Of a stretch of DNA of 60,792 nt, positions 1 through 60,792 are shown piece by piece; the first letter of the stretch is position 1, and the number at the start of each line of letters is the position of its first letter. The notes beneath the pieces were generated by a model. The model searched no databases. It saw nothing but the letters and a program-made list of their open reading frames with translations, and was not told the origin of the DNA. Made by a program: the position numbers and the translations under genes. The stretch spans positions 308,064 through 368,855 of the forward strand of contig KE159538.1 of NCBI GenBank assembly GCA_000403215.2, written 5' to 3'. Origin of the DNA: Lachnospiraceae bacterium A4. Its GTDB lineage: Bacteria > Bacillota > Clostridia > Lachnospirales > Lachnospiraceae.

Positions 1-102
1 GAGAAATGTCCATCTCCTTGGCTCATTCATCTGAGATATGTAACTATAAATTCCTTGATTTTTTAAGGAAAATCACTTGACAATATAGGGAGGAAGATAT
101 GG

Positions 103-396
103 ATACGGTCAAGTATAACATGGTTAGCTGTACATTATTTTATTGTTCTTTCAACATTTTTAAGTACAAGTATTGTTATATATGTAAGTATGATAGATGA
201 AGGAAAGGGGAAAATTCTTTTTTATTCTATTGTATCTTTCTTTTCATCTATTATAACTTATATAGTAAATCCATATAAAACTTCTTTGGCATATAGAGAA
301 GCATATATGCTTATTGATTTTGCATTACTAAATAATGAAAATATTCAAGAGTCTATAAAAAAGGGCGAAAAAATTATATATAAGGGACATAAATGA
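103..396 (+). CDS. Small two-TM membrane protein, possibly SLATT-like, non-ATG start
   Basis: The reading frame is open from about position 67 and has no ATG before 190. The part upstream of 190 encodes a hydrophobic stretch (ITWLAVHYFIVLSTFLSTSI) that looks like a first membrane segment, followed by a second one (ILFYSIVSFFSSIITYIV) and a soluble tail with NPYKTSLAYREAYMLID. This resembles the second half of two-TM SLATT-type effectors, but I recognise no diagnostic motif. A GGAGG ribosome site at 89-93 lies 9 nt before ATA at 103, which I use as start; the ATG at 99 is in another frame and gives only about 33 residues. It could be a decayed fragment or a frameshifted gene. Confidence 0.4.
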   Translation: MRSSITWLAVHYFIVLSTFLSTSIVIYVSMIDEGKGKILFYSIVSFFSSIITYIVNPYKTSLAYREAYMLIDFALLNNENIQESIKKGEKIIYKGHK

Positions 397-408
397 GAAG
401 TAAATCTA

Positions 409-437
409 TTGACAACACATGTGGATTGATTTAAGAT
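409..437 (+). promoter_or_regulatory. Promoter of antitoxin-like RNA 1
   Basis: TTGACA at 409-414, a 17-nt spacer, then TAAGAT at 432-437. It points into the RNA that overlaps the small toxin-like gene on the other strand. Confidence 0.6.
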
Positions 438-443
438 AATGAG

Positions 444-575
444 TATAGAAAAAATTCTAAACATAGCAAAACAGCATCCGTTAGATGGTTTGAGCCAAAT
501 AATCAAAAATGGCTAATAAATTGAATTCATTAACGCATTAATGACCGTGCTTTGGCGAGTGGCGGTCATTTTTGC
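444..575 (+). ncRNA. Antisense RNA of type I toxin-like locus 1
   Basis: The region runs from the promoter at 409-437 to an intrinsic terminator (AATGACC paired with GGTCATT, then T residues, 539-572). The RNA would overlap the 3' end of the convergent toxin-like gene (538-669, minus). Its 5' part contains a segment (TTAGATGGTTTGAGCC) that resembles the toxin mRNA leader in the same sense, an arrangement repeated at the two other copies in this window. The role as antitoxin RNA is inferred from geometry. Confidence 0.6.
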
Positions 576-669
576 GTCTTTTATCAAGAAATCTGACTAT
601 GTACGCAGAGATTACTCCGCTAACAATGCCAGTTACTAAAGTAAAAATTAGTAATTCACAAAATGTCAC
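538..669 (-). CDS. Small hydrophobic type I toxin-like peptide 1 (43 aa)
   Basis: GTG start at 669 sits 8 nt after a strong AGGAGGGTG site. The product starts VTFCELLIFTLVTGIV, has one membrane segment and a basic tail (FLDKRRKNDRH), the usual architecture of TxpA/Fst and clostridial phage type I toxins. It aligns by eye with the product at 21675-21794 (shared NDRH/NNRH tail, I-SG-YI-R-DK pattern). A promoter on this strand is visible at 802-830 and the leader is about 125 nt. A + strand RNA overlaps its 3' end. Toxicity is inferred from family features; it could instead be another small membrane peptide. Confidence 0.65.
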   Translation of the reverse strand: MTFCELLIFTLVTGIVSGVISAYIVRFLDKRRKNDRHSPKHGH

Positions 670-801
670 TTCTTTATCACCCTCCTTTCTTAGCAAGGGC
701 ATCTATCCGATAAACAGAACATTGCTGTTCTGACGTGACTCAAACCGCCTAACCATCTTATCTAGCCAAAATAAAATGTTGGATAACTGCTTGTACTTAT
801 T

Positions 802-830
802 ATTCTACAAACCATTCCATATATTGTCAA
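802..830 (-). promoter_or_regulatory. Promoter of toxin-like gene 1
   Basis: Read on the minus strand: TTGACA (825-830), 17-nt spacer, TAGAAT (802-807). Transcription would start near 795 and give a structured leader before the toxin-like gene. The stretch from here to the tRNA at 1010 is AT-rich and I see no gene in it. Confidence 0.6.
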
Positions 831-1009
831 TTAAATTATATCGCTTAAAATGTAGAAAAATTGCAGCAAATATAGTGATGCTGCATGATGTGACAAAAAA
901 ATATTTAATATAACATTAATATGAATAACACTTCTAATTATTCTTCATTTTATGCAATATAAGTTTTATGTAAAATTTTGCGAGAGTGCCCACACACTCT
1001 TATTTTTAT

Positions 1010-1093
1010 GGGTAGGTATGCATAGTGGCGATTGCGGCGGGCTGTAAACCCGTTACATTAGAAACACCGTAGGTTCGACTCCTACTCTGCCCA
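1010..1093 (+). tRNA. tRNA-Tyr (GTA)
   Basis: An 84-nt cloverleaf can be folded: 7-bp acceptor stem with two G-U pairs, D stem GCA/TGC, anticodon stem GCGGG/CCCGT with loop CTGTAAA (anticodon GTA), a long variable arm as in bacterial class II tRNA-Tyr, and T arm GTAGG-TTCGACT-CCTAC. Discriminator A at 1093; CCA is not encoded. It lies among phage genes and so is probably phage-borne. Confidence 0.9.
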
Positions 1094-1136
1094 CTTCTTC
1101 AAAGTGCATAAAGTGAAAAGGAAGGTAGGTGAAAGA

Positions 1137-1415
1137 ATGGCAAAAACATTGGACATTATTGAAAATCAGATTAATGTTGGCGATGTAAAAACTATCACGT
1201 ATAATGGCGGTGCCAATATACGGTATATTGAATTATTGTTTTCTCATACAACCAAAGTGCAGTTTGCACCATCAGAAGACAAACGGACGGCTGCATTTTC
1301 TGTAAGTGACAATAACCTGCATCTTCCACAGTTATGCTGCCATATAAATAAAGGCACATTACGGGACTTGATACTTAGTCTGAAAAATGTTTATAACGAA
1401 CTATATGATGAATAA
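1137..1415 (+). CDS. Hypothetical phage protein (92 aa)
   Basis: I chose the ATG at 1137 (MAKTLDIIENQ) because GGAAGGTAGGTG lies just upstream; an in-frame ATG at 1104 lacks a site. The product is a small soluble protein without a motif I recognise. It starts 44 nt after tRNA-Tyr and is followed at 30 nt by the next gene with its own GAGAGGAAGG site, so the three genes 1137-2236 look like one operon. No function assigned. Confidence 0.7.
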   Translation: MAKTLDIIENQINVGDVKTITYNGGANIRYIELLFSHTTKVQFAPSEDKRTAAFSVSDNNLHLPQLCCHINKGTLRDLILSLKNVYNELYDE

Positions 1416-1444
1416 AACATATTTAAAGAGAGGAAGGATTTTAA

Positions 1445-1915
1445 ATGAATTTCAGTGAGAAAATTGATATTGAAAACAATATCGTAAAGTATGCCATTAA
1501 AGCAAAGTACAATGAGGAATTAACAGACGAAGAGATCATGGAGGTTGAAACACTGCATGATTATGTAAAGAAAATTAAATTTTCAGAGATTGATTTTACT
1601 GCTAATATAACCATGGATTCCGGCACGCCTGCAGTTACAGATGCAGAGGAAAGCGATACAGTGGTTGAAGTGTCACTTGGGAAAATTGCCCCGAAAGAAT
1701 ATGTGCTTGATGAGAATCTGCATATTGAATTTTCTATTGATGCAGGTCGTATTTCTGATGCGGAACTAAATGATATACTTACCACAAAACCACTTGTAAG
1801 CCAGGCAAAGATCGCTGTATTTCAGGCAAAACTCAAAGAAAAGATAATTGAAATACTGGAAGATATCAGAAAAGAAGATAATGATTTTGAACAGGAAACG
1901 GAGACTATTCTATAG
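1445..1915 (+). CDS. Hypothetical acidic protein (156 aa)
   Basis: A good ribosome site (GAGAGGAAGG) precedes the ATG. The product is acidic and soluble, with no membrane segment, and has a charged C-terminal half (AKLKEKIIEILEDIRKED). Its stop is 12 nt before the next start. Not recognised. Confidence 0.7.
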   Translation: MNFSEKIDIENNIVKYAIKAKYNEELTDEEIMEVETLHDYVKKIKFSEIDFTANITMDSGTPAVTDAEESDTVVEVSLGKIAPKEYVLDENLHIEFSIDAGRISDAELNDILTTKPLVSQAKIAVFQAKLKEKIIEILEDIRKEDNDFEQETETIL

Positions 1916-1927
1916 GAGGGATTTTAA

Positions 1928-2236
1928 ATGTACGCTATTATGATTAAAGAAAAGACAAATTCATACAGGTTTTTATCTGTTAAGAAGGAAATTATGAAAG
2001 AAACTGTTACACAGGTTACTGACCCTGATACAAATGAAGTTAAAGATGAAGTGACACTTACTGGAACCGGGGATTTTGAGACAGTCAGGTTCGAGACGGA
2101 ATCGCGCGATGAACTTGAAGCAAAATGTGTTGAACTTCTGGGGACTTATAATAAGAATGAATTTCTTCCAGTCAATACTGAGCCGTTTAAGATGGATTTA
2201 ATCTGGGACTCAGAAAAGGAAGCTGAGACGGTGTAA
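1928..2236 (+). CDS. Hypothetical protein (102 aa)
   Basis: Last gene of the small 1137-2236 operon, preceded by AGGAGGGA. The product is acidic with many Glu/Thr residues (VTQVTDPDTNEVKDEVTL). No conserved catalytic motif is visible. Not recognised. Confidence 0.65.
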   Translation: MYAIMIKEKTNSYRFLSVKKEIMKETVTQVTDPDTNEVKDEVTLTGTGDFETVRFETESRDELEAKCVELLGTYNKNEFLPVNTEPFKMDLIWDSEKEAETV

Positions 2237-2664
2237 TATGATGGGGAGAAGTTTCTGCTACTGCTCCCCTATTGTGCAAAGTAAATCTATGAGGTATAGG
2301 CTTCTGCTGCTAACGGAAAGGTTCTGAAAGGAATGGACTTCGATTGTTCTGCTTTTCGGTTTGGAAAGATCATATCAGAACGCATGCTGATGGAAATATT
2401 GAATGATATTATGTTTTTGATGTTTTTCATAGGTATGACTGGGTTAAAATATCGAAATAAAATATCAGTTCATTTACAGTTATACAAACGCAAGATAAGT
2501 ATAACGCGCTTATATACTTGAGATGTAAGCATACGTTGATGATAAGTGGCGGTCTGCCATCCGCTGTTTATTAGAGTATTACAAGGGTATCCTTTACCAA
2601 AGGGCAGATAGCTATCTAAAGCGAAAGAAAAGGACTTGCAATCAAATAAGCATTTCATTGGGTT
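2237..2664. other. Gap without a convincing gene
   Basis: A GGGGAG/CTCCCC hairpin sits just after the previous gene (about 2240-2270) but has no T-run. A 62-codon ORF at 2333-2521 has a plausible AAAGG site but reads like random AT-rich sequence, so I do not call it. The right part contains several short inverted repeats and I see no RNA gene in it. Confidence 0.4.
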
Positions 2665-3396
2665 CTATTTTAATTTTTCTAATTGACTATTAATAATACT
2701 GATATATGCTTCATTCTTTTTATCGTCAGTTAGTTTATCAACGAGATTAACTAATGATAAATACCTTTCGTTATTATGTAGGGATTCATAATATTGATTT
2801 AATTGTTCAAGTGACTTTTTATATACAATAAGGGATGTACCAGCTATTACCTCTACTACAGATCCTCCTATTACAGGAATTAACGTTTCCATTAATGTTA
2901 TATCTGATAAAAACATAGCAATTATGGAAAGTAAGATAATGCCAAAGCCAAAGACACACATTATCACAGATAAAGTAAAGGACTTTTTAGCCATATTCTT
3001 ACTCATAACATAATATTCTTTTATTTCCTTCATGTTAAGTAGCATAAGCTCTATAATATCTGCTGTTTGCTCGTTACATTTAACTTCTTTTGCTTGCTCA
3101 TTTTGTAACTGGTTATTCTTAATAACCGCTTGCTTTGCTTCGGTATAATATTTTTCTGCTTCTTTATTTTCTCCTTTTGATGGGATTGTCAAATCACAAA
3201 GAAATAAGACACTCATTGTGATTAAAATAAATAATAGTGGAAGTTGTTTTATTAATTCTTGTTCAGAAGTAATTCCAACTATATATTGAAAAAGAATATA
3301 ACTGATATAAATAATACAAATAAACGCAACAAATACACAAGATGCTATTTTTAATATTTTATATAGTTTGTTTAAAATTATTTTAATTTCTTTCAT
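2665..3396 (-). CDS. Membrane protein with TRADD-N-associated-type TM domain
   Basis: I used the ATG at 3396 (MKEIKIILNK), which has GGAGAG upstream, not the longer upstream start. Two N-terminal membrane segments (about residues 13-75) are followed by a linker and the block KEIKEYYVMSKNMAKKSF, then two more membrane helices (about 155-205), and a cytosolic tail ending QLEKLK. The KEYYxxSKxxAKxSF block plus a helical pair is typical of the TRADD-N-associated membrane domain found in bacterial conflict effectors. The gene runs opposite to its neighbours just before the packaging genes, as expected for a moron. A defence or exclusion role is inference. Confidence 0.55.
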   Translation of the reverse strand: MKEIKIILNKLYKILKIASCVFVAFICIIYISYILFQYIVGITSEQELIKQLPLLFILITMSVLFLCDLTIPSKGENKEAEKYYTEAKQAVIKNNQLQNEQAKEVKCNEQTADIIELMLLNMKEIKEYYVMSKNMAKKSFTLSVIMCVFGFGIILLSIIAMFLSDITLMETLIPVIGGSVVEVIAGTSLIVYKKSLEQLNQYYESLHNNERYLSLVNLVDKLTDDKKNEAYISIINSQLEKLK

Positions 3397-3476
3397 AATC
3401 TCTCCATGTATATAATCATTTGTTATATGGTTACACAATTATATAGCACTCTAAAATCTTTGAAACAAGTAATTGA

Positions 3477-3499
3477 ACAGTCATTGTGGCTGTTTTTTT
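3477..3499 (+). terminator. Intrinsic terminator upstream of packaging genes
   Basis: ACAGTC pairs with GGCTGT (one G-U) around a 5-nt loop, followed by seven T residues. Confidence 0.6.
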
Positions 3500-3557
3500 A
3501 TTTTGAACCACAAACATTATAACATATAATTCCAGAAAATGAAAGGATGGTGGCAAC

Positions 3558-3647
3558 ATGCCAAGAAAGAAATCACAATTATCTGGCAATAAACCGTTGC
3601 CAGCCAATCAGCAAAAGGGAGAAAAAGGTCTGTATATGTTGTCATGA
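3558..3647 (+). pseudogene. Detached N-terminal piece of the small terminase gene
   Basis: An AAAGGATGGTGGC site precedes an ATG and 29 codons (MPRKKSQLSGNKPLPANQQK...). The composition and the PANQQKG segment match what normally precedes the Cys-rich start of clostridial phage small terminases, and the rest of that protein begins at 5212 after a homing endonuclease gene. I infer the terS 5' end was separated by insertion of the endonuclease gene. I could not find a convincing intron core that would rejoin the pieces. Confidence 0.5.
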
Positions 3648-3842
3648 TGAGAAGAATTTGACAGAAATGGAGAAATAAATAATAACGACTATGAGAGGAT
3701 CAATTTGTGTTCGTTACACAAGTAGTTGTATTCGAGTAGAAGACATAAGGAATTCATGAGCCTTGTGAGTTGGTTACTAACCTCACCACTCTTCTACTCT
3801 TTTAATAATTTTTTGAGGTTAGGGGAAAGCAGGTTAGAAAAT

Positions 3843-5186
3843 ATGGGAAGAAAAAGTAAATGGAGTGTAAACAATATTCAAGAATTTTTAGACTCTACTG
3901 GATCTGGTTGCAAATTAGTTACAAAGAATTTTAAATATTTAAAAGATAATCTTGAGTTTCAGTGCAAATGTGGGAAACATTTTTACAGAAATTTTCATAA
4001 TGTGGTTAGTCAAAAAAGTTATTATTGTAATGATTGTTCTAAAGAAATATTCATTAACAACTGTAAATTATCACATGACGATTATTTGAAAAAATTAAAA
4101 GATAAAGGTATTAAGAGTATAATTCCTCTCGAAAAATATCAAGCAGCAAAAACTAAAATTTTACATAAATGCACAGTTTGTAATTATACGTGGGAAGTCG
4201 CTCCATCAAATATTTTATCTGACTATGGATGCCCGTGCTGTAATGGTGGGCATTGTGTACTGGGATATAACGATATTGCAACAACAAATCCTGAAATGTA
4301 TCAATTATTAAAAAACAAAGATGATGCATACACTCATACAGAACAAAGTAATATCCCATTAAAATTTATATGTTCATATTGCGGAAATGAAATAAAAATG
4401 TCGCCCGCAACTCTTTACCGAAGAGGTTTATCTTGCAGAATATGTGGAGATGGAATAAGTACACCAAATAAATTTGTAGAGCAAATCTTAATAAATTCAA
4501 ATATTAAATATTATTCTGAATATGTTTTTTCATGGAGTGATGGAAAAAGATATGACTTTTATCTCCCAGAACATAATGCAATTATTGAGGTTATGGGTAT
4601 TCAACATTATAAGGATGGATGTTTTGGAGACGGATGTCGTACTCTTAAAGAAGAAAAAGCAAATGATATATTAAAAGAAAAATTAGCTTTGGATAATGGT
4701 ATTAAAAATTATTTTAAATTAGATTGCAGAAAATCTGATTTTAAATATATGAAATCTTCATTTGTACATTCTAATCTTCCAAATTTTTTGAAGGTTTGTG
4801 AAAATATAGATTATAAAGAGTGTTTTAGAAATTCATTAAAATCTAAAGTTATCCAAGCCATAGAATTATGGAATAAAGGATATAAAACACCATATATAGC
4901 ATTAGAATTAAAAACAAGCCAAAATACAATTATTAGATATTTGCATACTGGTAACGATATCGGACTGTGTAAATATAATGGATTGAATAAGGAAGTTATA
5001 TGTTTGACAACAGGAGAAATATTTCCTTCGATTAAATCTGCAAATTTAAAATATAATACAAATAAAGTTGGTAATTGTTGCAGAGGTGAAAAAGACTATA
5101 TTATAGACGAAAGAAATAATAAACTTGTTTGGAAATTTTATAAAGACTATTTAAAAAGCACTGCTTCTTCGGAAGTTTGTGCTTAA
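3843..5186 (+). CDS. Homing endonuclease-like protein: zinc ribbons plus Vsr/EDxHD-type nuclease
   Basis: The likely start is MGRKSKW at 3843; the upstream part of the ORF covers non-coding-looking sequence. Residues 35-200 hold repeated CxC/CxxC zinc ribbons (CKCGKHF, CTVCNYTW, CPCC, CSYCGNE, CRICGD). Around residues 220-270 there is a nuclease core: YDFYLPEHNAIIEVMG followed by IQHY, the D...E-x-G-x-QH pattern of Vsr-like/EDxHD homing endonucleases such as I-Bth0305I relatives. The C-terminal third has an HTH-like segment (AIELWNKGYKTPYIALEL) and a NUMOD1-like stretch (CLTTGEIFPSIKSANL) that would bind DNA. It sits inside the small terminase gene, the usual kind of target for phage homing elements. 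Confidence 0.75.
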   Translation: MGRKSKWSVNNIQEFLDSTGSGCKLVTKNFKYLKDNLEFQCKCGKHFYRNFHNVVSQKSYYCNDCSKEIFINNCKLSHDDYLKKLKDKGIKSIIPLEKYQAAKTKILHKCTVCNYTWEVAPSNILSDYGCPCCNGGHCVLGYNDIATTNPEMYQLLKNKDDAYTHTEQSNIPLKFICSYCGNEIKMSPATLYRRGLSCRICGDGISTPNKFVEQILINSNIKYYSEYVFSWSDGKRYDFYLPEHNAIIEVMGIQHYKDGCFGDGCRTLKEEKANDILKEKLALDNGIKNYFKLDCRKSDFKYMKSSFVHSNLPNFLKVCENIDYKECFRNSLKSKVIQAIELWNKGYKTPYIALELKTSQNTIIRYLHTGNDIGLCKYNGLNKEVICLTTGEIFPSIKSANLKYNTNKVGNCCRGEKDYIIDERNNKLVWKFYKDYLKSTASSEVCA

Positions 5187-5211
5187 TTTATTTTGAAAGG
5201 CGGTGATATTC

Positions 5212-6357
5212 ATAGCTGCAAAAAAAGAAGTTAAAAAGAAAAAATGTCCTATTTGTGGCAATGAAAAATCTATCGCCACTGGATTTTATAAGTCATCAAG
5301 TCCTTTATTTTCATTAGATAAATGTGTTCCAATTTGTATAACATGTGTTAAAAAAGAAGTTATTAATGATGAAGGTACTGTTAATGAGAACAAATTAAAA
5401 ACAATGTGTCAAAGATTAGATAAACCATATTATACAGATGAATTGGATTCAGCATTTTTACAATGCAAGAAAGAGCACGGATATTTATCTGATGATGAAG
5501 TTGCTAAATATGGAAATGAAATTATAGGATTCTATTTCAAAAATGTAAACACTTTAAGACAAAACAAAAATAAAAGTTTTGTAGATTCTGAGAAAGACGG
5601 TTTTGTTCATAAAACTGCGAATAGTAATACTCAAAACAAAAAAGAACAAACCATACAAAGATATTCAGACATAAAAGGAAACAATATATCTTCTAATCAA
5701 AATGAAAAACTAATTGTCTGGTCGGATCAAGATAAGCAAAATAAACAATATGCTATTGAAGTTGTTGGATATGATCCGTTTGAAGAATATCCAGAAGAAG
5801 GTCGCAAATTTCTTTTTAATCAGTTATCACCGTATCTCGAAGATGATTCTAATGCAGATGATGCATATAAACTCTCACAAATATTGCAGATTATAAAAAA
5901 TAATTATCAGATTGATATTTGTGATAAAAAAATGTCTCAGCTAGATCCATTAAAAGATGCTGAAAGCATCAAAACTTTGAGTGATATAAAAAATAAATTG
6001 GTTCAAAGCAATGACAAAATTGCAAAGGAAAATGAAATTTCTGTAAAGAATCGTTCCAACAAAGATGCCGGAAAATCTACTCTCACGTATCTCATGAGAG
6101 ATTTAAGAGAAAAAGATTTTGACAAAGCTGAGGCTGACTACTATGACCAGTTAAGAGGTGTTGGGAGTCAATGGGCAACAGATATGTCGATAAAGGCAAT
6201 TAAAGAAAATGGTATTTTCGATGAAAATGATAAAAAAGAAATTTATGAAATGCAACTTGATATGATTGCTGCCCTTAATAAAGAGGTAGATGAATTAAAA
6301 GAAAAAATTCGTATTTTAACATTGGAAAATGATAGATTGAAGGCAGGTGTTGGATAG
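5212..6357 (+). CDS. Phage terminase small subunit-like protein (AUA start)
   Basis: The N terminus has a Cys4 zinc-binding motif (CPICGNE...CITCVKK) followed by the FYKSSSPLF segment typical of small terminases in clostridial and listerial phages; the C terminus is a coiled coil (LNKEVDELKEKIRILTLEN). The stop overlaps the terL start by one base. No ATG, GTG or TTG lies at a sensible distance: GTG at 5203 is inside the ribosome site. ATA at 5212 is 8 nt after GGCGG of AAAGGCGGTGAT, almost a perfect anti-SD match, so I take ATA as start. The normal N terminus seems to be at 3558-3647, cut off by the endonuclease gene. Confidence 0.7.
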   Translation: MAAKKEVKKKKCPICGNEKSIATGFYKSSSPLFSLDKCVPICITCVKKEVINDEGTVNENKLKTMCQRLDKPYYTDELDSAFLQCKKEHGYLSDDEVAKYGNEIIGFYFKNVNTLRQNKNKSFVDSEKDGFVHKTANSNTQNKKEQTIQRYSDIKGNNISSNQNEKLIVWSDQDKQNKQYAIEVVGYDPFEEYPEEGRKFLFNQLSPYLEDDSNADDAYKLSQILQIIKNNYQIDICDKKMSQLDPLKDAESIKTLSDIKNKLVQSNDKIAKENEISVKNRSNKDAGKSTLTYLMRDLREKDFDKAEADYYDQLRGVGSQWATDMSIKAIKENGIFDENDKKEIYEMQLDMIAALNKEVDELKEKIRILTLENDRLKAGVG

Positions 6358-8207
6358 TGGCTTATAGAAAAGTTAAACGCCTGTTATCTGATCGAAAACG
6401 TAAAATATGCGAATTAGACGCTGAATCTATTGCATATTACAGACGAAACCCATGCATCGCCTGTGAAGATCTGCTGGGCATCCGTCTCATCGACAGCCAG
6501 AAATATATACTACAGGAAAGTTGGAACAAACCACATGTTCTATGGTGTTGCAGCCGAAACTTTGGTAAATCATTTCTTGGCGCAGTATTTATGATACTAA
6601 AAGCCATCTTGTATGAGAATCAAGCCATTTATATCGTATCATCGGTCGGAAATCAGTCTAAGGAAACATTTTCTAAAATAGAAGAAATCGTATTACGGAT
6701 TGGCAAAACCGCCGCATCTATTGATTCACTCCAAGACATTGTTGAAAAAGAAACCGTTAAATCTACAAATAATAAAACAGGATTCCAACATAACCCTGAA
6801 AGCTTTCATGTTAGTTTTTATAACGGCAGTGAAATATTTACTCTTAATGGTAAACCAGACAATAACCGTTCTCGCAGAAGTACGCTTGTATTTTTTGATG
6901 AAGCCGCATTTTCTTCTGATGAATTGATTGCTGTCTGTGAAGCTTTTGCTACACAGAATACAGAGTTTAAAACTTCTACAGATGATATGTTTAATCCTGA
7001 AACGGAAAAGCGAAAATGCCCTACTCAGTTGGTTTATGCGTCATCTCAGGATGATATGAGTAAAATGTTCTATAAGCATTATAAGAATTTTGCAAAACAT
7101 ATGTTGGCTGGTGATAGAGATTATTTTGTTGCAGATATGATTTGTGACTGTGCAATTACAACTTATATGAACGGTAAGTTGTATACTCCGCTTTTGACAA
7201 GAGATAAAGTGGATGCTGCCATGAAAGCAAATCCGGATAAAGCAAGAAGAGAATATTACAATCAACCCACTCGTGATGGTGGTGTAAATCAGATAGTCAA
7301 ATGGGGAACTGTCCGTAGAAACGAATCTTTCTATTTGCCACAATTACATTTTGAGCCTAATACGAGAATCGCTTTGGCATTTGACCCAGCAAGGACAACG
7401 GATAATTCCATTTTAAGTGCCATGAGGATAATTGACGATCCTAACTGGGGTTATATTGGCGAGATTGTAAATTGTATTAATTTTGTTGATTCTGCTAGTA
7501 AGAAGGGTTATAAATTAGATTCCAACCGTCAGTTAAAAAGTATACGAGAAATATTACTTTTATATAACGGAAGCCATAATGATTATGATAATATTGATAT
7601 TTTGTTGGTTGATCAGGGAGCCGGTGGAGGAGGAACCTCAACTTATGCTGATGGACTTCTTAATGATTGGACAGATAAAGATGGGCGAAAGCATAGGGGA
7701 TTAATTGATAAAGAACATGATATTTACAAAGGATACGAAGCAATATATCCAAATGCTATAAATAAATTAAGATTACTTAGTCCAAAGAAATATAGGACTC
7801 AAATGGTGGATGAATTTATTGAACTTATAGATTTGGGCGTAATTAAATTTCCATACGAATATAAGCAGGAATTTATATCTATAGCAAAACAAATTGATGA
7901 AGAAAATCAGCGAATGGAGTCTTATCAATTATCTACAGATGAAATTATTTCTTTATCGAGCATTGACATTATGAAAAATGAAATTACTTCTATTTATAAG
8001 TATGAAAATGCTGAAAAGACTACATATACATATGCTCTTTCAAAAGAAAAAGAAAATGATCCCAATTTTCACGATGACAGATTTTATACTGTCATTATGT
8101 TAGCACATTATTTGTATGGATTAAGAAGAAAGCAAACAGTTTCAACAGATAAACCAAAAACAGATTACTCTTCTGCACCTACATTTGCATCGAGTATAGA
8201 TTTTTAG
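6357..8207 (+). CDS. terL: Terminase large subunit
   Basis: The ATPase motor and nuclease that packages DNA into proheads. Walker A is SRNFGKS (residues 66-72); Walker B is LVFFDEAAF (about 177-185). The C-terminal RNase H-like nuclease shows LAFDPARTTDN (about 341) and ILLVDQGAGG (about 418), supplying the metal-binding Asp residues. The length of 616 aa is normal for the family. The GTG start overlaps the terS stop, and portal follows after 21 nt with its own AAGGATGGTG site, so packaging genes are one operon. Confidence 0.93.
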   Translation: MAYRKVKRLLSDRKRKICELDAESIAYYRRNPCIACEDLLGIRLIDSQKYILQESWNKPHVLWCCSRNFGKSFLGAVFMILKAILYENQAIYIVSSVGNQSKETFSKIEEIVLRIGKTAASIDSLQDIVEKETVKSTNNKTGFQHNPESFHVSFYNGSEIFTLNGKPDNNRSRRSTLVFFDEAAFSSDELIAVCEAFATQNTEFKTSTDDMFNPETEKRKCPTQLVYASSQDDMSKMFYKHYKNFAKHMLAGDRDYFVADMICDCAITTYMNGKLYTPLLTRDKVDAAMKANPDKARREYYNQPTRDGGVNQIVKWGTVRRNESFYLPQLHFEPNTRIALAFDPARTTDNSILSAMRIIDDPNWGYIGEIVNCINFVDSASKKGYKLDSNRQLKSIREILLLYNGSHNDYDNIDILLVDQGAGGGGTSTYADGLLNDWTDKDGRKHRGLIDKEHDIYKGYEAIYPNAINKLRLLSPKKYRTQMVDEFIELIDLGVIKFPYEYKQEFISIAKQIDEENQRMESYQLSTDEIISLSSIDIMKNEITSIYKYENAEKTTYTYALSKEKENDPNFHDDRFYTVIMLAHYLYGLRRKQTVSTDKPKTDYSSAPTFASSIDF

Positions 8208-8228
8208 AAAGGATGGTGATAAACAAGA

Positions 8229-9878
8229 ATGTCAGAAGAAATGAAATCTGAAACAGATAATATTCAGGAACAATCTAATGAAGATTTTGATGTTATCTTT
8301 GTTTCAAAAGCAAACGATGGTACAGTAGTTGCTACTACCCCATTATCAATTCGTGATCAGAAACTACAGCTTGCATTAGGCCAGTATGACCCAGAAAATA
8401 AAAAGTATTCTGTATATCTTAATGAAGGTATATCACCATCTAAATCAATATCTGTTGAAGAAATCGAAGAACTTTCTACTAATACGCAGAATGATTTGAA
8501 TAAGGTTTTAAGGATAAATGCATATAACAGAAAACTCATTAACAAAAATGACATTGTTGGAAAGACAGTTGAATCAATTGATACCAATATCAATACAGAA
8601 ATCAAACTTACATACGGAAATGTTGATGAGGGAAGAAATAAGAAAAAGAAGTTAGAAGAATGCAAACGGTTTATTAAAGATTTTAATACTTCTATCAAGG
8701 TACAGCAGTTGACTAGAAATGCAATCACCACTTCTTATGTTGAGGGTAACTGGATTTCCTATTTGCGTCATGAGGATAAAGATAATTATACAGTAGATAT
8801 TTACCCATTGGGCGTTTGTGAAATCACAGAAACAATGATAAATGGAGAGCCTGTTATATGGTTTAATATCAAAGAATTACGGAAAAGACTTCAAAAAGTA
8901 TATCGAAAAACCAAAAATAAAAAACCTCTTATGTTTGAAAATATGGAAGAAGAGGTAAAGAACAGTTATCCAAAAGAGGTTTATGAAGCATTTCTCAATA
9001 AAGAAGATTATGCTGTTTTAGATAATAAATATACCGGCATTATCCGTATCAATAATCTTAACCGTAAATATGGTGTTTCTCCTATTTTGAGGGCTTATAC
9101 AGATTTGAGTATGCTTGATACTTTTGCAGATTCAGACAGGATAAACAGCAAGGCAAAAGCCAAAAAGATTATTCATCAGAAAATGCGTAAGGAAACTATG
9201 GGGCAGGATTACAATAAAGATTTCTTCCCAGAAGTAAGTTATGCGCACTCTAACTTTATGGATGCTTTTAAGCAGAATACCGTTGTTGTTACTTCTCCTC
9301 CTACTGTTGAGGAGATTTCTTATGTAGAACCAAAAGTAGAAATGACTTCTAAGGATACTTATAATATCTATCGCTCAAAGGTATTATCTACTCTTGGAAT
9401 ACAATTTTTGATGGATAGTGGATCACAGTCTGTATCTACTGCTTCTATTTCTGTAACGCAGCTTATGCGTACAATCAATGCAATATCTGAACAGTTAGAA
9501 GACATTTTGAAGAAGTGGTATCGTCAGATTATTTTGGATAATGGATATCCATTAGATTATACGCCAGATGTGAATGTTATTGATACAGAACAGTTAGAAG
9601 CGGAATTAAAACATTCATTGGCTATTCTTCTATTCAGCACAATGAACTGTTCTTATGCTACCGCTTTTGAAATTCTTGGATTGGATATCAATGACGAAGT
9701 ACAGAAACGTACAATGGAAAATGAGAAAAAATATGATGAAATATTTAGGCCTCATGGAAGTCAGTACACTAATTCTGAGAAACAGAATCCAGAAGATAAT
9801 AAGGGCGGTCGTCCTGCTGATTCTAACAATAAAGTCAAGCAGCAATATGATAAAACCAGACAGGAGGCATTGCAATAA
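8229..9878 (+). CDS. Portal protein
   Basis: 549 aa, directly after terL, the expected place and size of the dodecameric portal through which DNA enters the head. The middle holds a long basic/helical region and the segment GIQFLMDSGSQSVSTASISV (about 390), followed by a helix typical of SPP1/HK97-type portals. The C-terminal tail is polar (PHGSQYTNSEKQ...). The stop codon overlaps the start of the next small gene. Confidence 0.85.
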   Translation: MSEEMKSETDNIQEQSNEDFDVIFVSKANDGTVVATTPLSIRDQKLQLALGQYDPENKKYSVYLNEGISPSKSISVEEIEELSTNTQNDLNKVLRINAYNRKLINKNDIVGKTVESIDTNINTEIKLTYGNVDEGRNKKKKLEECKRFIKDFNTSIKVQQLTRNAITTSYVEGNWISYLRHEDKDNYTVDIYPLGVCEITETMINGEPVIWFNIKELRKRLQKVYRKTKNKKPLMFENMEEEVKNSYPKEVYEAFLNKEDYAVLDNKYTGIIRINNLNRKYGVSPILRAYTDLSMLDTFADSDRINSKAKAKKIIHQKMRKETMGQDYNKDFFPEVSYAHSNFMDAFKQNTVVVTSPPTVEEISYVEPKVEMTSKDTYNIYRSKVLSTLGIQFLMDSGSQSVSTASISVTQLMRTINAISEQLEDILKKWYRQIILDNGYPLDYTPDVNVIDTEQLEAELKHSLAILLFSTMNCSYATAFEILGLDINDEVQKRTMENEKKYDEIFRPHGSQYTNSEKQNPEDNKGGRPADSNNKVKQQYDKTRQEALQ

Positions 9879-10060
9879 TGGATTATACAGTTGATTGCCC
9901 TTGTTGTGGCACACAAATAAAAATATCTATTGATGGTAGTGGTAATGCCACTGCTTTTTTATTGAATAAAAATAAGATTTCACAAGATGAATTATCAAAT
10001 GAGTTTGGTATTGAATTAGGGATTGTAAATATGGATGAGGAGGTGAATGACACTGGATAA
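9878..10060 (+). CDS. Small zinc-ribbon protein (60 aa)
   Basis: The start overlaps the portal stop and the end overlaps the next gene by 14 nt, so all three are translationally coupled. It has one CPCCG pair near the N terminus and an acidic C terminus. Small proteins of this kind are common between portal and protease genes in clostridial phages; function unknown. Confidence 0.7.
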   Translation: MDYTVDCPCCGTQIKISIDGSGNATAFLLNKNKISQDELSNEFGIELGIVNMDEEVNDTG

Positions 10061-11576
10061 TATTGTTTTATATAGTTCACAGGTTTATTTAAGTGAAGAT
10101 AATTCTAATCCTGATTCTTATATTGCAAAGTTTATTATATGTGATTTTGGAAGAAATAAGAACGGCGTTGCTTTAGACAGAAATAATATAGATCAGTGGT
10201 TATCTACACTAAAAAATAAGCCTTTAGTTGGGAAAATTAAATTACGCTATGATGGCACTTATGATTTTACCAGTCATAATATGAAAAAAGTCAAAAAAGT
10301 TGATGAACATGGAAATGAGTATTATGAGGTTGAATTTGATACAGATGCCTTTGGTACTTTTTTTGATGTTGGAATTGAAACAATAAATGACATTGAATAT
10401 ATTGTTGCTTCTTGTGAAATATGGAAACGATTTTCTAAGGCATGTGAAATCATTATCAAAAGAATCAAAGAAGGAACATTACATACGAGCTGGGAAATTT
10501 CTATTGAAGAATCTTCACAAGGAATTGTTGATGGATTGATGACAAAAATAATTAAAGTTGGTAGATTTATTGGTCATTGTCTTTTAGCAAAAGATGTGTC
10601 ACCAGCTTATGATTCAAGTGGTTTATTAGAAATAGCATCAACTAATTATGATGTTGAATTTGCAGAAGCTCTATCCCAAGACATAATAGGTCAAGGTTTA
10701 GATATAGAAAATGTAGCAAAGGAGGAAAATAATTTGCAGAAAAATATTGAAACTAATGTTGCAGAAGAAGAAACGGTTGTTGAAAATCCTGTTGCAGATA
10801 CAGCAGAATCTACGCAAACTGAAACTTCTGAAACAAAGGGAAATGTTGAAAATACAAAAACTGATGACAATGCAAATACACCAGAGGTATCAGCACTTAC
10901 AGAAAGAGATTTACGAAGACGTATTGGTGCTGCTTGTGATGCAAAAATGGGTGATACATCTTGGTGTTATATTGCATTTTGGTTTCCAGAGGATAAGGTC
11001 GTGTGGTGTGAATACGGTGGTAGAAAATCACAGTTAGACTTTATGAAATTTACATACGAGGTAAACGGGGAAACCGTAACCGTTTCAGATGGAGAAAAGG
11101 TTACTCTTACTGTTGAGCCAACAAAAATTAACGATGTAGTAGCTGAATATGAAAAGACGATTGCAGAAAAAGATGATCTAATCGTAAAGGCAAGTTCTGA
11201 AATCACTTCTCTTAAATCTGAAAATACTGAACTGTCTCAGTATAAAGAAAAATTCACACAGATGGAACAGGAAAAGGTAGCTGCTGAATTGGCACAGAAA
11301 AGGGAAGATTTGATTGCTTCTGTTGTTAAGTCTGGTCAGATTACAAGGGAAGAGATTGAAAAATCAGAAGAGTTTTCTGGATATGTTGAAAATCTGGATA
11401 AGAAATCTCTTATGGCTATTGTTGGCGAGAGATTGTCTGCATCCGTAGATAAGAAAAATGAAGCAGAGGTTGAAACTTCTGAAGCAAAAAATGATGTTCA
11501 TGTAGCTTCAAATTTAAATACTGATGATGAAACCGTGGACGGTGCAACTATTATGAGAAACTTTTTAAGAAAATAA
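10047..11576 (+). CDS. Prohead protease / scaffold fusion
   Basis: The N-terminal third resembles a head maturation protease: a TLHTSWEISIE segment (about residues 144-154) supplies His and Ser, and VSPAYDSSGLLEI follows (about 183). An acidic low-complexity linker (about 225-285) leads to a compact domain with WCYIAFWFPEDKVVWCEY (about 306) and then a long coiled coil (about 365-445) as in scaffolds. It lies between portal and capsid, the standard place. GAGGAGGTG precedes the ATG. The exact protease class is not certain. Confidence 0.75.
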   Translation: MTLDNIVLYSSQVYLSEDNSNPDSYIAKFIICDFGRNKNGVALDRNNIDQWLSTLKNKPLVGKIKLRYDGTYDFTSHNMKKVKKVDEHGNEYYEVEFDTDAFGTFFDVGIETINDIEYIVASCEIWKRFSKACEIIIKRIKEGTLHTSWEISIEESSQGIVDGLMTKIIKVGRFIGHCLLAKDVSPAYDSSGLLEIASTNYDVEFAEALSQDIIGQGLDIENVAKEENNLQKNIETNVAEEETVVENPVADTAESTQTETSETKGNVENTKTDDNANTPEVSALTERDLRRRIGAACDAKMGDTSWCYIAFWFPEDKVVWCEYGGRKSQLDFMKFTYEVNGETVTVSDGEKVTLTVEPTKINDVVAEYEKTIAEKDDLIVKASSEITSLKSENTELSQYKEKFTQMEQEKVAAELAQKREDLIASVVKSGQITREEIEKSEEFSGYVENLDKKSLMAIVGERLSASVDKKNEAEVETSEAKNDVHVASNLNTDDETVDGATIMRNFLRK

Positions 11577-11590
11577 GGAGGATATTTTAT

Positions 11591-12058
11591 ATGCTTAGAG
11601 AATTACAGGTAACTAAAGACAAGCCAGCAAATTCTATGTATAAGGCTGGTGAAGAGAAAATTGTAACTGGTATGGCGGTTGTTAAGAATGAGACGAATAA
11701 GACATTTGAATTTGCATCTGCCGCTACTGCTACAGATGTATTTTTCGTAGATAAGGAACGTGTTCCTAGTGGTATCAATGCCGCAAGAGGTGATATGTCT
11801 GATTACGATGAAGATTTTGTGACACTCAAGGAAAATGAGTTTGGAAAGCTGATTGCTTATTATCCTGGGGAAAGATTTGCAACTGACCAGTATACCGAAA
11901 CTGGACTTGTAGAAGGTGTTCGTGTTGCAGCAGGAACCGATGGTAAATTGGCTAAAGCAACAGCAGCATCCCGATATGTGTTTAAAGGTTTCTGGACTGA
12001 TAATGGTCACAAACTGGCTGTAATTGAGGTATCTGATACAGCAGTTGCCAATTCTTAA
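11591..12058 (+). CDS. Probable head decoration or capsid accessory protein
   Basis: A 155-aa beta-rich, Ala/Thr/Val-rich product directly upstream of the major capsid gene, with an AGGAGG site. Position and composition suit a decoration or head-fibre-type protein, as in many HK97-like phages. No diagnostic motif. Confidence 0.5.
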   Translation: MLRELQVTKDKPANSMYKAGEEKIVTGMAVVKNETNKTFEFASAATATDVFFVDKERVPSGINAARGDMSDYDEDFVTLKENEFGKLIAYYPGERFATDQYTETGLVEGVRVAAGTDGKLAKATAASRYVFKGFWTDNGHKLAVIEVSDTAVANS

Positions 12059-12092
12059 TAACAAACAGAAGATTTGAAAGGAGAACATATAT

Positions 12093-13088
12093 ATGTCTTT
12101 AAAAATTGAAGTTGCCGAGCTTATGGAAACGCCAGGCGTTATGTATGATGTTGCTGAAAAAGTAGAATATAAGAGAAATCTTAGCACAGAGGAAAAGGAA
12201 ATTTATGAAATTTCTGATGCTTGGTGCAAAGAGATTGGGAAAACGGGCTGTGATGAAAAGAAAGAAATCGCAGCCTTTGTTAATAAGGTAGTTAATGAGG
12301 AAATTTACAACGCTCCTGATGAACTGCTTGATTCCATGTTTGATAGGGGTTCTATCGGAGAGTTTGATGATGAGGAATTCACAAAGACTCCGAAGAATAC
12401 ACTTGAGGCGCATGAAGCCGCAAAGGGCGGTACTGTAGATAGAAGTTACATTGACTTCACCGCAGTTAAGCCTATTGTGAGAAATCGCCAGATTGAAACT
12501 GATCTTTCTTATGTTGATCTGAGAAAGAACGGATTTAAGTCTGTTGCCACTCTTACAACTTATGCAAAGGAAGCATTACAGAACGCACTCTTCTATGATG
12601 TATTCTCTATGATTGATAATGCAATCGTTGGTGGTGAGCAGTTAGTAACCGCTGGCGGCAAGGTTCCTACACAGACTGCCGTTGATGCGTTTAATCTGTA
12701 TCTTCTTGACAGAGATCCTTCTGCTGTTGCTGTTTGTCTCAGCAAGTATGCACAGGCTCTTGGTCGCATGAGTGGTCGTGCGCAGTATATGAGTGATTCC
12801 ATGAAGGACGAATTTAACCGCTATGGACTTGTAAACTTCATTGATGGTGTTCGTATCGCTTCTATTTCTGGTGCAAAGAAGACCGGCAAGGGTCAGCTTA
12901 TGTTGCCTGACCTCCGCATCTTCGGCGTGGCTGGTAAGATTGGTGGTCTGGATATGAAGGGTGAACTTCATACATATGAAGATTTAGATAATTCTAACGA
13001 GAAGGTTATCATCAGAGTTAAAGACTTTACTTATTCTGTTGGTATTACCAATATCGAGAATTGCAACAAGATGGTTCTTACTAACTAA
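12093..13088 (+). CDS. Major capsid protein
   Basis: 331 aa, preceded by GAAAGGAG, after protease/scaffold and before connector genes. The body has the long helix and E-loop composition of HK97-fold capsids (residues 110-200) and ends in a segment KVIIRVKDFTYSVGITNIEN typical of clostridial phage capsids. It is followed by a strong hairpin, consistent with high expression. The codon choice differs from its neighbours, with more GC-ending codons, as usual for an abundant protein. Confidence 0.85.
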   Translation: MSLKIEVAELMETPGVMYDVAEKVEYKRNLSTEEKEIYEISDAWCKEIGKTGCDEKKEIAAFVNKVVNEEIYNAPDELLDSMFDRGSIGEFDDEEFTKTPKNTLEAHEAAKGGTVDRSYIDFTAVKPIVRNRQIETDLSYVDLRKNGFKSVATLTTYAKEALQNALFYDVFSMIDNAIVGGEQLVTAGGKVPTQTAVDAFNLYLLDRDPSAVAVCLSKYAQALGRMSGRAQYMSDSMKDEFNRYGLVNFIDGVRIASISGAKKTGKGQLMLPDLRIFGVAGKIGGLDMKGELHTYEDLDNSNEKVIIRVKDFTYSVGITNIENCNKMVLTN

Positions 13089-13130
13089 TCTTTTGTGAAG
13101 TTAGAAAAGATACCGTCTATTTTTATGCTT

Positions 13131-13191
13131 AAAATCAGGAAGATAGTGTCGCTCACGAAAAGCAGATACCCACTGCTCTCTTCCTGATTTT
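13131..13191 (+). terminator. Nested hairpin after the capsid gene
   Basis: AAAATCAGGAAGA pairs with TCTTCCTGATTTT; inside are two smaller hairpins (GTGTCGCTCAC and AGCAG...CTGCT). It may limit read-through to the connector genes or protect the capsid mRNA 3' end. A second palindrome, TTGGACATATGTCCAA, lies near 13220-13236 before the next ribosome site. Confidence 0.55.
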
Positions 13192-13268
13192 ATATAAATG
13201 GGATACCGTGGGTTGGTTTTGGACATATGTCCAACTCGCATTAATCATAAAAGGAGGTATCGGGAAAT

Positions 13269-13982
13269 ATGTCTAAAATTGATACACAGAATATCAATGT
13301 TTTGAATTATAACGAAAATGAGGTATTTGTAGACAGTTCAAAGGAACACTATAAGTTCAATGCTTCTAGGGACGGTAAAACACCATCTGTAATCCCTATT
13401 AGTTTAAGCGAATTGCAGAATATTTGTAGTAATACAGATATTATTGTGACTGGATGGCTAACTTTTGATGAAGATGTAAAAGAAGAAGTATTTAAGGAAC
13501 TTCGTATTGCAAATTGGCAAGACATTCTTTCTAATGAAGATATTGCTGATATTCTGACTAATCCTACTATGGAAGGATTACAGAAAATTATAAATATTGA
13601 AAACCAGACTTATTTTGATAGGGTACGTATTATCATGTTCAAACTGATGAAACAGGGTGTTGATATTACTACAAAGGTAAGCAGAATTGTTGAACAGAGA
13701 TATGATGAACTTCGCAATAGACAGCGTAAGAGTTCTATTGTTCTTACCAAGAAAGATACTAACAAGGCTTATGCCACACCAGATGAAGTCAAGGAATTAT
13801 CTGATCAAAATGCAGCTTTACAAAATCAGTTAGATGAAATGAAGAAGATGATGGAACAGATGATGTCTATGCAGAATACTTCTACACCAACTACAACTGA
13901 AAATACGGTTAATGAAGACGTTGTTGCTGATATTACACCTCCAAAAAGGAAAGCTGGCAGACCTAAAAAGTCTACGACTTAG
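13269..13982 (+). CDS. Hypothetical head-region protein with basic tail
   Basis: 237 aa. The middle is helical with a coiled coil (ELSDQNAALQNQLDEMKKMM, about 180-205), a Thr-rich linker, and an AT-hook-like basic end (KRKAGRPKKS). AAGGAGGTATCGGG precedes the start. Placed between capsid and connectors; possibly a structural or internal head protein. The tail could bind DNA, which is inference. Confidence 0.6.
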   Translation: MSKIDTQNINVLNYNENEVFVDSSKEHYKFNASRDGKTPSVIPISLSELQNICSNTDIIVTGWLTFDEDVKEEVFKELRIANWQDILSNEDIADILTNPTMEGLQKIINIENQTYFDRVRIIMFKLMKQGVDITTKVSRIVEQRYDELRNRQRKSSIVLTKKDTNKAYATPDEVKELSDQNAALQNQLDEMKKMMEQMMSMQNTSTPTTTENTVNEDVVADITPPKRKAGRPKKSTT

Positions 13983-13996
13983 AGGGGGGATTGTAA

Positions 13997-14491
13997 TTGG
14001 GACAGACAACTTCTTTTGAAAAGGTAATATCAAGATTACTGAGAAAAATTGAAAAGGATAAAGATTTCTTTTCGTATTATAATATGTCTGTTTCAGAAGT
14101 ACAATCTCTTGTGATGGAACAGGCGACAGGCTATTTATATGATGCAATTGATTTATTAGTTTCTAAATGTGAACCAGACGTTGATTTTTATAATTATGAT
14201 GATGAGTTAGAAATGTTTCGCTTTGAATTGACACAGAGAGAAATTGGTTTATTGGCTTCACTTATGTATGAAGTGTATTTTGAAAGAGATGAGGCATTGC
14301 TGAAAGCATTTAAGATTCGTATGACTCCATCTGATCTTAACCAATTTTCTCCTGCTAATGAACGTGCTTCGTTTGAAAATATGTTGGCAAGAATTAAAGC
14401 GGAAAACAGAAACGATATATCAAGGTACATTTCCACAGATAGAAAAACTGGCAAACGAAAAATAATCAATTACAGTCAATATGATGATTAG
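13997..14491 (+). CDS. Head-tail connector (adaptor) protein
   Basis: TTG start 15 nt after the preceding stop with a GAGGGGGGA site. 164 aa, mostly helical, in the usual place of the first connector. The sequence FELTQREIGLLASLMYEVYF and MTPSDLNQFSPANERASFE are typical of clostridial phage connectors. Assignment rests mainly on order and size. Confidence 0.6.
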   Translation: MGQTTSFEKVISRLLRKIEKDKDFFSYYNMSVSEVQSLVMEQATGYLYDAIDLLVSKCEPDVDFYNYDDELEMFRFELTQREIGLLASLMYEVYFERDEALLKAFKIRMTPSDLNQFSPANERASFENMLARIKAENRNDISRYISTDRKTGKRKIINYSQYDD

Positions 14492-14505
14492 GGAGGTAAC
14501 TGGAT

Positions 14506-15540
14506 ATGAATATTAGTTACTTCCAGAAAATCAATAATACATATAAATCAAAAAGTAGGCAAGAAACTGATTTGTATTTACTAAACCGTCATGTAGATGA
14601 ATGTTTTGCAGATACAGTTGATTATCATGTCGTAAAAAGAAATGGTGAGCCATTTGAGCTATTGATTATTAAAGATACTGATAATAATACCTTTAAGAAA
14701 AAGATAAAATCAAGACCGTCTGATAAGTTTAATCTTGGAGATTATATTGAGTGGAACAATCAGATATGGCTTGTTACTTTGGTTGACACCGATGATAAAA
14801 CATATCATTCTGGTTATATGTATCTTTGCACTGTCCCTCTCCGCTGGCAAAATTCAGAAGGTAAAATTATTGAACGCTACGTTTATGCAGAGGATTTTAC
14901 GAAATATTCAAATGGTGTTACAGGGAACAATACTATTACCATTGGAGACAACCAGTATGGATTAACTCTTCCTGTAGACAGTGAAACAAAAAAACTGAAA
15001 CGTGATATGCGTTTTCCTTTGGATTTTGATGACAGTGAGCAACCTGATATTTATAAACTAACTAATCGAAAAGTTAAGCTAAGTGATAATCAATATTTTG
15101 GTCGTGGTGGCACAATGGTTGTAACTATGTCATTTGATGCCTTTAATACAAATGAAGATAAGAAGGTTGTTATGGAAAATGGTCAGGAGGTATGGATTTG
15201 TAATTATAATAATTCTGCTTCTCCTCTCCCACCCACCCCATCAGAACCCAATGAAACGACAGATTTAAGGTGTGTGATTTCTGGGAATACAAACCTGAAG
15301 AATGGATACAGGCGTTCATATACCGTAATATTTTCAGATAAAGATGGCAATGTTATTGATTGGCAGAATATTAATTTCAAATGGAATATAGTAAATAATT
15401 CAGGACTTATTACAAATGCATATGAGAATAAAATTGACATATTGTTTGATAATGAAGATTTAATTGGATCTTCTTTTTTATTACAAGTAATTGTCGCAGG
15501 CGAGGTTTTAGCAGAATCAAAAATAACAATAATTGAATAA
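14506..15540 (+). CDS. Head closure protein with Ig-like C terminus
   Basis: 344 aa. The N-terminal part contains GDYIEWNNQIWLVTLVD and a compact beta domain as in SPP1 gp16-type stoppers (about residues 75-110). Residues about 250-344 form an Ig-like beta domain (DGNVIDWQNINFKW...). A Pro-rich linker (PLPPTPSEP) joins them. GGGAGG precedes the ATG. Ig-like additions on head proteins often bind surface glycans. Confidence 0.6.
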   Translation: MNISYFQKINNTYKSKSRQETDLYLLNRHVDECFADTVDYHVVKRNGEPFELLIIKDTDNNTFKKKIKSRPSDKFNLGDYIEWNNQIWLVTLVDTDDKTYHSGYMYLCTVPLRWQNSEGKIIERYVYAEDFTKYSNGVTGNNTITIGDNQYGLTLPVDSETKKLKRDMRFPLDFDDSEQPDIYKLTNRKVKLSDNQYFGRGGTMVVTMSFDAFNTNEDKKVVMENGQEVWICNYNNSASPLPPTPSEPNETTDLRCVISGNTNLKNGYRRSYTVIFSDKDGNVIDWQNINFKWNIVNNSGLITNAYENKIDILFDNEDLIGSSFLLQVIVAGEVLAESKITIIE

Positions 15541-15551
15541 CGGAGGTGGTT

Positions 15552-16145
15552 ATGTCAAATTTATATAATGCATCCAGATATAAAAATGTGATAATTAATC
15601 TTCTCCTGAATAGCAATGATTTTGTCACATTGATGAATCCGCCATCTCCACCACATAATCAATTAGAAATACAGGATATGTTACTTGGTGGCACTTGGAT
15701 TATTGACAAGAATAAGTATGAAGTTCAGGGGCAACTCTTCGACCATAATTTTGTAGACGATACTACTGTTGCCGAAAAAACATTTGTATTCGTTGAAACA
15801 GATATAGATATGATCCGACAGAATATCTTTACGGATTTTAATTTATATATATGCATTTTCACATCAAAATCACTGATCAGAATAACGGACGATACAGCTC
15901 CTTCAATTAATGAAGTTGAAGAAATGGGTTATGAGGTGGGACATTATGGTAATCGCATAGACATATTATGTGATATTGTAGACAGAATTTTAAATGGGAA
16001 TAAGAAACTAAAAGGAATCAGTGATATAGAACCTGCTCAAAGGGGATTTTGTACCATATATTCACCCAGTAATAAATATTACGGAAAGTGTCTCAAATAC
16101 AATATCTCTAACTTAAATGATCTGGAGGAATATTGTGAAGATTAG
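15552..16145 (+). CDS. Probable tail-completion or connector protein
   Basis: I use ATG at 15552 (MSNLYNASRYK) because GGAGGTGG is right upstream; the in-frame GTG at 15546 overlaps that site. 197 aa. Between head closure and the tail tube gene, the place of neck or tail terminator proteins. The final codons overlap the next gene's GTG start. Confidence 0.55.
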   Translation: MSNLYNASRYKNVIINLLLNSNDFVTLMNPPSPPHNQLEIQDMLLGGTWIIDKNKYEVQGQLFDHNFVDDTTVAEKTFVFVETDIDMIRQNIFTDFNLYICIFTSKSLIRITDDTAPSINEVEEMGYEVGHYGNRIDILCDIVDRILNGNKKLKGISDIEPAQRGFCTIYSPSNKYYGKCLKYNISNLNDLEEYCED

Positions 16146-16908
16146 TAAAGATACCCTTCTTTCTTATCTCATCTACAATGACCCATTTCAATATAATGAA
16201 CATATCACCTTATATCCAGTCACAATGAAAGATGTAATACTATTTCAATCTTTAACATGTTCAATTACTGTTAGGAAAAACAGTATATTTCATAGCAAAA
16301 AAATAATTAAGATGGATTATTTAAATTTTTTGTTTTTTGCTTTAGGAAATACAGAATTAGAAAAGGAATACGACATCGCTGGATTGTCCCAATACCTAAT
16401 CTTAACTATGCAGTTATTACAACTGTGTTGCCAGAATCAGGAGGTTCGTTTAACTCAAGAGGGTTTGTCTATTAATAATGAAATTATAACACCAGAAGTA
16501 TTTGATGATTTAAGAAGAATCATTATTATTCAAAATGATATTGATTTTGATATTGATGAATTTTTAAATTATGATACTGAACAAAGACTGCTTAAAGCGC
16601 AAAAAGATCTTAATAAAGACGAAGTAAAAGCAACTATTGAAGATTATATTGATTCTTTAATTATTGCCATGAGCACTACTGAGGAGTATATCAAAAACAT
16701 GACAATCAGGAAATTTTGGCGTTACATAAAACGCTATCAACTTCATGAGGGATATACAATTGCTAAAACAGGTGAATGTAGCGGAATGGTTACATTTAAA
16801 GAACCAATTAAACACTGGATGATATCTCTTGAAGAGGATGATAAATTTAAGAATTTAAAAACAGACGAGAATTCTTTAAAAGGGAAAATAGCAAACGCAA
16901 ACGGTTGA
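16135..16908 (+). CDS. Tail-region protein, possible tail assembly factor
   Basis: GTG at 16135 has TGGAGGAA 7 nt upstream, better than the ATG at 16117. The product is helical, about 257 aa, with a basic segment NMTIRKFWRYIKRYQLHEGY (about 195-215). It precedes the tail tube gene and ends at a terminator. Could be a tail assembly protein; I see no slippery heptamer that would make a frameshifted chaperone pair. Confidence 0.5.
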   Translation: MKISKDTLLSYLIYNDPFQYNEHITLYPVTMKDVILFQSLTCSITVRKNSIFHSKKIIKMDYLNFLFFALGNTELEKEYDIAGLSQYLILTMQLLQLCCQNQEVRLTQEGLSINNEIITPEVFDDLRRIIIIQNDIDFDIDEFLNYDTEQRLLKAQKDLNKDEVKATIEDYIDSLIIAMSTTEEYIKNMTIRKFWRYIKRYQLHEGYTIAKTGECSGMVTFKEPIKHWMISLEEDDKFKNLKTDENSLKGKIANANG

Positions 16909-16910
16909 TC

Positions 16911-16941
16911 AAGAACAGATTTTGTCTGTTCTTTTTATTTT
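16911..16941 (+). terminator. Intrinsic terminator
   Basis: AAGAACAGA pairs with TCTGTTCTT, followed by TTTATTTTT, between the tail assembly-type gene and the tail tube gene. Confidence 0.7.
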
Positions 16942-16961
16942 TATAAAATGGAGGAAATATA

Positions 16962-17987
16962 ATGTCCAAGAAAAACAATAAGAATGAAAAGGATTTTTTA
17001 GTTAGTACAGCAGATTTCGCATTCTATGTGAATGATGTTCTTGCCTGTACTGGAACGACAAATTTAAACGCTTCATTGGAAGTGTCGATGGAAGAACAAG
17101 AGGTTAAAGGTGGAAAGGGTAATAAACTTCTATATGCATTTAAATATGGACGAGCTTTAAGTGCTACACTGGAAGCTGCGGACTGGAAATTAGAATACAT
17201 TGCAATGGCATCTGGTTCAAAGATTACAGAAGGCATAAAGGATGTGTATAAGCTGAGAGAATGTGTAACATTAACAGAGGGAATTGGTGTATTATCTACT
17301 ACTCCAATAGGAAATGTTGCAGTCGAGCTATCAAATGGAACAATTGTAACAGTTGAACCTACTGGAACTACTATTGATATGACTAAATTTGGTTTAACAG
17401 ATGACAAGGATTCTGTAAAGGCAACTTATAAGTATAGTAGAAATGCGAAATGCATTACAATTGACGCTGAGTCTACTCCATTTGTAGGACGATTAGTTCT
17501 CGATGCAGATAAGCACAATAGTAAGCGTGGAAAAGTTGGTAGTGTTCAAATCGAAATTCCATCATATCAGTTAAATGGTAATTTTAATATTGAATTTACG
17601 CCAGATGGTGTTACTTCTACTTCTTTGGAAGGAAAAGCTCTTGCAGTTGAAGGTGATACTTGTGCTGATGGCAGTGTATATGCATATATTACTGAGTTTG
17701 ACGAAACAGAAAAAGTAATTGCTGTAACTGAAATTGCTGCTACTCCTGACACTGTTAAAGTTGATACGGCCACAAATACGACTGCTACAATCTCTGTTAT
17801 TGGCTTGAAGGGCGGTCTCTACTCTCCTATTGAGCTAGATAATACAGATTGTACATTTGTCAGTGATACACCTGCCACTGCTACAGTTGACGCAGATGGT
17901 GTAGTTACTGCAGTGGCATCTGGAACAGCAACTATTACGGTGTCCTATAATGGTATCTCAGACGAAGTTAATGTTGTTGTTGAGTAG
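16962..17987 (+). CDS. Major tail tube protein with Big-type Ig domain
   Basis: 341 aa. Residues 1-240 are the tube domain, with VSTADFAFYVNDVLACTGT near the start and a beta-rich body. The C-terminal 85 residues form a bacterial Ig-like (Big_2) domain: AATPDTVKVDTATN then TPATATVDADGVVTAVASGT and a closing VSYNGISDEV. Such domains decorate siphophage tail tubes and may bind cell surface sugars. It is bracketed by terminators, fitting high expression. Confidence 0.8.
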   Translation: MSKKNNKNEKDFLVSTADFAFYVNDVLACTGTTNLNASLEVSMEEQEVKGGKGNKLLYAFKYGRALSATLEAADWKLEYIAMASGSKITEGIKDVYKLRECVTLTEGIGVLSTTPIGNVAVELSNGTIVTVEPTGTTIDMTKFGLTDDKDSVKATYKYSRNAKCITIDAESTPFVGRLVLDADKHNSKRGKVGSVQIEIPSYQLNGNFNIEFTPDGVTSTSLEGKALAVEGDTCADGSVYAYITEFDETEKVIAVTEIAATPDTVKVDTATNTTATISVIGLKGGLYSPIELDNTDCTFVSDTPATATVDADGVVTAVASGTATITVSYNGISDEVNVVVE

Positions 17988-18000
17988 TAATACCCAAAAT

Positions 18001-18042
18001 AATAAGGACGGATGTGTATCAGTTATCGCATCCGTCCTTATT
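18001..18042 (+). terminator. Terminator after the tail tube gene
   Basis: A perfect 14-bp stem (AATAAGGACGGATG with CATCCGTCCTTATT) around a 14-nt loop. Confidence 0.75.
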
Positions 18043-18072
18043 ATCTAATTATCATACGAAGGGATTATATAA

Positions 18073-18357
18073 ATGATTGAAAACGAATTAAAGCCAGATA
18101 AAAAAATTGGTACAGAATCTTTAGCAACACCGGAAAATGAAGATATAACGAAAAAGGCGAAACGGCAATCTCCTAAAAACGATTTCAAAGAAAAAGAATG
18201 TCCTGTAATTTCTTATAATAAACATTCCAAAACATTAGATGTGATGTTTGATAATTATGGAATACGAATAATAAACATTGAAAGTTTTGTGGGGAACACA
18301 GTAAATATAAGATATAAAGGCGAAATAGGAAAACCTGATTTCGAATTTAAAATATAG
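18073..18357 (+). CDS. Hypothetical protein (94 aa)
   Basis: Starts after a GAAGGGA site. A charged, Lys-rich N-terminal half precedes a small beta-rich C-terminal half (VMFDNYGIRIINIESFVGNT). Not recognised; it belongs to a run of small genes between the tail tube and lysis genes. Confidence 0.6.
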   Translation: MIENELKPDKKIGTESLATPENEDITKKAKRQSPKNDFKEKECPVISYNKHSKTLDVMFDNYGIRIINIESFVGNTVNIRYKGEIGKPDFEFKI

Positions 18358-18365
18358 GTGGTTAT

Positions 18366-18542
18366 ATGTGTAAAAATTCCTACGAACAAGTATCTCACCA
18401 GACAGGCAAAACTATGATATTCTGCAAGCATAAGGGTACCGAAGCTACGCTAAACCAGCTATGTATTAGTCAAAAATATTGTGCTGATAAGGACAGATAT
18501 GTTGAGATAGACCAGAAGCGGGATTGTAAATATTATGAATAA
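18366..18542 (+). CDS. Small Cys-rich protein (58 aa)
   Basis: ATG at 18366, 9 nt after the previous stop and with TAGGTGG upstream. The product (MCKNSYEQVSHQTGKTMIF...) has five Cys residues spread over its length, including ends at CISQKYC and DCKYYE. A metal-binding mini-protein is possible. Not recognised. Confidence 0.55.
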   Translation: MCKNSYEQVSHQTGKTMIFCKHKGTEATLNQLCISQKYCADKDRYVEIDQKRDCKYYE

Positions 18543-18574
18543 AACGAGTGTAAATAAATTAGTGTATATTATTG

Positions 18575-18627
18575 ATGGGTAAGATATAAACTAATCTATT
18601 TTAGTAAAATATCTTACCCATTTTTTT
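18575..18627 (+). terminator. Intrinsic terminator
   Basis: ATGGGTAAGATAT pairs with ATATCTTACCCAT over 13 bp and is followed by seven T residues. Confidence 0.85.
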
Positions 18628-18646
18628 ACGGAATGAGGTGAAGAAC

Positions 18647-18829
18647 ATGGCAAAAATAGACCATGAGTATAATTGTGTCTGGGTTGATGAATTTAATTAT
18701 CTCACAAGACATGGAATTAAATACACTTTTGTAAAAATCGTAGACGGTGTAACTGTTTGGAAATTTAAAAAGACTTCTGATTTGTTTAATAAATTATCTT
18801 CTTTTTATAAAAATGTTTATTCTAGGTGA
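18647..18829 (+). CDS. Hypothetical protein (60 aa)
   Basis: GAGGTG lies 6 nt before ATG 18647 (MAKIDHEYN). The product is small, basic and aromatic-rich (VWKFKKTSDLFNKLSSFYKN). Its stop is 5 nt before the next gene. It resembles XkdX-sized late genes only by size; no function given. Confidence 0.55.
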   Translation: MAKIDHEYNCVWVDEFNYLTRHGIKYTFVKIVDGVTVWKFKKTSDLFNKLSSFYKNVYSR

Positions 18830-18833
18830 TTAT

Positions 18834-19190
18834 ATGATATTTGCAAAATACAAAACACACGATCAAATAATTGAAATACTCGAAAGAAAACTTAGGATTG
18901 CTGAAATGAAACGTGAGGAACGAAATTTAAAACTACAAATATTAAAAACGCATCTTCCGTTTTACTTAACAATCAAATTCAATAAGTTAGTTGTTCTACT
19001 TTCAATTATTACAATCATTTTTTATACAGTTGCAGCTATACTACTACAAAAATACACACTGACAGAGCTTAGTCCTACGCTTACAACATGTGTGTATGCA
19101 TTCTTTGGGACAGAACTATTGGGACTCGCAGGAATAAAAATTTGTGATACGAAATTTACAAATCAAGACAATAATGATATTGGCAGTTAG
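18834..19190 (+). CDS. Small membrane protein before the holin
   Basis: 118 aa from ATG 18834, preceded by TAGGTGAT. An N-terminal amphipathic coiled coil is followed by two membrane helices (about residues 47-68 and 76-95). It ends 9 nt before the holin gene. It may be an accessory holin or spanin-like component, by position only. Confidence 0.55.
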   Translation: MIFAKYKTHDQIIEILERKLRIAEMKREERNLKLQILKTHLPFYLTIKFNKLVVLLSIITIIFYTVAAILLQKYTLTELSPTLTTCVYAFFGTELLGLAGIKICDTKFTNQDNNDIGS

Positions 19191-19198
19191 GAGAAATT

Positions 19199-19606
19199 AT
19201 GGAAATTATAGAATTATTAAATTACATTTTATATATTGTTTTAACAATGATTTTACCTGTTGTTGCTACATATGTAGTTAATCTTATCAAGGCAAAGATT
19301 AATGAAAGTAATATTATCGCTGATGCTACACAGAATGAAAACACCGCCAAAATGATTGAACATGCTTTATCAGATGTTATGGATGCTGTATTGTACATAA
19401 ATCAAATATACGTAGATGCCTTAAAATCAAGTGGAAAGTTTGACAAAGACGCACAAAAGAATGCATTTAATCGTGCCTATACAGAAGCTCTAAACATGAT
19501 TTCAGAAGAATCTCAAAAGGTTATTGAACAGTTATATGGATCATTTGATAAATGGTTAAAATCCAAAATTGAAACTTCTGTAAATTTGGCAAAAAGGCAG
19601 AAATAA
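19199..19606 (+). CDS. Holin, LL-H superfamily type
   Basis: 135 aa with one strong N-terminal membrane segment (YILYIVLTMILPVVATYVV) followed by a long helical cytosolic part (QNENTAKMIEHALSDVMDAV) that is characteristic of Holin_LLH proteins. It would form membrane lesions to release the endolysin. It lies 5 nt upstream of the endolysin gene. GGAG precedes the ATG. Confidence 0.8.
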   Translation: MEIIELLNYILYIVLTMILPVVATYVVNLIKAKINESNIIADATQNENTAKMIEHALSDVMDAVLYINQIYVDALKSSGKFDKDAQKNAFNRAYTEALNMISEESQKVIEQLYGSFDKWLKSKIETSVNLAKRQK

Positions 19607-19610
19607 TCCT

Positions 19611-20966
19611 ATGAGGTTGTCAATCAGCGAAAATGGACTTGCATTAATAAAACGATTTGAAGGGTGTAGATTAACAGCGTATAAGGATAGTGCAGGTATT
19701 TGGACTATAGGATATGGTCATACCTCTGGTGTATTAACAGGACAAACTATTACACAAATTCAAGCAGATGCATATTTAAAATCAGACTGTGCCAATGCAG
19801 AAAAATATGTGAATCAATATGATAATATATATCATTGGAATCAAAATCAGTTTGATGCACTTGTCAGTTTTACTTTTAATTGTGGCAATGGAAACTTAAA
19901 AACGCTACTAAACGATGGACAACGAACTATAAAAGAAATTAGCGGCAAAATTATTGCTTACAATAAAGCTGGAGGAAAAACATTACAAGGACTAATTAAT
20001 AGACGAAACGCCGAAAAGGAGTTGTTTGATAAAATGGGTACTATTGCAATAAAAAACAAATCACAAATGATAAAACCGATTAGTTATCTTCAAACAGATC
20101 CGAAATGGAAAAATTACAATTATTCTGCAAAAGGTGAAAAGAAAACTATTGGCAGCTCAGGATGTGGTGTTGCTGTTACGGCAATGGTAATCGCCACATT
20201 AAAAGATAAAAATGTAACGCCCATTACAACCGCAGAATGGTCTATGTCCCATGGGTATAAAGCTTTAAATCAGGGAACTTATTATACATATTTTGTTCCA
20301 CAATTAGCTCATTATGATATCCAATGTAAAAGATTAAACCAGTCAAATTTATATGGGTGCTCTTCTTCTGATTATCATACAGAGGCATTGAACGCTTTAA
20401 AGAATGGGAACTGGATAATCGGCTGTATGGGAAAGGGAACATGGACAAGTTCTGGACATTTTATACTTTTATACAAATATGAAAATGGATATGTATATAT
20501 TAATGATCCAGCATCAACAAAAGCAAACAGAATTAAAAATACATGGAATTTATTTGCTAAACAAGTAAAATATATGTGGATTATTGATGTGCCCGAAAGT
20601 TTTAAAACAGGAATCGCTTCTCCTGTCATTTCTGCAACTATTCCCAATAATAATTCTTATTCTAAAAGACAATTTATTAAAGATGTGCAGATTGCTATTG
20701 GTGCAAAAGCAGATGGGATTGCTGGAACTGAAACACTTTCTAAGACTATCACAGTCTCAAAGAATAAAAACAATAGACATGCTGTTATAAGACCTTTACA
20801 AAAATATCTTAATTCTATTGGATTTAATTGCGGGAATGCTGATGGTGTAGCTGGAGTAAAATTTGATACTGCTGTCAAATCATACCAAAAGAAAAATAAT
20901 TGTATTGCAGATGGCGAACTAACAAAATCTGGGAATACATGGAAGAAACTATTAGGACTAAAATAA
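19611..20966 (+). CDS. Endolysin: GH24 lysozyme, C39-like peptidase, peptidoglycan-binding domain
   Basis: 451 aa with three parts. Residues 1-140 are a T4-type lysozyme with catalytic triad Glu-Asp-Thr in IKRFEG, YKDSAG and IGYGHT. Residues about 155-330 are a C39-like Cys peptidase (SSGCGVAVTAMV, GHFILLY, INDPAS supply Cys, His and Asp). Residues about 360-450 are a peptidoglycan-binding helix bundle ending ADGELTKSGNTW. It cleaves the wall at sugar and peptide bonds. There is no signal peptide, so release depends on the holin just upstream. Confidence 0.9.
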   Translation: MRLSISENGLALIKRFEGCRLTAYKDSAGIWTIGYGHTSGVLTGQTITQIQADAYLKSDCANAEKYVNQYDNIYHWNQNQFDALVSFTFNCGNGNLKTLLNDGQRTIKEISGKIIAYNKAGGKTLQGLINRRNAEKELFDKMGTIAIKNKSQMIKPISYLQTDPKWKNYNYSAKGEKKTIGSSGCGVAVTAMVIATLKDKNVTPITTAEWSMSHGYKALNQGTYYTYFVPQLAHYDIQCKRLNQSNLYGCSSSDYHTEALNALKNGNWIIGCMGKGTWTSSGHFILLYKYENGYVYINDPASTKANRIKNTWNLFAKQVKYMWIIDVPESFKTGIASPVISATIPNNNSYSKRQFIKDVQIAIGAKADGIAGTETLSKTITVSKNKNNRHAVIRPLQKYLNSIGFNCGNADGVAGVKFDTAVKSYQKKNNCIADGELTKSGNTWKKLLGLK

Positions 20967-20992
20967 ACGGAACAGAAAGGCAAAATTATGTA

Positions 20993-21502
20993 ATGAATGA
21001 AATAATTGAATTAACAAATGTAGATTTTTCTTCTATATTTATTTCTGTATTTATTATTCTTGTTGGTGTTAAAGCCATTGTATCTTTATTTGAATGGGTG
21101 ATCAACAAACTTGGGCTTGAAACAAAGTGGATGCGTGAAAAACGGGAAGAACACGAACTTCTATTAAATACTTCAAATAGTCTTATTATCCTTCGGCAAA
21201 AGCATGATGAAGATATGAAAAAGTCAGACAGTCATGATGAAGAAATGCGCAATGATATAAAAAGACTTACACAATTATTTGTAGATAAACAGATTAATGA
21301 TTACAGATGGGAAATAATTAATCTGGCAGACAAAATTGCCAGTGGTAAATCTGCCAGCAAAGAGTGTCTCAGACATGCGATCGCCACATATGAAAAGTAT
21401 GAAAAAATTATTGATGAACATGGACTTGTTAACGGGGAGGTTGAAATATCTATTGAAGTTATAAAAGAATGTTATCAAAACAGATTGAAAGAAAATAAGT
21501 AG
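20993..21502 (+). CDS. Membrane-anchored coiled-coil protein after endolysin
   Basis: ATG 20993 (MNEIIELTN). One membrane helix near residues 12-30 (IFISVFIILVGVKAIVSLF), then a long charged coiled coil (residues 40-100) and a C-terminal helical domain (ECLRHAIATYEKYEKIIDEH). Such proteins are common in clostridial phage lysis cassettes; perhaps a second holin or spanin-like factor. Not proven. Confidence 0.6.
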   Translation: MNEIIELTNVDFSSIFISVFIILVGVKAIVSLFEWVINKLGLETKWMREKREEHELLLNTSNSLIILRQKHDEDMKKSDSHDEEMRNDIKRLTQLFVDKQINDYRWEIINLADKIASGKSASKECLRHAIATYEKYEKIIDEHGLVNGEVEISIEVIKECYQNRLKENK

Positions 21503-21539
21503 GATTGAAAATGAATTTTCATTGCACTGAAAATTAGGT

Positions 21540-21568
21540 TTGAACTTTACCATATTATGTCGTATAAT
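21540..21568 (+). promoter_or_regulatory. Promoter of antitoxin-like RNA 2
   Basis: TTGAAC at 21540-21545, 17-nt spacer, perfect TATAAT at 21563-21568. Confidence 0.75.
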
Positions 21569-21574
21569 AACTAC

Positions 21575-21695
21575 ATAAGAAACAACAAGCAGATATCCGT
21601 TAGACGGTTTTGAGCCATAATTTTGGTCGATTAATGGCTAATAAAACAAGTTTATTTACAAAAATGACCGCTTATTACTTGTGGCGGTTATTTTT
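21575..21695 (+). ncRNA. Antisense RNA of type I toxin-like locus 2
   Basis: The RNA runs from the promoter above to a terminator formed by AATGACCGC and GCGGTTATT plus T residues (21663-21695). It overlaps the last codons of the convergent toxin-like gene. The 5' part (AGCAGATATCCGTTAGACGG) matches RNA 1 and the toxin leader in sense orientation. Confidence 0.65.
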
Positions 21696-21794
21696 GTGGT
21701 TAATTTTGTCAATCAGGCGTGCTATGTAAGTTATAAATAAACCACTTACTATTCTGCCAAAAATTCCAATAATGAATTCCACAACAGATGTCAC
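21675..21794 (-). CDS. Small hydrophobic type I toxin-like peptide 2 (39 aa)
   Basis: GTG at 21794 follows a GGGAGGTGA site. The product starts VTSVVEFIIGIFGRIVSGLF and ends in a basic tail (DKINHKNNRHK). It is a relative of the peptide at 538-669 (same length class, same IVSG and NRH features). A TATAAT box on the minus strand near 21930 would start a leader of about 130 nt. A membrane-acting toxin held off by the overlapping RNA is inferred. Confidence 0.65.
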   Translation of the reverse strand: MTSVVEFIIGIFGRIVSGLFITYIARLIDKINHKNNRHK

Positions 21795-22036
21795 TTATAT
21801 TCACCTCCCTTCGTAGCGAGGTATCTATATAAACTGAATATTACTATTCAGACGTGACTCAGAAAACCGCCTTTTACAATCCCATCTAGCCATAAATGAA
21901 ATGTTGGATACTGCTTGTCTTTCTTTATTATAAGGAATATGTCAAATATTGTTTATAAAAGTGTTTATACTTGTTATTATTCTGTGATAAGTATAAGCAC
22001 TTTTATATTTTCAGCACAATTTAGGGAGGGATTAAT

Positions 22037-22495
22037 ATATCTCAAAATGAAGGAAAAAAATTTGAAGCAGATTTAAAGTCAAGCATTCCTGATACTTGTT
22101 GGTTATATCGTTTAAGAGATAATGCATCATCATTTGCGAATGGAACAAATACTCGATTCACCAGCAGTAATATATGTGACTATATTTTGTATGATGATAT
22201 TACAAAAACTTTGTATTTAATAGAATGTAAATCTACAAAAGGAACCAGCATTCCTCTTTCTATGATTCGTGACAATCAAATAAAAGGTTTAAAAGAAGCT
22301 GGAAAACATAAATTGGTTTCAGGATTTCTCATAAACTTCAGAAATGAGAAAAATGATACCTATTTTATTCCAATAAACAACTTTTCAGATATGATAAATA
22401 GTATAAAAAAGAAATCATTTAATATAAACGACTTAGAAAATTTTGGAGCAACAAAAATAGAAAGTAACAAAAAAACGTACCAGATATACATATGA
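22037..22495 (+). CDS. RecU-like Holliday junction resolvase (AUA start)
   Basis: The product starts ISQNEGKKFEADLKSSIP and has the RecU-type pattern: an E-G-K-x-F-E start, YRLRDNASSF, then the nuclease core CDYILYDDITKTLYLIECKS (D...E-x-K, about residues 50-72) and a basic end. 152 aa, like phage RecU homologues, which resolve recombination junctions. There is no ATG, GTG or TTG near the N terminus; ATA at 22037 lies 7 nt after GGAGG, so I use it. It is an unusual place for such a gene, in the middle of late genes. Confidence 0.7.
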   Translation: MSQNEGKKFEADLKSSIPDTCWLYRLRDNASSFANGTNTRFTSSNICDYILYDDITKTLYLIECKSTKGTSIPLSMIRDNQIKGLKEAGKHKLVSGFLINFRNEKNDTYFIPINNFSDMINSIKKKSFNINDLENFGATKIESNKKTYQIYI

Positions 22496-22537
22496 TATTC
22501 AAAAAATGATAAATGAACTACATATAGGGAGACGTAT

Positions 22538-22921
22538 ATGAGTGAAAACAAATCTACAAATCAAAAGTGCCTAGAAAACATTTTATGTCATTTGACTAAA
22601 TTGGTTATTTTAACAGAACATGACGAAATAGATGACTTAAAGAAGTTAGTGAAGATGTCCACTTCTGTCTCGGCTCAGTTACTAGGTGTGACTCAGAAGG
22701 AAAATGGCGAATACATTGATGAAGATGTATGTGAAATTAACATGACATCAGAACATATCAATGATTATATAAAAGCACGTCAGGGAAAGCTTTCAAAAGA
22801 TGAAATTTCACTACTTATCAAAAATAAGCAAATAGATCATCTCCAGTTTGACCATGATAATGATATATGGCAGATGTGGGATAACACAGGTAAATATTTT
22901 GAATTTCAGGAAAAATGGTGA
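22538..22921 (+). CDS. Hypothetical protein (127 aa)
   Basis: GGGAGACGT precedes the ATG. Helical N terminus with a short Cys/His stretch (CLENILCHL), then a segment HINDYIKARQGKLSKDEISL that could be a winged-helix or HTH. Not recognised; together with its neighbours it forms a small cassette before the tape measure gene. Confidence 0.6.
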   Translation: MSENKSTNQKCLENILCHLTKLVILTEHDEIDDLKKLVKMSTSVSAQLLGVTQKENGEYIDEDVCEINMTSEHINDYIKARQGKLSKDEISLLIKNKQIDHLQFDHDNDIWQMWDNTGKYFEFQEKW

Positions 22922-22927
22922 TAAAAT

Positions 22928-23404
22928 TTGAAAATGTTAAACATTGTGAAAAGAAATTGGATTATGTTTTTGTTGGGCTGCGCGTTCTATACATTAATAG
23001 AGATGTTCTGGCGTGGATATAGTTTTCGAGAAATGTCTATTCTTGGAGGTTTGATTTTTGTTACAGGAGGACTATTAAATAATAAGTTTTCATGGAAAAT
23101 GGATTTACTTCTGCAATGTGGTATCATTTCTTTAATGATAACTATATCGGAAGCAGTTATTGGGAATATAGATTATTATTTTTTACATAAAAATATGTGG
23201 GATTATTCTAATCTTCCACTGTCATATCTAAATGGAAAAATCAGTATCCCATTTTCAATCATTTGGTTCTTTATGGGATTTGCAATAATCCTTACACATG
23301 ACGCAATTACATATTATTGGATGCACGATGGTGAACAACCTGAGTATTGGATATGGAAAAAAAGAATATGGAAAATGCCCGTAAGAGAATGTGATTTAGA
23401 TTAA
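22928..23404 (+). CDS. Integral membrane protein (four helices)
   Basis: TTG start at 22928 or ATG at 22934. Four hydrophobic helices: about residues 10-27, 37-50, 60-78 and 100-125 (SIIWFFMGFAIILTHDAI). C terminus rich in Trp and charged residues (PEYWIWKKRIWKM). Small integral membrane proteins like this occur next to phage lysis and exclusion genes. No function assigned. Confidence 0.6.
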   Translation: MKMLNIVKRNWIMFLLGCAFYTLIEMFWRGYSFREMSILGGLIFVTGGLLNNKFSWKMDLLLQCGIISLMITISEAVIGNIDYYFLHKNMWDYSNLPLSYLNGKISIPFSIIWFFMGFAIILTHDAITYYWMHDGEQPEYWIWKKRIWKMPVRECDLD

Positions 23405-23423
23405 AAATTGGAGGAAATTTAAT

Positions 23424-23642
23424 ATGATAAATTATATTAGAATGAAAAGAGCAGAATGGAAAATTAAAGCAACACTTTATAATGCTATTGCTGCATTTAT
23501 TGATAATCAGAAAGAAATATTAGAATTGTTGCAGAAAATATATATTGCTTTTAAGGATGTCTCTGCGGAAGATTTGCAAAAAGAATTTATTAGTAAACTC
23601 GCAGAGATTATCCACAATGATAATAAAAGCAATACAAAATAA
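23424..23642 (+). CDS. Hypothetical helical protein (72 aa)
   Basis: Preceded by TTGGAGGAAATT. Entirely helical product (MINYIRMKRAEWKIKAT...), no motif. It follows the membrane protein by 19 nt and is probably co-transcribed. Confidence 0.55.
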   Translation: MINYIRMKRAEWKIKATLYNAIAAFIDNQKEILELLQKIYIAFKDVSAEDLQKEFISKLAEIIHNDNKSNTK

Positions 23643-23721
23643 AATGTCTCTTTCATAAAGAAAATTATCACTACTCTCTCACTATTACATGAGGGAGTAT
23701 TTTTGTGTAAAGGATAAATAT

Positions 23722-24147
23722 ATGGCTACAGTAATAAAATCACCTAATGAATTAAAAATGATAAATGTTGTTTGTGGTAAAGCTGTTGAGAATGCCTGTA
23801 ACAGACTATTAGGAAGTTTACAGCAAATTATTGACGAAGAATTTTATGACGTATTTGATCCTGAATACTATCACAGGACATATCAATTCTGGAGATCGGC
23901 TACAACAAAAATGCTTACACAAAATTGCGGTCAGATTTTTATGGACAAGTCTGCAATGAATTATAATAAATTTTGGACTGGCGAGAAACAAATTTATGCT
24001 GCGTCTATCGGATCACACGGCGGATTTGTTACAGATGAAACAAAAGAACATAGATTTTGGGAAGTGTTTATAGAATTCTGTGAGGAACATTGTATTGATA
24101 TATTATTAGAAGAACTACAAAAACAAGGACTAAATGTTAAAAAGTAA
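23722..24147 (+). CDS. Hypothetical protein (141 aa)
   Basis: I use ATG 23722 (MATVIKSPNEL) after AAAGGATA; the upstream part of the frame covers an inverted repeat (CTCTCTCACT...GAGGGAG). Compact, Cys/Trp/Tyr-containing product with FWEVFIEFCEEHCIDILLEE at the end. Not recognised. Confidence 0.55.
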   Translation: MATVIKSPNELKMINVVCGKAVENACNRLLGSLQQIIDEEFYDVFDPEYYHRTYQFWRSATTKMLTQNCGQIFMDKSAMNYNKFWTGEKQIYAASIGSHGGFVTDETKEHRFWEVFIEFCEEHCIDILLEELQKQGLNVKK

Positions 24148-24167
24148 AATGAAATATTTGAACTACT

Positions 24168-24195
24168 ACCGCCCTTTCGTTGGCGGTTATTTTTA
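24168..24195 (+). terminator. Terminator before the tape measure gene
   Basis: ACCGCC pairs with GGCGGT around an 8-nt loop, followed by TTATTTTT. Confidence 0.7.
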
Positions 24196-24224
24196 TGATT
24201 AAAATTGAGGGAGGTAAATAACTT

Positions 24225-27200
24225 ATGGATGAATTTCTAATATTGCTCCAAGCAAAATTAGATGAGGCAAAATCAAAAGAAAATATTAATAAAACAGGTA
24301 TTCCTAATTTACAAAGTCAGCTTGATAAATTAAAAGTTCAGGTAGAGCTTGATCCAAAAGCTACTCAAACATTAGCTGATAATATCGGAAAACTAATCAA
24401 TCAGAAGATTGTTATTTCTGATATGAGTGTCAATCAAACACAGATAGTTAAAACAGGACAACAAATTGGTAAAATAATTTCTGATAATGCAAAAAAAGCA
24501 ATTAGTAATGTAAGTTCAAAATCTATTGGTAAATATTTCAAAGTTGATTCTTCTACTTCAAATCAGTTCAGAAACGAAATGGAGAAATTAGTAAAAGAAT
24601 GGACTAATACAAAAGGCAAACTTACGGATGTTAATATTCAAACTCGTACATCTTATGATGAAAAAGAAGCTAGAAATATTGAGAGACTCCATCAGGCGAC
24701 CGTTACATATAAGAACGAATTAGATGAGGTTATAAAGAAAACTATTGCTTGGAGGCAGATAGGCACTACTACTAATGCAAACGGAGAAGAAGAAATACTT
24801 CGTGGCTTTGTTGAGGTTGCAGGACGATATTCCAAGTCTATAGATACAGCAAGTGCAAAAACAGATAACTTTGCAAAGAAGCAAAAGGAAACTGTTGCCA
24901 ATATGCAAAACACTATTAATCAAATTACATCAAGGGTATTTGATTCTAATTCTTCAAGACCAATAACATCTGATTCATCATTAGAAAAACTAAATATCCA
25001 AGTAGCATATGTTGAAAACGCAATGTATGATTTGAAAAACGCTACTTCTACTACTTTTGATGACGCAAAGATAAAAGTACAAGATGAAATTTCACAATTA
25101 AAGATATTAGAAAAAGAGCTTAGAAATGCTGATAATATTTCTAATAAAATGAAAGGTACAGATGTTACTTCTGGTATATCAATAGCAAAAAATGATTTAG
25201 AGAAATTTAAAGCAGAAGCAAAAGATTTTCCTCAAATCACACAGACAATAAAAGATTTAGATAAAGCTATTACGAATGTTGGTGATGCTTCATCTTTAAA
25301 TGCATTTAATGACCAATTAAGAGTTGCAAGATCTGAATTAGCTAAAATCAAGTCAGAAACTTCTACTGTTAACAGAAATGAAAAAGTAGGTATCAATATA
25401 TCTGGATTGCAATCTAAGATTGCTGATCTGCAAAGAATAAGTCCTGAAATTAATAAATTTGAAACTGAAATAAATGGTGTCAAAGTTACTGTTCAAAGTT
25501 TATTAGCTGATTTATCAAAAATTAATACTCAAAGTGATTTTTCTGTTGTTAATTCAAAATGGAAAGCATTTACTGATGCTGCAAAATCTGCTGGTATTGC
25601 CGTTACAGATGTAGGAAATAGCCTTTCTCAATCAGCAAAAGAATCTTCACGACTATTAAAGGAATTAGAAAAATCATATCAGAGTATTAAGAATCTTCAG
25701 ATACGAAAAAGCACATTAGACCCTATTGCTGACAGTAGCAAAATTGCAAAATTAAATGAGGAAATTGCAAAAGAGAAAAATAACTATAATAACGTTTTTC
25801 GCTCAGCCAGTGCAAATGGAAATTTTGATATTTCAGCTTGGAAAGAAATTAAATCTGCAATAGATTCCGCAACAAAAAGCAAAATAGAGTATAATAATGC
25901 AGGAAAAATAGATTACTTAAATGGGCAAAAAAATAACTTATCTAATACCCTTTCAACCTTAAAATCTTCATTGATAGAAAACGGTTTATATACTGATGAA
26001 TTAAAGCAAAAAATAGAAACACTAGAATCATTACTAGTAAATATCTCTAACAAAGGTGATTTATCAGCATTTAAGACAAATTTAAAATCTATAGAATCCG
26101 AGATTGGAACGCTATCACAGATCAATAAAATTCAACTTTCATTTGAAACTGGAGGGTATGAATCCAAGGTTGAAACTTTGATTGCGCGAACACAGCAATG
26201 GACTGATGTAAACGGTAATGCAAGAATCAGCACTACTGCCCTGTCAACTGCATTGAACAATTTGGGCGATGCCTCTAAAGCTTTGTCAAATAACAATACT
26301 GTTGAAAATCAGAAGGCATTAATTGCGGCGGAAAAAGAATTAGATACCCAAATTAAAAAGGTTACTAACTCTATCAGAACAATGAATACAGATCTTGCCA
26401 AAGACTCTGCTGTTGCATCTTTGCATAACAGAGTCCAAGACTTTATAGGCAAAAACGGAAAAGCTGTAAAATACTTTGGTGCGGAATTAAATAAGATTCT
26501 AAACGAGACTGCTCAGGGTGCCGAAGTTAGTAAAACCAAATTAGCACAATTAGAGCAAAGTTTTGGAAATATTGGTGTTGCTGCCCGCAATGCTGGTAAA
26601 CTTGGCAAGACATTCTTCCAGACCTTACGAGAAGGAATGAGTTCTTTTAGTTATTGGACAAGTTCTACTTTTCTGGTAATGAAGGCTATCCAGTCTATTA
26701 AAGGTGGATTGGGAACTGTTAAAGCATTGGATACTGCTTTGGTTGATTTGAAAAAGACTACCACTATGACGAATAGTGAGTTGGACAATTTTTATTATTC
26801 TTCTAATAAAGTAGCGAAACAGATGGGCGTTACTACTGAGGAGATAATTAATCAAGCAAGTGCTTGGAGCCGCTTGGGATATGGATCGGCAGAAGCCGCT
26901 ACGAAAATGGCTAAATTAAGTTCACAATTTGCTTTAATCTCTCCAGGGATGGATGTTGACAAAGCCACATCTGGATTAGTCAGTATTATGAAAGCGTATG
27001 ACATTTCGGTTGATGATGTATTAGAAAAGATTGAAAGTAAAGTAAATATTATTGGTAACAATCTAGCTTTATCAAACGATAATATAGTTTCCATGTTACA
27101 AGACTCTGTATCTGCTATGGCAGAAGGCAGAAATACATTGGAACAGACAATTGCCTTAGAAAGTGCCGCTTACGAAATCGTACAAGATAATAGTGTTGGC

Positions 27201-27752
27201 AATGGGTTTAAGACCGTTTCTCTTAGGTTGCGCGGTCTAAATGAGGAAACTCAAGAACTTGATGATTCCTTAAAAACTATTAAAGGTGATTTATATGATT
27301 TAACTGGCGTGTCTGTCATGGAAGATGCAGATACATATAAGAGCACCTATCAGATATTAAAGGAGATTTCTGAAGTTTGGAACTCACTCACTGACAAAAC
27401 ACGTGCAGAAGCTCTTGAATTAATGTTCGGAAAATTAAGAAGCAATGTTGGCGCTGCTGTGCTAAAAAATTTCTCCGCAGCCGAAAGAGCAATGAATTTA
27501 ATGGCAGATTCGGCAGGATCAGCAGATAGAGAACTTGAAGTTGTTACCCAGAGTCTCGACTTCAAACTCAACCGCCTATCCGAAACAAGCACATCAGTAG
27601 CCCAAAACCTCTTTAAAAGAGATGACATGAAAACAGTTGTTGACGGATTTACATCGGTTATGAACGTCATTGACTCATTAACCTCCAAACTTGGATTGTT
27701 TGGATCTATCGGATTAGGAGCCGGTTTATTTGCTGGCTGGAAAAACGTCGGT
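24225..27752 (+). CDS. Tape measure protein, exon 1
   Basis: 1176 codons. Residues 1-800 are mostly coiled coil; residues about 815-1000 carry the TP901-type tape measure core (GLGTVKALDTALVDLKKTTT, EIINQASAWSRLGYGSAEAA). The protein sets tail length and is threaded into the tail tube. The exon ends at ...GCTGGCTGGAAAAACGTCGGT in the conserved GLFAGWKNVG region. Read on without splicing, the frame stops three codons later. GTCGGT (27747-27752) pairs with the intron guide GCCGAC. Exon 2 continues in the same frame (NVG then IFKTITDETT). Confidence 0.9.
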
Positions 27753-28261
27753 ATAGCTTAAATATATTAGTTAGCTATCAACAATCATTGTATATTGTTG
27801 TGAATGTGCCGACAGCATAGTTTTTTGATTCTTGTGGCAAAGACAAGAAGGTTCTATGCCTGTCATGAGATACATGATAGTAAATAAAATTCGTGATTCA
27901 TTTGTCGCGAAGGTCGATATGGTCTGAATAGACTCTTTGTGATAATACAAAGACGGGGAATCTTGTACCTATCATATAAAATATGATACTAAATGAGATC
28001 CGCAGGGAAGCCTCTCTTCTACTCATTTGTAGAATGATGAACCCTCACTGTAATGAAATGGCTACAGACGGTTAGATGCAACGCTGCCGTAAGAATATAC
28101 ATTCGATGCTATACTGAGATATGACAGTTTATTATTCAGTAGGAATCTTATCTCCTACTTTCATATCGTGGATGATAAGAAGGTCTATTTAGGGGTGGAG
28201 CCCGAAATAGATGAAATAGAACTAAAAACCAAAGGACTACCAGAGTAGAATCCAGTAGTCC
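27753..28261 (+). ncRNA. Group I-type ribozyme core of intron 1
   Basis: P1 is extended by two hairpins (ATAGCT/AGCTAT and CAACAAT/ATTGTTG). Group I consensus-like strings occur in order: GACGGGGAATC (27952-27962, P element) and GATCCGCAGGGAAG (27997-28010, Q element). P3 can be CGATATG (27915-27921) with CATATCG (28162-28168). P7 can be GGCTAC (28060-28065) with GTAGTC (28255-28260), but a local hairpin GGACTAC/GTAGTCC competes, so R and S are tentative. Hairpins at 28138-28159 and 28184-28209 could be P7.x and P8. Confidence 0.65.
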
Positions 28262-28265
28262 AAAA

Positions 28266-28484
28266 TTACCTATGTAATTCTGTCTCAAAAGAGACATCTT
28301 TGACATTGGCTTTTGCGTGAACATCTTTGTACTTTACCAATGTATTGCATAATTTACATACAATTTTGTATATGTAAGGCAATACAAATCGAATGGTGGC
28401 GTAAAAGAATATGAGATATGCTAATACGCAAACCATCCCATACACAGAGTCGCACTCAACAGCACTTCTAATTATATTTCCCAT
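28266..28484 (-). CDS. Small membrane protein at the left end of the cargo (72 aa)
   Basis: ATG 28484 (MGNIIRSAVE) follows CGGAGGTGG on the minus strand. Two hydrophobic stretches (VYGMVCVLAYLIFFYATI and FVLPYIYKIVCKL) and a polar tail. It starts right after the ribozyme core and runs against the tape measure transcript, so it would be expressed on its own, perhaps in the lysogen. Function unknown. Confidence 0.55.
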   Translation of the reverse strand: MGNIIRSAVECDSVYGMVCVLAYLIFFYATIRFVLPYIYKIVCKLCNTLVKYKDVHAKANVKDVSFETELHR

Positions 28485-28534
28485 ACGCCACCTCCGACAT
28501 TTGTTTTTGTTTTTAATATCATGCAATTAAAGGT

Positions 28535-28573
28535 GGCTTGTGTGGAGCAAGCCTATCTCGCTGTGGAGGCGAG
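28535..28573 (+). repeat. Left hairpin pair with loop TGTGGAG
   Basis: Hairpin L1: GGCTTG-TGTGGAG-CAAGCC (28535-28553). Hairpin L2: CTCGC-TGTGGAG-GCGAG (28557-28573). The two stems differ but the 7-nt loops are identical and are the exact reverse complement of the loops in the array at 38026-38117. Confidence 0.85.
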
Positions 28574-28688
28574 TTATTTTTGGAGGTGGCTACAGAATCA
28601 AATCTGAGTGCTGTAAAAATATTATATTCTATAATGTGATATAAATATAGTCAGAACATTTATTTGGATATGCTTATTGATAAAATTA

Positions 28689-28717
28689 TTGACATAGATT
28701 CATAGATGTGTCATAAT
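28689..28717 (+). promoter_or_regulatory. Promoter of antitoxin-like RNA 3
   Basis: TTGACA (28689-28694), 17-nt spacer, CATAAT (28712-28717). Confidence 0.7.
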
Positions 28718-28723
28718 GTTAAT

Positions 28724-28829
28724 AGCTAATAAATAAAAAGGTACTACCCGTAGAGCAAGCGGTTAGTCCCAAATTGAATATAGTTAAAAGATTATAACCG
28801 CATCAGATTGGAGCCTGGGCGGTTATTTT
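28724..28829 (+). ncRNA. Antisense RNA of type I toxin-like locus 3
   Basis: It runs from the promoter above to a terminator of 8 bp (ATAACCGC with GCGGTTAT, 28794-28826, plus T residues). Its 5' end (GGTACTACC at 28740 and GCGGTTAGTCC at 28759) is repeated, inverted in the DNA, at the start of the convergent toxin transcript (29011-29019 and 28989-29000), so both RNAs carry the same 5' motif in sense. Confidence 0.7.
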
Positions 28830-28906
28830 CGTTTGCCGATTTGATAAAACAAATTGGCGACTGCACATATTACAAGTATCAACTGTAAAGTTTCACTTAT
28901 AGTCAT
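28823..28906 (-). CDS. Small hydrophobic type I toxin-like peptide 3 (27 aa)
   Basis: ATG 28906 follows GAAGGAGGGGA. The product starts MTISETLQLILVICAV and ends YQIGKRK: one membrane helix with a short basic end, very like TxpA/BsrH and holin-like toxins. The minus-strand promoter has TTGACA at 29048-29053 and TACAAT at 29026-29031. The sequence is shorter than copies 1 and 2 and unlike them, though the RNA architecture is the same. Confidence 0.7.
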   Translation of the reverse strand: MTISETLQLILVICAVANLFYQIGKRK

Positions 28907-29025
28907 AACTGCAATCCCCTCCTTCACTTAGTATTTCTTCAGAGAAGATTATCTATGTAAACAGAGGGTATCAGTCCCTCTGAGAGAAGGACTAACCGCC
29001 TACCACTTTAGGTAGTACCACAATT

Positions 29026-29053
29026 ATTGTAACATACTATAAGATATTGTCAA
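29026..29053 (-). promoter_or_regulatory. Promoter of toxin-like gene 3
   Basis: On the minus strand TTGACA (29048-29053), 16-nt spacer, TACAAT (29026-29031). Confidence 0.6.
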
Positions 29054-29173
29054 TTCTTATATTATTTTAATCATGTGGGTAAATAGAAATAAGAAACGCC
29101 CATGTTTGTAATAAACATGAGTGTTTCCATTGTTACTACTCTTCTACCCACTGATGATCAGACTCCAAGTTTG

Positions 29174-29353
29174 CTATTGTTGTTCTTCTCGACTATTGTG
29201 TTCAAAGAAAGAACCTGAAATATCAAATCCTTTCAAAAGCCCAAAGTGTATATGGAATTCTTTTGTGTCCTTTGCCAGAACTAGACTTCCAATAAAACAT
29301 ACAGCAATAAGCAATAGAATCACAATAGTCACTGTTGTAATTATTTCTCCCAT
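29174..29353 (-). CDS. Single-TM small membrane protein (59 aa)
   Basis: ATG 29353 follows AGGAAGGAGGTG. An N-terminal membrane helix (TVTIVILLLIAVCFIGSLVL) is followed by a soluble tail with KEFHIHFGLLKGFDISGSFF. An imperfect hairpin with ATGTTT/AAACAT at about 29091-29130 could terminate it. It may be another toxin-like or exclusion peptide; the family is not recognised. Confidence 0.55.
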   Translation of the reverse strand: MGEIITTVTIVILLLIAVCFIGSLVLAKDTKEFHIHFGLLKGFDISGSFFEHNSREEQQ

Positions 29354-29705
29354 TCTTCACCTCCTTCCTGTACTAATATACAAGAAAAGGAGATAAGACT
29401 GGGAGAATCCCAAGATGTGTTTATACACTAGAATATCTTTCGTCCTTTCTGGTACTATGTACCTCAGTAGATTTTGTGCATAGCACTCCCACAGACATTT
29501 TTGCCAAGTATATTACCCTAGTGGTGACTAAGATGTGGTGTCATAGTCGTATATATACTTGATTTGTATTATACTATATTTTGTCAGAAATTGACACAAA
29601 AAATTTATGAATTATTTAACAAATAAACCATCAAAATATTTACAAATTCATTCCATTGTGCTACTCTGAAAATAACAAAATTTTAAATTTTTTGGAGGAA
29701 TTGGA
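29354..29705. other. Long leader of the 59-aa gene and gap
   Basis: On the minus strand a TATAAT box (29568-29573) would start a leader of about 200 nt before the 59-aa gene, with several short inverted repeats (for example GGGAGAATCCC). No gene is seen between it and the DUF262 gene on the plus strand. Confidence 0.4.
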
Positions 29706-30677
29706 ATGGATTACACATGTAGAACTAAAACATTACAGGCATTGACAAAAGCTATAGATAAAGGAACCATTCTTTTGTCACATAAGCTGCAGCGTCCAGA
29801 GGGACAATGGAATCGCAGACAGAAAACAGATCTGATTGATTCTCTACTCCGCAAGTACCCAATTAATCCGACTTATGCGATCAAAGAGGTCGGAATATCT
29901 TCTGTAATTGACGGTGTACAGCGTTTAAGCTGTGTTCGTGATTTTCTTTCAGATAAGTTTGCGTTATCAAAAGATATGGAACCTGTAATGGTTAATAATG
30001 AAGAAAAGTCTTTAGCTGGACTGAAATTCAGTAAATTAGATGACGATACCAAGGATGCGATACTTAATTCAGAATTACAGATGTATGAGCTAACTGATTG
30101 TACCGAAAAAGATGTTCGTGAAATGTTCCGTCGTCAGAATGCGGGTAAACCTCTAAATGGCAAGCAACTTCGTGTTATACATGAATCTGATGAATTTAGC
30201 GAGATTGTTTACTCTCTTGCCACTCACCCATTTATGGACAAACTTATGACAAAAGCGCAGCGTAAAAACGGTACTGACAGGGATTTAATTATCCAGACAT
30301 TGATGCTGATCGAAACCAATCAGGAAAATGATTTTACTTCATTCAGGACAAATGACATGGACATTTTTGTAATGGATCATTCCGATTCTATTTCGCAAGA
30401 TAAAGTTGATATGCTGGAGTCGGCGTTGGATAAATATGACGAGTCATTTGAAAAGATAAAAATGCCTGTGACTTCTGTTTCATTTATACTTTACAGTGGA
30501 TATAGGATTGTCAAGGATAATAAGGATTTCTCTAAGCTAGTGGAGTTGATTGATGAATTCTTGACAGGTTATGATTCCAATGAAAAATATAAGCAGTATG
30601 TACAGTCTGGTACTAGCTCGAGTGAAAATGTACGTGGAAGACTTGACTGGTGGAGAAATAAGATTAAGACTTTGTAA
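29706..30677 (+). CDS. DUF262 (GmrSD-N/ParB-like) domain protein
   Basis: 323 aa. The N-terminal 100 residues have the DUF262 layout: HKLQRPEGQWNRRQKTDLID (target loop), LLRKYPINP, then SVIDGVQRLSCVRDFL, where the family usually has DGQQR. Residues 140-200 continue with FRRQNAGKPLNGKQLR. DUF262 domains are found in restriction of modified DNA (GmrSD) and in other defence systems and are thought to hydrolyse nucleotides. Here the HNH partner domain is absent, so it may be a stand-alone regulator or defence protein. TTTGGAGG precedes the ATG. Confidence 0.8.
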   Translation: MDYTCRTKTLQALTKAIDKGTILLSHKLQRPEGQWNRRQKTDLIDSLLRKYPINPTYAIKEVGISSVIDGVQRLSCVRDFLSDKFALSKDMEPVMVNNEEKSLAGLKFSKLDDDTKDAILNSELQMYELTDCTEKDVREMFRRQNAGKPLNGKQLRVIHESDEFSEIVYSLATHPFMDKLMTKAQRKNGTDRDLIIQTLMLIETNQENDFTSFRTNDMDIFVMDHSDSISQDKVDMLESALDKYDESFEKIKMPVTSVSFILYSGYRIVKDNKDFSKLVELIDEFLTGYDSNEKYKQYVQSGTSSSENVRGRLDWWRNKIKTL

Positions 30678-30689
30678 TTATTTATTTTT

Positions 30690-30720
30690 GTCAGGAAGTA
30701 TATAATGACTTCCTGACTTT
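30690..30720 (+). terminator. Terminator after DUF262 gene
   Basis: GTCAGGAAGT pairs with ACTTCCTGAC (10 bp, 8-nt loop), followed by TTTTAT. Confidence 0.8.
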
Positions 30721-30810
30721 TATGGTCGAAATTTATATATTCCTATAGATTTTTGAAAAAATATGGTATATAATATTATTTATTATATGTATATAAAGGA
30801 GACATATATT

Positions 30811-31332
30811 ATGAATAATATTTATGAACCAGATACAAAGTTTAATAAAATCTTTATGTTTATAGGTAATACAATAACAATAACAACTGGTTGTATTGGG
30901 GTTATATCATGGATTATTACTCAAATAACTAAAAACATCCCTCAAGTACCCACTTGGTTATCTATTACTTTTAAGTATTTATTTCACTTCTGTGTTGTTG
31001 CATTTATATTTGGAATTATATTTATATTAATACGAATTATTTATGTTGGGATAAAATCAAAATCTGAATCATTATATATTCAACGTAAAACAACAGAATT
31101 TTTACACAGGCATCTGATTCATAAAATTCGGAATAACATCGTTGAATTAGAGCCTTTATCACTAAAATTACAAAAGTTTTCAAAGGAAAACAACTCAGAT
31201 GCAATTTCTGAGTGTTATAATAAAGAACTAGAAATACTGTCAAAAAACTTAAAAGGTTATGTTAATTCTTTAGCCCAATATTTAACAGATTACAGAGGTT
31301 CAATATTGGATCTTCAAATCTACATAAAATAA
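30811..31332 (+). CDS. Two-TM membrane protein
   Basis: ATG 30811 (MNNIYEPDTK) after AAAGGAGA. Two membrane helices (about residues 13-36 and 50-76), then a helical cytosolic domain of about 95 residues. This helix-pair-plus-effector layout resembles small defence or exclusion proteins, but no named domain is recognised. It lies next to the DUF262 gene and may act with it (inference). Confidence 0.6.
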   Translation: MNNIYEPDTKFNKIFMFIGNTITITTGCIGVISWIITQITKNIPQVPTWLSITFKYLFHFCVVAFIFGIIFILIRIIYVGIKSKSESLYIQRKTTEFLHRHLIHKIRNNIVELEPLSLKLQKFSKENNSDAISECYNKELEILSKNLKGYVNSLAQYLTDYRGSILDLQIYIK

Positions 31333-31448
31333 ATGAGTCGAAATTTTGTTGTTATTTCGTTCTTTTTCAGTATTCGAAGATCTAGCCAGTGTAATAATTT
31401 CTTAACTTCTATATCATACGGTTCTGTTGTTTTTGTTATATCAGAAGA

Positions 31449-32189
31449 TTAAACTATTTCTTCATCCGATATAATTGTTAGTGTTGTTGTATAACCAAAA
31501 TAATAATCTTCTGAAATAGATACAGTACATTTTAAATATGAATACCTTTTGTTAAGTGAATATATAATACTTGATCTATAATACCCATTCATTATTACAT
31601 TTGTCCTAGTATTTCCATAAGAATCTTTAACTGTATTCATATATTGTAAATGTTGGCTTTTATTTAGAACATTCTGACCAAATAAGTTAGCTTTTTCAGC
31701 AATAACTTTACCTATAAATAAAGTATCATCTTTTATAGTAAAATTTTGACCATCAGAAATTAAACTTTCCACAATTTCTCTTGAAAAGTAATTTCTGCCA
31801 TCAATTGTTACCATAGAGTTATTTTTGTTTATAGCAATATCTTGTGCGTCCATACACAATCCTAAATTATTATAAGAAATAACAGGATTATCAATTAATT
31901 GTGATTCAAGGTTAGTATTTATATTCTTCTATTCCATATAATCTACAAAATATTGTGAGTTTAGAGCTTTCAGTGTTTCATTCTCATTTATTAATTTATT
32001 ATATTGTGCAATAAAATCGTCAATACTGTTTACTGTCACAGTATTATTATCACCATTAACTGTTGTTACCTGAGAATATAATTGTTGTACCGCATTTTTC
32101 TCTCCTGTATTTCTTCCAATGAATGTAGCATTAACTGTTGCGACCGCCCCAATAATTGCTACAATAATTGTTACTGTATTCTTTTTCAT
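31449..32189 (-). pseudogene. Membrane-anchored surface/stress-type protein interrupted by one amber codon
   Basis: Two ORFs in one frame are separated by a single TAG (31929-31931) and no other lesion: the frame from 32189 to 31449 is 247 codons. The first part has a membrane anchor (IIVAIIGAVATVNATFIG) and a helical linker; after the TAG the frame reads on through SQLIDNPVISYNNLGLCMD, INKNNSMVTIDGRNYF and SDGQNFTIKDDTLFIGKV, a well-formed domain common in clostridial phage membrane proteins. Either a recent nonsense mutation or a recoded or suppressed stop. The second part has no good ribosome site. Confidence 0.6.
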
Positions 32190-32272
32190 ATGTATTTTTC
32201 CTTTTTTTATTTTTTGTTATAAAATCATACTACTTATATAATTAATAAGTAAATCTATTTAATAAAAAACAA

Positions 32273-33475
32273 TTATTTACGGTTTATTTCTTTATTATCA
32301 GGATAAGATATGTAGTAATCATTTTCTATACCACTTATATGTTGTAAATCAAAAGTTTTGTTGTCTATATTTATATAATGAGAATTTATAGAAGATATTT
32401 TGAATTGGACATTTCTTACTTCAGAAGAAATTATTTTTTCATCAAAACCATTAAAAATGTTAAATTCGGTATAAAACTCCATATTACATGATTTGTTAGG
32501 AAAAAAACATATTGGAATATCCAAAATTTTTCCAGGTGGAATTATCTCATTGACATAATATTCTATCCTATCTTTATTTAAATTAGCATTAATCATAATT
32601 CCATATACACCATAAAAACCTTCGTTACCTCCTATCGCATCTATTTCAGTTTTATTATTATATAAATATACTTGGCAAAGGTTTTGAGAATCTTGTACTA
32701 TTTCATCTATTTTTACTTCACAAAAAGGTCTAATTGTAATATATTCGTTTTCAGAAATATCAGGAAATTTTATAACTTTATTATTATCAAGAAACTCAAC
32801 AGTAATTGAATCACTTGCTTGTAATTTGGGTATTCTTACAATTAAATCTTCTGCATTAAAATATTTAGATAATATATTCTCTGTATCCTTTATTAACAAT
32901 TCTATATTATATGCATTGCTCCATCCATGATTACACACTGTTAAAAAAATTTTTTCATAATCTGTACATAAAGAAACACTTATATACGGTTGTGATATAG
33001 GAATAATGTTATTTGCAACAATACTAAATTTGTTAACTTTGACTTCATGATCTGTAGGATTACTTATATTCAGTATAAAAACACAGTTCTCCTCAAAATA
33101 ATATTTTTCTTTATCTTCAGATAAATCTGTATAATCTTTAATATATACATTTTTAAATCTATCATCTGATAGAATTGCATAATCTAATTTTAAATTATTT
33201 ATATTAATATTAGCATTATATTCAGTATTAATGCTATCTTTGTTAGTGGAACTTTCTTTTAATCTGTGATTATCTACAACATTGATAGTATTATCACCAT
33301 CTCCATGAATTATAATTCCATTACCACTATTTTTTTGTATATAATCATCGCTGGTTTTGGTATTAACTAATGTATAAACGCCCACTATTATTGTCATAAC
33401 ACTAGCAATAACTGTAATTAATTTTATTATTTTTTTCAATTTCAAATTTGATTTTTTTCTTTTTGTTTTTTTCAT
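32273..33475 (-). CDS. Membrane-anchored extracellular protein (400 aa)
   Basis: ATG 33475 (MKKTKRKKS) with AGAGGA upstream. A very basic N terminus is followed by one membrane helix (LITVIASVMTIIVGVYTLV) and a long exported beta-rich domain, with NGIIIHGDGDNTINVVDN just outside the membrane. Probably anchored in the membrane and exposed outside. It is a candidate surface-modifying or superinfection-exclusion gene; function not recognised. It is next to the amber-interrupted gene and shares its orientation. Confidence 0.6.
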   Translation of the reverse strand: MKKTKRKKSNLKLKKIIKLITVIASVMTIIVGVYTLVNTKTSDDYIQKNSGNGIIIHGDGDNTINVVDNHRLKESSTNKDSINTEYNANININNLKLDYAILSDDRFKNVYIKDYTDLSEDKEKYYFEENCVFILNISNPTDHEVKVNKFSIVANNIIPISQPYISVSLCTDYEKIFLTVCNHGWSNAYNIELLIKDTENILSKYFNAEDLIVRIPKLQASDSITVEFLDNNKVIKFPDISENEYITIRPFCEVKIDEIVQDSQNLCQVYLYNNKTEIDAIGGNEGFYGVYGIMINANLNKDRIEYYVNEIIPPGKILDIPICFFPNKSCNMEFYTEFNIFNGFDEKIISSEVRNVQFKISSINSHYINIDNKTFDLQHISGIENDYYISYPDNKEINRK

Positions 33476-33578
33476 TTTAATCCTCTTCAAAAATGAAATA
33501 TATCGTAGCTCTGTTATTAGGTATCTGTCCGATACCTGCTTCGCTTGTTATTATTTTGTTGTGCTATATTAGTAGATC

Positions 33579-33695
33579 CTAAGAGATTAAATTTACTAAT
33601 TTATTACCAATAGTTTTAAAAGTTCTATACAAAAAGAAAACTGTTATAACTATAAGTATTATTAGAAATACTAGTAAAATCATAAATGATATCAT
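33579..33695 (-). CDS. Single-TM micro-protein (38 aa)
   Basis: ATG 33695 after AAAAGGAGATTG. The product is MISFMILLVFLIILIVITVF plus a short polar tail (TIGNKLVNLIS). It resembles small regulatory or toxin-like membrane peptides. Confidence 0.55.
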   Translation of the reverse strand: MISFMILLVFLIILIVITVFFLYRTFKTIGNKLVNLIS

Positions 33696-33906
33696 GTATT
33701 CAATCTCCTTTTTCTTCTAAAGCATGATATAGTTTACCATATTATAACAACTTGTGAAAGTCTGAACATTAATTCGACATATTTATAATATACTATTCAA
33801 GACAATTAACAGTTCTGTTGATTTGTTTTGGATATTTGTTTAGTGACAGTGCCTTGGAAAAGATTTTAGACTACTGCTCTGTTGACCATAAGAGAAAAAA
33901 TAATGC

Positions 33907-33958
33907 TTGACTTTTGGTTATCCAAATGTTAGTACTAGATTGTAAGTTTTGGATAACC
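33907..33958 (+). promoter_or_regulatory. Promoter and operator of the RHH gene
   Basis: TTGACT (33907-33912), 17-nt spacer, TAGTAC (33930-33935). An inverted repeat GGTTATCCAAA (33916-33926) / TTTGGATAACC (33948-33958) straddles the -10 box, the pattern expected of an autoregulated ribbon-helix-helix protein. Confidence 0.6.
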
Positions 33959-33974
33959 GAAAGTAGGTGTGAAT

Positions 33975-34157
33975 ATGTCTAATAAAATGGGACGACCTCT
34001 TTCTGATAATCCATGTAGGAATCCTATTGGATGCAAAATAACAGATGAAGAATTGCTTAGACTGGATAAGTATTGTAAGGAAAACAACACAACAAAGTCT
34101 GATGTAATTAAGAAATCTATTGCTCCAATCATAAATCCTAAATCAGAAAGTGAATAA
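33975..34157 (+). CDS. Ribbon-helix-helix (CopG-type) DNA-binding protein (60 aa)
   Basis: ATG 33975 (MSNKMGRPLSDNP). The pattern is RHH-like: GCKITDEELLRLDKYCKENN then TTKSDVIKKSI. A likely DNA-binding regulator that could bind the inverted repeat at its own promoter. Its transcript ends in a hairpin whose loop is antisense to the antirepressor leader, so one operon would produce both a protein and an RNA regulator. Confidence 0.7.
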   Translation: MSNKMGRPLSDNPCRNPIGCKITDEELLRLDKYCKENNTTKSDVIKKSIAPIINPKSESE

Positions 34158-34161
34158 AGAA

Positions 34162-34205
34162 TGAGAATCACTCTCCTACCGTCCAAAGTATTGAAGTGAT
34201 TCTCA
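34162..34205 (+). ncRNA. Terminator-like hairpin with antisense loop (c4-like)
   Basis: Perfect 11-bp stem (TGAGAATCACT with AGTGATTCTCA) and a 22-nt loop starting CTCCTACC. Loop bases 34178-34190 (ACCGTCCAAAGTA) are an exact reverse complement of 34907-34919 in the antirepressor leader; the CTCC in the loop can also pair with a GGAG site there. No strong T-run follows, so it may be a stable 3' UTR element and not a terminator. Confidence 0.6.
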
Positions 34206-34247
34206 CAAGCCTGTTTCCAGACATTTTCATTCTACTCTAAGTTTATC

Positions 34248-34751
34248 TTAAAATGGGCAGCCGTTTATTGGACGATCATAGTCTTTAAGTTGTTTTTCAA
34301 TCCACATTTTATATAAATCTATGTCAATAGTTTTTTCACAATATAATTTAAATATATCACACCATTTAGAAAAAAAGACTTGGAAGTTTTCATCTTCATG
34401 TAAAGTTAATATGACAGATTTAGTATCTGTGTTTATAACATCAATAATTGGAATTGTTGCTTTATCTTCATACCGAACATCTAATAAAGAAATAAATAAT
34501 TTGAAAAGATCCTTGTATGTCGTAATATGACTATCTGATACCATATTATCATTTAATCCACAAAGCCAATCTATTGAAATATTATAATTCTGAGCAATGT
34601 TCATAATCATGTCAAGAGATGGAGTCTTTACCCCTGTTTCATAAGAAGATACACTAACTGTTGATACATTAATACTTTCGGCGAATTCTTTCTGTGTTAA
34701 TCCCTTATTGACACGTAACTCTTTTATACGTTCTGATAATATACTGTTCAT
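34248..34751 (-). CDS. XRE-family repressor (CI-like)
   Basis: ATG 34751 (MNSILSERIK) after GGAGGG; the longer upstream start has no site. Residues 5-60 are a classical HTH_3 domain (GLTQKEFAESINVSTVSVSS, YETGVKTPSLDMI). The C-terminal 100 residues have no LexA-type peptidase, so inactivation would not be RecA-like self-cleavage. It faces the antirepressor gene, with direct-repeat operators in between. It is probably the lysogeny repressor. Confidence 0.8.
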   Translation of the reverse strand: MNSILSERIKELRVNKGLTQKEFAESINVSTVSVSSYETGVKTPSLDMIMNIAQNYNISIDWLCGLNDNMVSDSHITTYKDLFKLFISLLDVRYEDKATIPIIDVINTDTKSVILTLHEDENFQVFFSKWCDIFKLYCEKTIDIDLYKMWIEKQLKDYDRPINGCPF

Positions 34752-34812
34752 ATTAACCCTCCTTTTGTCTTTATAAGCCATCATACCATATATTTAAATA
34801 TAAAGCAATGAT

Positions 34813-34855
34813 TTTAACCAACAGTATTGACATTTAACCATCAGTATGCTATATT
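34813..34855 (+). promoter_or_regulatory. Promoter of the antirepressor with two operator repeats
   Basis: TTGACA (34827-34832), 17-nt spacer, TATATT (34850-34855). Two direct repeats TTTAACCAACAGTAT (34813-34827) and TTTAACCATCAGTAT (34833-34847), 20 bp apart (about two helical turns), overlap the -35 box and spacer. Probable binding sites of the XRE repressor. Confidence 0.75.
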
Positions 34856-34885
34856 AACTATAAAAAAGGAGGTGCAACTTTTATT

Positions 34886-34957
34886 ATACTAAACAGAACC
34901 ACTGGTTACTTTGGACGGTCACACAGGGTTCTGTTCGCTCACTACTGTCGCCAGTAG
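34886..34957 (+). other. Structured leader of the antirepressor with possible leader peptide
   Basis: The leader has AAGGAGGTG (34866-34874) far from the antirepressor start, an open frame of 23 codons (ATA start, low confidence) and hairpins AGAACC/GGTTCT and CTACTG/CAGTAG. The 13-nt antisense target (34907-34919) lies in the loop of the first hairpin. Pairing with the RHH-operon hairpin could change leader folding or translation. Confidence 0.45.
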
Positions 34958-35017
34958 GGTAAATTTATTATACCTTATTTGCGATGGAATTACAACAAAT
35001 TATTGGAGGTATATTGG

Positions 35018-35815
35018 ATGAACGAATTAAAAATTTTTAGCAACACAGAGTTTGGGAAGTTATCTGTAAATAATACAGAAAATGGAATTTACTTTTTTCT
35101 AGGAGAAGTATGTAGATGTCTTGGTTATACTAAACAAGCAAAAGGAAATACATATTTAAGAAAAGATAAAATTGAAAATATATGTGAAAGCCTTGAAATT
35201 AAAGGGTTGTCACCAAGTGACAACTTAGGAATTATTACATTAGACACTGATTTTGAGAATACTAGAATTACAGAAGATTCTTTATATGATCTAATACTTG
35301 AATCAAAAGCAAAGAATGCACGAAGATTTCGCAAATGGATCACAATGGAAGTTCTACCACAGATACGTCAAACTGGCGGTTATATTCCTATCCAAGAGGA
35401 AGAACCTAATGAAGTATTCCTTGCAAGAGCTGTTCAGATTGCAAATGAAACAATTAAGCGTAAAGACGAAATCATTGCAAACCAAAAGAAACGGATAGCA
35501 AATTTAGAAGAAACAGAAAAAGACTGGAAACTTCTTATGGATTGTAAAGGTACTTTTAGTGTAAATGAGATTGCACACTTTATCGGTATTGGTGAATATA
35601 AACTTTTTGCAAGAATGAGGGAAATTGGAATTCTGTTTAAAAATGAGAATGGTGATAATGTTCCTTATGAAAAACCTGTACATAAAGGTAAGTTTGCTTC
35701 TATCCCTGCTATCGCTCCTGATGGAACTGCCCATTTACAGACAAGAGTTTATCCAGATGGTATTTCTTACATAACTAAGCTGCTTCGTAAATATGGTTAT
35801 TTGGAGGTGGCGTAA
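35018..35815 (+). CDS. ant: Phage antirepressor (Bro-N plus KilA-C/ANT)
   Basis: ATG 35018 (MNELKIFSNTEFG) after TTGGAGGT. Residues 1-115 are a Bro-N domain (FFLGEVCRCLGYTKQA, RITEDSLYDLILESK, FRKWITMEVLPQIRQTGGY). A helical linker leads to a KilAC/ANT-type C terminus (FSVNEIAHFIGIGEYKLFAR, YPDGISYITKLL). Antirepressors inactivate phage repressors to trigger lytic growth. Control appears double: XRE operators on the promoter and an antisense loop on the leader. Confidence 0.9.
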   Translation: MNELKIFSNTEFGKLSVNNTENGIYFFLGEVCRCLGYTKQAKGNTYLRKDKIENICESLEIKGLSPSDNLGIITLDTDFENTRITEDSLYDLILESKAKNARRFRKWITMEVLPQIRQTGGYIPIQEEEPNEVFLARAVQIANETIKRKDEIIANQKKRIANLEETEKDWKLLMDCKGTFSVNEIAHFIGIGEYKLFARMREIGILFKNENGDNVPYEKPVHKGKFASIPAIAPDGTAHLQTRVYPDGISYITKLLRKYGYLEVA

Positions 35816-35988
35816 TGGAATACATAAAACTTATAGCATTGAACATTGACGACTTCTGTTCTTCCATTTTCTTTGAATATAATTATGCCGTGTCAGACAT
35901 TGAAAATGCTAAAAAGGACAAAAAAGATTTAGAATTAAAAGGATATGTATGTCTTATTGTGAAGACTACATCTAATATTAAGGTTTAA
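35815..35988 (+). CDS. Small acidic protein after the antirepressor (57 aa)
   Basis: The ATG overlaps the antirepressor stop by one base (taATG), so it is translationally coupled. The product begins MEYIKLIALNIDDFCSS; no motif. It ends before an inverted repeat AAAGAGA/TCTCTTT near 36025-36070 that may act as terminator. Confidence 0.6.
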   Translation: MEYIKLIALNIDDFCSSIFFEYNYAVSDIENAKKDKKDLELKGYVCLIVKTTSNIKV

Positions 35989-36171
35989 TTCATACATACA
36001 CATTCAAATAAATATAGAAATATGTAAAGAGATGGAACTAAATTGTTTGATTTGGCTCTGTCTCTTTGTGTACGCAGTAGAACTAATGTTTTGTATGGTA
36101 TTTTGTCATTAATTGCTGTATAATGTCATTATGGTAGAATATACCAAATTATAATTGATTGGGGATAAAGT

Positions 36172-36990
36172 ATGCCTTCAAAGAAGAAATCGTCGCAAAG
36201 GCATTATACGCTGTATTTAGACGAAAGCGAAACACATAAACATAACCCACATACCCATAAGAAATACGATTACCATTTTTGTATGGCAGGAGTGATTGTT
36301 CAAGATGATGATTATTATATATTGCAAAATGATATAAATGTATTAAAGGGTATAATTTGGAATGATTATACTATTCCAGAAGATATAATATTACATCAGA
36401 AAAATATATCTGATGCAGAAGACGGAAGGTTGGATAAAAATAAATATCCTGAATATGAAAGATTTTCAAAAAATATTAATCGGAAAAATTTTTATAAAGA
36501 ATTGAAAACAATTTTTACTAAAGGGATATATACCATTGTAGGCGGAAGTATAGGAGAGTCTGAACTAAATACAGCATTTTCAATTTCTGGTAAAAATAAT
36601 ACAGATGAATATTTAATATGTTTGCAAATGTTACTTGAAAATTATTGTCATTTCTTATGTCTACATAATGGAATTGGTAGAGTAATTTACGAATCAAGAG
36701 AATTGAAGGCAGACGAACGATTAAGAGATAAATTTTACCATATCAAATTAATGGGTTCTATGTACATTGATAAATACACTACCGGGAAGAGACTTCTCGG
36801 AATAGATATTGTTGAAAAATCGGCGAATTGCGCTGGTTTACAATTAGCTGATTTTGTTCCAAATTCTTTTGCCAGAGAACACACTGGTATTTCGCAATCT
36901 AAATACAATATATTTTCCACTCTAAAATATTTTAGATACGATGGTAATATTGGAGATAAAGATAGATTTGGAGTAAAATATATGCTTTAA
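36172..36990 (+). CDS. DUF3800 protein
   Basis: 272 aa. The N terminus has HYTLYLDESETH (DUF3800 catalytic-like Asp-Glu pair, about residues 11-21) and the C terminus has GLQLADFVPNSFAREH (about 221-236, the second acidic motif). This RNase H-like fold family often lies next to conserved structured RNAs (the DUF3800 RNA motifs of Weinberg and colleagues). Here a promoter-driven structured RNA follows immediately (37043-37204). The function of the family is unknown; a nuclease acting on or with the RNA, perhaps in defence, is inference. Confidence 0.85.
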   Translation: MPSKKKSSQRHYTLYLDESETHKHNPHTHKKYDYHFCMAGVIVQDDDYYILQNDINVLKGIIWNDYTIPEDIILHQKNISDAEDGRLDKNKYPEYERFSKNINRKNFYKELKTIFTKGIYTIVGGSIGESELNTAFSISGKNNTDEYLICLQMLLENYCHFLCLHNGIGRVIYESRELKADERLRDKFYHIKLMGSMYIDKYTTGKRLLGIDIVEKSANCAGLQLADFVPNSFAREHTGISQSKYNIFSTLKYFRYDGNIGDKDRFGVKYML

Positions 36991-37008
36991 TTTGTGCAAA
37001 ATGGTATA

Positions 37009-37037
37009 TTGACAGCAGAATATGCATATGTTAATAT
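37009..37037 (+). promoter_or_regulatory. Promoter of the DUF3800-associated RNA
   Basis: TTGACA (37009-37014), 17-nt spacer, TAATAT (37032-37037). Confidence 0.75.
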
Positions 37038-37042
37038 GTGTA

Positions 37043-37204
37043 TAAGGGTCGGGAGACGCTTTATGATTTGAAATATGCAGTGAACTGTGTATTGATTCCG
37101 CATAAAGAAAACCACAAGTTGTATGCATCCAAGGTAAAGATGCTAAGTCGGCAGAATTAAACGAGCCTTATACCAAAAAGACTACCGTGCTAGGTGGTCT
37201 TTTT
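37043..37204 (+). ncRNA. Structured RNA following the DUF3800 gene
   Basis: It has its own promoter and an intrinsic terminator (AGACTACC with GGTGGTCT plus T-run, 37179-37204). Helices seen: closing P1 TATAAGG (37041-37047) with CCTTATA (37166-37172); P2 CTTTATG (37059-37065) with CATAAAG (37101-37107) enclosing AATATGCAG/CTGTGTATT; and GCATC/GATGC. A multi-branched RNA next to DUF3800 fits the published DUF3800 RNA motif classes, but I cannot say which. Confidence 0.75.
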
Positions 37205-37258
37205 GTGTTGAGTAAATACTCTACTAGTTATAACTTTTCATCTTTATATATAGAAAAA

Positions 37259-37300
37259 AAGAAGATGTTTCAATACTTACAAAGAAACATCTTCTTTTGT
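37259..37300. terminator. Bidirectional terminator
   Basis: AAGAAGATGTTT pairs with AAACATCTTCTT over 12 bp, with A-runs on the left and T residues on the right, between the RNA gene and the convergent membrane protein gene. Confidence 0.8.
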
Positions 37301-37341
37301 GTATGTAAATGGTACACAAATATTTTAGAAAGGAAGTAAAC

Positions 37342-37992
37342 CTATGACTTTACAGATTTATTGCCATTACACTTAATCTCTCTTATAAGTAATATACTAT
37401 AAGGAACAATCCATAAAGCCATGCATACCATATTAATTCTTGAAATATGGATCATTTCGTTAATCAACTTATCACTTGTACTCCACATTTCCCACAAGCT
37501 ATGACGCTTAAAATGGTAAAACAAATAATAACTATTTACTGTTCCAATGAAAATAGTTATTATTAGAACAAACATATCAACCTTATTTTTAATACCTTGA
37601 ATAAATTGAATCAAAATATTACATGTTAGGAGGATACACCAAACAATAAGCATAAACATATACATATATGATTGAAACATAAGAAACTCAAAAATCATAC
37701 CTATAACGTTGATAACTACAAGTAAAATGCTTCTCCTCTTTGATTGCTCAAAAAGTAAGAAATTTGGTATGAATAATAAAACTGTACCAACTGTAAACAC
37801 AAGTATTCCAAGCCATTCAAAAGGTATTTTATCACCAAATTCTAAATTAAAATATTTACCAAATGGCGAAATTGTTTGATAAAAAGTACACTGCCCTTCC
37901 AACAAACCTCTACCTGTAACAGTTTCAACAGTAATCAATACTAACAACACAGATAACAGCATTGTTGATATAGCAATAATTTTCTTAGACAT
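37342..37992 (-). CDS. Six-TM membrane protein (216 aa)
   Basis: ATG 37992 (MSKKIIAISTM) after AAAGGGGTAGAG. About six membrane helices, including one at each end (AISTMLLSVLLVLITVETVT, MVCMALWIVPYSILLI) and an extracellular loop with a Cys (EGQCTFYQTISPF). It shows some similarity in layout to vitamin K epoxide reductase-like or transporter-like small proteins, without their motifs. Possibly a superinfection exclusion or lysogenic conversion gene. It is the last gene of the cargo. Confidence 0.6.
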   Translation of the reverse strand: MSKKIIAISTMLLSVLLVLITVETVTGRGLLEGQCTFYQTISPFGKYFNLEFGDKIPFEWLGILVFTVGTVLLFIPNFLLFEQSKRRSILLVVINVIGMIFEFLMFQSYMYMFMLIVWCILLTCNILIQFIQGIKNKVDMFVLIITIFIGTVNSYYLFYHFKRHSLWEMWSTSDKLINEMIHISRINMVCMALWIVPYSILLIREIKCNGNKSVKS

Positions 37993-38025
37993 AATACTCT
38001 ACCCCTTTGACTTGATATTATAAAT

Positions 38026-38117
38026 ACGCTACTCCACATAGCGTTAAAGCATATCTCCACAATATGCTAATGCAGATATCCACAATCTGCACAATGTATA
38101 ATCTCCACAATTATACA
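38026..38117 (+). repeat. Right array of four hairpins with loop CTCCACA
   Basis: R1 ACGCTA-CTCCACA-TAGCGT (38026-38044); R2 GCATAT-CTCCACA-ATATGC (38049-38067); R3 TGCAGAT-ATCCACA-ATCTGCA (38071-38091); R4 TGTATAAT-CTCCACA-ATTATACA (38095-38117). All stems are perfect and unrelated in sequence, whereas the loop is kept (one base change in R3). Loops are the exact complement of the TGTGGAG loops at 28541 and 28562. The array ends 13 nt before the 3' splice site. Confidence 0.9.
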
Positions 38118-38130
38118 CCTTTATAGTATG

Positions 38131-40719
38131 ATATTCAAGACAATTACAGATGAGACAACTTTATCTGGTCAAAGAATTGTAGGCGCATTACAAGCAAGAA
38201 AAATTGCACAGCAACAAGCAACTGCACAGTTAGAAATTGATATTGCATGTTTGAAAGAATATCAGGTTGCGTGTCAAAATGGAACAGTGACTACAGAACA
38301 GTTTGATGCCATTATGCATAAAGCAAGTGCTTCTGCTGTTGAATACTCTGCTAAGGTAAAGGCTGGTACTGGAACCGCACAATCATATGCAAATGCACAG
38401 AGAGCAACAAACTCAGCATTACAAGAAGTGTCTATTGGTGCTGGCATTGCTTCAAAAGCAGTGAAATTATTCTCGACTGCTTTAAATATGATAGCATTTA
38501 CTGCTATTATACAAGGCATTAGCTGGTTAATCGGAAAAGTTGATGAATGGATTGTTACAGCTAAAGAAGCCAAAGAATCTGCTGATGCTTTCAAACAAAG
38601 TTTATCTACATTCTTTAATGAAACACAGACCAATCTAAAAACTATATCTTCATTATCAGATAGATTTAATGAATTAAGCAAAAATGTAGATGATAATGGT
38701 AAAAAGGTTGGTGGTACTGAAGAAGAATATGCTGAGTTCTTAGATATATGCCAACAAGTCGGACAGATAATGCCAGAATTAATCACAGGATATACTGCCG
38801 AAGGCGAAGCAATTATTACGTTACAAGGAAAAGTTGATAGTTTAACTGATTCTTACAGAGAGGCAATTCGTACAAAAGCTGCACTATTTTTGTCAAACGG
38901 TGACGAAGATGGAAATTCTATAAAAAGTTTCTTTGAAGATTACAATGATTTTGTCAATGGATATCAAGGAGTATTAGGATTAAAAACATCGCCCTCTGGT
39001 CAAAATACCGCAGAAGAATTTGAAGAGTATTATGGATATGATAAAATTCATGGATGGTTGTCTGATGTTACAGACGCAACACTCGAAGACTTAGAAAAAT
39101 TAAGAGCTGGTACAACTGAATATGTATATTTAGCTAGAGTATTAAAAGAAGCTGGTTATGAAATATCTGAAATTTCTGCCGAAAACTATAACGCTGTACA
39201 TGATGTATTTAATAACAGAATGAGCGTTATGGAAAAAGGAATTACGGATAGAGTTACAAATATCAGAACTGCCTTTCAAAATATGCTCTATGCAGATAGC
39301 GACTACTGGAAAATTGATGATGAAAATGTAATATCTGCAATTAATTCTCTTTATGCTTCTATAGATGATGAATTTATAAAGCAAAATGAGTTATTTAACC
39401 AAACAGCATTACAAACATTTGAAAGTGATTTTGTGTCACTATTCAATAATGATGCTACCAAAAAAGCAATGGTTGATTTCTATACTCCTATTGCAGATGA
39501 TGAGACTGTACAGAATTACACAAATAGAGTAAATTCTGCATTACAAGAAATTCAATCATATTGCAACAATAATGGGATTGTTATTCCAATTGAGGTAAAC
39601 AATTCTATTGATACACTTGTAAATAGCGTAAAAGAAAAACTCCAAGATGATTTTGACGATAAAGTTGGAGAATTAACACTTGAAGAACTACACATTGCGG
39701 CAGAACAAATAGAAGTTCCAGAAGGCACTCTCCTATCTTGGGATGAACTGATTGCTAAGATTAAGGAAGTTCAAAGTTCAACCTCCAACATTGAAAACCC
39801 CATTTCATTATCTCTCACCGAAACAATAGACCAGCTCAACACCCAGCTTAAACCAACCTTCGATTCCTTGAAATCAGCATATGAAAACATCTTTACGACA
39901 GACGACAATGGAAAACCATTATTCACGCTTGAAAACGTAGACTTGTCAATGCTCGATTCCATTAAATCTGCTATAGATGATTTGAACGAAAATGAAGAAT
40001 TGGGAATAAGTATTGACTACACTTCATTTGAGAATCTAGCAAGAACACTTACTGATACTGCATCTACTGAGAATGATGTTAGAAATGGTTTTAATGAGTT
40101 CATCACAGATATCGTTTATGGAACAACTGCATTAGATAATTTAAATGCTTCTGACGCAAAGCTGGTTGAAACCATGTTGGAATCTCTTGGTGTAACAAAT
40201 GCGCATGAAATTGTATATGAGTCTTTAATTGCCAAAACAGAAGCTCTTACTCTGGAAGAACAATTATTATCTTCTGTGGGTGGTGATTTGACAAATGCTA
40301 CTGCTGATAAAGTATTGGCATTTCTGAATCAGGCTGGGGCAAGTGAAGTTGCTAGGAATTATCTTATCAAATTAATTGCAGAAGAACAGGTATTTAGCAA
40401 TCAGGATTTAGATGTATCAGGTAAGATATCTAAATTACAGGAGTTGGCTCAGGCATATGGGCAGACTGCTTTAGCTGCAAAAATTGCATCACAAGAAAAA
40501 GCAAATGAACAATCTCACACTGTAGGAAGCTGGAGTGAAGCTGATTTACAACAATTCCAAAAAGAATGGAATGACGGATTGAGTAGTGTTAGTATTGACT
40601 TTTCTCCAAAAAGTTCTTCAAAATCCAAAAAATCCGGCTCATCCAAATCCGAAAAAGACTTATGGCTGGAGGAATACAAAAGAAAACTCGCAGAATTGCA
40701 GAATTTATTAGCAAAGGGT
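38131..40719 (+). CDS. Tape measure protein, exon 2
   Basis: 863 codons in frame with exon 1 (IFKTITDETTLSGQRIVGAL). Contains membrane-like segments used in tail threading (IASKAVKLFSTALNMIAF), then long helical regions. The exon ends in LAELQNLLAKG at AAGGGT (40719), which pairs with the guide GCCCT of intron 2. Unspliced, the frame would stop at 40758. The ATG at 38128 is only the end of the intron, not a real start. Confidence 0.88.
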
Positions 40720-40925
40720 AGACTAATGCCCTCTCCTGTAGTAATACAGGATGTATAGAAGTAACTATATCGGTTAAAAGGCGATGGGACGCTCAAGACC
40801 GAGGAAAGACTGATTTTAGATTGGAAATAAAATAATATATTAAAGAAATTATGTTCTGATAGTATTCTGTCGGTTGTTGGTATATAATGGTATATTATAA
40901 TACTGATGATCGGAGAATAATATTT

Positions 40926-41822
40926 ATGGAAACAACAGTAAATGATTTTTTTAATGTAGCCATTTTTATTGATTATGAAAATGTACATAAAACATTGATA
41001 AACAGAAATAAAAATGCAATTAGATTAGGCTTTTTTGAAAAGCTGAAAAAATGGTGTAAAGATAATAATCGAAGAATAGTAAAAATTGCGGTATATTGTA
41101 ATTTTGATAATAAAGACTTATATGAGTCGCATCATCAATCGTTTTTGCAATCATATGGCGTGGAAACGATACATACATCAAATCAAGGGAAAAATTATGC
41201 AGACTTAAAACTGGCAATTGATGTATTAAATTCAATGTATACTAATGATAATATAGACGAATTTATAATTATGTCTAATGATAAGGATATGACGCCTTTA
41301 TTAAATACCGTTCGTTTAAATAAAAGAAAAGCTTCTATTTTAACAACAGGAAATACTTATAATCATACATTGTGTGAATTTGCTGATGAACAAATAGAAT
41401 TTGACAAAATAGTTGAAATTGAATATAAAGGTACATTATTGATAGATGAAATTAAAGACAGATTTTTCGACGATATAAAAAAGCATATAGAAAAATCCTT
41501 ATATGAGTATTCAACCGAAGGTTCTAAGGGGTATAAAAAGCATTACAATTTAGATTATTTTCTGATAACTCAAATGGATTATTATAATGTATTAAAGTAT
41601 GAGATGTTGAATATAGTATCTATTTTGTATTCTGAAAAGAAAATCATTGCCTACTCTTCGCATGTTAAAAATAATGTACTTCCTGCTATTATCCCTACAG
41701 AATTTAAGGAAAAATTTCTTGAATTTGGAATCATTCAACAAAGTGATATTTGTTCAAACTTTGATTTTAATAAAAGTGTATTAGAATGTTATGATAATTA
41801 TAAACCCAAGGATAAAAATTAA
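40926..41822 (+). CDS. NYN-domain (PIN-like) nuclease inside intron 2
   Basis: ATG 40926 (METTVNDFF) after GGAG. NYN signature in order: VAIFIDYENVHK (first Asp and Asn), ADLKLAIDVLN (second Asp), IIMSNDKDMTPLL (third Asp cluster), ASILTTGNT. These acidic residues coordinate metal in PIN/NYN RNases. The C-terminal 150 residues form a separate helical domain. About 298 aa. It is not a homing endonuclease family I know, so the intron's mobility is unexplained; it may be a defence or RNA-processing gene carried as cargo, working with the small RNA directly downstream. Confidence 0.8.
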   Translation: METTVNDFFNVAIFIDYENVHKTLINRNKNAIRLGFFEKLKKWCKDNNRRIVKIAVYCNFDNKDLYESHHQSFLQSYGVETIHTSNQGKNYADLKLAIDVLNSMYTNDNIDEFIIMSNDKDMTPLLNTVRLNKRKASILTTGNTYNHTLCEFADEQIEFDKIVEIEYKGTLLIDEIKDRFFDDIKKHIEKSLYEYSTEGSKGYKKHYNLDYFLITQMDYYNVLKYEMLNIVSILYSEKKIIAYSSHVKNNVLPAIIPTEFKEKFLEFGIIQQSDICSNFDFNKSVLECYDNYKPKDKN

Positions 41823-41849
41823 ATAAATGATAAATAATAAGTAAGGTAC

Positions 41850-41878
41850 TTGACAAATAGTGACTTTAATGTTATTAT
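41850..41878 (+). promoter_or_regulatory. Promoter of the NYN-associated sRNA
   Basis: TTGACA (41850-41855), 17-nt spacer, TATTAT (41873-41878). Confidence 0.8.
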
Positions 41879-41884
41879 ATTGTC

Positions 41885-41978
41885 AACTTAGATAAAGACA
41901 ATATACACGAGGCGAAGTTGCGTGGTTTACACAAGACAACAAATCGTGGGCGTATACATTTTTTGTATACGCTTTTTT
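41885..41978 (+). ncRNA. Small RNA following the NYN gene (about 95 nt)
   Basis: From the promoter at 41850-41878 to a strong terminator (GCGTATAC with GTATACGC, 41950-41972, then six T residues). It contains a hairpin with CACG/CGTG and repeated GACAA segments. It is carried in a peripheral loop of the intron just after the nuclease gene, the same gene order as DUF3800 plus RNA in intron 1. A protein-RNA pair (type III toxin-like or guide-like) is inference. Confidence 0.7.
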
Positions 41979-42226
41979 AGTGTACTTAGTATTTTTAATA
42001 ATATAACAATCTAAAATCAGAATCCGTAGAGACTGTAATACCTTATATGGTAACATATGAGGTTCCGTTACTCCCCTCTCCCATCATGAAAGGGCGAAGA
42101 TCCAGTCCGAACTCGCACAATAATCCCAAATTAATAAAATGCGAGAGTTAGCCAGAAATGACTAACCGCTATGTAAATATATTACATAGTCAGTACCTAT
42201 AAATATATAGGGAAAGTAACAGATTG

Positions 42227-45200
42227 ATTATCAACGAACGCGAGTTTTTCTCACAGTCAGAAATACTCCTCAACACCTACCTCAAAGATTCTGAGGAACA
42301 CATGACCAAATATGCCGAGGAAATATCCGACGCAGAAAAGACGCTTCACAGCGACAGGGTAAATGCATACCAGTATGAATCCGATGAACTTTCACGTCTG
42401 CGTGACGGCAACTATCTCAACATGGCAGAATACTATCAGTCCATGATGGGCTTGCAGGACGAATACTACAACAGCGAGGCATTAAAACTCAAAAACCTTG
42501 CAGACACTATGGAAGCCCAGTATGGACGAATGAGCCATGTAACCCTCACAAGACCTTCTGTTAACGCGACCGAAATCCAGTCGGCAGGCTACACCACAGA
42601 ATTACCCTCCTCTTCTGTTTATGCGCAGTCCTTTGGTGATGAAACCAAACAGGTAATCCTCACTCCAATCCTTCCAGACGGCACAATCCTCTCGCCCGAA
42701 GCATTACAGTCCTATGCTGCCAGACTCCTCAACGGTGAAAAGATTGACGCAGATATTGAGCTTTCTATGTTCGAGGGAAAAGATGCTGTAAAACAAACGG
42801 CTGAATACATCAATGGTCTTGAAAAAATGCAGTCAGAATACCAGACACTAAAAGCAGCCTTCTCTGAAAGTCCTTATGGTGATTTTACAGAGGAACAGTT
42901 AGAAGCTCTTGAAAAACTTACAGAAGAAATCGAGAAACATAAGAGCCAGCTAAGCAGTGAATTAGGGGGTATCAAATCAGCCTATGACGACCTGATTGAA
43001 ATTCGTGACACTTACAATGAATACGGCAAAATCAGTGTTGACCAGTACCAGTCTTTATGTGACATGGGGTTTGAATATCTTGCACTGTTATCTAACGAAA
43101 GCGGCGCGCTATCCCTTGACGAAGATGCATTCCAGCGTCTTACAGATGCCAAAATACAGCAGATTCAGGTTGACATGGCGTTGCAGGCTACAGATTTAAT
43201 CAAAAATATCCAGACAGAAGAACAGGCTGTCCAGTATCTTGCCGCATCTTATGAGAATCTTGCAGCGAATGCATTAAGCGCGGCGGAACAGATGTTATAT
43301 GCGGCACAGGCAAATGCACAGCTCATGTACGGTGCTGACAGTATGCAGGCGCAGGCAGCAAATACCATCGTAAAGGGATATGAAAATTCGAAGCTTGCAG
43401 CAGGCGTTGTCGATATTAAGATGCAGTCTGGCGGCGGATATCCCGAAGAGAAAAAGAAAAAGGAAGAAAAACCAGAGGAACGGGACTGGGCTGAAAAGAT
43501 TCTTGACAACATAGAAAAGAATCTCGAAAAATCCAGCAAATTCATTGAAAAGATTTCCGATCAGACAGGAAGGCTGATTGACAAAGTTGAAAGATTCTTC
43601 TCATGGCAGAAAAAGAACGCTATGATAAACCGCGCTGTAAAGAGTACGGACAAGGAAATCAATGCAAACCAGAAGCAGATTTCACAGCTCATCACAGCCG
43701 TAAAAAAAGTGAAGGGCGTTTCAGACCTGTATGCCAAAAAGATGGATAAAATCGGAGAAGGACTGTCAGGCGAATACAAAAACAAAATCAAGAATGGCAC
43801 GCTTCAAATTGAGGATATTGAAGATACAGACCTTCAGGACACCATCAAAGACTATGAAAAATGGTATGACAAACTTCAGGACTGCAAGGAAAAGATGGAC
43901 GAATACAATGATTCCATACAGGAATGCAGGGATGCCATCAGCAGCCTTTATGAACAGCAGCGTGATCTAATCCGCCAGAAGCTTGACAACATACTAAGCT
44001 ATTATTCCGACATGGATTCCTACCTCTCTTCCATCACTTCAAAGATTGAGTCCATTATCTCCCTCAATGACGAGATGGGAAAACGCAGTTCTATTTCTGA
44101 GCTTGTAGAGGAATTTGCAGCCATTTCAGAACAGCTGAATCCGACAGTAAAGACAGAACTAACAGGTTCCAGCGTTACAGAAAATTCATTCGGGGACTCT
44201 AAAAAGGTAGCCGAAGCTGTAAAGCGTGACCAGCAGGAACTTGTAGATTCCATACAAAAAGAGATTGACAACCTCAGTGTTGACCAGTCTGGAACCTATA
44301 CAAAGCTTCTTAAAAATATTGCAAAGACTGAGGCGCAGATTGACAAATATATCAGCAAGGGCTGGAATGTTACCAGGTCAAAGCAGTTTGACAAGCTCAC
44401 CCAAAAACTCCAGAATTATTATGACCTTCAAAATGAGCTAGACCAGAATGCGACTTCTAATACTATCACAAACTACAGTAGAATTTACACCGCTTACCAG
44501 AAGTTGAAGAACAAGCTTGACAGTGGGAAAACACTCAGCAAGTCCGAGCAGAAACGGTTTGCTTCTTATGAAAAACAGCTTGAAGTCCTAAAAAACAGCG
44601 GACAGAATGCTCTTGACAGACTTTCACAGGAATTAGCTGAAGCAGATGGGACAGCAAAGAAACAGACAGAAGCGGAAAAAATAAAAGATGAAATCTCCAA
44701 TGTGCAGGAACAGCTTGAAAATTCCGCAACCTACAGGAATCTTCTTGGCAGCATTGAAAAAGTAAAGGGACAGCTTGCCGCACTTGATGACAAAGGATAT
44801 GACAATCTCACCCAAAGCCAGAAAAAGAAATACGACAGGTTACAGTCACAGCTTGAAGCATATTACAGTCAGAAAGAAGCCCTTGACGAAAACGCCACTG
44901 CCGCAAACATTGCAGAATACAATAAAATTTATTTAGCATGGAAAAAGCTTCAGGACAAACTCAACAAAGGGAAAAACCTCTCCGTAAATGAGTGGAAGAA
45001 ATACAATACTTACACAGACCAGCTTGAAAACTACTCAAAAGAAAAAGCAGATGCACTTGAACAGTTAAATGAGGATCTTGCAGATGCGCTTGACCCCGGC
45101 GACAAGCTTGAACAGATTGAAAAGACATACGAAGAATCCGCAGAAGGCATCTATGAAAGCTACAACAGCCAGATTGACAGCATCAATGACGAGGCTGAAA

Positions 45201-47455
45201 GCACACAGCAGTATCAGAATTTACTTGCAAAAGCACAGAAGCTTGAACAGAAAAAAGATACCAAAGGACTTTCCAAATCAGAGCAGGCACAGCTTGACAA
45301 ATACAATGCAGAGCTTGAAGCCATTCAAAAGGGTGCCATGGGTACAAACATCTCAGAGTACATGAAAACATGGGAATCATGGTATAAATTACAGCAGAAA
45401 CTTGACAATGGGGGAAAACTGTCTGCAAATGAAGCAAAGAAATATGACACCTATAAGGCACAGCTTGAAGCATGGAACAACGAAAAGCAGACACAGATCA
45501 GTGACTTGTTAAGCCAGATGGAGGACGATCTCGAACAGCTCAAAAAGACCTATGAGGAGAATGTATCAGAGGCGGAATCTGACATCAATGAATACCATGC
45601 AAACCTGTACAAACTTGCAAAACAGATCGCAGAGTACAACCTTACAACCCTGAAAGCACAGCTTGAATATCTTGACAGCTTTATCGGCTACTATAAGGAA
45701 CTTGTATCTTTATACGACACTTTCAGCGGCGACAAACTTACAAAACTGCTGACAGATTTAGATGAAAATGCAGTAAAGACAAAGGTTGATATGTATGGAG
45801 ATTACCTTGATGTTTTACAGGAAAAATATGATACCACCCTCTCTGAAATGAACGAATATGGACAACTCCTTGATGCACTTGACACAAACGATTTTGAAGC
45901 TTCTATGGACGTGTTTAACAAGGCACTGGAAAGCTACCGACAGAACGGGGATACCGCAATGGCTGATAAGTTACAGTCCGTGCTTGATCTGTTGAATGAG
46001 CGCGCTGTTGATGCTGATAACTGGGGAGAATTTGCTGACCAGTGGGCAGAGGAATGGGAAAAAGAATTTGCTTCTGCAAAACAGGAATTGATCGGAACAG
46101 CAACAGAAATACAGAACGTCAATGACGCACTTCGGAACGCAAAATTTGAGAACATCACCAATGCAATCAGTGAGCTTGACACCGCAAAAAGCATTCTCTC
46201 TTCCATCACAGATTTAATACAGGATGAATGGCTGTATGACAATGGAGAACTTTCAGAATACGGACAGGCAAAAGTTGCACTCCTTGTATCACAGCTTGAG
46301 GACGCACACAAAAAGGCAGACGCTTATCTGGACTTGTACAATGAAATTCAGAACAACAAAGATACCTATGCTTCTGACAAGGCTTACATGGAAGATCTCA
46401 ACAATGCCATCCAGAATTACTATAACACGCTGGGAGAATCCGCATCTCTTGAAAACAGCATTATTGAACTGATGAAACGCAGTGCACAGGAAGAGCTTGA
46501 CAGCCTGAATAAAATCATTGACGCGCGCAAGAAGGCATTGCAGAAAAAGAAGGAATACTACGATTACAATAAGACCATAAAGAACAGCCAGAAGGAAATC
46601 GACAGTATCAAAGCCCAGATCGCCGCGATTGAAAATCTTTCAGGTGCAATGGACGCAGCAACAAAAGCAAAGCTCGCACAGTTAAAAGCTGACCTTGCAG
46701 AAAAAGAAGATGCTTTGAAAGAAACCAAGGATGAACATACTTATACCTTACAGATAGATGCACTGGATGAATTTGCAGCTTCCCTTGAAGAAGCACTTGA
46801 TAATTCCACCAAATCCCTTGCAGAAATTCTCGAGGAACACAATAAACTGATGGGTGATGCAAAAGACCTTTATCAGACAGTTGGCGGCAGTGTGAACAGT
46901 ACACTGGACAAAATCAAAGACCTCTACAGCGGTACAGGCACAATAACAGGCAGCACGGATATAGATCTAACACCAAAGGGAAACGAAACCAACAGAACAG
47001 GCAGTACCCCTTCAATTAATATCACGCCAACAGTAATTAGTAATGAATCCACAAGCAGAATCAAAGACGATCCAGAAGATGTCAGTCTGATAATTAAACA
47101 GAATATGCTTAAAGCAGCGGAACTCTTTGAAAAATACGGGTCTGAGCTGATGAATCCAGAACGGGTATTTAAGGTAAATGACCAGAATATGTTTGAAATG
47201 GTGAACAGGCAGTTTTCAGTTATGGCTAGTACTGGACAGAATATTCCTGATTATGTTAGGAATAAGAATGAACAATCCGTAGTAATCAATAATCACTATG
47301 ATAGTTTAATTAATGTAGAAGGTAGTGTTGATAAGAGTTTCAGCAAAGAGTTTACGGAAAACTCTGATAAGCTGTATAAGGAAATTACTCGCAAAATGTA
47401 TAAAGATGCTAAAATGGCTACTGGAAGAATACCAGTAAGACGCCCTACTGTCTAG
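42227..47455 (+). CDS. Tape measure protein, exon 3
   Basis: 1742 codons. Exon 3 is nearly all coiled coil and has three long related repeats beginning near 44294, 44729 and 45208 (pattern LL-I-K, then L-YY-Q--LD-NAT, then I-Y-AW-KL--KL--GK-LS). It is visibly richer in G and C and in NNC/NNG codons than exons 1 and 2, suggesting mosaic origin. The C terminus (SVVINNHYDSLINVEGSVDK) is typical of clostridial tape measures. The TTG at 42224 belongs to the intron and is not a start. Confidence 0.9.
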   Translation: MINEREFFSQSEILLNTYLKDSEEHMTKYAEEISDAEKTLHSDRVNAYQYESDELSRLRDGNYLNMAEYYQSMMGLQDEYYNSEALKLKNLADTMEAQYGRMSHVTLTRPSVNATEIQSAGYTTELPSSSVYAQSFGDETKQVILTPILPDGTILSPEALQSYAARLLNGEKIDADIELSMFEGKDAVKQTAEYINGLEKMQSEYQTLKAAFSESPYGDFTEEQLEALEKLTEEIEKHKSQLSSELGGIKSAYDDLIEIRDTYNEYGKISVDQYQSLCDMGFEYLALLSNESGALSLDEDAFQRLTDAKIQQIQVDMALQATDLIKNIQTEEQAVQYLAASYENLAANALSAAEQMLYAAQANAQLMYGADSMQAQAANTIVKGYENSKLAAGVVDIKMQSGGGYPEEKKKKEEKPEERDWAEKILDNIEKNLEKSSKFIEKISDQTGRLIDKVERFFSWQKKNAMINRAVKSTDKEINANQKQISQLITAVKKVKGVSDLYAKKMDKIGEGLSGEYKNKIKNGTLQIEDIEDTDLQDTIKDYEKWYDKLQDCKEKMDEYNDSIQECRDAISSLYEQQRDLIRQKLDNILSYYSDMDSYLSSITSKIESIISLNDEMGKRSSISELVEEFAAISEQLNPTVKTELTGSSVTENSFGDSKKVAEAVKRDQQELVDSIQKEIDNLSVDQSGTYTKLLKNIAKTEAQIDKYISKGWNVTRSKQFDKLTQKLQNYYDLQNELDQNATSNTITNYSRIYTAYQKLKNKLDSGKTLSKSEQKRFASYEKQLEVLKNSGQNALDRLSQELAEADGTAKKQTEAEKIKDEISNVQEQLENSATYRNLLGSIEKVKGQLAALDDKGYDNLTQSQKKKYDRLQSQLEAYYSQKEALDENATAANIAEYNKIYLAWKKLQDKLNKGKNLSVNEWKKYNTYTDQLENYSKEKADALEQLNEDLADALDPGDKLEQIEKTYEESAEGIYESYNSQIDSINDEAESTQQYQNLLAKAQKLEQKKDTKGLSKSEQAQLDKYNAELEAIQKGAMGTNISEYMKTWESWYKLQQKLDNGGKLSANEAKKYDTYKAQLEAWNNEKQTQISDLLSQMEDDLEQLKKTYEENVSEAESDINEYHANLYKLAKQIAEYNLTTLKAQLEYLDSFIGYYKELVSLYDTFSGDKLTKLLTDLDENAVKTKVDMYGDYLDVLQEKYDTTLSEMNEYGQLLDALDTNDFEASMDVFNKALESYRQNGDTAMADKLQSVLDLLNERAVDADNWGEFADQWAEEWEKEFASAKQELIGTATEIQNVNDALRNAKFENITNAISELDTAKSILSSITDLIQDEWLYDNGELSEYGQAKVALLVSQLEDAHKKADAYLDLYNEIQNNKDTYASDKAYMEDLNNAIQNYYNTLGESASLENSIIELMKRSAQEELDSLNKIIDARKKALQKKKEYYDYNKTIKNSQKEIDSIKAQIAAIENLSGAMDAATKAKLAQLKADLAEKEDALKETKDEHTYTLQIDALDEFAASLEEALDNSTKSLAEILEEHNKLMGDAKDLYQTVGGSVNSTLDKIKDLYSGTGTITGSTDIDLTPKGNETNRTGSTPSINITPTVISNESTSRIKDDPEDVSLIIKQNMLKAAELFEKYGSELMNPERVFKVNDQNMFEMVNRQFSVMASTGQNIPDYVRNKNEQSVVINNHYDSLINVEGSVDKSFSKEFTENSDKLYKEITRKMYKDAKMATGRIPVRRPTV

Positions 47456-47466
47456 CCCTAATTTTA

Positions 47467-47494
47467 AACCACACTCTGAAATATGGGTGTGGTT
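47467..47494 (+). terminator. Hairpin after the tape measure gene
   Basis: AACCACAC pairs with GTGTGGTT around a 12-nt loop; the following sequence is AT-rich without a pure T-run. Confidence 0.5.
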
Positions 47495-47536
47495 ATAATA
47501 ATTTATTAAACATAATAAACGAGATGAGGTGATTTT

Positions 47537-48397
47537 TTGTCTTTATTAACTGCAAAAAATTTTATATTTTATGGTAAAAGTAGTGACGATTTTAATCTAA
47601 TGATTGCATGGATAGGAAATTCAGACGCTGATATTTCAGAAAATGGCCTTAATTTATCTTTACAAAAAACAGGTAATAAATTAAATCGGAAAACAAATAC
47701 ATATGGAGTTCAGAGTGAAAATATAGTCCTTAATTTTAGTGTTGTAAAAAAAGATTGTTCAGAAATAACAAGATTACAATCAATTCAAATAAATGAATGG
47801 CTTACATCATCTTCTACTTCTCAGGTTCTTGCTTTTAATGATAGCGATTCCTATCCCTTACATTATTATGCAGTATGTACACAAATTGAAGATATTATTG
47901 TTGGTGGTAAACTAGTTGGAAAACAATTAAAATTTGAAACAAATTCACCATTTGCTTTTTCTGAAAAAATGATAAAACATATAGAAGTAACAAACTCCCG
48001 TCAAATTTCTATTAATAATACTTCCAATGCAAATAACAACATTATTTATCCCAAAATAACAATATTAACCACATCTCCCACCATCATTATAGAAAATAAA
48101 ACAGATAAAAAATCTGTAACTATAACAACAGATTCCTTGGATTCTGGGTCAGACGGAAATAAACACATTAAAATAGATTCTTATAATATGACAGTCACGG
48201 ATAAACTAAATAAATTAATACCAGCTTATAAAATAGGCTGGAATGAAACTTATAAAAGTCATGTATCTGCAATTGATGATTATATAATGAATATATATTG
48301 GATACGTTTTTTAAGAGGGAAAAATGAGATATTAATTTCTGGAAACTGTAAAATGACTATAGAATATGAATCCCCAAGAAAGGCAGGTTGCTTATAA
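47537..48397 (+). CDS. Distal tail protein (Dit)
   Basis: TTG start after GATGAGGTGA. 286 aa with the Dit layout: an N-terminal tube-like domain (LTAKNFIFYGKSSDDFNLMI), the LKFETNSPFAFS segment (about residues 132-143) and a C-terminal galectin-like beta domain ending GNCKMTIEYESPRKA. Forms the hub between tail tube and baseplate. The next gene starts 4 nt after its stop. Confidence 0.8.
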   Translation: MSLLTAKNFIFYGKSSDDFNLMIAWIGNSDADISENGLNLSLQKTGNKLNRKTNTYGVQSENIVLNFSVVKKDCSEITRLQSIQINEWLTSSSTSQVLAFNDSDSYPLHYYAVCTQIEDIIVGGKLVGKQLKFETNSPFAFSEKMIKHIEVTNSRQISINNTSNANNNIIYPKITILTTSPTIIIENKTDKKSVTITTDSLDSGSDGNKHIKIDSYNMTVTDKLNKLIPAYKIGWNETYKSHVSAIDDYIMNIYWIRFLRGKNEILISGNCKMTIEYESPRKAGCL

Positions 48398-48400
48398 TAT

Positions 48401-51400
48401 ATGGAATATTCAAAAATATATTTATGTAAAACTGATGGTTCCATACTTGGATATATGTCTGGTATAAAAACAGAAACATGTAATTTAAGAAAAAATGCAG
48501 TTTCACAATGGGAACTAACCTTTGAAGTAGAAAGATATACAAATAATAATTCCTGTGAATTAAACAAAAGTAATTATTATGATTCTATTGACACAATGAT
48601 GCGGTTGTATCTTGATGGAAAAGAACAAGCTTTTTTTGTAATTGATGAGGAACCAACTATTCGCGGTGAAGGGTTACAAGAAACAAAAACAGTAATAGCA
48701 CATTCTATTGAATGTGAATTAAGCTACTTATATATTAAAAATTTTAAAATAAATTGTGGTACAAAGGATAGTCAAGAGTATTTGGTAACTGACTCTACTG
48801 GCAATTTTAATAATATTAATCCCTATTCAAATCTTCCATACGAATATATTTCTCTCGTAAATTATGATAATCCTCAATTATCTTTGTTACATCTCGCATT
48901 ACAAAATACTGGGTGGGATGTTGATGAAAATATTGATACTGATATTTGTAATATTAAAAAGAGTTTTGAAATTGCAAGCGAAAATATATATTCTTTTTTT
49001 ATGAATACTGTTTCATCTTCTGCTTCTATCATCTTTCAATTTGATAGAAAAAATAAAAAAGTAGGTATTGTAAAAGTAGAAGATTTTGGTGATGATACTG
49101 GCATATTTATTAGTATGCGTAATTTAATGAATAGCTTTGAAATTAATAGCTCATCAAATGATGAATTAATCACTAAATTAATTCCAACTGGTGCTAATAA
49201 TTTAGGTATAGAGCAGGTGAATTTTGGAAAAGATTATATTATGAATCTTGATTTTTTTATGAACTCTTTAAATGAGTATGGTGATTATAAATATGTATCC
49301 AAAGAACTTCACGATAAATTTATTATTTGGAAAAATTATCGTGATTCAGAGAAATTAATATTTAATGGTAAACAATATTCACGCAGAGAACTATATATTG
49401 AACTATCAAAGTTATATAATCAAACTATTTTAAGTATCAATGAAATTAAAAATCGTGTACCAAATGACGGAGCTATCACAGATTATAAAACATTTTCTTT
49501 GGATGAGCTAAAATTGCACTTGAATGCATTTAACAAAGCTCTTGTTTCTTTAATTACTATTTACAAAAATGAATATGGCGTTACTGAGATCGGTGCAGCG
49601 CCGAATTATACGCCAACGCCCTCTTCTGCTACCAATATTAAAAATACTCCATATTGGCATGATTATTATGCATATAAAGAATCTATCATTCCCCAGATTG
49701 AAGAAGCTTTAAAAATGTACTGTCAGACTGACTCCAACGGAAATCTTGTGACTGACATGAATGGACACTTTATAGAAATGGAATTTGGAAATCCTGCTTA
49801 TTATGCCGATCCAAGCATAGTTAAGGAAATTGATGCTTATAAATATGAATGGTCTTTATATGGATTAGATGAACTAGAATCAAAGAAAAAAGCATGGTCA
49901 GAAGTTTCAAACATTTTATTTCATGAATGCTTTATAAAATCTGGAACAATAGCTGCTCCTACTGCTTATCGTACTCCCGATGATAATGGGTGGAACAGTT
50001 TGTCTGACAAACAGAAAAAAGAATTTACTTCAAAATCTGCTTATATTGATAAACTAAATCAATATTTAGATTATATGTCTTTTGATATACGAGATAATTC
50101 TTTAACTAAAACCAAATGTAAAGGTATTATTAGACAATGCAATGATGCGGTACTCTCTCGAAAAAATGAGATTAAATCATTGGAAAGTTTACAATATACT
50201 TATTCAATGCAAAGAATTGAACTTGCAAATTCTGTAACCTTGGAAAACTTTAAAGTTAATAACACTCTTCTATTTTCTAAAAAAGATTTAAATATCATCA
50301 ACAGTTTAATTGCAGAACAGGATTATAATAATTCTAATATTTTAATTACAAATCTTGATGACATTGTAAGTACAGTTGATGCTCAGGAAGAATTATATCA
50401 AGCTGCTATCAAAGAGTTGTATGTATTATCACAGCCACAATATTCGTTTCAAACAGAATTAGATAATTTATTTGAACTTGAAGAATTTCAATGTTATCAA
50501 AATATATTTGATATTGGTAACTTTATTCACGTAGGATATGAAACTCATGAAGAACTTTTCATTCCTGATTTTATAAAATTACGTCTAATTTCAATTGAAT
50601 TCAATCCTTTGGAGTCTAATGAAAAATTATCTATAGAATTTTCTACAGTAAAAAAATCTTTGGATAGTATATCTGACTTTACTTCTCTCATTGATAAAGA
50701 CAATTCAACTTCCTCTGGCGGCAGTTCATCATCTTCCAGTGGAGGTGGTACATACGGTAACAATGACGCAAATGTACAAATGAGCAACAATATGCTGAAT
50801 GCCCTTCTCAGTACAGAGCTGTTTGGGACAACTGTTACAGATGTTATTTTGGACAGCATAAAAGGGAACAAAGGAAATTTTAATACGCTTCTATCTCATA
50901 GCGGTGTGTTTGATTCCTTAGAGGCTGGACGTATAAAAATAAGCGGAGAATGTCTTTTTGATATCATCAAGTCAAGTAACTACGTTGCTGGGAAATCAGG
51001 AAGCTTTTTGGATTTATTAACTGGAAGTTTTGATTTTGCTGGCGGAAAATTAAAATGGAATGATGATAAGCTGTCTATTGATGGTTCAGGAAGCTTTACA
51101 GGTGACATTGTTGCAAATTCACTGAAATTAGGACAAGATGTAAAAATAGATAATACAAGTATATCAGGACTGTCAAAGGTTGCGACTACTGGTGATTTTA
51201 ATGATCTGTCTAATACCTCAGACATATTAATGACTGATGATGTATCCATTGAATCTACTACTGATCTAAATGGTGTCACAACAAAGACAATAAATGTAGG
51301 AGAACACACATACACTACAAAAGAATCAGATAATTATATTTTAACCAATGTTGGGCTGGGGACTAATACTGATAAACATGATGAAAGTTTCTTTAAGGTA

Positions 51401-52753
51401 TCAAAAAATGGATTATTAGAAGCCAATAACGCTTTGATATATGGAACAATATTTGCAACAGACGGACGTTTTTCTGGCGAAGTTTATGCTACTTCTGGAA
51501 GCTTTACAGGTGATATTATTGCAAATTCATTAACAGCCATTAAAAGTGGGAACATTGCTGGATGGACTTTTAACGAAGATGGTTTTCATAGGTCTAATTC
51601 TGGTGAAACATTTTCACAATCTATTGATTCAAACGGTATTTCTATAAGTGATTTCTTTTTTATACAGCCAGAAGGTTTTATTACAAGTGATCCACAATAT
51701 TATAAGACAATACGTGATTATCAATGGACTGGACAGGAACAGCTTAGTTCTAATATTTATCTGGATGGGTCAAAAGATGAAGGAAATACTGGAAGTTATA
51801 TTTGTATATATGCTTATGGGAATGAATCCAGCACAATAACTTTAACTGGAAGCTTTATAGAAGATTTTGAACAAGATGATTCTAATGATGAAGAAGAAAA
51901 AACAATTATCATATCTGAATCTATGATTTGTAAAATTGATAATTATGTAAAAATATATTTAACAGTCGATGATATATTTTTTGGTTATCATTTTGATGAT
52001 GTTACTCATTTTCCTTCTGCCCTTGCAGTTATAAAATCCGTTGGTTTATACGACAATATAGGAAAACGAATCGGCATGTATAAAATTGATGTATTTTCAT
52101 CACAGAATAAAATAAAAAATACTTTTTATTTGAATACTGTTCGTTCATATGATGATTTTGTAATCAATTCTTTGTTTGGGCAAGTATCATTAAAAACATT
52201 AGATCTCTGCCCGTTAGGAATAAATGCATTTTCAGAGTTTGAATTTAACATCTATCCCGATGATAATTCAAATGTTGAACCTAAAGTTACCATATCTTCA
52301 TCTTCTTTAAAGCACGCTGGTGTTTATGATACTACTGTTTCATCAGGATCGCAGTTAAGAATCAGTGCCGATGGTACAATCCAAAGATATTCATCTTCTT
52401 CTAAACGGTATAAAAAGGATATCACTGATATAATCCCATCTGAATTAAATCCACAAAAACTGTATGATTTAAATGTAGTTTCATATAAATATCTGGATCA
52501 TTACCTTCCAGCTAATGACCAGCGATATAAACATGATATACTTGGTTTTATTGCCGAAGATGTATATGAAAAATACCCCGAAGCCTGCAACTTAAATGAT
52601 GATGGACTGCCTGAAATGTGGGAAATCAATATTCTCTTCCCCGCTGCTTTAAAACTTATTCAGGAACAACATAAAGAAATTATCGCATTATCTGAACAGA
52701 TAGAGACAATGAAACAGCAATTTCAAGAAATAAAAATGTGCATTATCGACTAA
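48401..52753 (+). CDS. Tail-associated lysin/receptor-binding protein with S74 chaperone
   Basis: 1450 aa. Residues 1-400 resemble the Tal (gp44-like) hub (KTVIAHSIECELSYLYIKN, then LITKLIPTGANNLG). A Ser/Gly linker near residue 770 leads to beta-helical repeats (DSLEAGRIKISGECLFDIIK, GSFTGDI twice). The C-terminal 120 residues are an intramolecular chaperone auto-protease (Peptidase_S74): SSSSKRYKKDITDI with the cleavage Ser, then HDILGFIAEDVYEKYPEA. Self-cleavage would release the trimerised fibre. Confidence 0.82.
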   Translation: MEYSKIYLCKTDGSILGYMSGIKTETCNLRKNAVSQWELTFEVERYTNNNSCELNKSNYYDSIDTMMRLYLDGKEQAFFVIDEEPTIRGEGLQETKTVIAHSIECELSYLYIKNFKINCGTKDSQEYLVTDSTGNFNNINPYSNLPYEYISLVNYDNPQLSLLHLALQNTGWDVDENIDTDICNIKKSFEIASENIYSFFMNTVSSSASIIFQFDRKNKKVGIVKVEDFGDDTGIFISMRNLMNSFEINSSSNDELITKLIPTGANNLGIEQVNFGKDYIMNLDFFMNSLNEYGDYKYVSKELHDKFIIWKNYRDSEKLIFNGKQYSRRELYIELSKLYNQTILSINEIKNRVPNDGAITDYKTFSLDELKLHLNAFNKALVSLITIYKNEYGVTEIGAAPNYTPTPSSATNIKNTPYWHDYYAYKESIIPQIEEALKMYCQTDSNGNLVTDMNGHFIEMEFGNPAYYADPSIVKEIDAYKYEWSLYGLDELESKKKAWSEVSNILFHECFIKSGTIAAPTAYRTPDDNGWNSLSDKQKKEFTSKSAYIDKLNQYLDYMSFDIRDNSLTKTKCKGIIRQCNDAVLSRKNEIKSLESLQYTYSMQRIELANSVTLENFKVNNTLLFSKKDLNIINSLIAEQDYNNSNILITNLDDIVSTVDAQEELYQAAIKELYVLSQPQYSFQTELDNLFELEEFQCYQNIFDIGNFIHVGYETHEELFIPDFIKLRLISIEFNPLESNEKLSIEFSTVKKSLDSISDFTSLIDKDNSTSSGGSSSSSSGGGTYGNNDANVQMSNNMLNALLSTELFGTTVTDVILDSIKGNKGNFNTLLSHSGVFDSLEAGRIKISGECLFDIIKSSNYVAGKSGSFLDLLTGSFDFAGGKLKWNDDKLSIDGSGSFTGDIVANSLKLGQDVKIDNTSISGLSKVATTGDFNDLSNTSDILMTDDVSIESTTDLNGVTTKTINVGEHTYTTKESDNYILTNVGLGTNTDKHDESFFKVSKNGLLEANNALIYGTIFATDGRFSGEVYATSGSFTGDIIANSLTAIKSGNIAGWTFNEDGFHRSNSGETFSQSIDSNGISISDFFFIQPEGFITSDPQYYKTIRDYQWTGQEQLSSNIYLDGSKDEGNTGSYICIYAYGNESSTITLTGSFIEDFEQDDSNDEEEKTIIISESMICKIDNYVKIYLTVDDIFFGYHFDDVTHFPSALAVIKSVGLYDNIGKRIGMYKIDVFSSQNKIKNTFYLNTVRSYDDFVINSLFGQVSLKTLDLCPLGINAFSEFEFNIYPDDNSNVEPKVTISSSSLKHAGVYDTTVSSGSQLRISADGTIQRYSSSSKRYKKDITDIIPSELNPQKLYDLNVVSYKYLDHYLPANDQRYKHDILGFIAEDVYEKYPEACNLNDDGLPEMWEINILFPAALKLIQEQHKEIIALSEQIETMKQQFQEIKMCIID

Positions 52754-52814
52754 TAAAGCACATTTTTTATTACATTTCGTGCAAATACAATCATAAAATA
52801 AGGAGAAATTAATA

Positions 52815-53117
52815 ATGCCACATGACAAAAACCAGATTAATCAAAATACTGCTGGGATAGAAATGCCGCATGGTTTACTGTCCGAAGATTTTAAACAGAA
52901 TATTTTAACCCTAATACAAACTCATAAATTAGACATACAAACCAAAGCTATTATACTGGATGCTGTTTTGTTATCTGTTAATATGATCGCAAAACAACAG
53001 ACACAGTTCGAATTGAATGAATACCAGAATAAATTAAACAATCAAAAAACAGAGGAAACAAAAAAAAGAAGCGTCTTAAATGATGTTTCTTTTTTGATGG
53101 GGAGGTGCATGATATAA
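52815..53117 (+). CDS. Small helical tail protein (100 aa)
   Basis: AAGGAG precedes the ATG. A helical product; the C-terminal codons ATGGGGAGGTGC contain the ribosome site of the following gene. Possibly a baseplate accessory. Not recognised. Confidence 0.55.
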   Translation: MPHDKNQINQNTAGIEMPHGLLSEDFKQNILTLIQTHKLDIQTKAIILDAVLLSVNMIAKQQTQFELNEYQNKLNNQKTEETKKRSVLNDVSFLMGRCMI

Positions 53118-54388
53118 ATGCAATAATTAAAACAACAGATTTAAGTTTTTATAATGAGTTTGGAGTTTTGACATTAAATGCCAAACAGTTTGATACTGGC
53201 AGAAAATTTATTTTTAATATTATTGAAAATGATGAAGCGTTTGATATCAGGGGTTGTAAAACATATATCCGCATTCAAAAAGCCGACGGAACACAATTTC
53301 AGGGAAATGAATGCTGTAAAACCGAAGGAACAAACAGTATAGTTGTTGATACATCTATTGGTAACGGAAATCAGATTCTTACTGCCCCGGGTGTAAACCA
53401 GTGCGAGCTGCATCTTGAAGATGACCGTGGTATTTATCTGACAACATGGACATTTAATATTTATGTTGAAAAACGTGTACATAATGCTGAAAATTTATCA
53501 TCATACAATTCATTTGATGTGATTGACAGTATGGTTGTCATGGAAAAAGAAAGAATCGAAAATGAAAAAATACGGTTACAAAATGAAGATCAGCGTATTA
53601 TAAACGAAAATAAGAGGATTGATAACGAAAACCAGCGAAAACACGATGAGGACACTAGAAACAATAATGAGACTGATCGAAATAACAATGAAAACCAACG
53701 CATAGACAATGAAAATTTGCGCGATCAATCCGAACAAATACGTGAAGATAATGAGAAAAACCGAATTATTTGTGAGAATCAGCGCAAATTAGACGAAGCT
53801 CAAAGAGAAGCTGAAGAAAAAATAAGACAGGATAATGAAAATGACAGAAAAAAGACATTCAATACTGTTTTATCACAAGCACAAACATATGCTGACTCTG
53901 CTTCTGTTTCTGCGTATAAAGCAAAAGAGAGTGAAAACATAACAGCTCTGAACACTGCTACAGCATCAATCTGCGCTTACAATGCAAAATTAAGCGAACA
54001 TAACAGCAGGATTAGCCAGATTGAATCCAAAAAATCTGAAACGGCATCAAATATTTCTGCTTCTGCTTCTGCCAGCTCTGCTTCTGAGTCTGAAAATAGT
54101 GCTAAATTATCTGAAAGCTGGGCGCGTGGATATACAGGCATAAGGACAAATGAAAATACGAATAATTCAGAGTTTTGGTGCCAGCAGTCCCAGCTACATA
54201 AAAATGAAGCGGAAATATTATTAAACGATGCCACTGAGTTATTACAGAATGTAACCCAGCAGGTTATTGATTTTGAGTTTGAAGTTACTGATGATGGCGA
54301 ACTTGTTTATGAATCAGATACATATGATTTTGAAATAAATGATAATGGTGAACTGGAATACTGGATTCACCAAGAGGAGGAAATTTAA
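53114..54388 (+). CDS. Baseplate upper protein-like (BppU) with NExQR repeats (AUA start)
   Basis: The N-terminal 130 residues (INAIIKTTDLSFYNEFGVLT..., DTGRKFIFNIIEN) match the BppU N-terminal beta domain of lactococcal-type phages. Residues about 140-250 are a long coiled coil built of ENQRIDNE-type heptads. The C terminus has short acidic beta repeats (DDGELVYESDTYDFEINDNG). There is no ATG in frame: GTG 53105 overlaps the ribosome site, and ATA 53114 lies 8 nt after GGAGG, so I take ATA as start. Confidence 0.72.
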   Translation: MNAIIKTTDLSFYNEFGVLTLNAKQFDTGRKFIFNIIENDEAFDIRGCKTYIRIQKADGTQFQGNECCKTEGTNSIVVDTSIGNGNQILTAPGVNQCELHLEDDRGIYLTTWTFNIYVEKRVHNAENLSSYNSFDVIDSMVVMEKERIENEKIRLQNEDQRIINENKRIDNENQRKHDEDTRNNNETDRNNNENQRIDNENLRDQSEQIREDNEKNRIICENQRKLDEAQREAEEKIRQDNENDRKKTFNTVLSQAQTYADSASVSAYKAKESENITALNTATASICAYNAKLSEHNSRISQIESKKSETASNISASASASSASESENSAKLSESWARGYTGIRTNENTNNSEFWCQQSQLHKNEAEILLNDATELLQNVTQQVIDFEFEVTDDGELVYESDTYDFEINDNGELEYWIHQEEEI

Positions 54389-55732
54389 ATGGCAATTAAG
54401 AAAAAAGCTGGAAGAATATCACCTGTGTTAATGGGTGATTATGATAATACAACTGTATACCGCAGGCTGGACTGGGTAAAGTATGGCGGCACATCATATA
54501 TATGCAAAAAAAATAACACAACTGGCATTGCCCCTTCTGATCCTGACAGATGGCAAAAAATCATTGACGAAGCTAACCTGAATATACCTAATTACTGGCA
54601 GATGACATCGAAAAATGGCAAAGGTACATTTGTACAAGTTGGAACAAAATGGATTGTAACTGTACCAACTATGACACAGGCATCGGACGCCCCAACAGCA
54701 TACTGGGGTGTCAAACTAGCAGCAGAAACAGAATACACTATTCAGTTTGGAATATCAAATGGGACAAACGATGATTCAGTATACGTAAATGTATCCGACA
54801 CCCAAGGATCACATTATCAATTTTCTAATATCGGAAACGGCGATGTGATAAAATACGTCCGTATTCCACAAGACGCATGGGTGTGGATGAAATTTCAACA
54901 TTATTCTAACACTACTGACACATATGCATATTTGATTTTAGAACCTGTTACCCCAATAGATAAACACCGAATCTTGTTTGAAGAAGCATCTACAAGGAAA
55001 AACATTTCTTCTACTGACAACCTTTCTACAATTCTTGGAAAAATCAAAAAATATTTTTCTGATTTGAAAACCGTTGCATTCACTGGAAAATATACTGATT
55101 TATCAGATAAACCAATCTCTTTAAAAAATCCTAAATCATTAAAATTTACAGGTGGAGTCACAGCAGAATATGATGGAAGCACTGAAAAAAGTATAGCCAT
55201 TCCTACTTCCTTAAAAAACCCAAATACATTGAATATCAAATTTAATGGGACATCACAGACCTCTTACGATGGCAGTGCCACAAAAGAAGTTAATATAACG
55301 CCTGCTGGTATTAGTGCAGTAAATACATCTACTGTATTAACTACAAAAGAACAGATATCTGCAAATACTAACGCCAATAATGTTACAGGTGCATTGGTCA
55401 CAAAATCTCTAATATCGGATATTAGTCAGATAAATAGCAAATTAGCAAATCTACCTATAGCATTTATAAGAAGTAATGTGCATTTAGCAGCACAAGGTGT
55501 AATCAAAATAACAATCACGCATAATATTGGTCTAAACAAGCAATATGGTGTATGGATTACACCATATTTCGCAAATGTTCATCCGGGAACCACATGGAGC
55601 GAACGTTTTATATCATGCGTTAAAAATTATGCAGTATCCAATTTACAGGCTAATAGTTTTGACATAGACTTCTTTTTGACGGAACAGACAGACATTTATG
55701 CGGAACTAATTTGTTTGGTTTATACATACTAA
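54389..55732 (+). CDS. Tail fibre with switchable tip
   Basis: 447 aa directly after the BppU-like gene. The N-terminal anchor resembles carbohydrate-binding module-type fibres (YGGTSYICKKNNTTGIAPSD), the middle has beta repeats (SLKNPKSLKFTGG, SLKNPNTLNIKFNG), then DISQINSKLA at about 340-349, followed by the 96-residue tip. The DNA for QINSKLA (55428-55447) is nearly identical to sites at the start of two silent tips on the other strand (56131-56155 and 59119-59146), so the tip is exchangeable by inversion. Confidence 0.8.
   Translation: MAIKKKAGRISPVLMGDYDNTTVYRRLDWVKYGGTSYICKKNNTTGIAPSDPDRWQKIIDEANLNIPNYWQMTSKNGKGTFVQVGTKWIVTVPTMTQASDAPTAYWGVKLAAETEYTIQFGISNGTNDDSVYVNVSDTQGSHYQFSNIGNGDVIKYVRIPQDAWVWMKFQHYSNTTDTYAYLILEPVTPIDKHRILFEEASTRKNISSTDNLSTILGKIKKYFSDLKTVAFTGKYTDLSDKPISLKNPKSLKFTGGVTAEYDGSTEKSIAIPTSLKNPNTLNIKFNGTSQTSYDGSATKEVNITPAGISAVNTSTVLTTKEQISANTNANNVTGALVTKSLISDISQINSKLANLPIAFIRSNVHLAAQGVIKITITHNIGLNKQYGVWITPYFANVHPGTTWSERFISCVKNYAVSNLQANSFDIDFFLTEQTDIYAELICLVYTY
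55425..55447 (+). repeat. Fibre switch site 1 (active fibre)
   Basis: GTCAGATAAATAGCAAATTA then GCA. It shares AAATAGCAAATTAGC exactly with site 3 and TAGCAA/TT with site 2, both in opposite orientation. Confidence 0.7.
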
Positions 55733-55768
55733 ATTCAATACTTATATTTGTCTCAGATGATTTTTGCT

Positions 55769-56164
55769 TTATTTTTTAGAGAAATAAACAAAACTAAATT
55801 GAACAGGATCTACATCTGACCAATTAGGATATTTTTCTGTATTTCTATGAGCAACATATATCAGATTCCCACCCGGGTAAAATCCAGTGTCATATTCATC
55901 TGGATTTTTTGTAGAAAGTATAGATAGTGGACCAAATTCATCTGGTACATTTGCAATATTTAATACAGCATTCCCTATTGTCACACCCCTTAGGTCAACA
56001 TCAAGAGCCAGCCAGCATATTCTGCCAATTTTGTATATTTTGTTTACAGCCATCCAGTTACTTTCTTGAACTCTATATGTAGTACCATTTGTGAACGGAT
56101 TGTTGGCGACGAAATCATAAATCTTCAATTGTAAATTGCTATTTGTTTGAGTAGTTAGTTTCAA
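55769..56164 (-). pseudogene. Silent inverted fibre tip A (131 codons)
   Basis: It faces the active fibre tail to tail. It begins LTTQTNSNLQLKIYDF, matching the ISQINSKLA junction of the fibre, and continues with a complete beta-rich tip (TYRVQESNWMAVNKIYKIG... ending VQFSFVYFSKK). It has no ribosome site of its own; inversion between 55425-55447 and 56131-56155 would fuse it to the fibre gene. Confidence 0.75.
56131..56155 (-). repeat. Fibre switch site 2
   Basis: On the minus strand CTACTCAAACAAATAGCAAT. It is shared with site 3 over CTACTCAAACAAATAGCAA. Inverted relative to site 1. Confidence 0.7.
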
Positions 56165-56213
56165 TCATCTCTATAAAATATCCCCCCCACATTATTAAAA
56201 GAAAGGAGTTAAA

Positions 56214-56930
56214 ATGTTAGAGTTAAAATATATAAACTTAAAGACTTCTTACGAAGTTGAATTTTTTCAAATATCTGAAAATATTATTGAGATTCGAGGA
56301 GATTTTCCAGTTAAAACTCATGGGTTCACACTTTCACGTCCCGGTCAAAATGATGACTGGGATTATTCTGATTTTACAACTATTTATCGAATACTAGATG
56401 ATAGTATACAATTTTCTAACGATGAAAGCATTTATGTAGAACCAAAACCTGAACCAGAGTTACCTCCTGATATTTCTTATGAACCATACGAACCTACTTT
56501 ATCTGAATTACAAGAATCGAAAATTAGAGAAATGAATAATGAACAACAAAAAATAATTCAAGCTGGAATCAATGTGGCTTTGACAAACGGAACAATAGAA
56601 CACTTCACTCTTACAAGCCAAGATCAAACAAGTCTAATGGGTTTACAAGCGCAAGTTGCTCAGGGATTGGATAATATACCTTGGCACACATCAGATCAAA
56701 CACAACATTGTAAATATTACAGCAATGCAGATATGAGTTTGATTGTGAGTGCTGCTATGCAATATGTTACCTGGCACGTTACATATTTTAGAGATTTACG
56801 TATTTATATTAGATCTTTAGATGAAAAAGATATTGTAAGTAATATATATTATGGTATACAGATTCCAGAAAAATATCAATCGCAACCACTAAAAGACATG
56901 ATTGTATTACAAAACAATATTTGCTCATAG
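56214..56930 (+). CDS. Fibre-associated protein, DUF4376-like
   Basis: 238 aa after GAAAGGAG. The N-terminal 90 residues form an XkdW-like beta domain, then a Pro-rich linker (EPKPEPELPPDISYEPYEP) and a helical domain (GTIEHFTLTSQDQTSLMGLQ, CKYYSNADMSLIVSAAMQYV) of the DUF4376 kind found in tail fibre assembly regions. Probable chaperone or collar of the fibre. Inversion using site 3 would carry this gene along. Confidence 0.65.
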   Translation: MLELKYINLKTSYEVEFFQISENIIEIRGDFPVKTHGFTLSRPGQNDDWDYSDFTTIYRILDDSIQFSNDESIYVEPKPEPELPPDISYEPYEPTLSELQESKIREMNNEQQKIIQAGINVALTNGTIEHFTLTSQDQTSLMGLQAQVAQGLDNIPWHTSDQTQHCKYYSNADMSLIVSAAMQYVTWHVTYFRDLRIYIRSLDEKDIVSNIYYGIQIPEKYQSQPLKDMIVLQNNICS

Positions 56931-56945
56931 TAAATAAACAGATCA

Positions 56946-56984
56946 AATAGGACATTGTATTTAATTACAGTGTCCTATTTTTTT
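56946..56984 (+). terminator. Terminator at the end of the tail operon
   Basis: AATAGGACA pairs with TGTCCTATT (9 bp, 16-nt loop), followed by six T residues. Confidence 0.85.
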
Positions 56985-57000
56985 ACTATTTTGAAATATT

Positions 57001-57156
57001 TTAACGAATTAATCTTAATACTGTCAGTTGATTTGATTGCAAACATTTCCTGCAAAACATTGAAGGCATCTTTTTACCTTTTTCTATAAATATTTTAGTT
57101 GAACATTTTGGACAAATATAATCATAATATTCTTTGTATTTATCTTTTTTCTTCAT
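57001..57156 (-). CDS. Small zinc-finger protein (51 aa)
   Basis: ATG 57156 after AGGAGT on the minus strand. The product is MKKKDKYKEYYDYICPKCST and so on, with CPKC and CRKC pairs 20 residues apart, a single zinc ribbon, and a Leu-rich end. It may be a regulator; it points opposite to the fibre genes and the recombinase. Below usual gene-finder length limits. Confidence 0.6.
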   Translation of the reverse strand: MKKKDKYKEYYDYICPKCSTKIFIEKGKKMPSMFCRKCLQSNQLTVLRLIR

Positions 57157-57328
57157 ATGCACTCCTACCATACATCCATAAATAAACTATACTCCCATTT
57201 GCTAATAAATCAATAAACTATATACTTCTCTTTTTGTTTTATGGAAAAATCTGGAAAATATCTTTTTCATTGGAGAATAAATACTTATCGAACAAATAAT
57301 CCAAACAAACAATCGGAGGTATTTAATT

Positions 57329-58330
57329 ATGAACGAGAAATTTATAACAGAGGTATTACAAATGGCTATTGGATATTGGGATTTGGATCAGGCACAATGT
57401 AAGCAGTTTGATTATGGATTGCGCATGTTGTTGCAAAATTATGAAATGAAGGAACGATGTACTGATATAATGGATAATGAAAAAAGTTATTTGCAGTATT
57501 TACAGCTTTTCATTATCCGTAAAAAGACAGAAGGAAAATCTGAGCGAACATTAGGACAATACCAATTGCATTTAAATAAATTGCTTCAATATCTTAATAA
57601 GTCGTTAGATAAAATAACAGAGGATGATTTGTTTATATACCTTGCCAGATATCAAAAAACGCGAAATGTGTCCAATTCGTACTTAGATAATATGCGATTA
57701 GTTTTTAGTAGTTTCTTTACATGGCTTAACAATAAGGGGTACATAACTAAAAATCCTACTATGGGATTAGAACCAATTAAATCAGAAAAGAAAATAAAAA
57801 AACCTTTCTCAGATGAAGAATTGGAAAAATTAAGACGGGCATGTATACAGCAACGCGATATTGCTTTAATTGAGTTTTTATATAGTACTGGTGTCCGGGC
57901 ATCTGAATTGATTACTCTTAACAAAAACGATGTAGATTTTTGTGATAAAAATGCTATAGTGTATGGTAAAGGGAGTAAAGAACGCGAAGTGTATTTAACT
58001 GCTACTGCTTCTCTATATTTAAAAGAATATTTAGAAAGTAGAAATGATAAAAATGATGCCCTATTTGTGAGTGTAAGAAAACCTTATAATAGATTAACTA
58101 TTGCAGGTTTGGAGAGAATCATTAAAAATTTAGGAAAGTCCGCTGGTGTTGATAACTGTCATCCTCATAGATTTCGGCGCACAATGGCAACAAATGTACT
58201 CAGGAAAGGCGCACCATTGGAAGAGGTTAAGGAATTACTTGGACATGCTAAGTTAGATACGACGATGATCTACTGCACTGTTAATAGAGAAAACATAAAG
58301 CATACTCATCGAAAGTTAATGAGTGCATGA
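57329..58330 (+). CDS. Tyrosine recombinase (XerC/D-type), candidate fibre-tip invertase or integrase
   Basis: 333 aa after CGGAGG. SAM-like core-binding domain (residues 50-150) and catalytic domain with all key residues: Arg in YSTGVRASEL, Lys in YGKGSKEREV, HPHRFR (His and Arg), LGHAKLDTT (His) and the Tyr in MIYCTV. It lies between the two silent fibre tips, so it is a natural candidate to invert them. As it is also the only recombinase in the window and lies 1 kb from the right attachment site, it could be the phage integrase. Terminator at 58369-58407. Confidence 0.88.
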   Translation: MNEKFITEVLQMAIGYWDLDQAQCKQFDYGLRMLLQNYEMKERCTDIMDNEKSYLQYLQLFIIRKKTEGKSERTLGQYQLHLNKLLQYLNKSLDKITEDDLFIYLARYQKTRNVSNSYLDNMRLVFSSFFTWLNNKGYITKNPTMGLEPIKSEKKIKKPFSDEELEKLRRACIQQRDIALIEFLYSTGVRASELITLNKNDVDFCDKNAIVYGKGSKEREVYLTATASLYLKEYLESRNDKNDALFVSVRKPYNRLTIAGLERIIKNLGKSAGVDNCHPHRFRRTMATNVLRKGAPLEEVKELLGHAKLDTTMIYCTVNRENIKHTHRKLMSA

Positions 58331-58368
58331 TGAATCTGAATTTTGTGATAAAAAGATATACATATTTT

Positions 58369-58407
58369 AAGCATACCATATTTATAGTTTGGTGTGCTTA
58401 TTTTTTT
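58369..58407 (+). terminator. Terminator of the recombinase gene
   Basis: AAGCATACCA pairs with TGGTGTGCTT (one G-U), followed by ATTTTTTT. Confidence 0.85.
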
Positions 58408-58478
58408 ATAGAATGTTTGTTTGGATTTTTAATCAGATATTTAGCAATATACGAGTACATAGAATTTGTTCAGGTGAC

Positions 58479-58790
58479 ATGAAGGTGGGTAAAGAGTATG
58501 ACTCGTTAACAGGAACATTAGATTACTCAGTTTTACTTTGCTCATTACGGTGGTCACAGTACCAATTTTGTATTCCAGTTGAAGATGTCATGCATCTTTA
58601 CAGCAATTACCTGATGCAAGATACTAGTTATTATTGTGAATTTCATGCTTTAGTGAAATTTTATCGAGACAGGAACAAAATAGCGGTACTAAAAGCCTAT
58701 CAAGAAAATAGACAATCCGATGGTGATTTTAAATTTGAAATTGATACCATTCCACTAACTATATATGGTTGCAATATTATTAGATTTTAA
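58479..58790 (+). CDS. Hypothetical protein (103 aa) between recombinase and silent tip B
   Basis: I use ATG 58479 (MKVGKEYDSLT), since the earlier part of the open frame runs into the recombinase terminator. Aromatic, Cys-containing product (YSVLLCSLRWSQYQFCIP). Not recognised. It lies in the segment that would invert with site 3. Confidence 0.5.
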   Translation: MKVGKEYDSLTGTLDYSVLLCSLRWSQYQFCIPVEDVMHLYSNYLMQDTSYYCEFHALVKFYRDRNKIAVLKAYQENRQSDGDFKFEIDTIPLTIYGCNIIRF

Positions 58791-58804
58791 ACGTTAATTT
58801 ACGT

Positions 58805-59152
58805 TTAACCAGTTGTAATATAGATTATTGCACCACGATACCAACCAGATTGCGGATGCGTGTCTGTGCGAACAAATAATTCTCCATTGCTTGTGATTAT
58901 TATACAATATGCTAATCCAGTTTCTTGCGATTGTATAATGCCTCGTGCACCACTACCAAACCTAGATGGTGGTAAATTTGTCGCAATTTTTAATTCTTGC
59001 CAAGCTTCAGGCATTGATATTGATACTGCCACAATAATTTCGCACAATAATCCCCATTGGTGCCATTGTATAACACCATCAACAACGTTGTCTGTAGTAG
59101 TAGCGTCTGCCCATGCAGCAGCTAATTTGCTATTTGTTTGAGTAGAATCCAT
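58805..59152 (-). pseudogene. Silent inverted fibre tip B (115 codons)
   Basis: It starts STQTNSKLAAAWADATTT, matching the fibre junction better than tip A, and encodes a full alternative tip (VVDGVIQWHQWGLLCEIIVA ... SGWYRGAIIYITTG), a fold typical of glycan-binding fibre ends. There is no ribosome site on its own ATG. Inversion between site 1 and 59119-59146 (about 3.7 kb) would join it to the fibre. Confidence 0.75.
59119..59146 (-). repeat. Fibre switch site 3
   Basis: On the minus strand CTACTCAAACAAATAGCAAA then TTAGC. Shares AAATAGCAAATTAGC with site 1 and CTACTCAAACAAATAGCAA with site 2. Confidence 0.75.
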
Positions 59153-59159
59153 ATAATAT

Positions 59160-59225
59160 ATAGTAATATGATAATTATTCGATAATTTTTATATCCATAA
59201 CGTCAAATAATTATCATATTACTAT
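59160..59225. repeat. 20-bp perfect AT-rich inverted repeat
   Basis: ATAGTAATATGATAATTATT (59160-59179) and its exact complement at 59206-59225, with a 26-nt spacer. It lies between silent tip B and the attachment site. It may form a cruciform, block transcription from the host side, or bind a recombinase. Confidence 0.7.
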
Positions 59226-59270
59226 GTCATTTGTGCAAGATTTCTCCTTTCTTTGTATTATTGATTACCG

Positions 59271-59300
59271 AGTAATCAAAAGTAATCAAAAGTAATCAAA
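59271..59300 (+). repeat. Three tandem AGTAATCAAA repeats
   Basis: Three exact direct 10-mers, with an inverted partial copy (TTGATTAC) just upstream at 59261. Such repeats next to a core site are typical arm-type integrase binding sites. Confidence 0.6.
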
Positions 59301-59344
59301 ACAAAACTCACAAGAGCCTTGATTTTACTGACTTTTTTCGTATT

Positions 59345-59373
59345 TAGAGGCGGGTTCGACTCCCGTATCCTGC
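59345..59373 (+). other. Right attachment site: tRNA 3' end fragment
   Basis: GCGGG-TTCGACT-CCCGT is a T arm and ATCCTGC an acceptor 3' strand, followed by a T-run. There is no 5' half of a tRNA upstream, so this is the duplicated tRNA 3' end left at the prophage right boundary. Base composition changes sharply just after it. The matching tRNA should stand at the left end outside this window. Confidence 0.75.
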
Positions 59374-59410
59374 TTTTTTTATGCACTCAAACGCGAAAAA
59401 ATATGCCGCG

Positions 59411-59435
59411 CGAGCAGGGAAAGCTTCCCTACTCG
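59411..59435 (-). terminator. Terminator of the host binding-protein gene
   Basis: CGAG-AGGGAA pairs with TTCCCT-CTCG, overlapping the last codons, and a T-run follows on the minus strand. Confidence 0.7.
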
Positions 59436-60742
59436 ATTTTGTCCGTCTGTTTCTCCAGCGATTCCGCCTGAAGTCTGTCAAATTCCGCCATACACTCATC
59501 TACCGTAGCCCCATTTAAGAGCTTCCGAACAATGATGCACGTGTTTCCCCACTGCTCAAGCTTCATACTTGCGTTAGAGCCAAGCACATAAATATTTTCA
59601 TTAATTCGGTCATTCAGCGGCTTCAATGCCGGAATACAGTCCACCGATACATTCTTGGAGGGCGAGATCACCTTGTTCGTCTCCGTATAAATCTGTAGCG
59701 CCTCATCAGACGTCATAATATCAAGCGTTTTCATCGCATCTTCTGCGTGTTCTGCTTGGATTCCGACAGCAATGCCGGTCATTGGCATAACGGGCATCTG
59801 TCCGCGGCTGCTTGGAAATCCGATGACCAGCATGTTAAAATCTGGATTGCCGTATGCGGTCTCTGTGTTTGCTGCCCCCCAGTACGCCATGACGATCGGC
59901 GTCTTTCCCGCCAGAAAATCGGCGCCCTCTCCTTCAATCGCCTCACTCATATACGCCTTTTGGGCGTCAATATAGCCGCAGTCAATCATTTCCTGCAAAA
60001 ATTCAAAGCCAGTACGCATATAATCGCTGTACTTTGCCTCTCCGCTGTTGAGCGCCGCAATTTCTGCCTCTGTATTCCCGCCATTGTACAGGTCAGCATA
60101 TGCCTGTGCAAGAACAAACGTCTCTAACCACCAGCGGTTTGCACCTACGGGTGTCTCAATTCCATTCTCTTTGAATACCCGGCAGCACGCCAAAAACTCC
60201 TCGGGCGTGTCCGGCAGCTCGAGATGGTACTGATCAAACAAATCCTTATTGATAAACAGGCCATATGCGACGACCTCCTGCGGAATCGCCACCAGTTTTC
60301 CATCTACCACATTCGCCGCCTTTACGACATCGCGAAGGTTCTTTGCGCTGTCAAGGCCAGATAAGTCCATCAGCTTATTCTCCTGAGCCAGTATTTGAAT
60401 GACATCTGGATTGAGCAGATACAGATCATCCATATTATTGCGCGCCCTGTCAAGTGTTATATCATCATACGTTTTATCTTGGTAATCCTCCGCCGTGTAC
60501 GTGATATAATCCACTGTCACACCAAGCCGCTCTTCCGCCAAGATAACTGTTTTCTCCGATGCGCTTCTTGCCACATTATCTACATCTGGCATGGTTTTCT
60601 CCATCGGGCTAAACAGTGTCACAACGTGGTCTTTCTGCTTCTCGAAGGTCATCACATTGTCCCTCGATGCGTTCCTTCCACCACAGGCTGCCAATGATAC
60701 TGCAGCAGCTCCTGCAAGACAGAGTATTGCTATCTTTCTCAT
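59429..60742 (-). CDS. Sugar-type ABC transporter solute-binding lipoprotein (host)
   Basis: 437 aa. Lipoprotein signal MRKIAILCLAGAAAVSLAAC with a lipobox Cys at residue 20, so membrane-anchored outside the cell. The body has the two-lobe family 1 binding-protein features (LFINKDLFDQYHLELPDTPE, FLAGKTPIVMAYWGAANTE). It probably binds sugars or oligosaccharides for an ABC importer whose other genes would be outside the window. GC content and codon use differ clearly from the phage, marking host DNA. Confidence 0.85.
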   Translation of the reverse strand: MRKIAILCLAGAAAVSLAACGGRNASRDNVMTFEKQKDHVVTLFSPMEKTMPDVDNVARSASEKTVILAEERLGVTVDYITYTAEDYQDKTYDDITLDRARNNMDDLYLLNPDVIQILAQENKLMDLSGLDSAKNLRDVVKAANVVDGKLVAIPQEVVAYGLFINKDLFDQYHLELPDTPEEFLACCRVFKENGIETPVGANRWWLETFVLAQAYADLYNGGNTEAEIAALNSGEAKYSDYMRTGFEFLQEMIDCGYIDAQKAYMSEAIEGEGADFLAGKTPIVMAYWGAANTETAYGNPDFNMLVIGFPSSRGQMPVMPMTGIAVGIQAEHAEDAMKTLDIMTSDEALQIYTETNKVISPSKNVSVDCIPALKPLNDRINENIYVLGSNASMKLEQWGNTCIIVRKLLNGATVDECMAEFDRLQAESLEKQTDKIE

Positions 60743-60792
60743 AGTTTCGTTATTTCCTTTCTGGGCACATACTGGTTTATGACTTTCTTTAG

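What the first reader, a model, noticed from the sequence alone, without database searches (positions are those of the whole stretch)
28535..38117. Complementary hairpin-loop arrays at both ends of the intron cargo: a possible kissing-loop clamp
Two hairpins at 28535-28573 have loop UGUGGAG; four at 38026-38117 have CUCCACA (one AUCCACA). Six stems of unrelated sequence all pair perfectly while the 7-nt loops stay constant and are exactly complementary left to right. This is what selection for loop-loop pairing in RNA would leave. It would loop out 9.5 kb and bring the 3' splice site, 13 nt beyond the right array, to the ribozyme. I know of no described example.
Basis: partly seen in the sequence, partly recalled or inferred. 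Interest (0 to 1): 0.97.

Follow-up and report, generated by a model that had tools for sequence, protein, structure and literature searches.

The report
Loop array docks distant splice site
A row of small RNA hairpins beside the far end of a very long self-splicing intron in a phage tail gene appears to pair with the intron's own ribozyme, pulling its two ends together across thousands of bases of cargo genes, some of them defence-like.

Summary
The six hairpins are real and far beyond chance. The right array (loops NTCCACA, 13 nt before the inferred 3' splice site) belongs to a family: hairpins of unrelated stems and near-constant loop, followed by TAGTAYG|ATATTCAARAC, end group I-like introns of 1.0-16.2 kb at one site of phage tape-measure genes. 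The left array is not the general partner: it goes with an inverted toxin-gene copy of the unit, and 7 of 12 introns lack it while keeping a right array. A better partner is a UGUGGA-type element in the ribozyme's 3' (P9) domain, found in 16 of 19 introns and about tenfold denser there than in cargo. In one relative (L232) this element changed by two bases (UGUGGA to UGUUGG) and the three array loops changed to match (UCCACA to CCAACA twice, CUAACA by wobble) while the hairpins stayed alignable: compensatory covariation. A long P10 between the intron's 5' part and the 3' exon is a second tether. Several cargo genes resemble anti-phage defence genes. Splicing is untested, and the covariation is one event.

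The parts
24225..27752 (+). 5' exon of the tail tape-measure gene, ending ...NVG (GTCGGT|)
   Evidence: ORF; of 11 viral loci that match the 5' exon none crosses the junction (residue 60 of the query): 9 end at residue 60-63, 2 at 53
27753..38130 (+). group I-like intron, 10378 nt
   Evidence: P1, P10, terminal G, in-frame exons
27747..27752 (+). 5' strand of P1 (GTCGGT), with U.G at the 5' splice site
   Evidence: pairs with GCCGAC at 27808-27813
27796..27813 (+). P10 strand plus internal guide GCCGAC
   Evidence: 11 of 12 pairs with the 3' exon start, two wobbles included
28168..28172 (+). GTGGA in the ribozyme 3' domain, first copy
28184..28211 (+). ribozyme-tail hairpin with loop GTGGAG, proposed partner of the right-array loops
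   Evidence: L184 and L173 carry the same loop on different stems
28269..28484 (-). small toxin-like membrane ORF of the inverted module (judged by eye)
   Evidence: no Pfam match
28508..28526 (-). inverted, degenerate copy of the 3' splice-site signature (3 mismatches of 19)
28535..28573 (+). left array: two hairpins, loop TGTGGAG
29706..30677 (+). cargo: NsnA-like / GmrSD N-terminal protein
   Evidence: PADLOC NsnA E 2.3e-34, Pfam GmrSD_N E 1.7e-12
33795..33835 (+). internal relic of a 3' exon start with a partly self-complementary strand behind it
   Evidence: ATTCAAGACAATTA ... TTTTGGATAT, read; exact 14-mer match
34248..34784 (-). cargo: HTH_3 regulator
34997..35815 (+). cargo: BRO-N/KilAC antirepressor-like protein
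36172..36990 (+). cargo: DUF3800 protein
37342..37992 (-). cargo: protein without Pfam match, membrane-like by eye
38026..38117 (+). right array: four hairpins, loops CTCCACA x3 and ATCCACA
38124..38142 (+). 3' splice-site signature TAGTATG|ATATTCAAGACA
   Evidence: recurs across the family
38131..40758 (+). 3' exon of the tape-measure gene (IFKTITDET...)

Best explanation
The right array is a docking site for a far-away 3' splice site. In the tape-measure pre-mRNA a group I-like ribozyme lies at the 5' end of the intron and its 3' splice site lies 1-16 kb downstream, behind cargo genes. UGUGGA-type elements in the ribozyme's 3' (P9) domain (in the window GUGGAG in the loop of the hairpin at 28184-28211, and GUGGA at 28168) base-pair with the UCCACA loops of the tandem hairpins that end some 10-20 nt before the 3' splice site. 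Several like loops give a redundant landing pad. A long P10 (the ribozyme strand next to the guide sequence, paired with ATATTCAARACA of the 3' exon) then aligns the exons. The left TGTGGAG array is an inverted copy of the unit that came with a toxin-like gene; it offers the same loop letters and may substitute for the ribozyme element in some introns. Shown by sequence: the arrays, their near-constant loops, their place at the 3' splice site, the enrichment of the complement in the P9 domain, P1 and P10 pairing, one concerted covariation. Inferred: splicing itself, the contact in the cell, its effect on splicing.
For: 72 of 83 perfect 7-nt-loop hairpins (stem >=6) in the 130 nt before the signature have loop core TCCACA, and 88 of 116 TCCACA sites there have stems >=5, against 10 of 44 sites further upstream, some of which lie in other units. 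In 109 distinct hairpins of right-end units (chosen for stem and loop, so one search is the fairer count) stem columns 2-6 carry 0.04-0.15 bits, the closing pair 1.0, loop columns 2-7 1.77-2.0; 93% Watson-Crick at six stem positions against 15-34% when slid. Of 28 inner stem mismatches in 100 right hairpins 12 are G.T and 4 A.C on the tape-measure sense strand, as expected of RNA. GTGGA is in the 200-220-nt P9 segment of 17 of 19 introns (16 without L180's terminator-like loop) against 3.4 +/- 1.7, maximum 10, in 2000 shuffles; 20 in 4160 nt there against 30 in 70475 nt of cargo. The GTGGAG loop sits on different stems in window, L184 and L173. Covariation: L232 has UGUUGG where L198 and L191 have UGUGGA; its three array loops hold CCAACA, CCAACA and CUAACA where the alignable hairpins of L198 hold UCCACA. 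P10: 10.5 of 12 pairs on average in 15 introns (L178 a copy of L174) against 5.6 in controls. Weaker, by eye: a loop UCCAUA and an upstream UGUGGA in L217, which pair with one wobble; the ends of that intron were not established.
Against: No transcript or splicing data. The P9-element hypothesis was formed after looking at the data, and the introns are related, so the shuffles overstate independence. Only one covariation event is known; the first loop base varies without a clear match. In L232 two of the three hairpins have lost closing pairs and have loops of 10-11 nt. L179 (1.0 kb) has an array but no UGUGGA element; L177 and L180 have ATGGAA at the tail loop and L225 has no GTGGA outside its left array. 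L173 has UGUUGG with UCCACA loops, though it also has a separate GUGGAG hairpin and a left array. GTGGA is not always unpaired in predicted ensembles (mean 0.62 against 0.45 background; L172 0.01, L191 0.10, L181 0.20). Array size does not follow intron length (by eye). Rfam finds no group I match, and P1 is short in 6 of 15 introns.
Confidence: 0.74

Rival explanations
1. One reading: the left array (TGTGGAG) kisses the right array (CTCCACA) and loops out the cargo.
For: Exact loop complementarity in the window; left arrays on different stems (window, L006, L181) keep at least one TGTGGA loop; in L177, L180 and L225 the ribozyme element is missing and the left array could replace it.
Against: Left array absent in 7 of 12 introns and in L198 and L213, among them introns of 6.2 and 16.2 kb (L172, L174). 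The left arrays that I inspected go with a toxin module and an inverted splice-site signature. Left hairpins of L006 and L177 have A.C mismatches on the sense strand, G.T on the other.
Confidence: 0.15
2. DNA-level mobile-element ends: arrays plus signature are recombination or transposition sites of cassettes that stack at the 3' exon.
For: Several introns hold 2-4 units in tandem, internal ones followed by a short copy of the 3' exon start; the toxin module is the same unit inverted; hairpin ends are known in ssDNA transposition (recalled).
Against: The array units examined lie next to tape-measure 3' exon starts or short copies of them rather than at scattered sites; no transposase or site-specific recombinase among 10 window cargo proteins scanned, small ORFs not all included; the G.T over A.C bias favours RNA of one strand; it does not predict complementarity or covariation with the ribozyme.
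Confidence: 0.15
3. The hairpins bind a protein (phage or host) that aids splicing or regulates the cargo or tail gene.
For: A constant loop on variable stems is also the mark of a protein-bound RNA hairpin.
Against: Does not predict the UGUGGA element in the ribozyme or the concerted change in L232; no candidate protein was looked for beyond the family scans.
Confidence: 0.08

Closest known systems
IStron (group I intron plus IS, e.g. CdISt1, BcISt1)
   Same: Group I ribozyme at the 5' end, cargo placed after the P9 domain, 3' splice site at the far end of the cargo (PMC4227781, passages seen).
   Different: IStrons are 482-2582 nt and their ORFs are flanked by inverted repeats predicted to form one stem-loop. 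Here introns reach 16.2 kb, no tnpA/tnpB was matched among 10 window cargo proteins, and a tandem hairpin array stands before the 3' splice site.
Peripheral loop-loop contacts of group I introns (P13, P14, P16; recalled)
   Same: Base pairing between hairpin loops that stabilises a group I fold.
   Different: Those lie within the compact ribozyme. Here one partner is a redundant array up to 16 kb away, beside the 3' splice site.
Phage group I introns with homing endonuclease genes (recalled)
   Same: In phage structural genes, at one conserved site, exons joined in frame.
   Different: Cargo here is a set of defence-like and toxin-like genes; among the window cargo proteins scanned the only homing-endonuclease match is weak (PADLOC E 0.003, the antirepressor-like ORF).

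Membership tests
Group I intron | P1 with U.G at the 5' splice site | tested here: met
   Six pairs with GTCGGT/GCCGAC in the window, GTGGGT/GCCTAC in L006, GCAGGT and ACAGGT/GCCTGT in L191 and L173. In 6 of the 15 introns (L172, L177, L180, L193, L194, L213) only GGT/GCC pairs in one run.
Group I intron | P10 with the 3' exon and a terminal G | tested here: met
   Mean 10.5 of 12 pairs in 15 introns, all ending in G.
Group I intron | P7 core pairing | tested here: inconclusive
   In the 9 type B sequences printed I read covarying P7 strands by eye (GAGCA/TGCTC, GAATC/GGTTC, GACTG/CAGTC, GAGTG/CACTC, GAGTA/TACTC). The window's own core type was not resolved.
Group I intron | Match to an Rfam group I model | tested here: not met
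   None at gathering in the window or 7 relatives; none at relaxed thresholds in 27600-38300 or 27700-28350.
Group I intron | Self-splicing | not testable with these tools
   No transcript or splicing assay available.
IStron | Insertion-sequence component (tnpA/tnpB) | tested here: not met
   10 cargo proteins of the window, no transposase. Among 10 cargo proteins of L174, L180 and L184 only a below-cutoff DDE match in L174.
IStron | Inverted repeats forming one stem around the ORF region | not tested
   Not searched systematically; the hairpin arrays occupy the 3' position.

The most novel reading that the evidence does not exclude
A new splicing architecture: ribozymes that capture a 3' splice site up to 16 kb away through a multivalent array of like loops, which lets temperate phages keep stackable defence-gene cassettes inside an intron of an essential tail gene. 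Old 3' splice sites left behind by stacking are silenced by a nearby copy of the P10 strand that folds back on them.
Probability: 0.5. Interest if true: 0.95.

Novelty: new variant of a known kind. Interest (0 to 1): 0.88.

Why it matters
A group I ribozyme must hold both splice sites, and known cargo-bearing ones such as IStrons stay below 2.6 kb (PMC4227781, passages). A multivalent loop array would show how a self-splicing RNA handles an intron of 10 kb and more, makes long-range RNA docking testable in a small reporter, and explains how prophages can hold defence-like islands inside a working tail gene. It also gives a sequence signature by which annotators can join split tape-measure genes and find these islands.

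Tried and rejected
Rfam search for a group I match: none. DNA similarity of 27700-28700 to phages: none. Empty site: joined tape-measure exon peptides against the phage collection gave no match; in viral contigs none of the 11 loci that match the 5' exon, the window included, crosses the junction, so no uninterrupted allele was seen. First-base loop covariation between arrays and ribozyme elements: no clear signal, judged by eye. Array size against intron length: no trend by eye. CCAACA-type arrays elsewhere: 11 stretches, only L241 (same contig as L232) is a unit of this kind; the other 10 lack array and IFKT exon and look like chance. TGTTGG-type ribozymes: 3 stretches; L244 is the L173 contig, L245 the L232 contig, L246 a contig with no signature match. 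One search read several loci from one file as one sequence by mistake; parsed correctly from then on. Six of the 60 units were dropped as spurious before the counts (window+6609, L184+11078, L184-8485, L186+10344, L188-14030, L212-11633). Literature: the searches listed 20 of 32, 5 of 5, 8 of 28, 8 of 20, 8 of 143 and 8 of 38 papers; no listed title or abstract start speaks of hairpin arrays at group I 3' splice sites. I saw passages of PMC4227781 and of the others only the listings. P13/P14/P16, homing introns and ssDNA-transposon hairpins are recalled.
Full report
Observation. The six hairpins are present as described, with perfect stems of 5-8 bp and loops that are exact complements except one ATCCACA. 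The host genome has the three-loop pattern only here. The tape-measure gene is split: 5' exon ending GTCGGT at 27752, 3' exon starting ATATTCAAG at 38131, joined in frame as ...NVG|IFKT....

Family. The motif TAGTAYGATATTCAARAC gave 23 stretches in viral contigs, the window's own among them (L130, L134, L142, L147 and L148 show no array and look like chance). With a TCCACA before it the motif gave 22 stretches in genome contigs (record titles name mostly Lachnospiraceae and other Clostridia), and a looser form matched 5 of 397 genomes of the host's family and 4 of 392 of its order, the host itself counted in both and the two samples overlapping. Wider regions gave 60 raw units with 141 hairpins; six units were dropped as spurious. 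Twelve introns with both ends, L178 being a copy of L174, run from 1023 to 16194 nt; the exons of the 11 printed are open and in frame. Of 11 viral loci that match the window's 5' exon, the window included, none crosses the junction: 9 end at residue 60-63, 2 at residue 53, the junction being 60.

Structure of the arrays. In the 130 nt before the signature 72 of 83 perfect hairpins with 7-nt loops and stems of at least 6 bp have the core TCCACA, and 88 of 116 TCCACA sites have stems of at least 5 bp; further upstream 10 of 44 do, some in other units. Among 109 distinct hairpins, picked for stem and loop, stem positions 2-6 carry almost no sequence information, the closing pair 1.0 bit (mostly T-A) and loop positions 2-7 1.77-2.0 bits, with all four Watson-Crick pair types at each of the six stem positions counted. 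Inner stem mismatches in 100 distinct right hairpins are G.T 12, A.C 4, others 12 (one-sided sign test of 12 against 4 about 0.04, my arithmetic), pointing to RNA of the tape-measure sense strand.

The left array. Hairpins with TGTGGA-type loops (stem at least 5) are found in window, L006, L173, L180 and L184 but not in L172, L174, L178, L179, L191, L193 and L194 (L184 also shows two weak matches in its cargo), not in L198 and L213, and in L177. The left arrays that I inspected go with a small toxin-like gene and, on the opposite strand, with the splice-site signature followed by exon-like letters: the right-end unit inverted. So the clamp as proposed is not a general feature.

The better partner. 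The ribozyme 3' domain carries GTGGA in 17 of 19 introns; in L180 the only copy is in a terminator-like loop, so 16 of 19. Shuffles give 3.4 +/- 1.7, maximum 10 of 2000. Density is 4.8 per kb there (20 in 4160 nt, two of them in terminator-like loops) against 0.43 per kb in cargo (30 in 70475 nt), and 21 of 292 cargo windows of the same size hold it. In window, L184 and L173 the element is the loop GTGGAG of hairpins with different stems; in L194 it is TGTGGAG on a short stem. Exceptions are L179, the shortest intron, and L177 and L180, which carry left arrays; L225, also with a left array, lacks it too. In predicted ensembles the element is unpaired more than average but not always.

Covariation. 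L232, a 4624-nt intron, has UGUUGG at the place where L198 and L191 have UGUGGA, two substitutions. Its array is alignable with that of L198, but the loops hold CCAACA, CCAACA and CUAACA in place of UCCACA; two of its three hairpins have lost closing pairs and have larger loops. The changed loop positions face the two changed bases, giving G-C for A-U and U-A for G-C, with one G.U wobble in the third hairpin. The first 1.5 kb of this intron hold no left array (L228). L173 keeps UGUUGG with UCCACA loops, but has another GUGGAG hairpin and a left array.

Second tether. The strand 5' of the internal guide pairs with the first 12 nt of the 3' exon at 10.5 of 12 positions on average in 15 introns, control 5.6, control maximum 11. 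In L184 an unusual exon base is matched by its P10 strand.

Stacked units. Several introns hold internal copies of the signature followed by a short stretch of exon-like sequence and a stop. Of 21 internal copies 12 have, within about 80 nt, a strand that pairs with at least 10 of the 12 exon nucleotides, against 2 of 25 copies with an open exon (Mann-Whitney p 0.0002). I read this as silencing of decoy splice sites, or as the trace of cassette insertion. L185 and L195 have two long 3' exons in tandem.

Cargo. Window: NsnA-like/GmrSD_N, DUF3800, BRO-N/KilAC, HTH regulator and proteins without a confident family. Of 10 cargo proteins of L174, L180 and L184 that were scanned, a part of those introns' ORFs, three match NsnA, one NsnB and other AAA defence ATPases, one PDC-S60, one type IIG restriction-methylation, one weakly a DDE transposase, three nothing.

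Verdict. No experiment exists here, the group I core of the window's own ribozyme was not fully resolved, and the covariation is one event. The odds given for the rivals are not exclusive: the same arrays could serve in RNA and mark old DNA junctions.

Noticed in passing
window 2531-2639 (+) and 1010-1093 (+): drum RNA (Rfam RF02958) and a tRNA in the prophage.
   Followed up: no
window 28700-29400: Further small membrane-like ORFs on the minus strand beside repeat-like sequence look like type I toxin-antitoxin loci, read by eye.
   Followed up: no
window 3726-5186 (+): ORF with cysteine pairs and an endonuclease-like end between phage genes, perhaps a homing endonuclease; by eye only.
   Followed up: no
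L185, L195: Two long tape-measure 3' exons in tandem, each with its own array and signature; alternative C-termini or exon replacement.
   Followed up: partly
L174 3643-5130 (-): Weak, below-cutoff DDE transposase match inside the intron; L174's intron is 1.9 kb longer than that of its close copy L178.
   Followed up: partly
L176 about 8812-8920 (+): A cargo ORF start (ATGGATATTCAAAACATTACAAAT) repeats the 3' exon signature right after the start codon.
   Followed up: no
L006 12499-12581 (-): skipping-rope RNA (RF02924) inside the intron.
   Followed up: no
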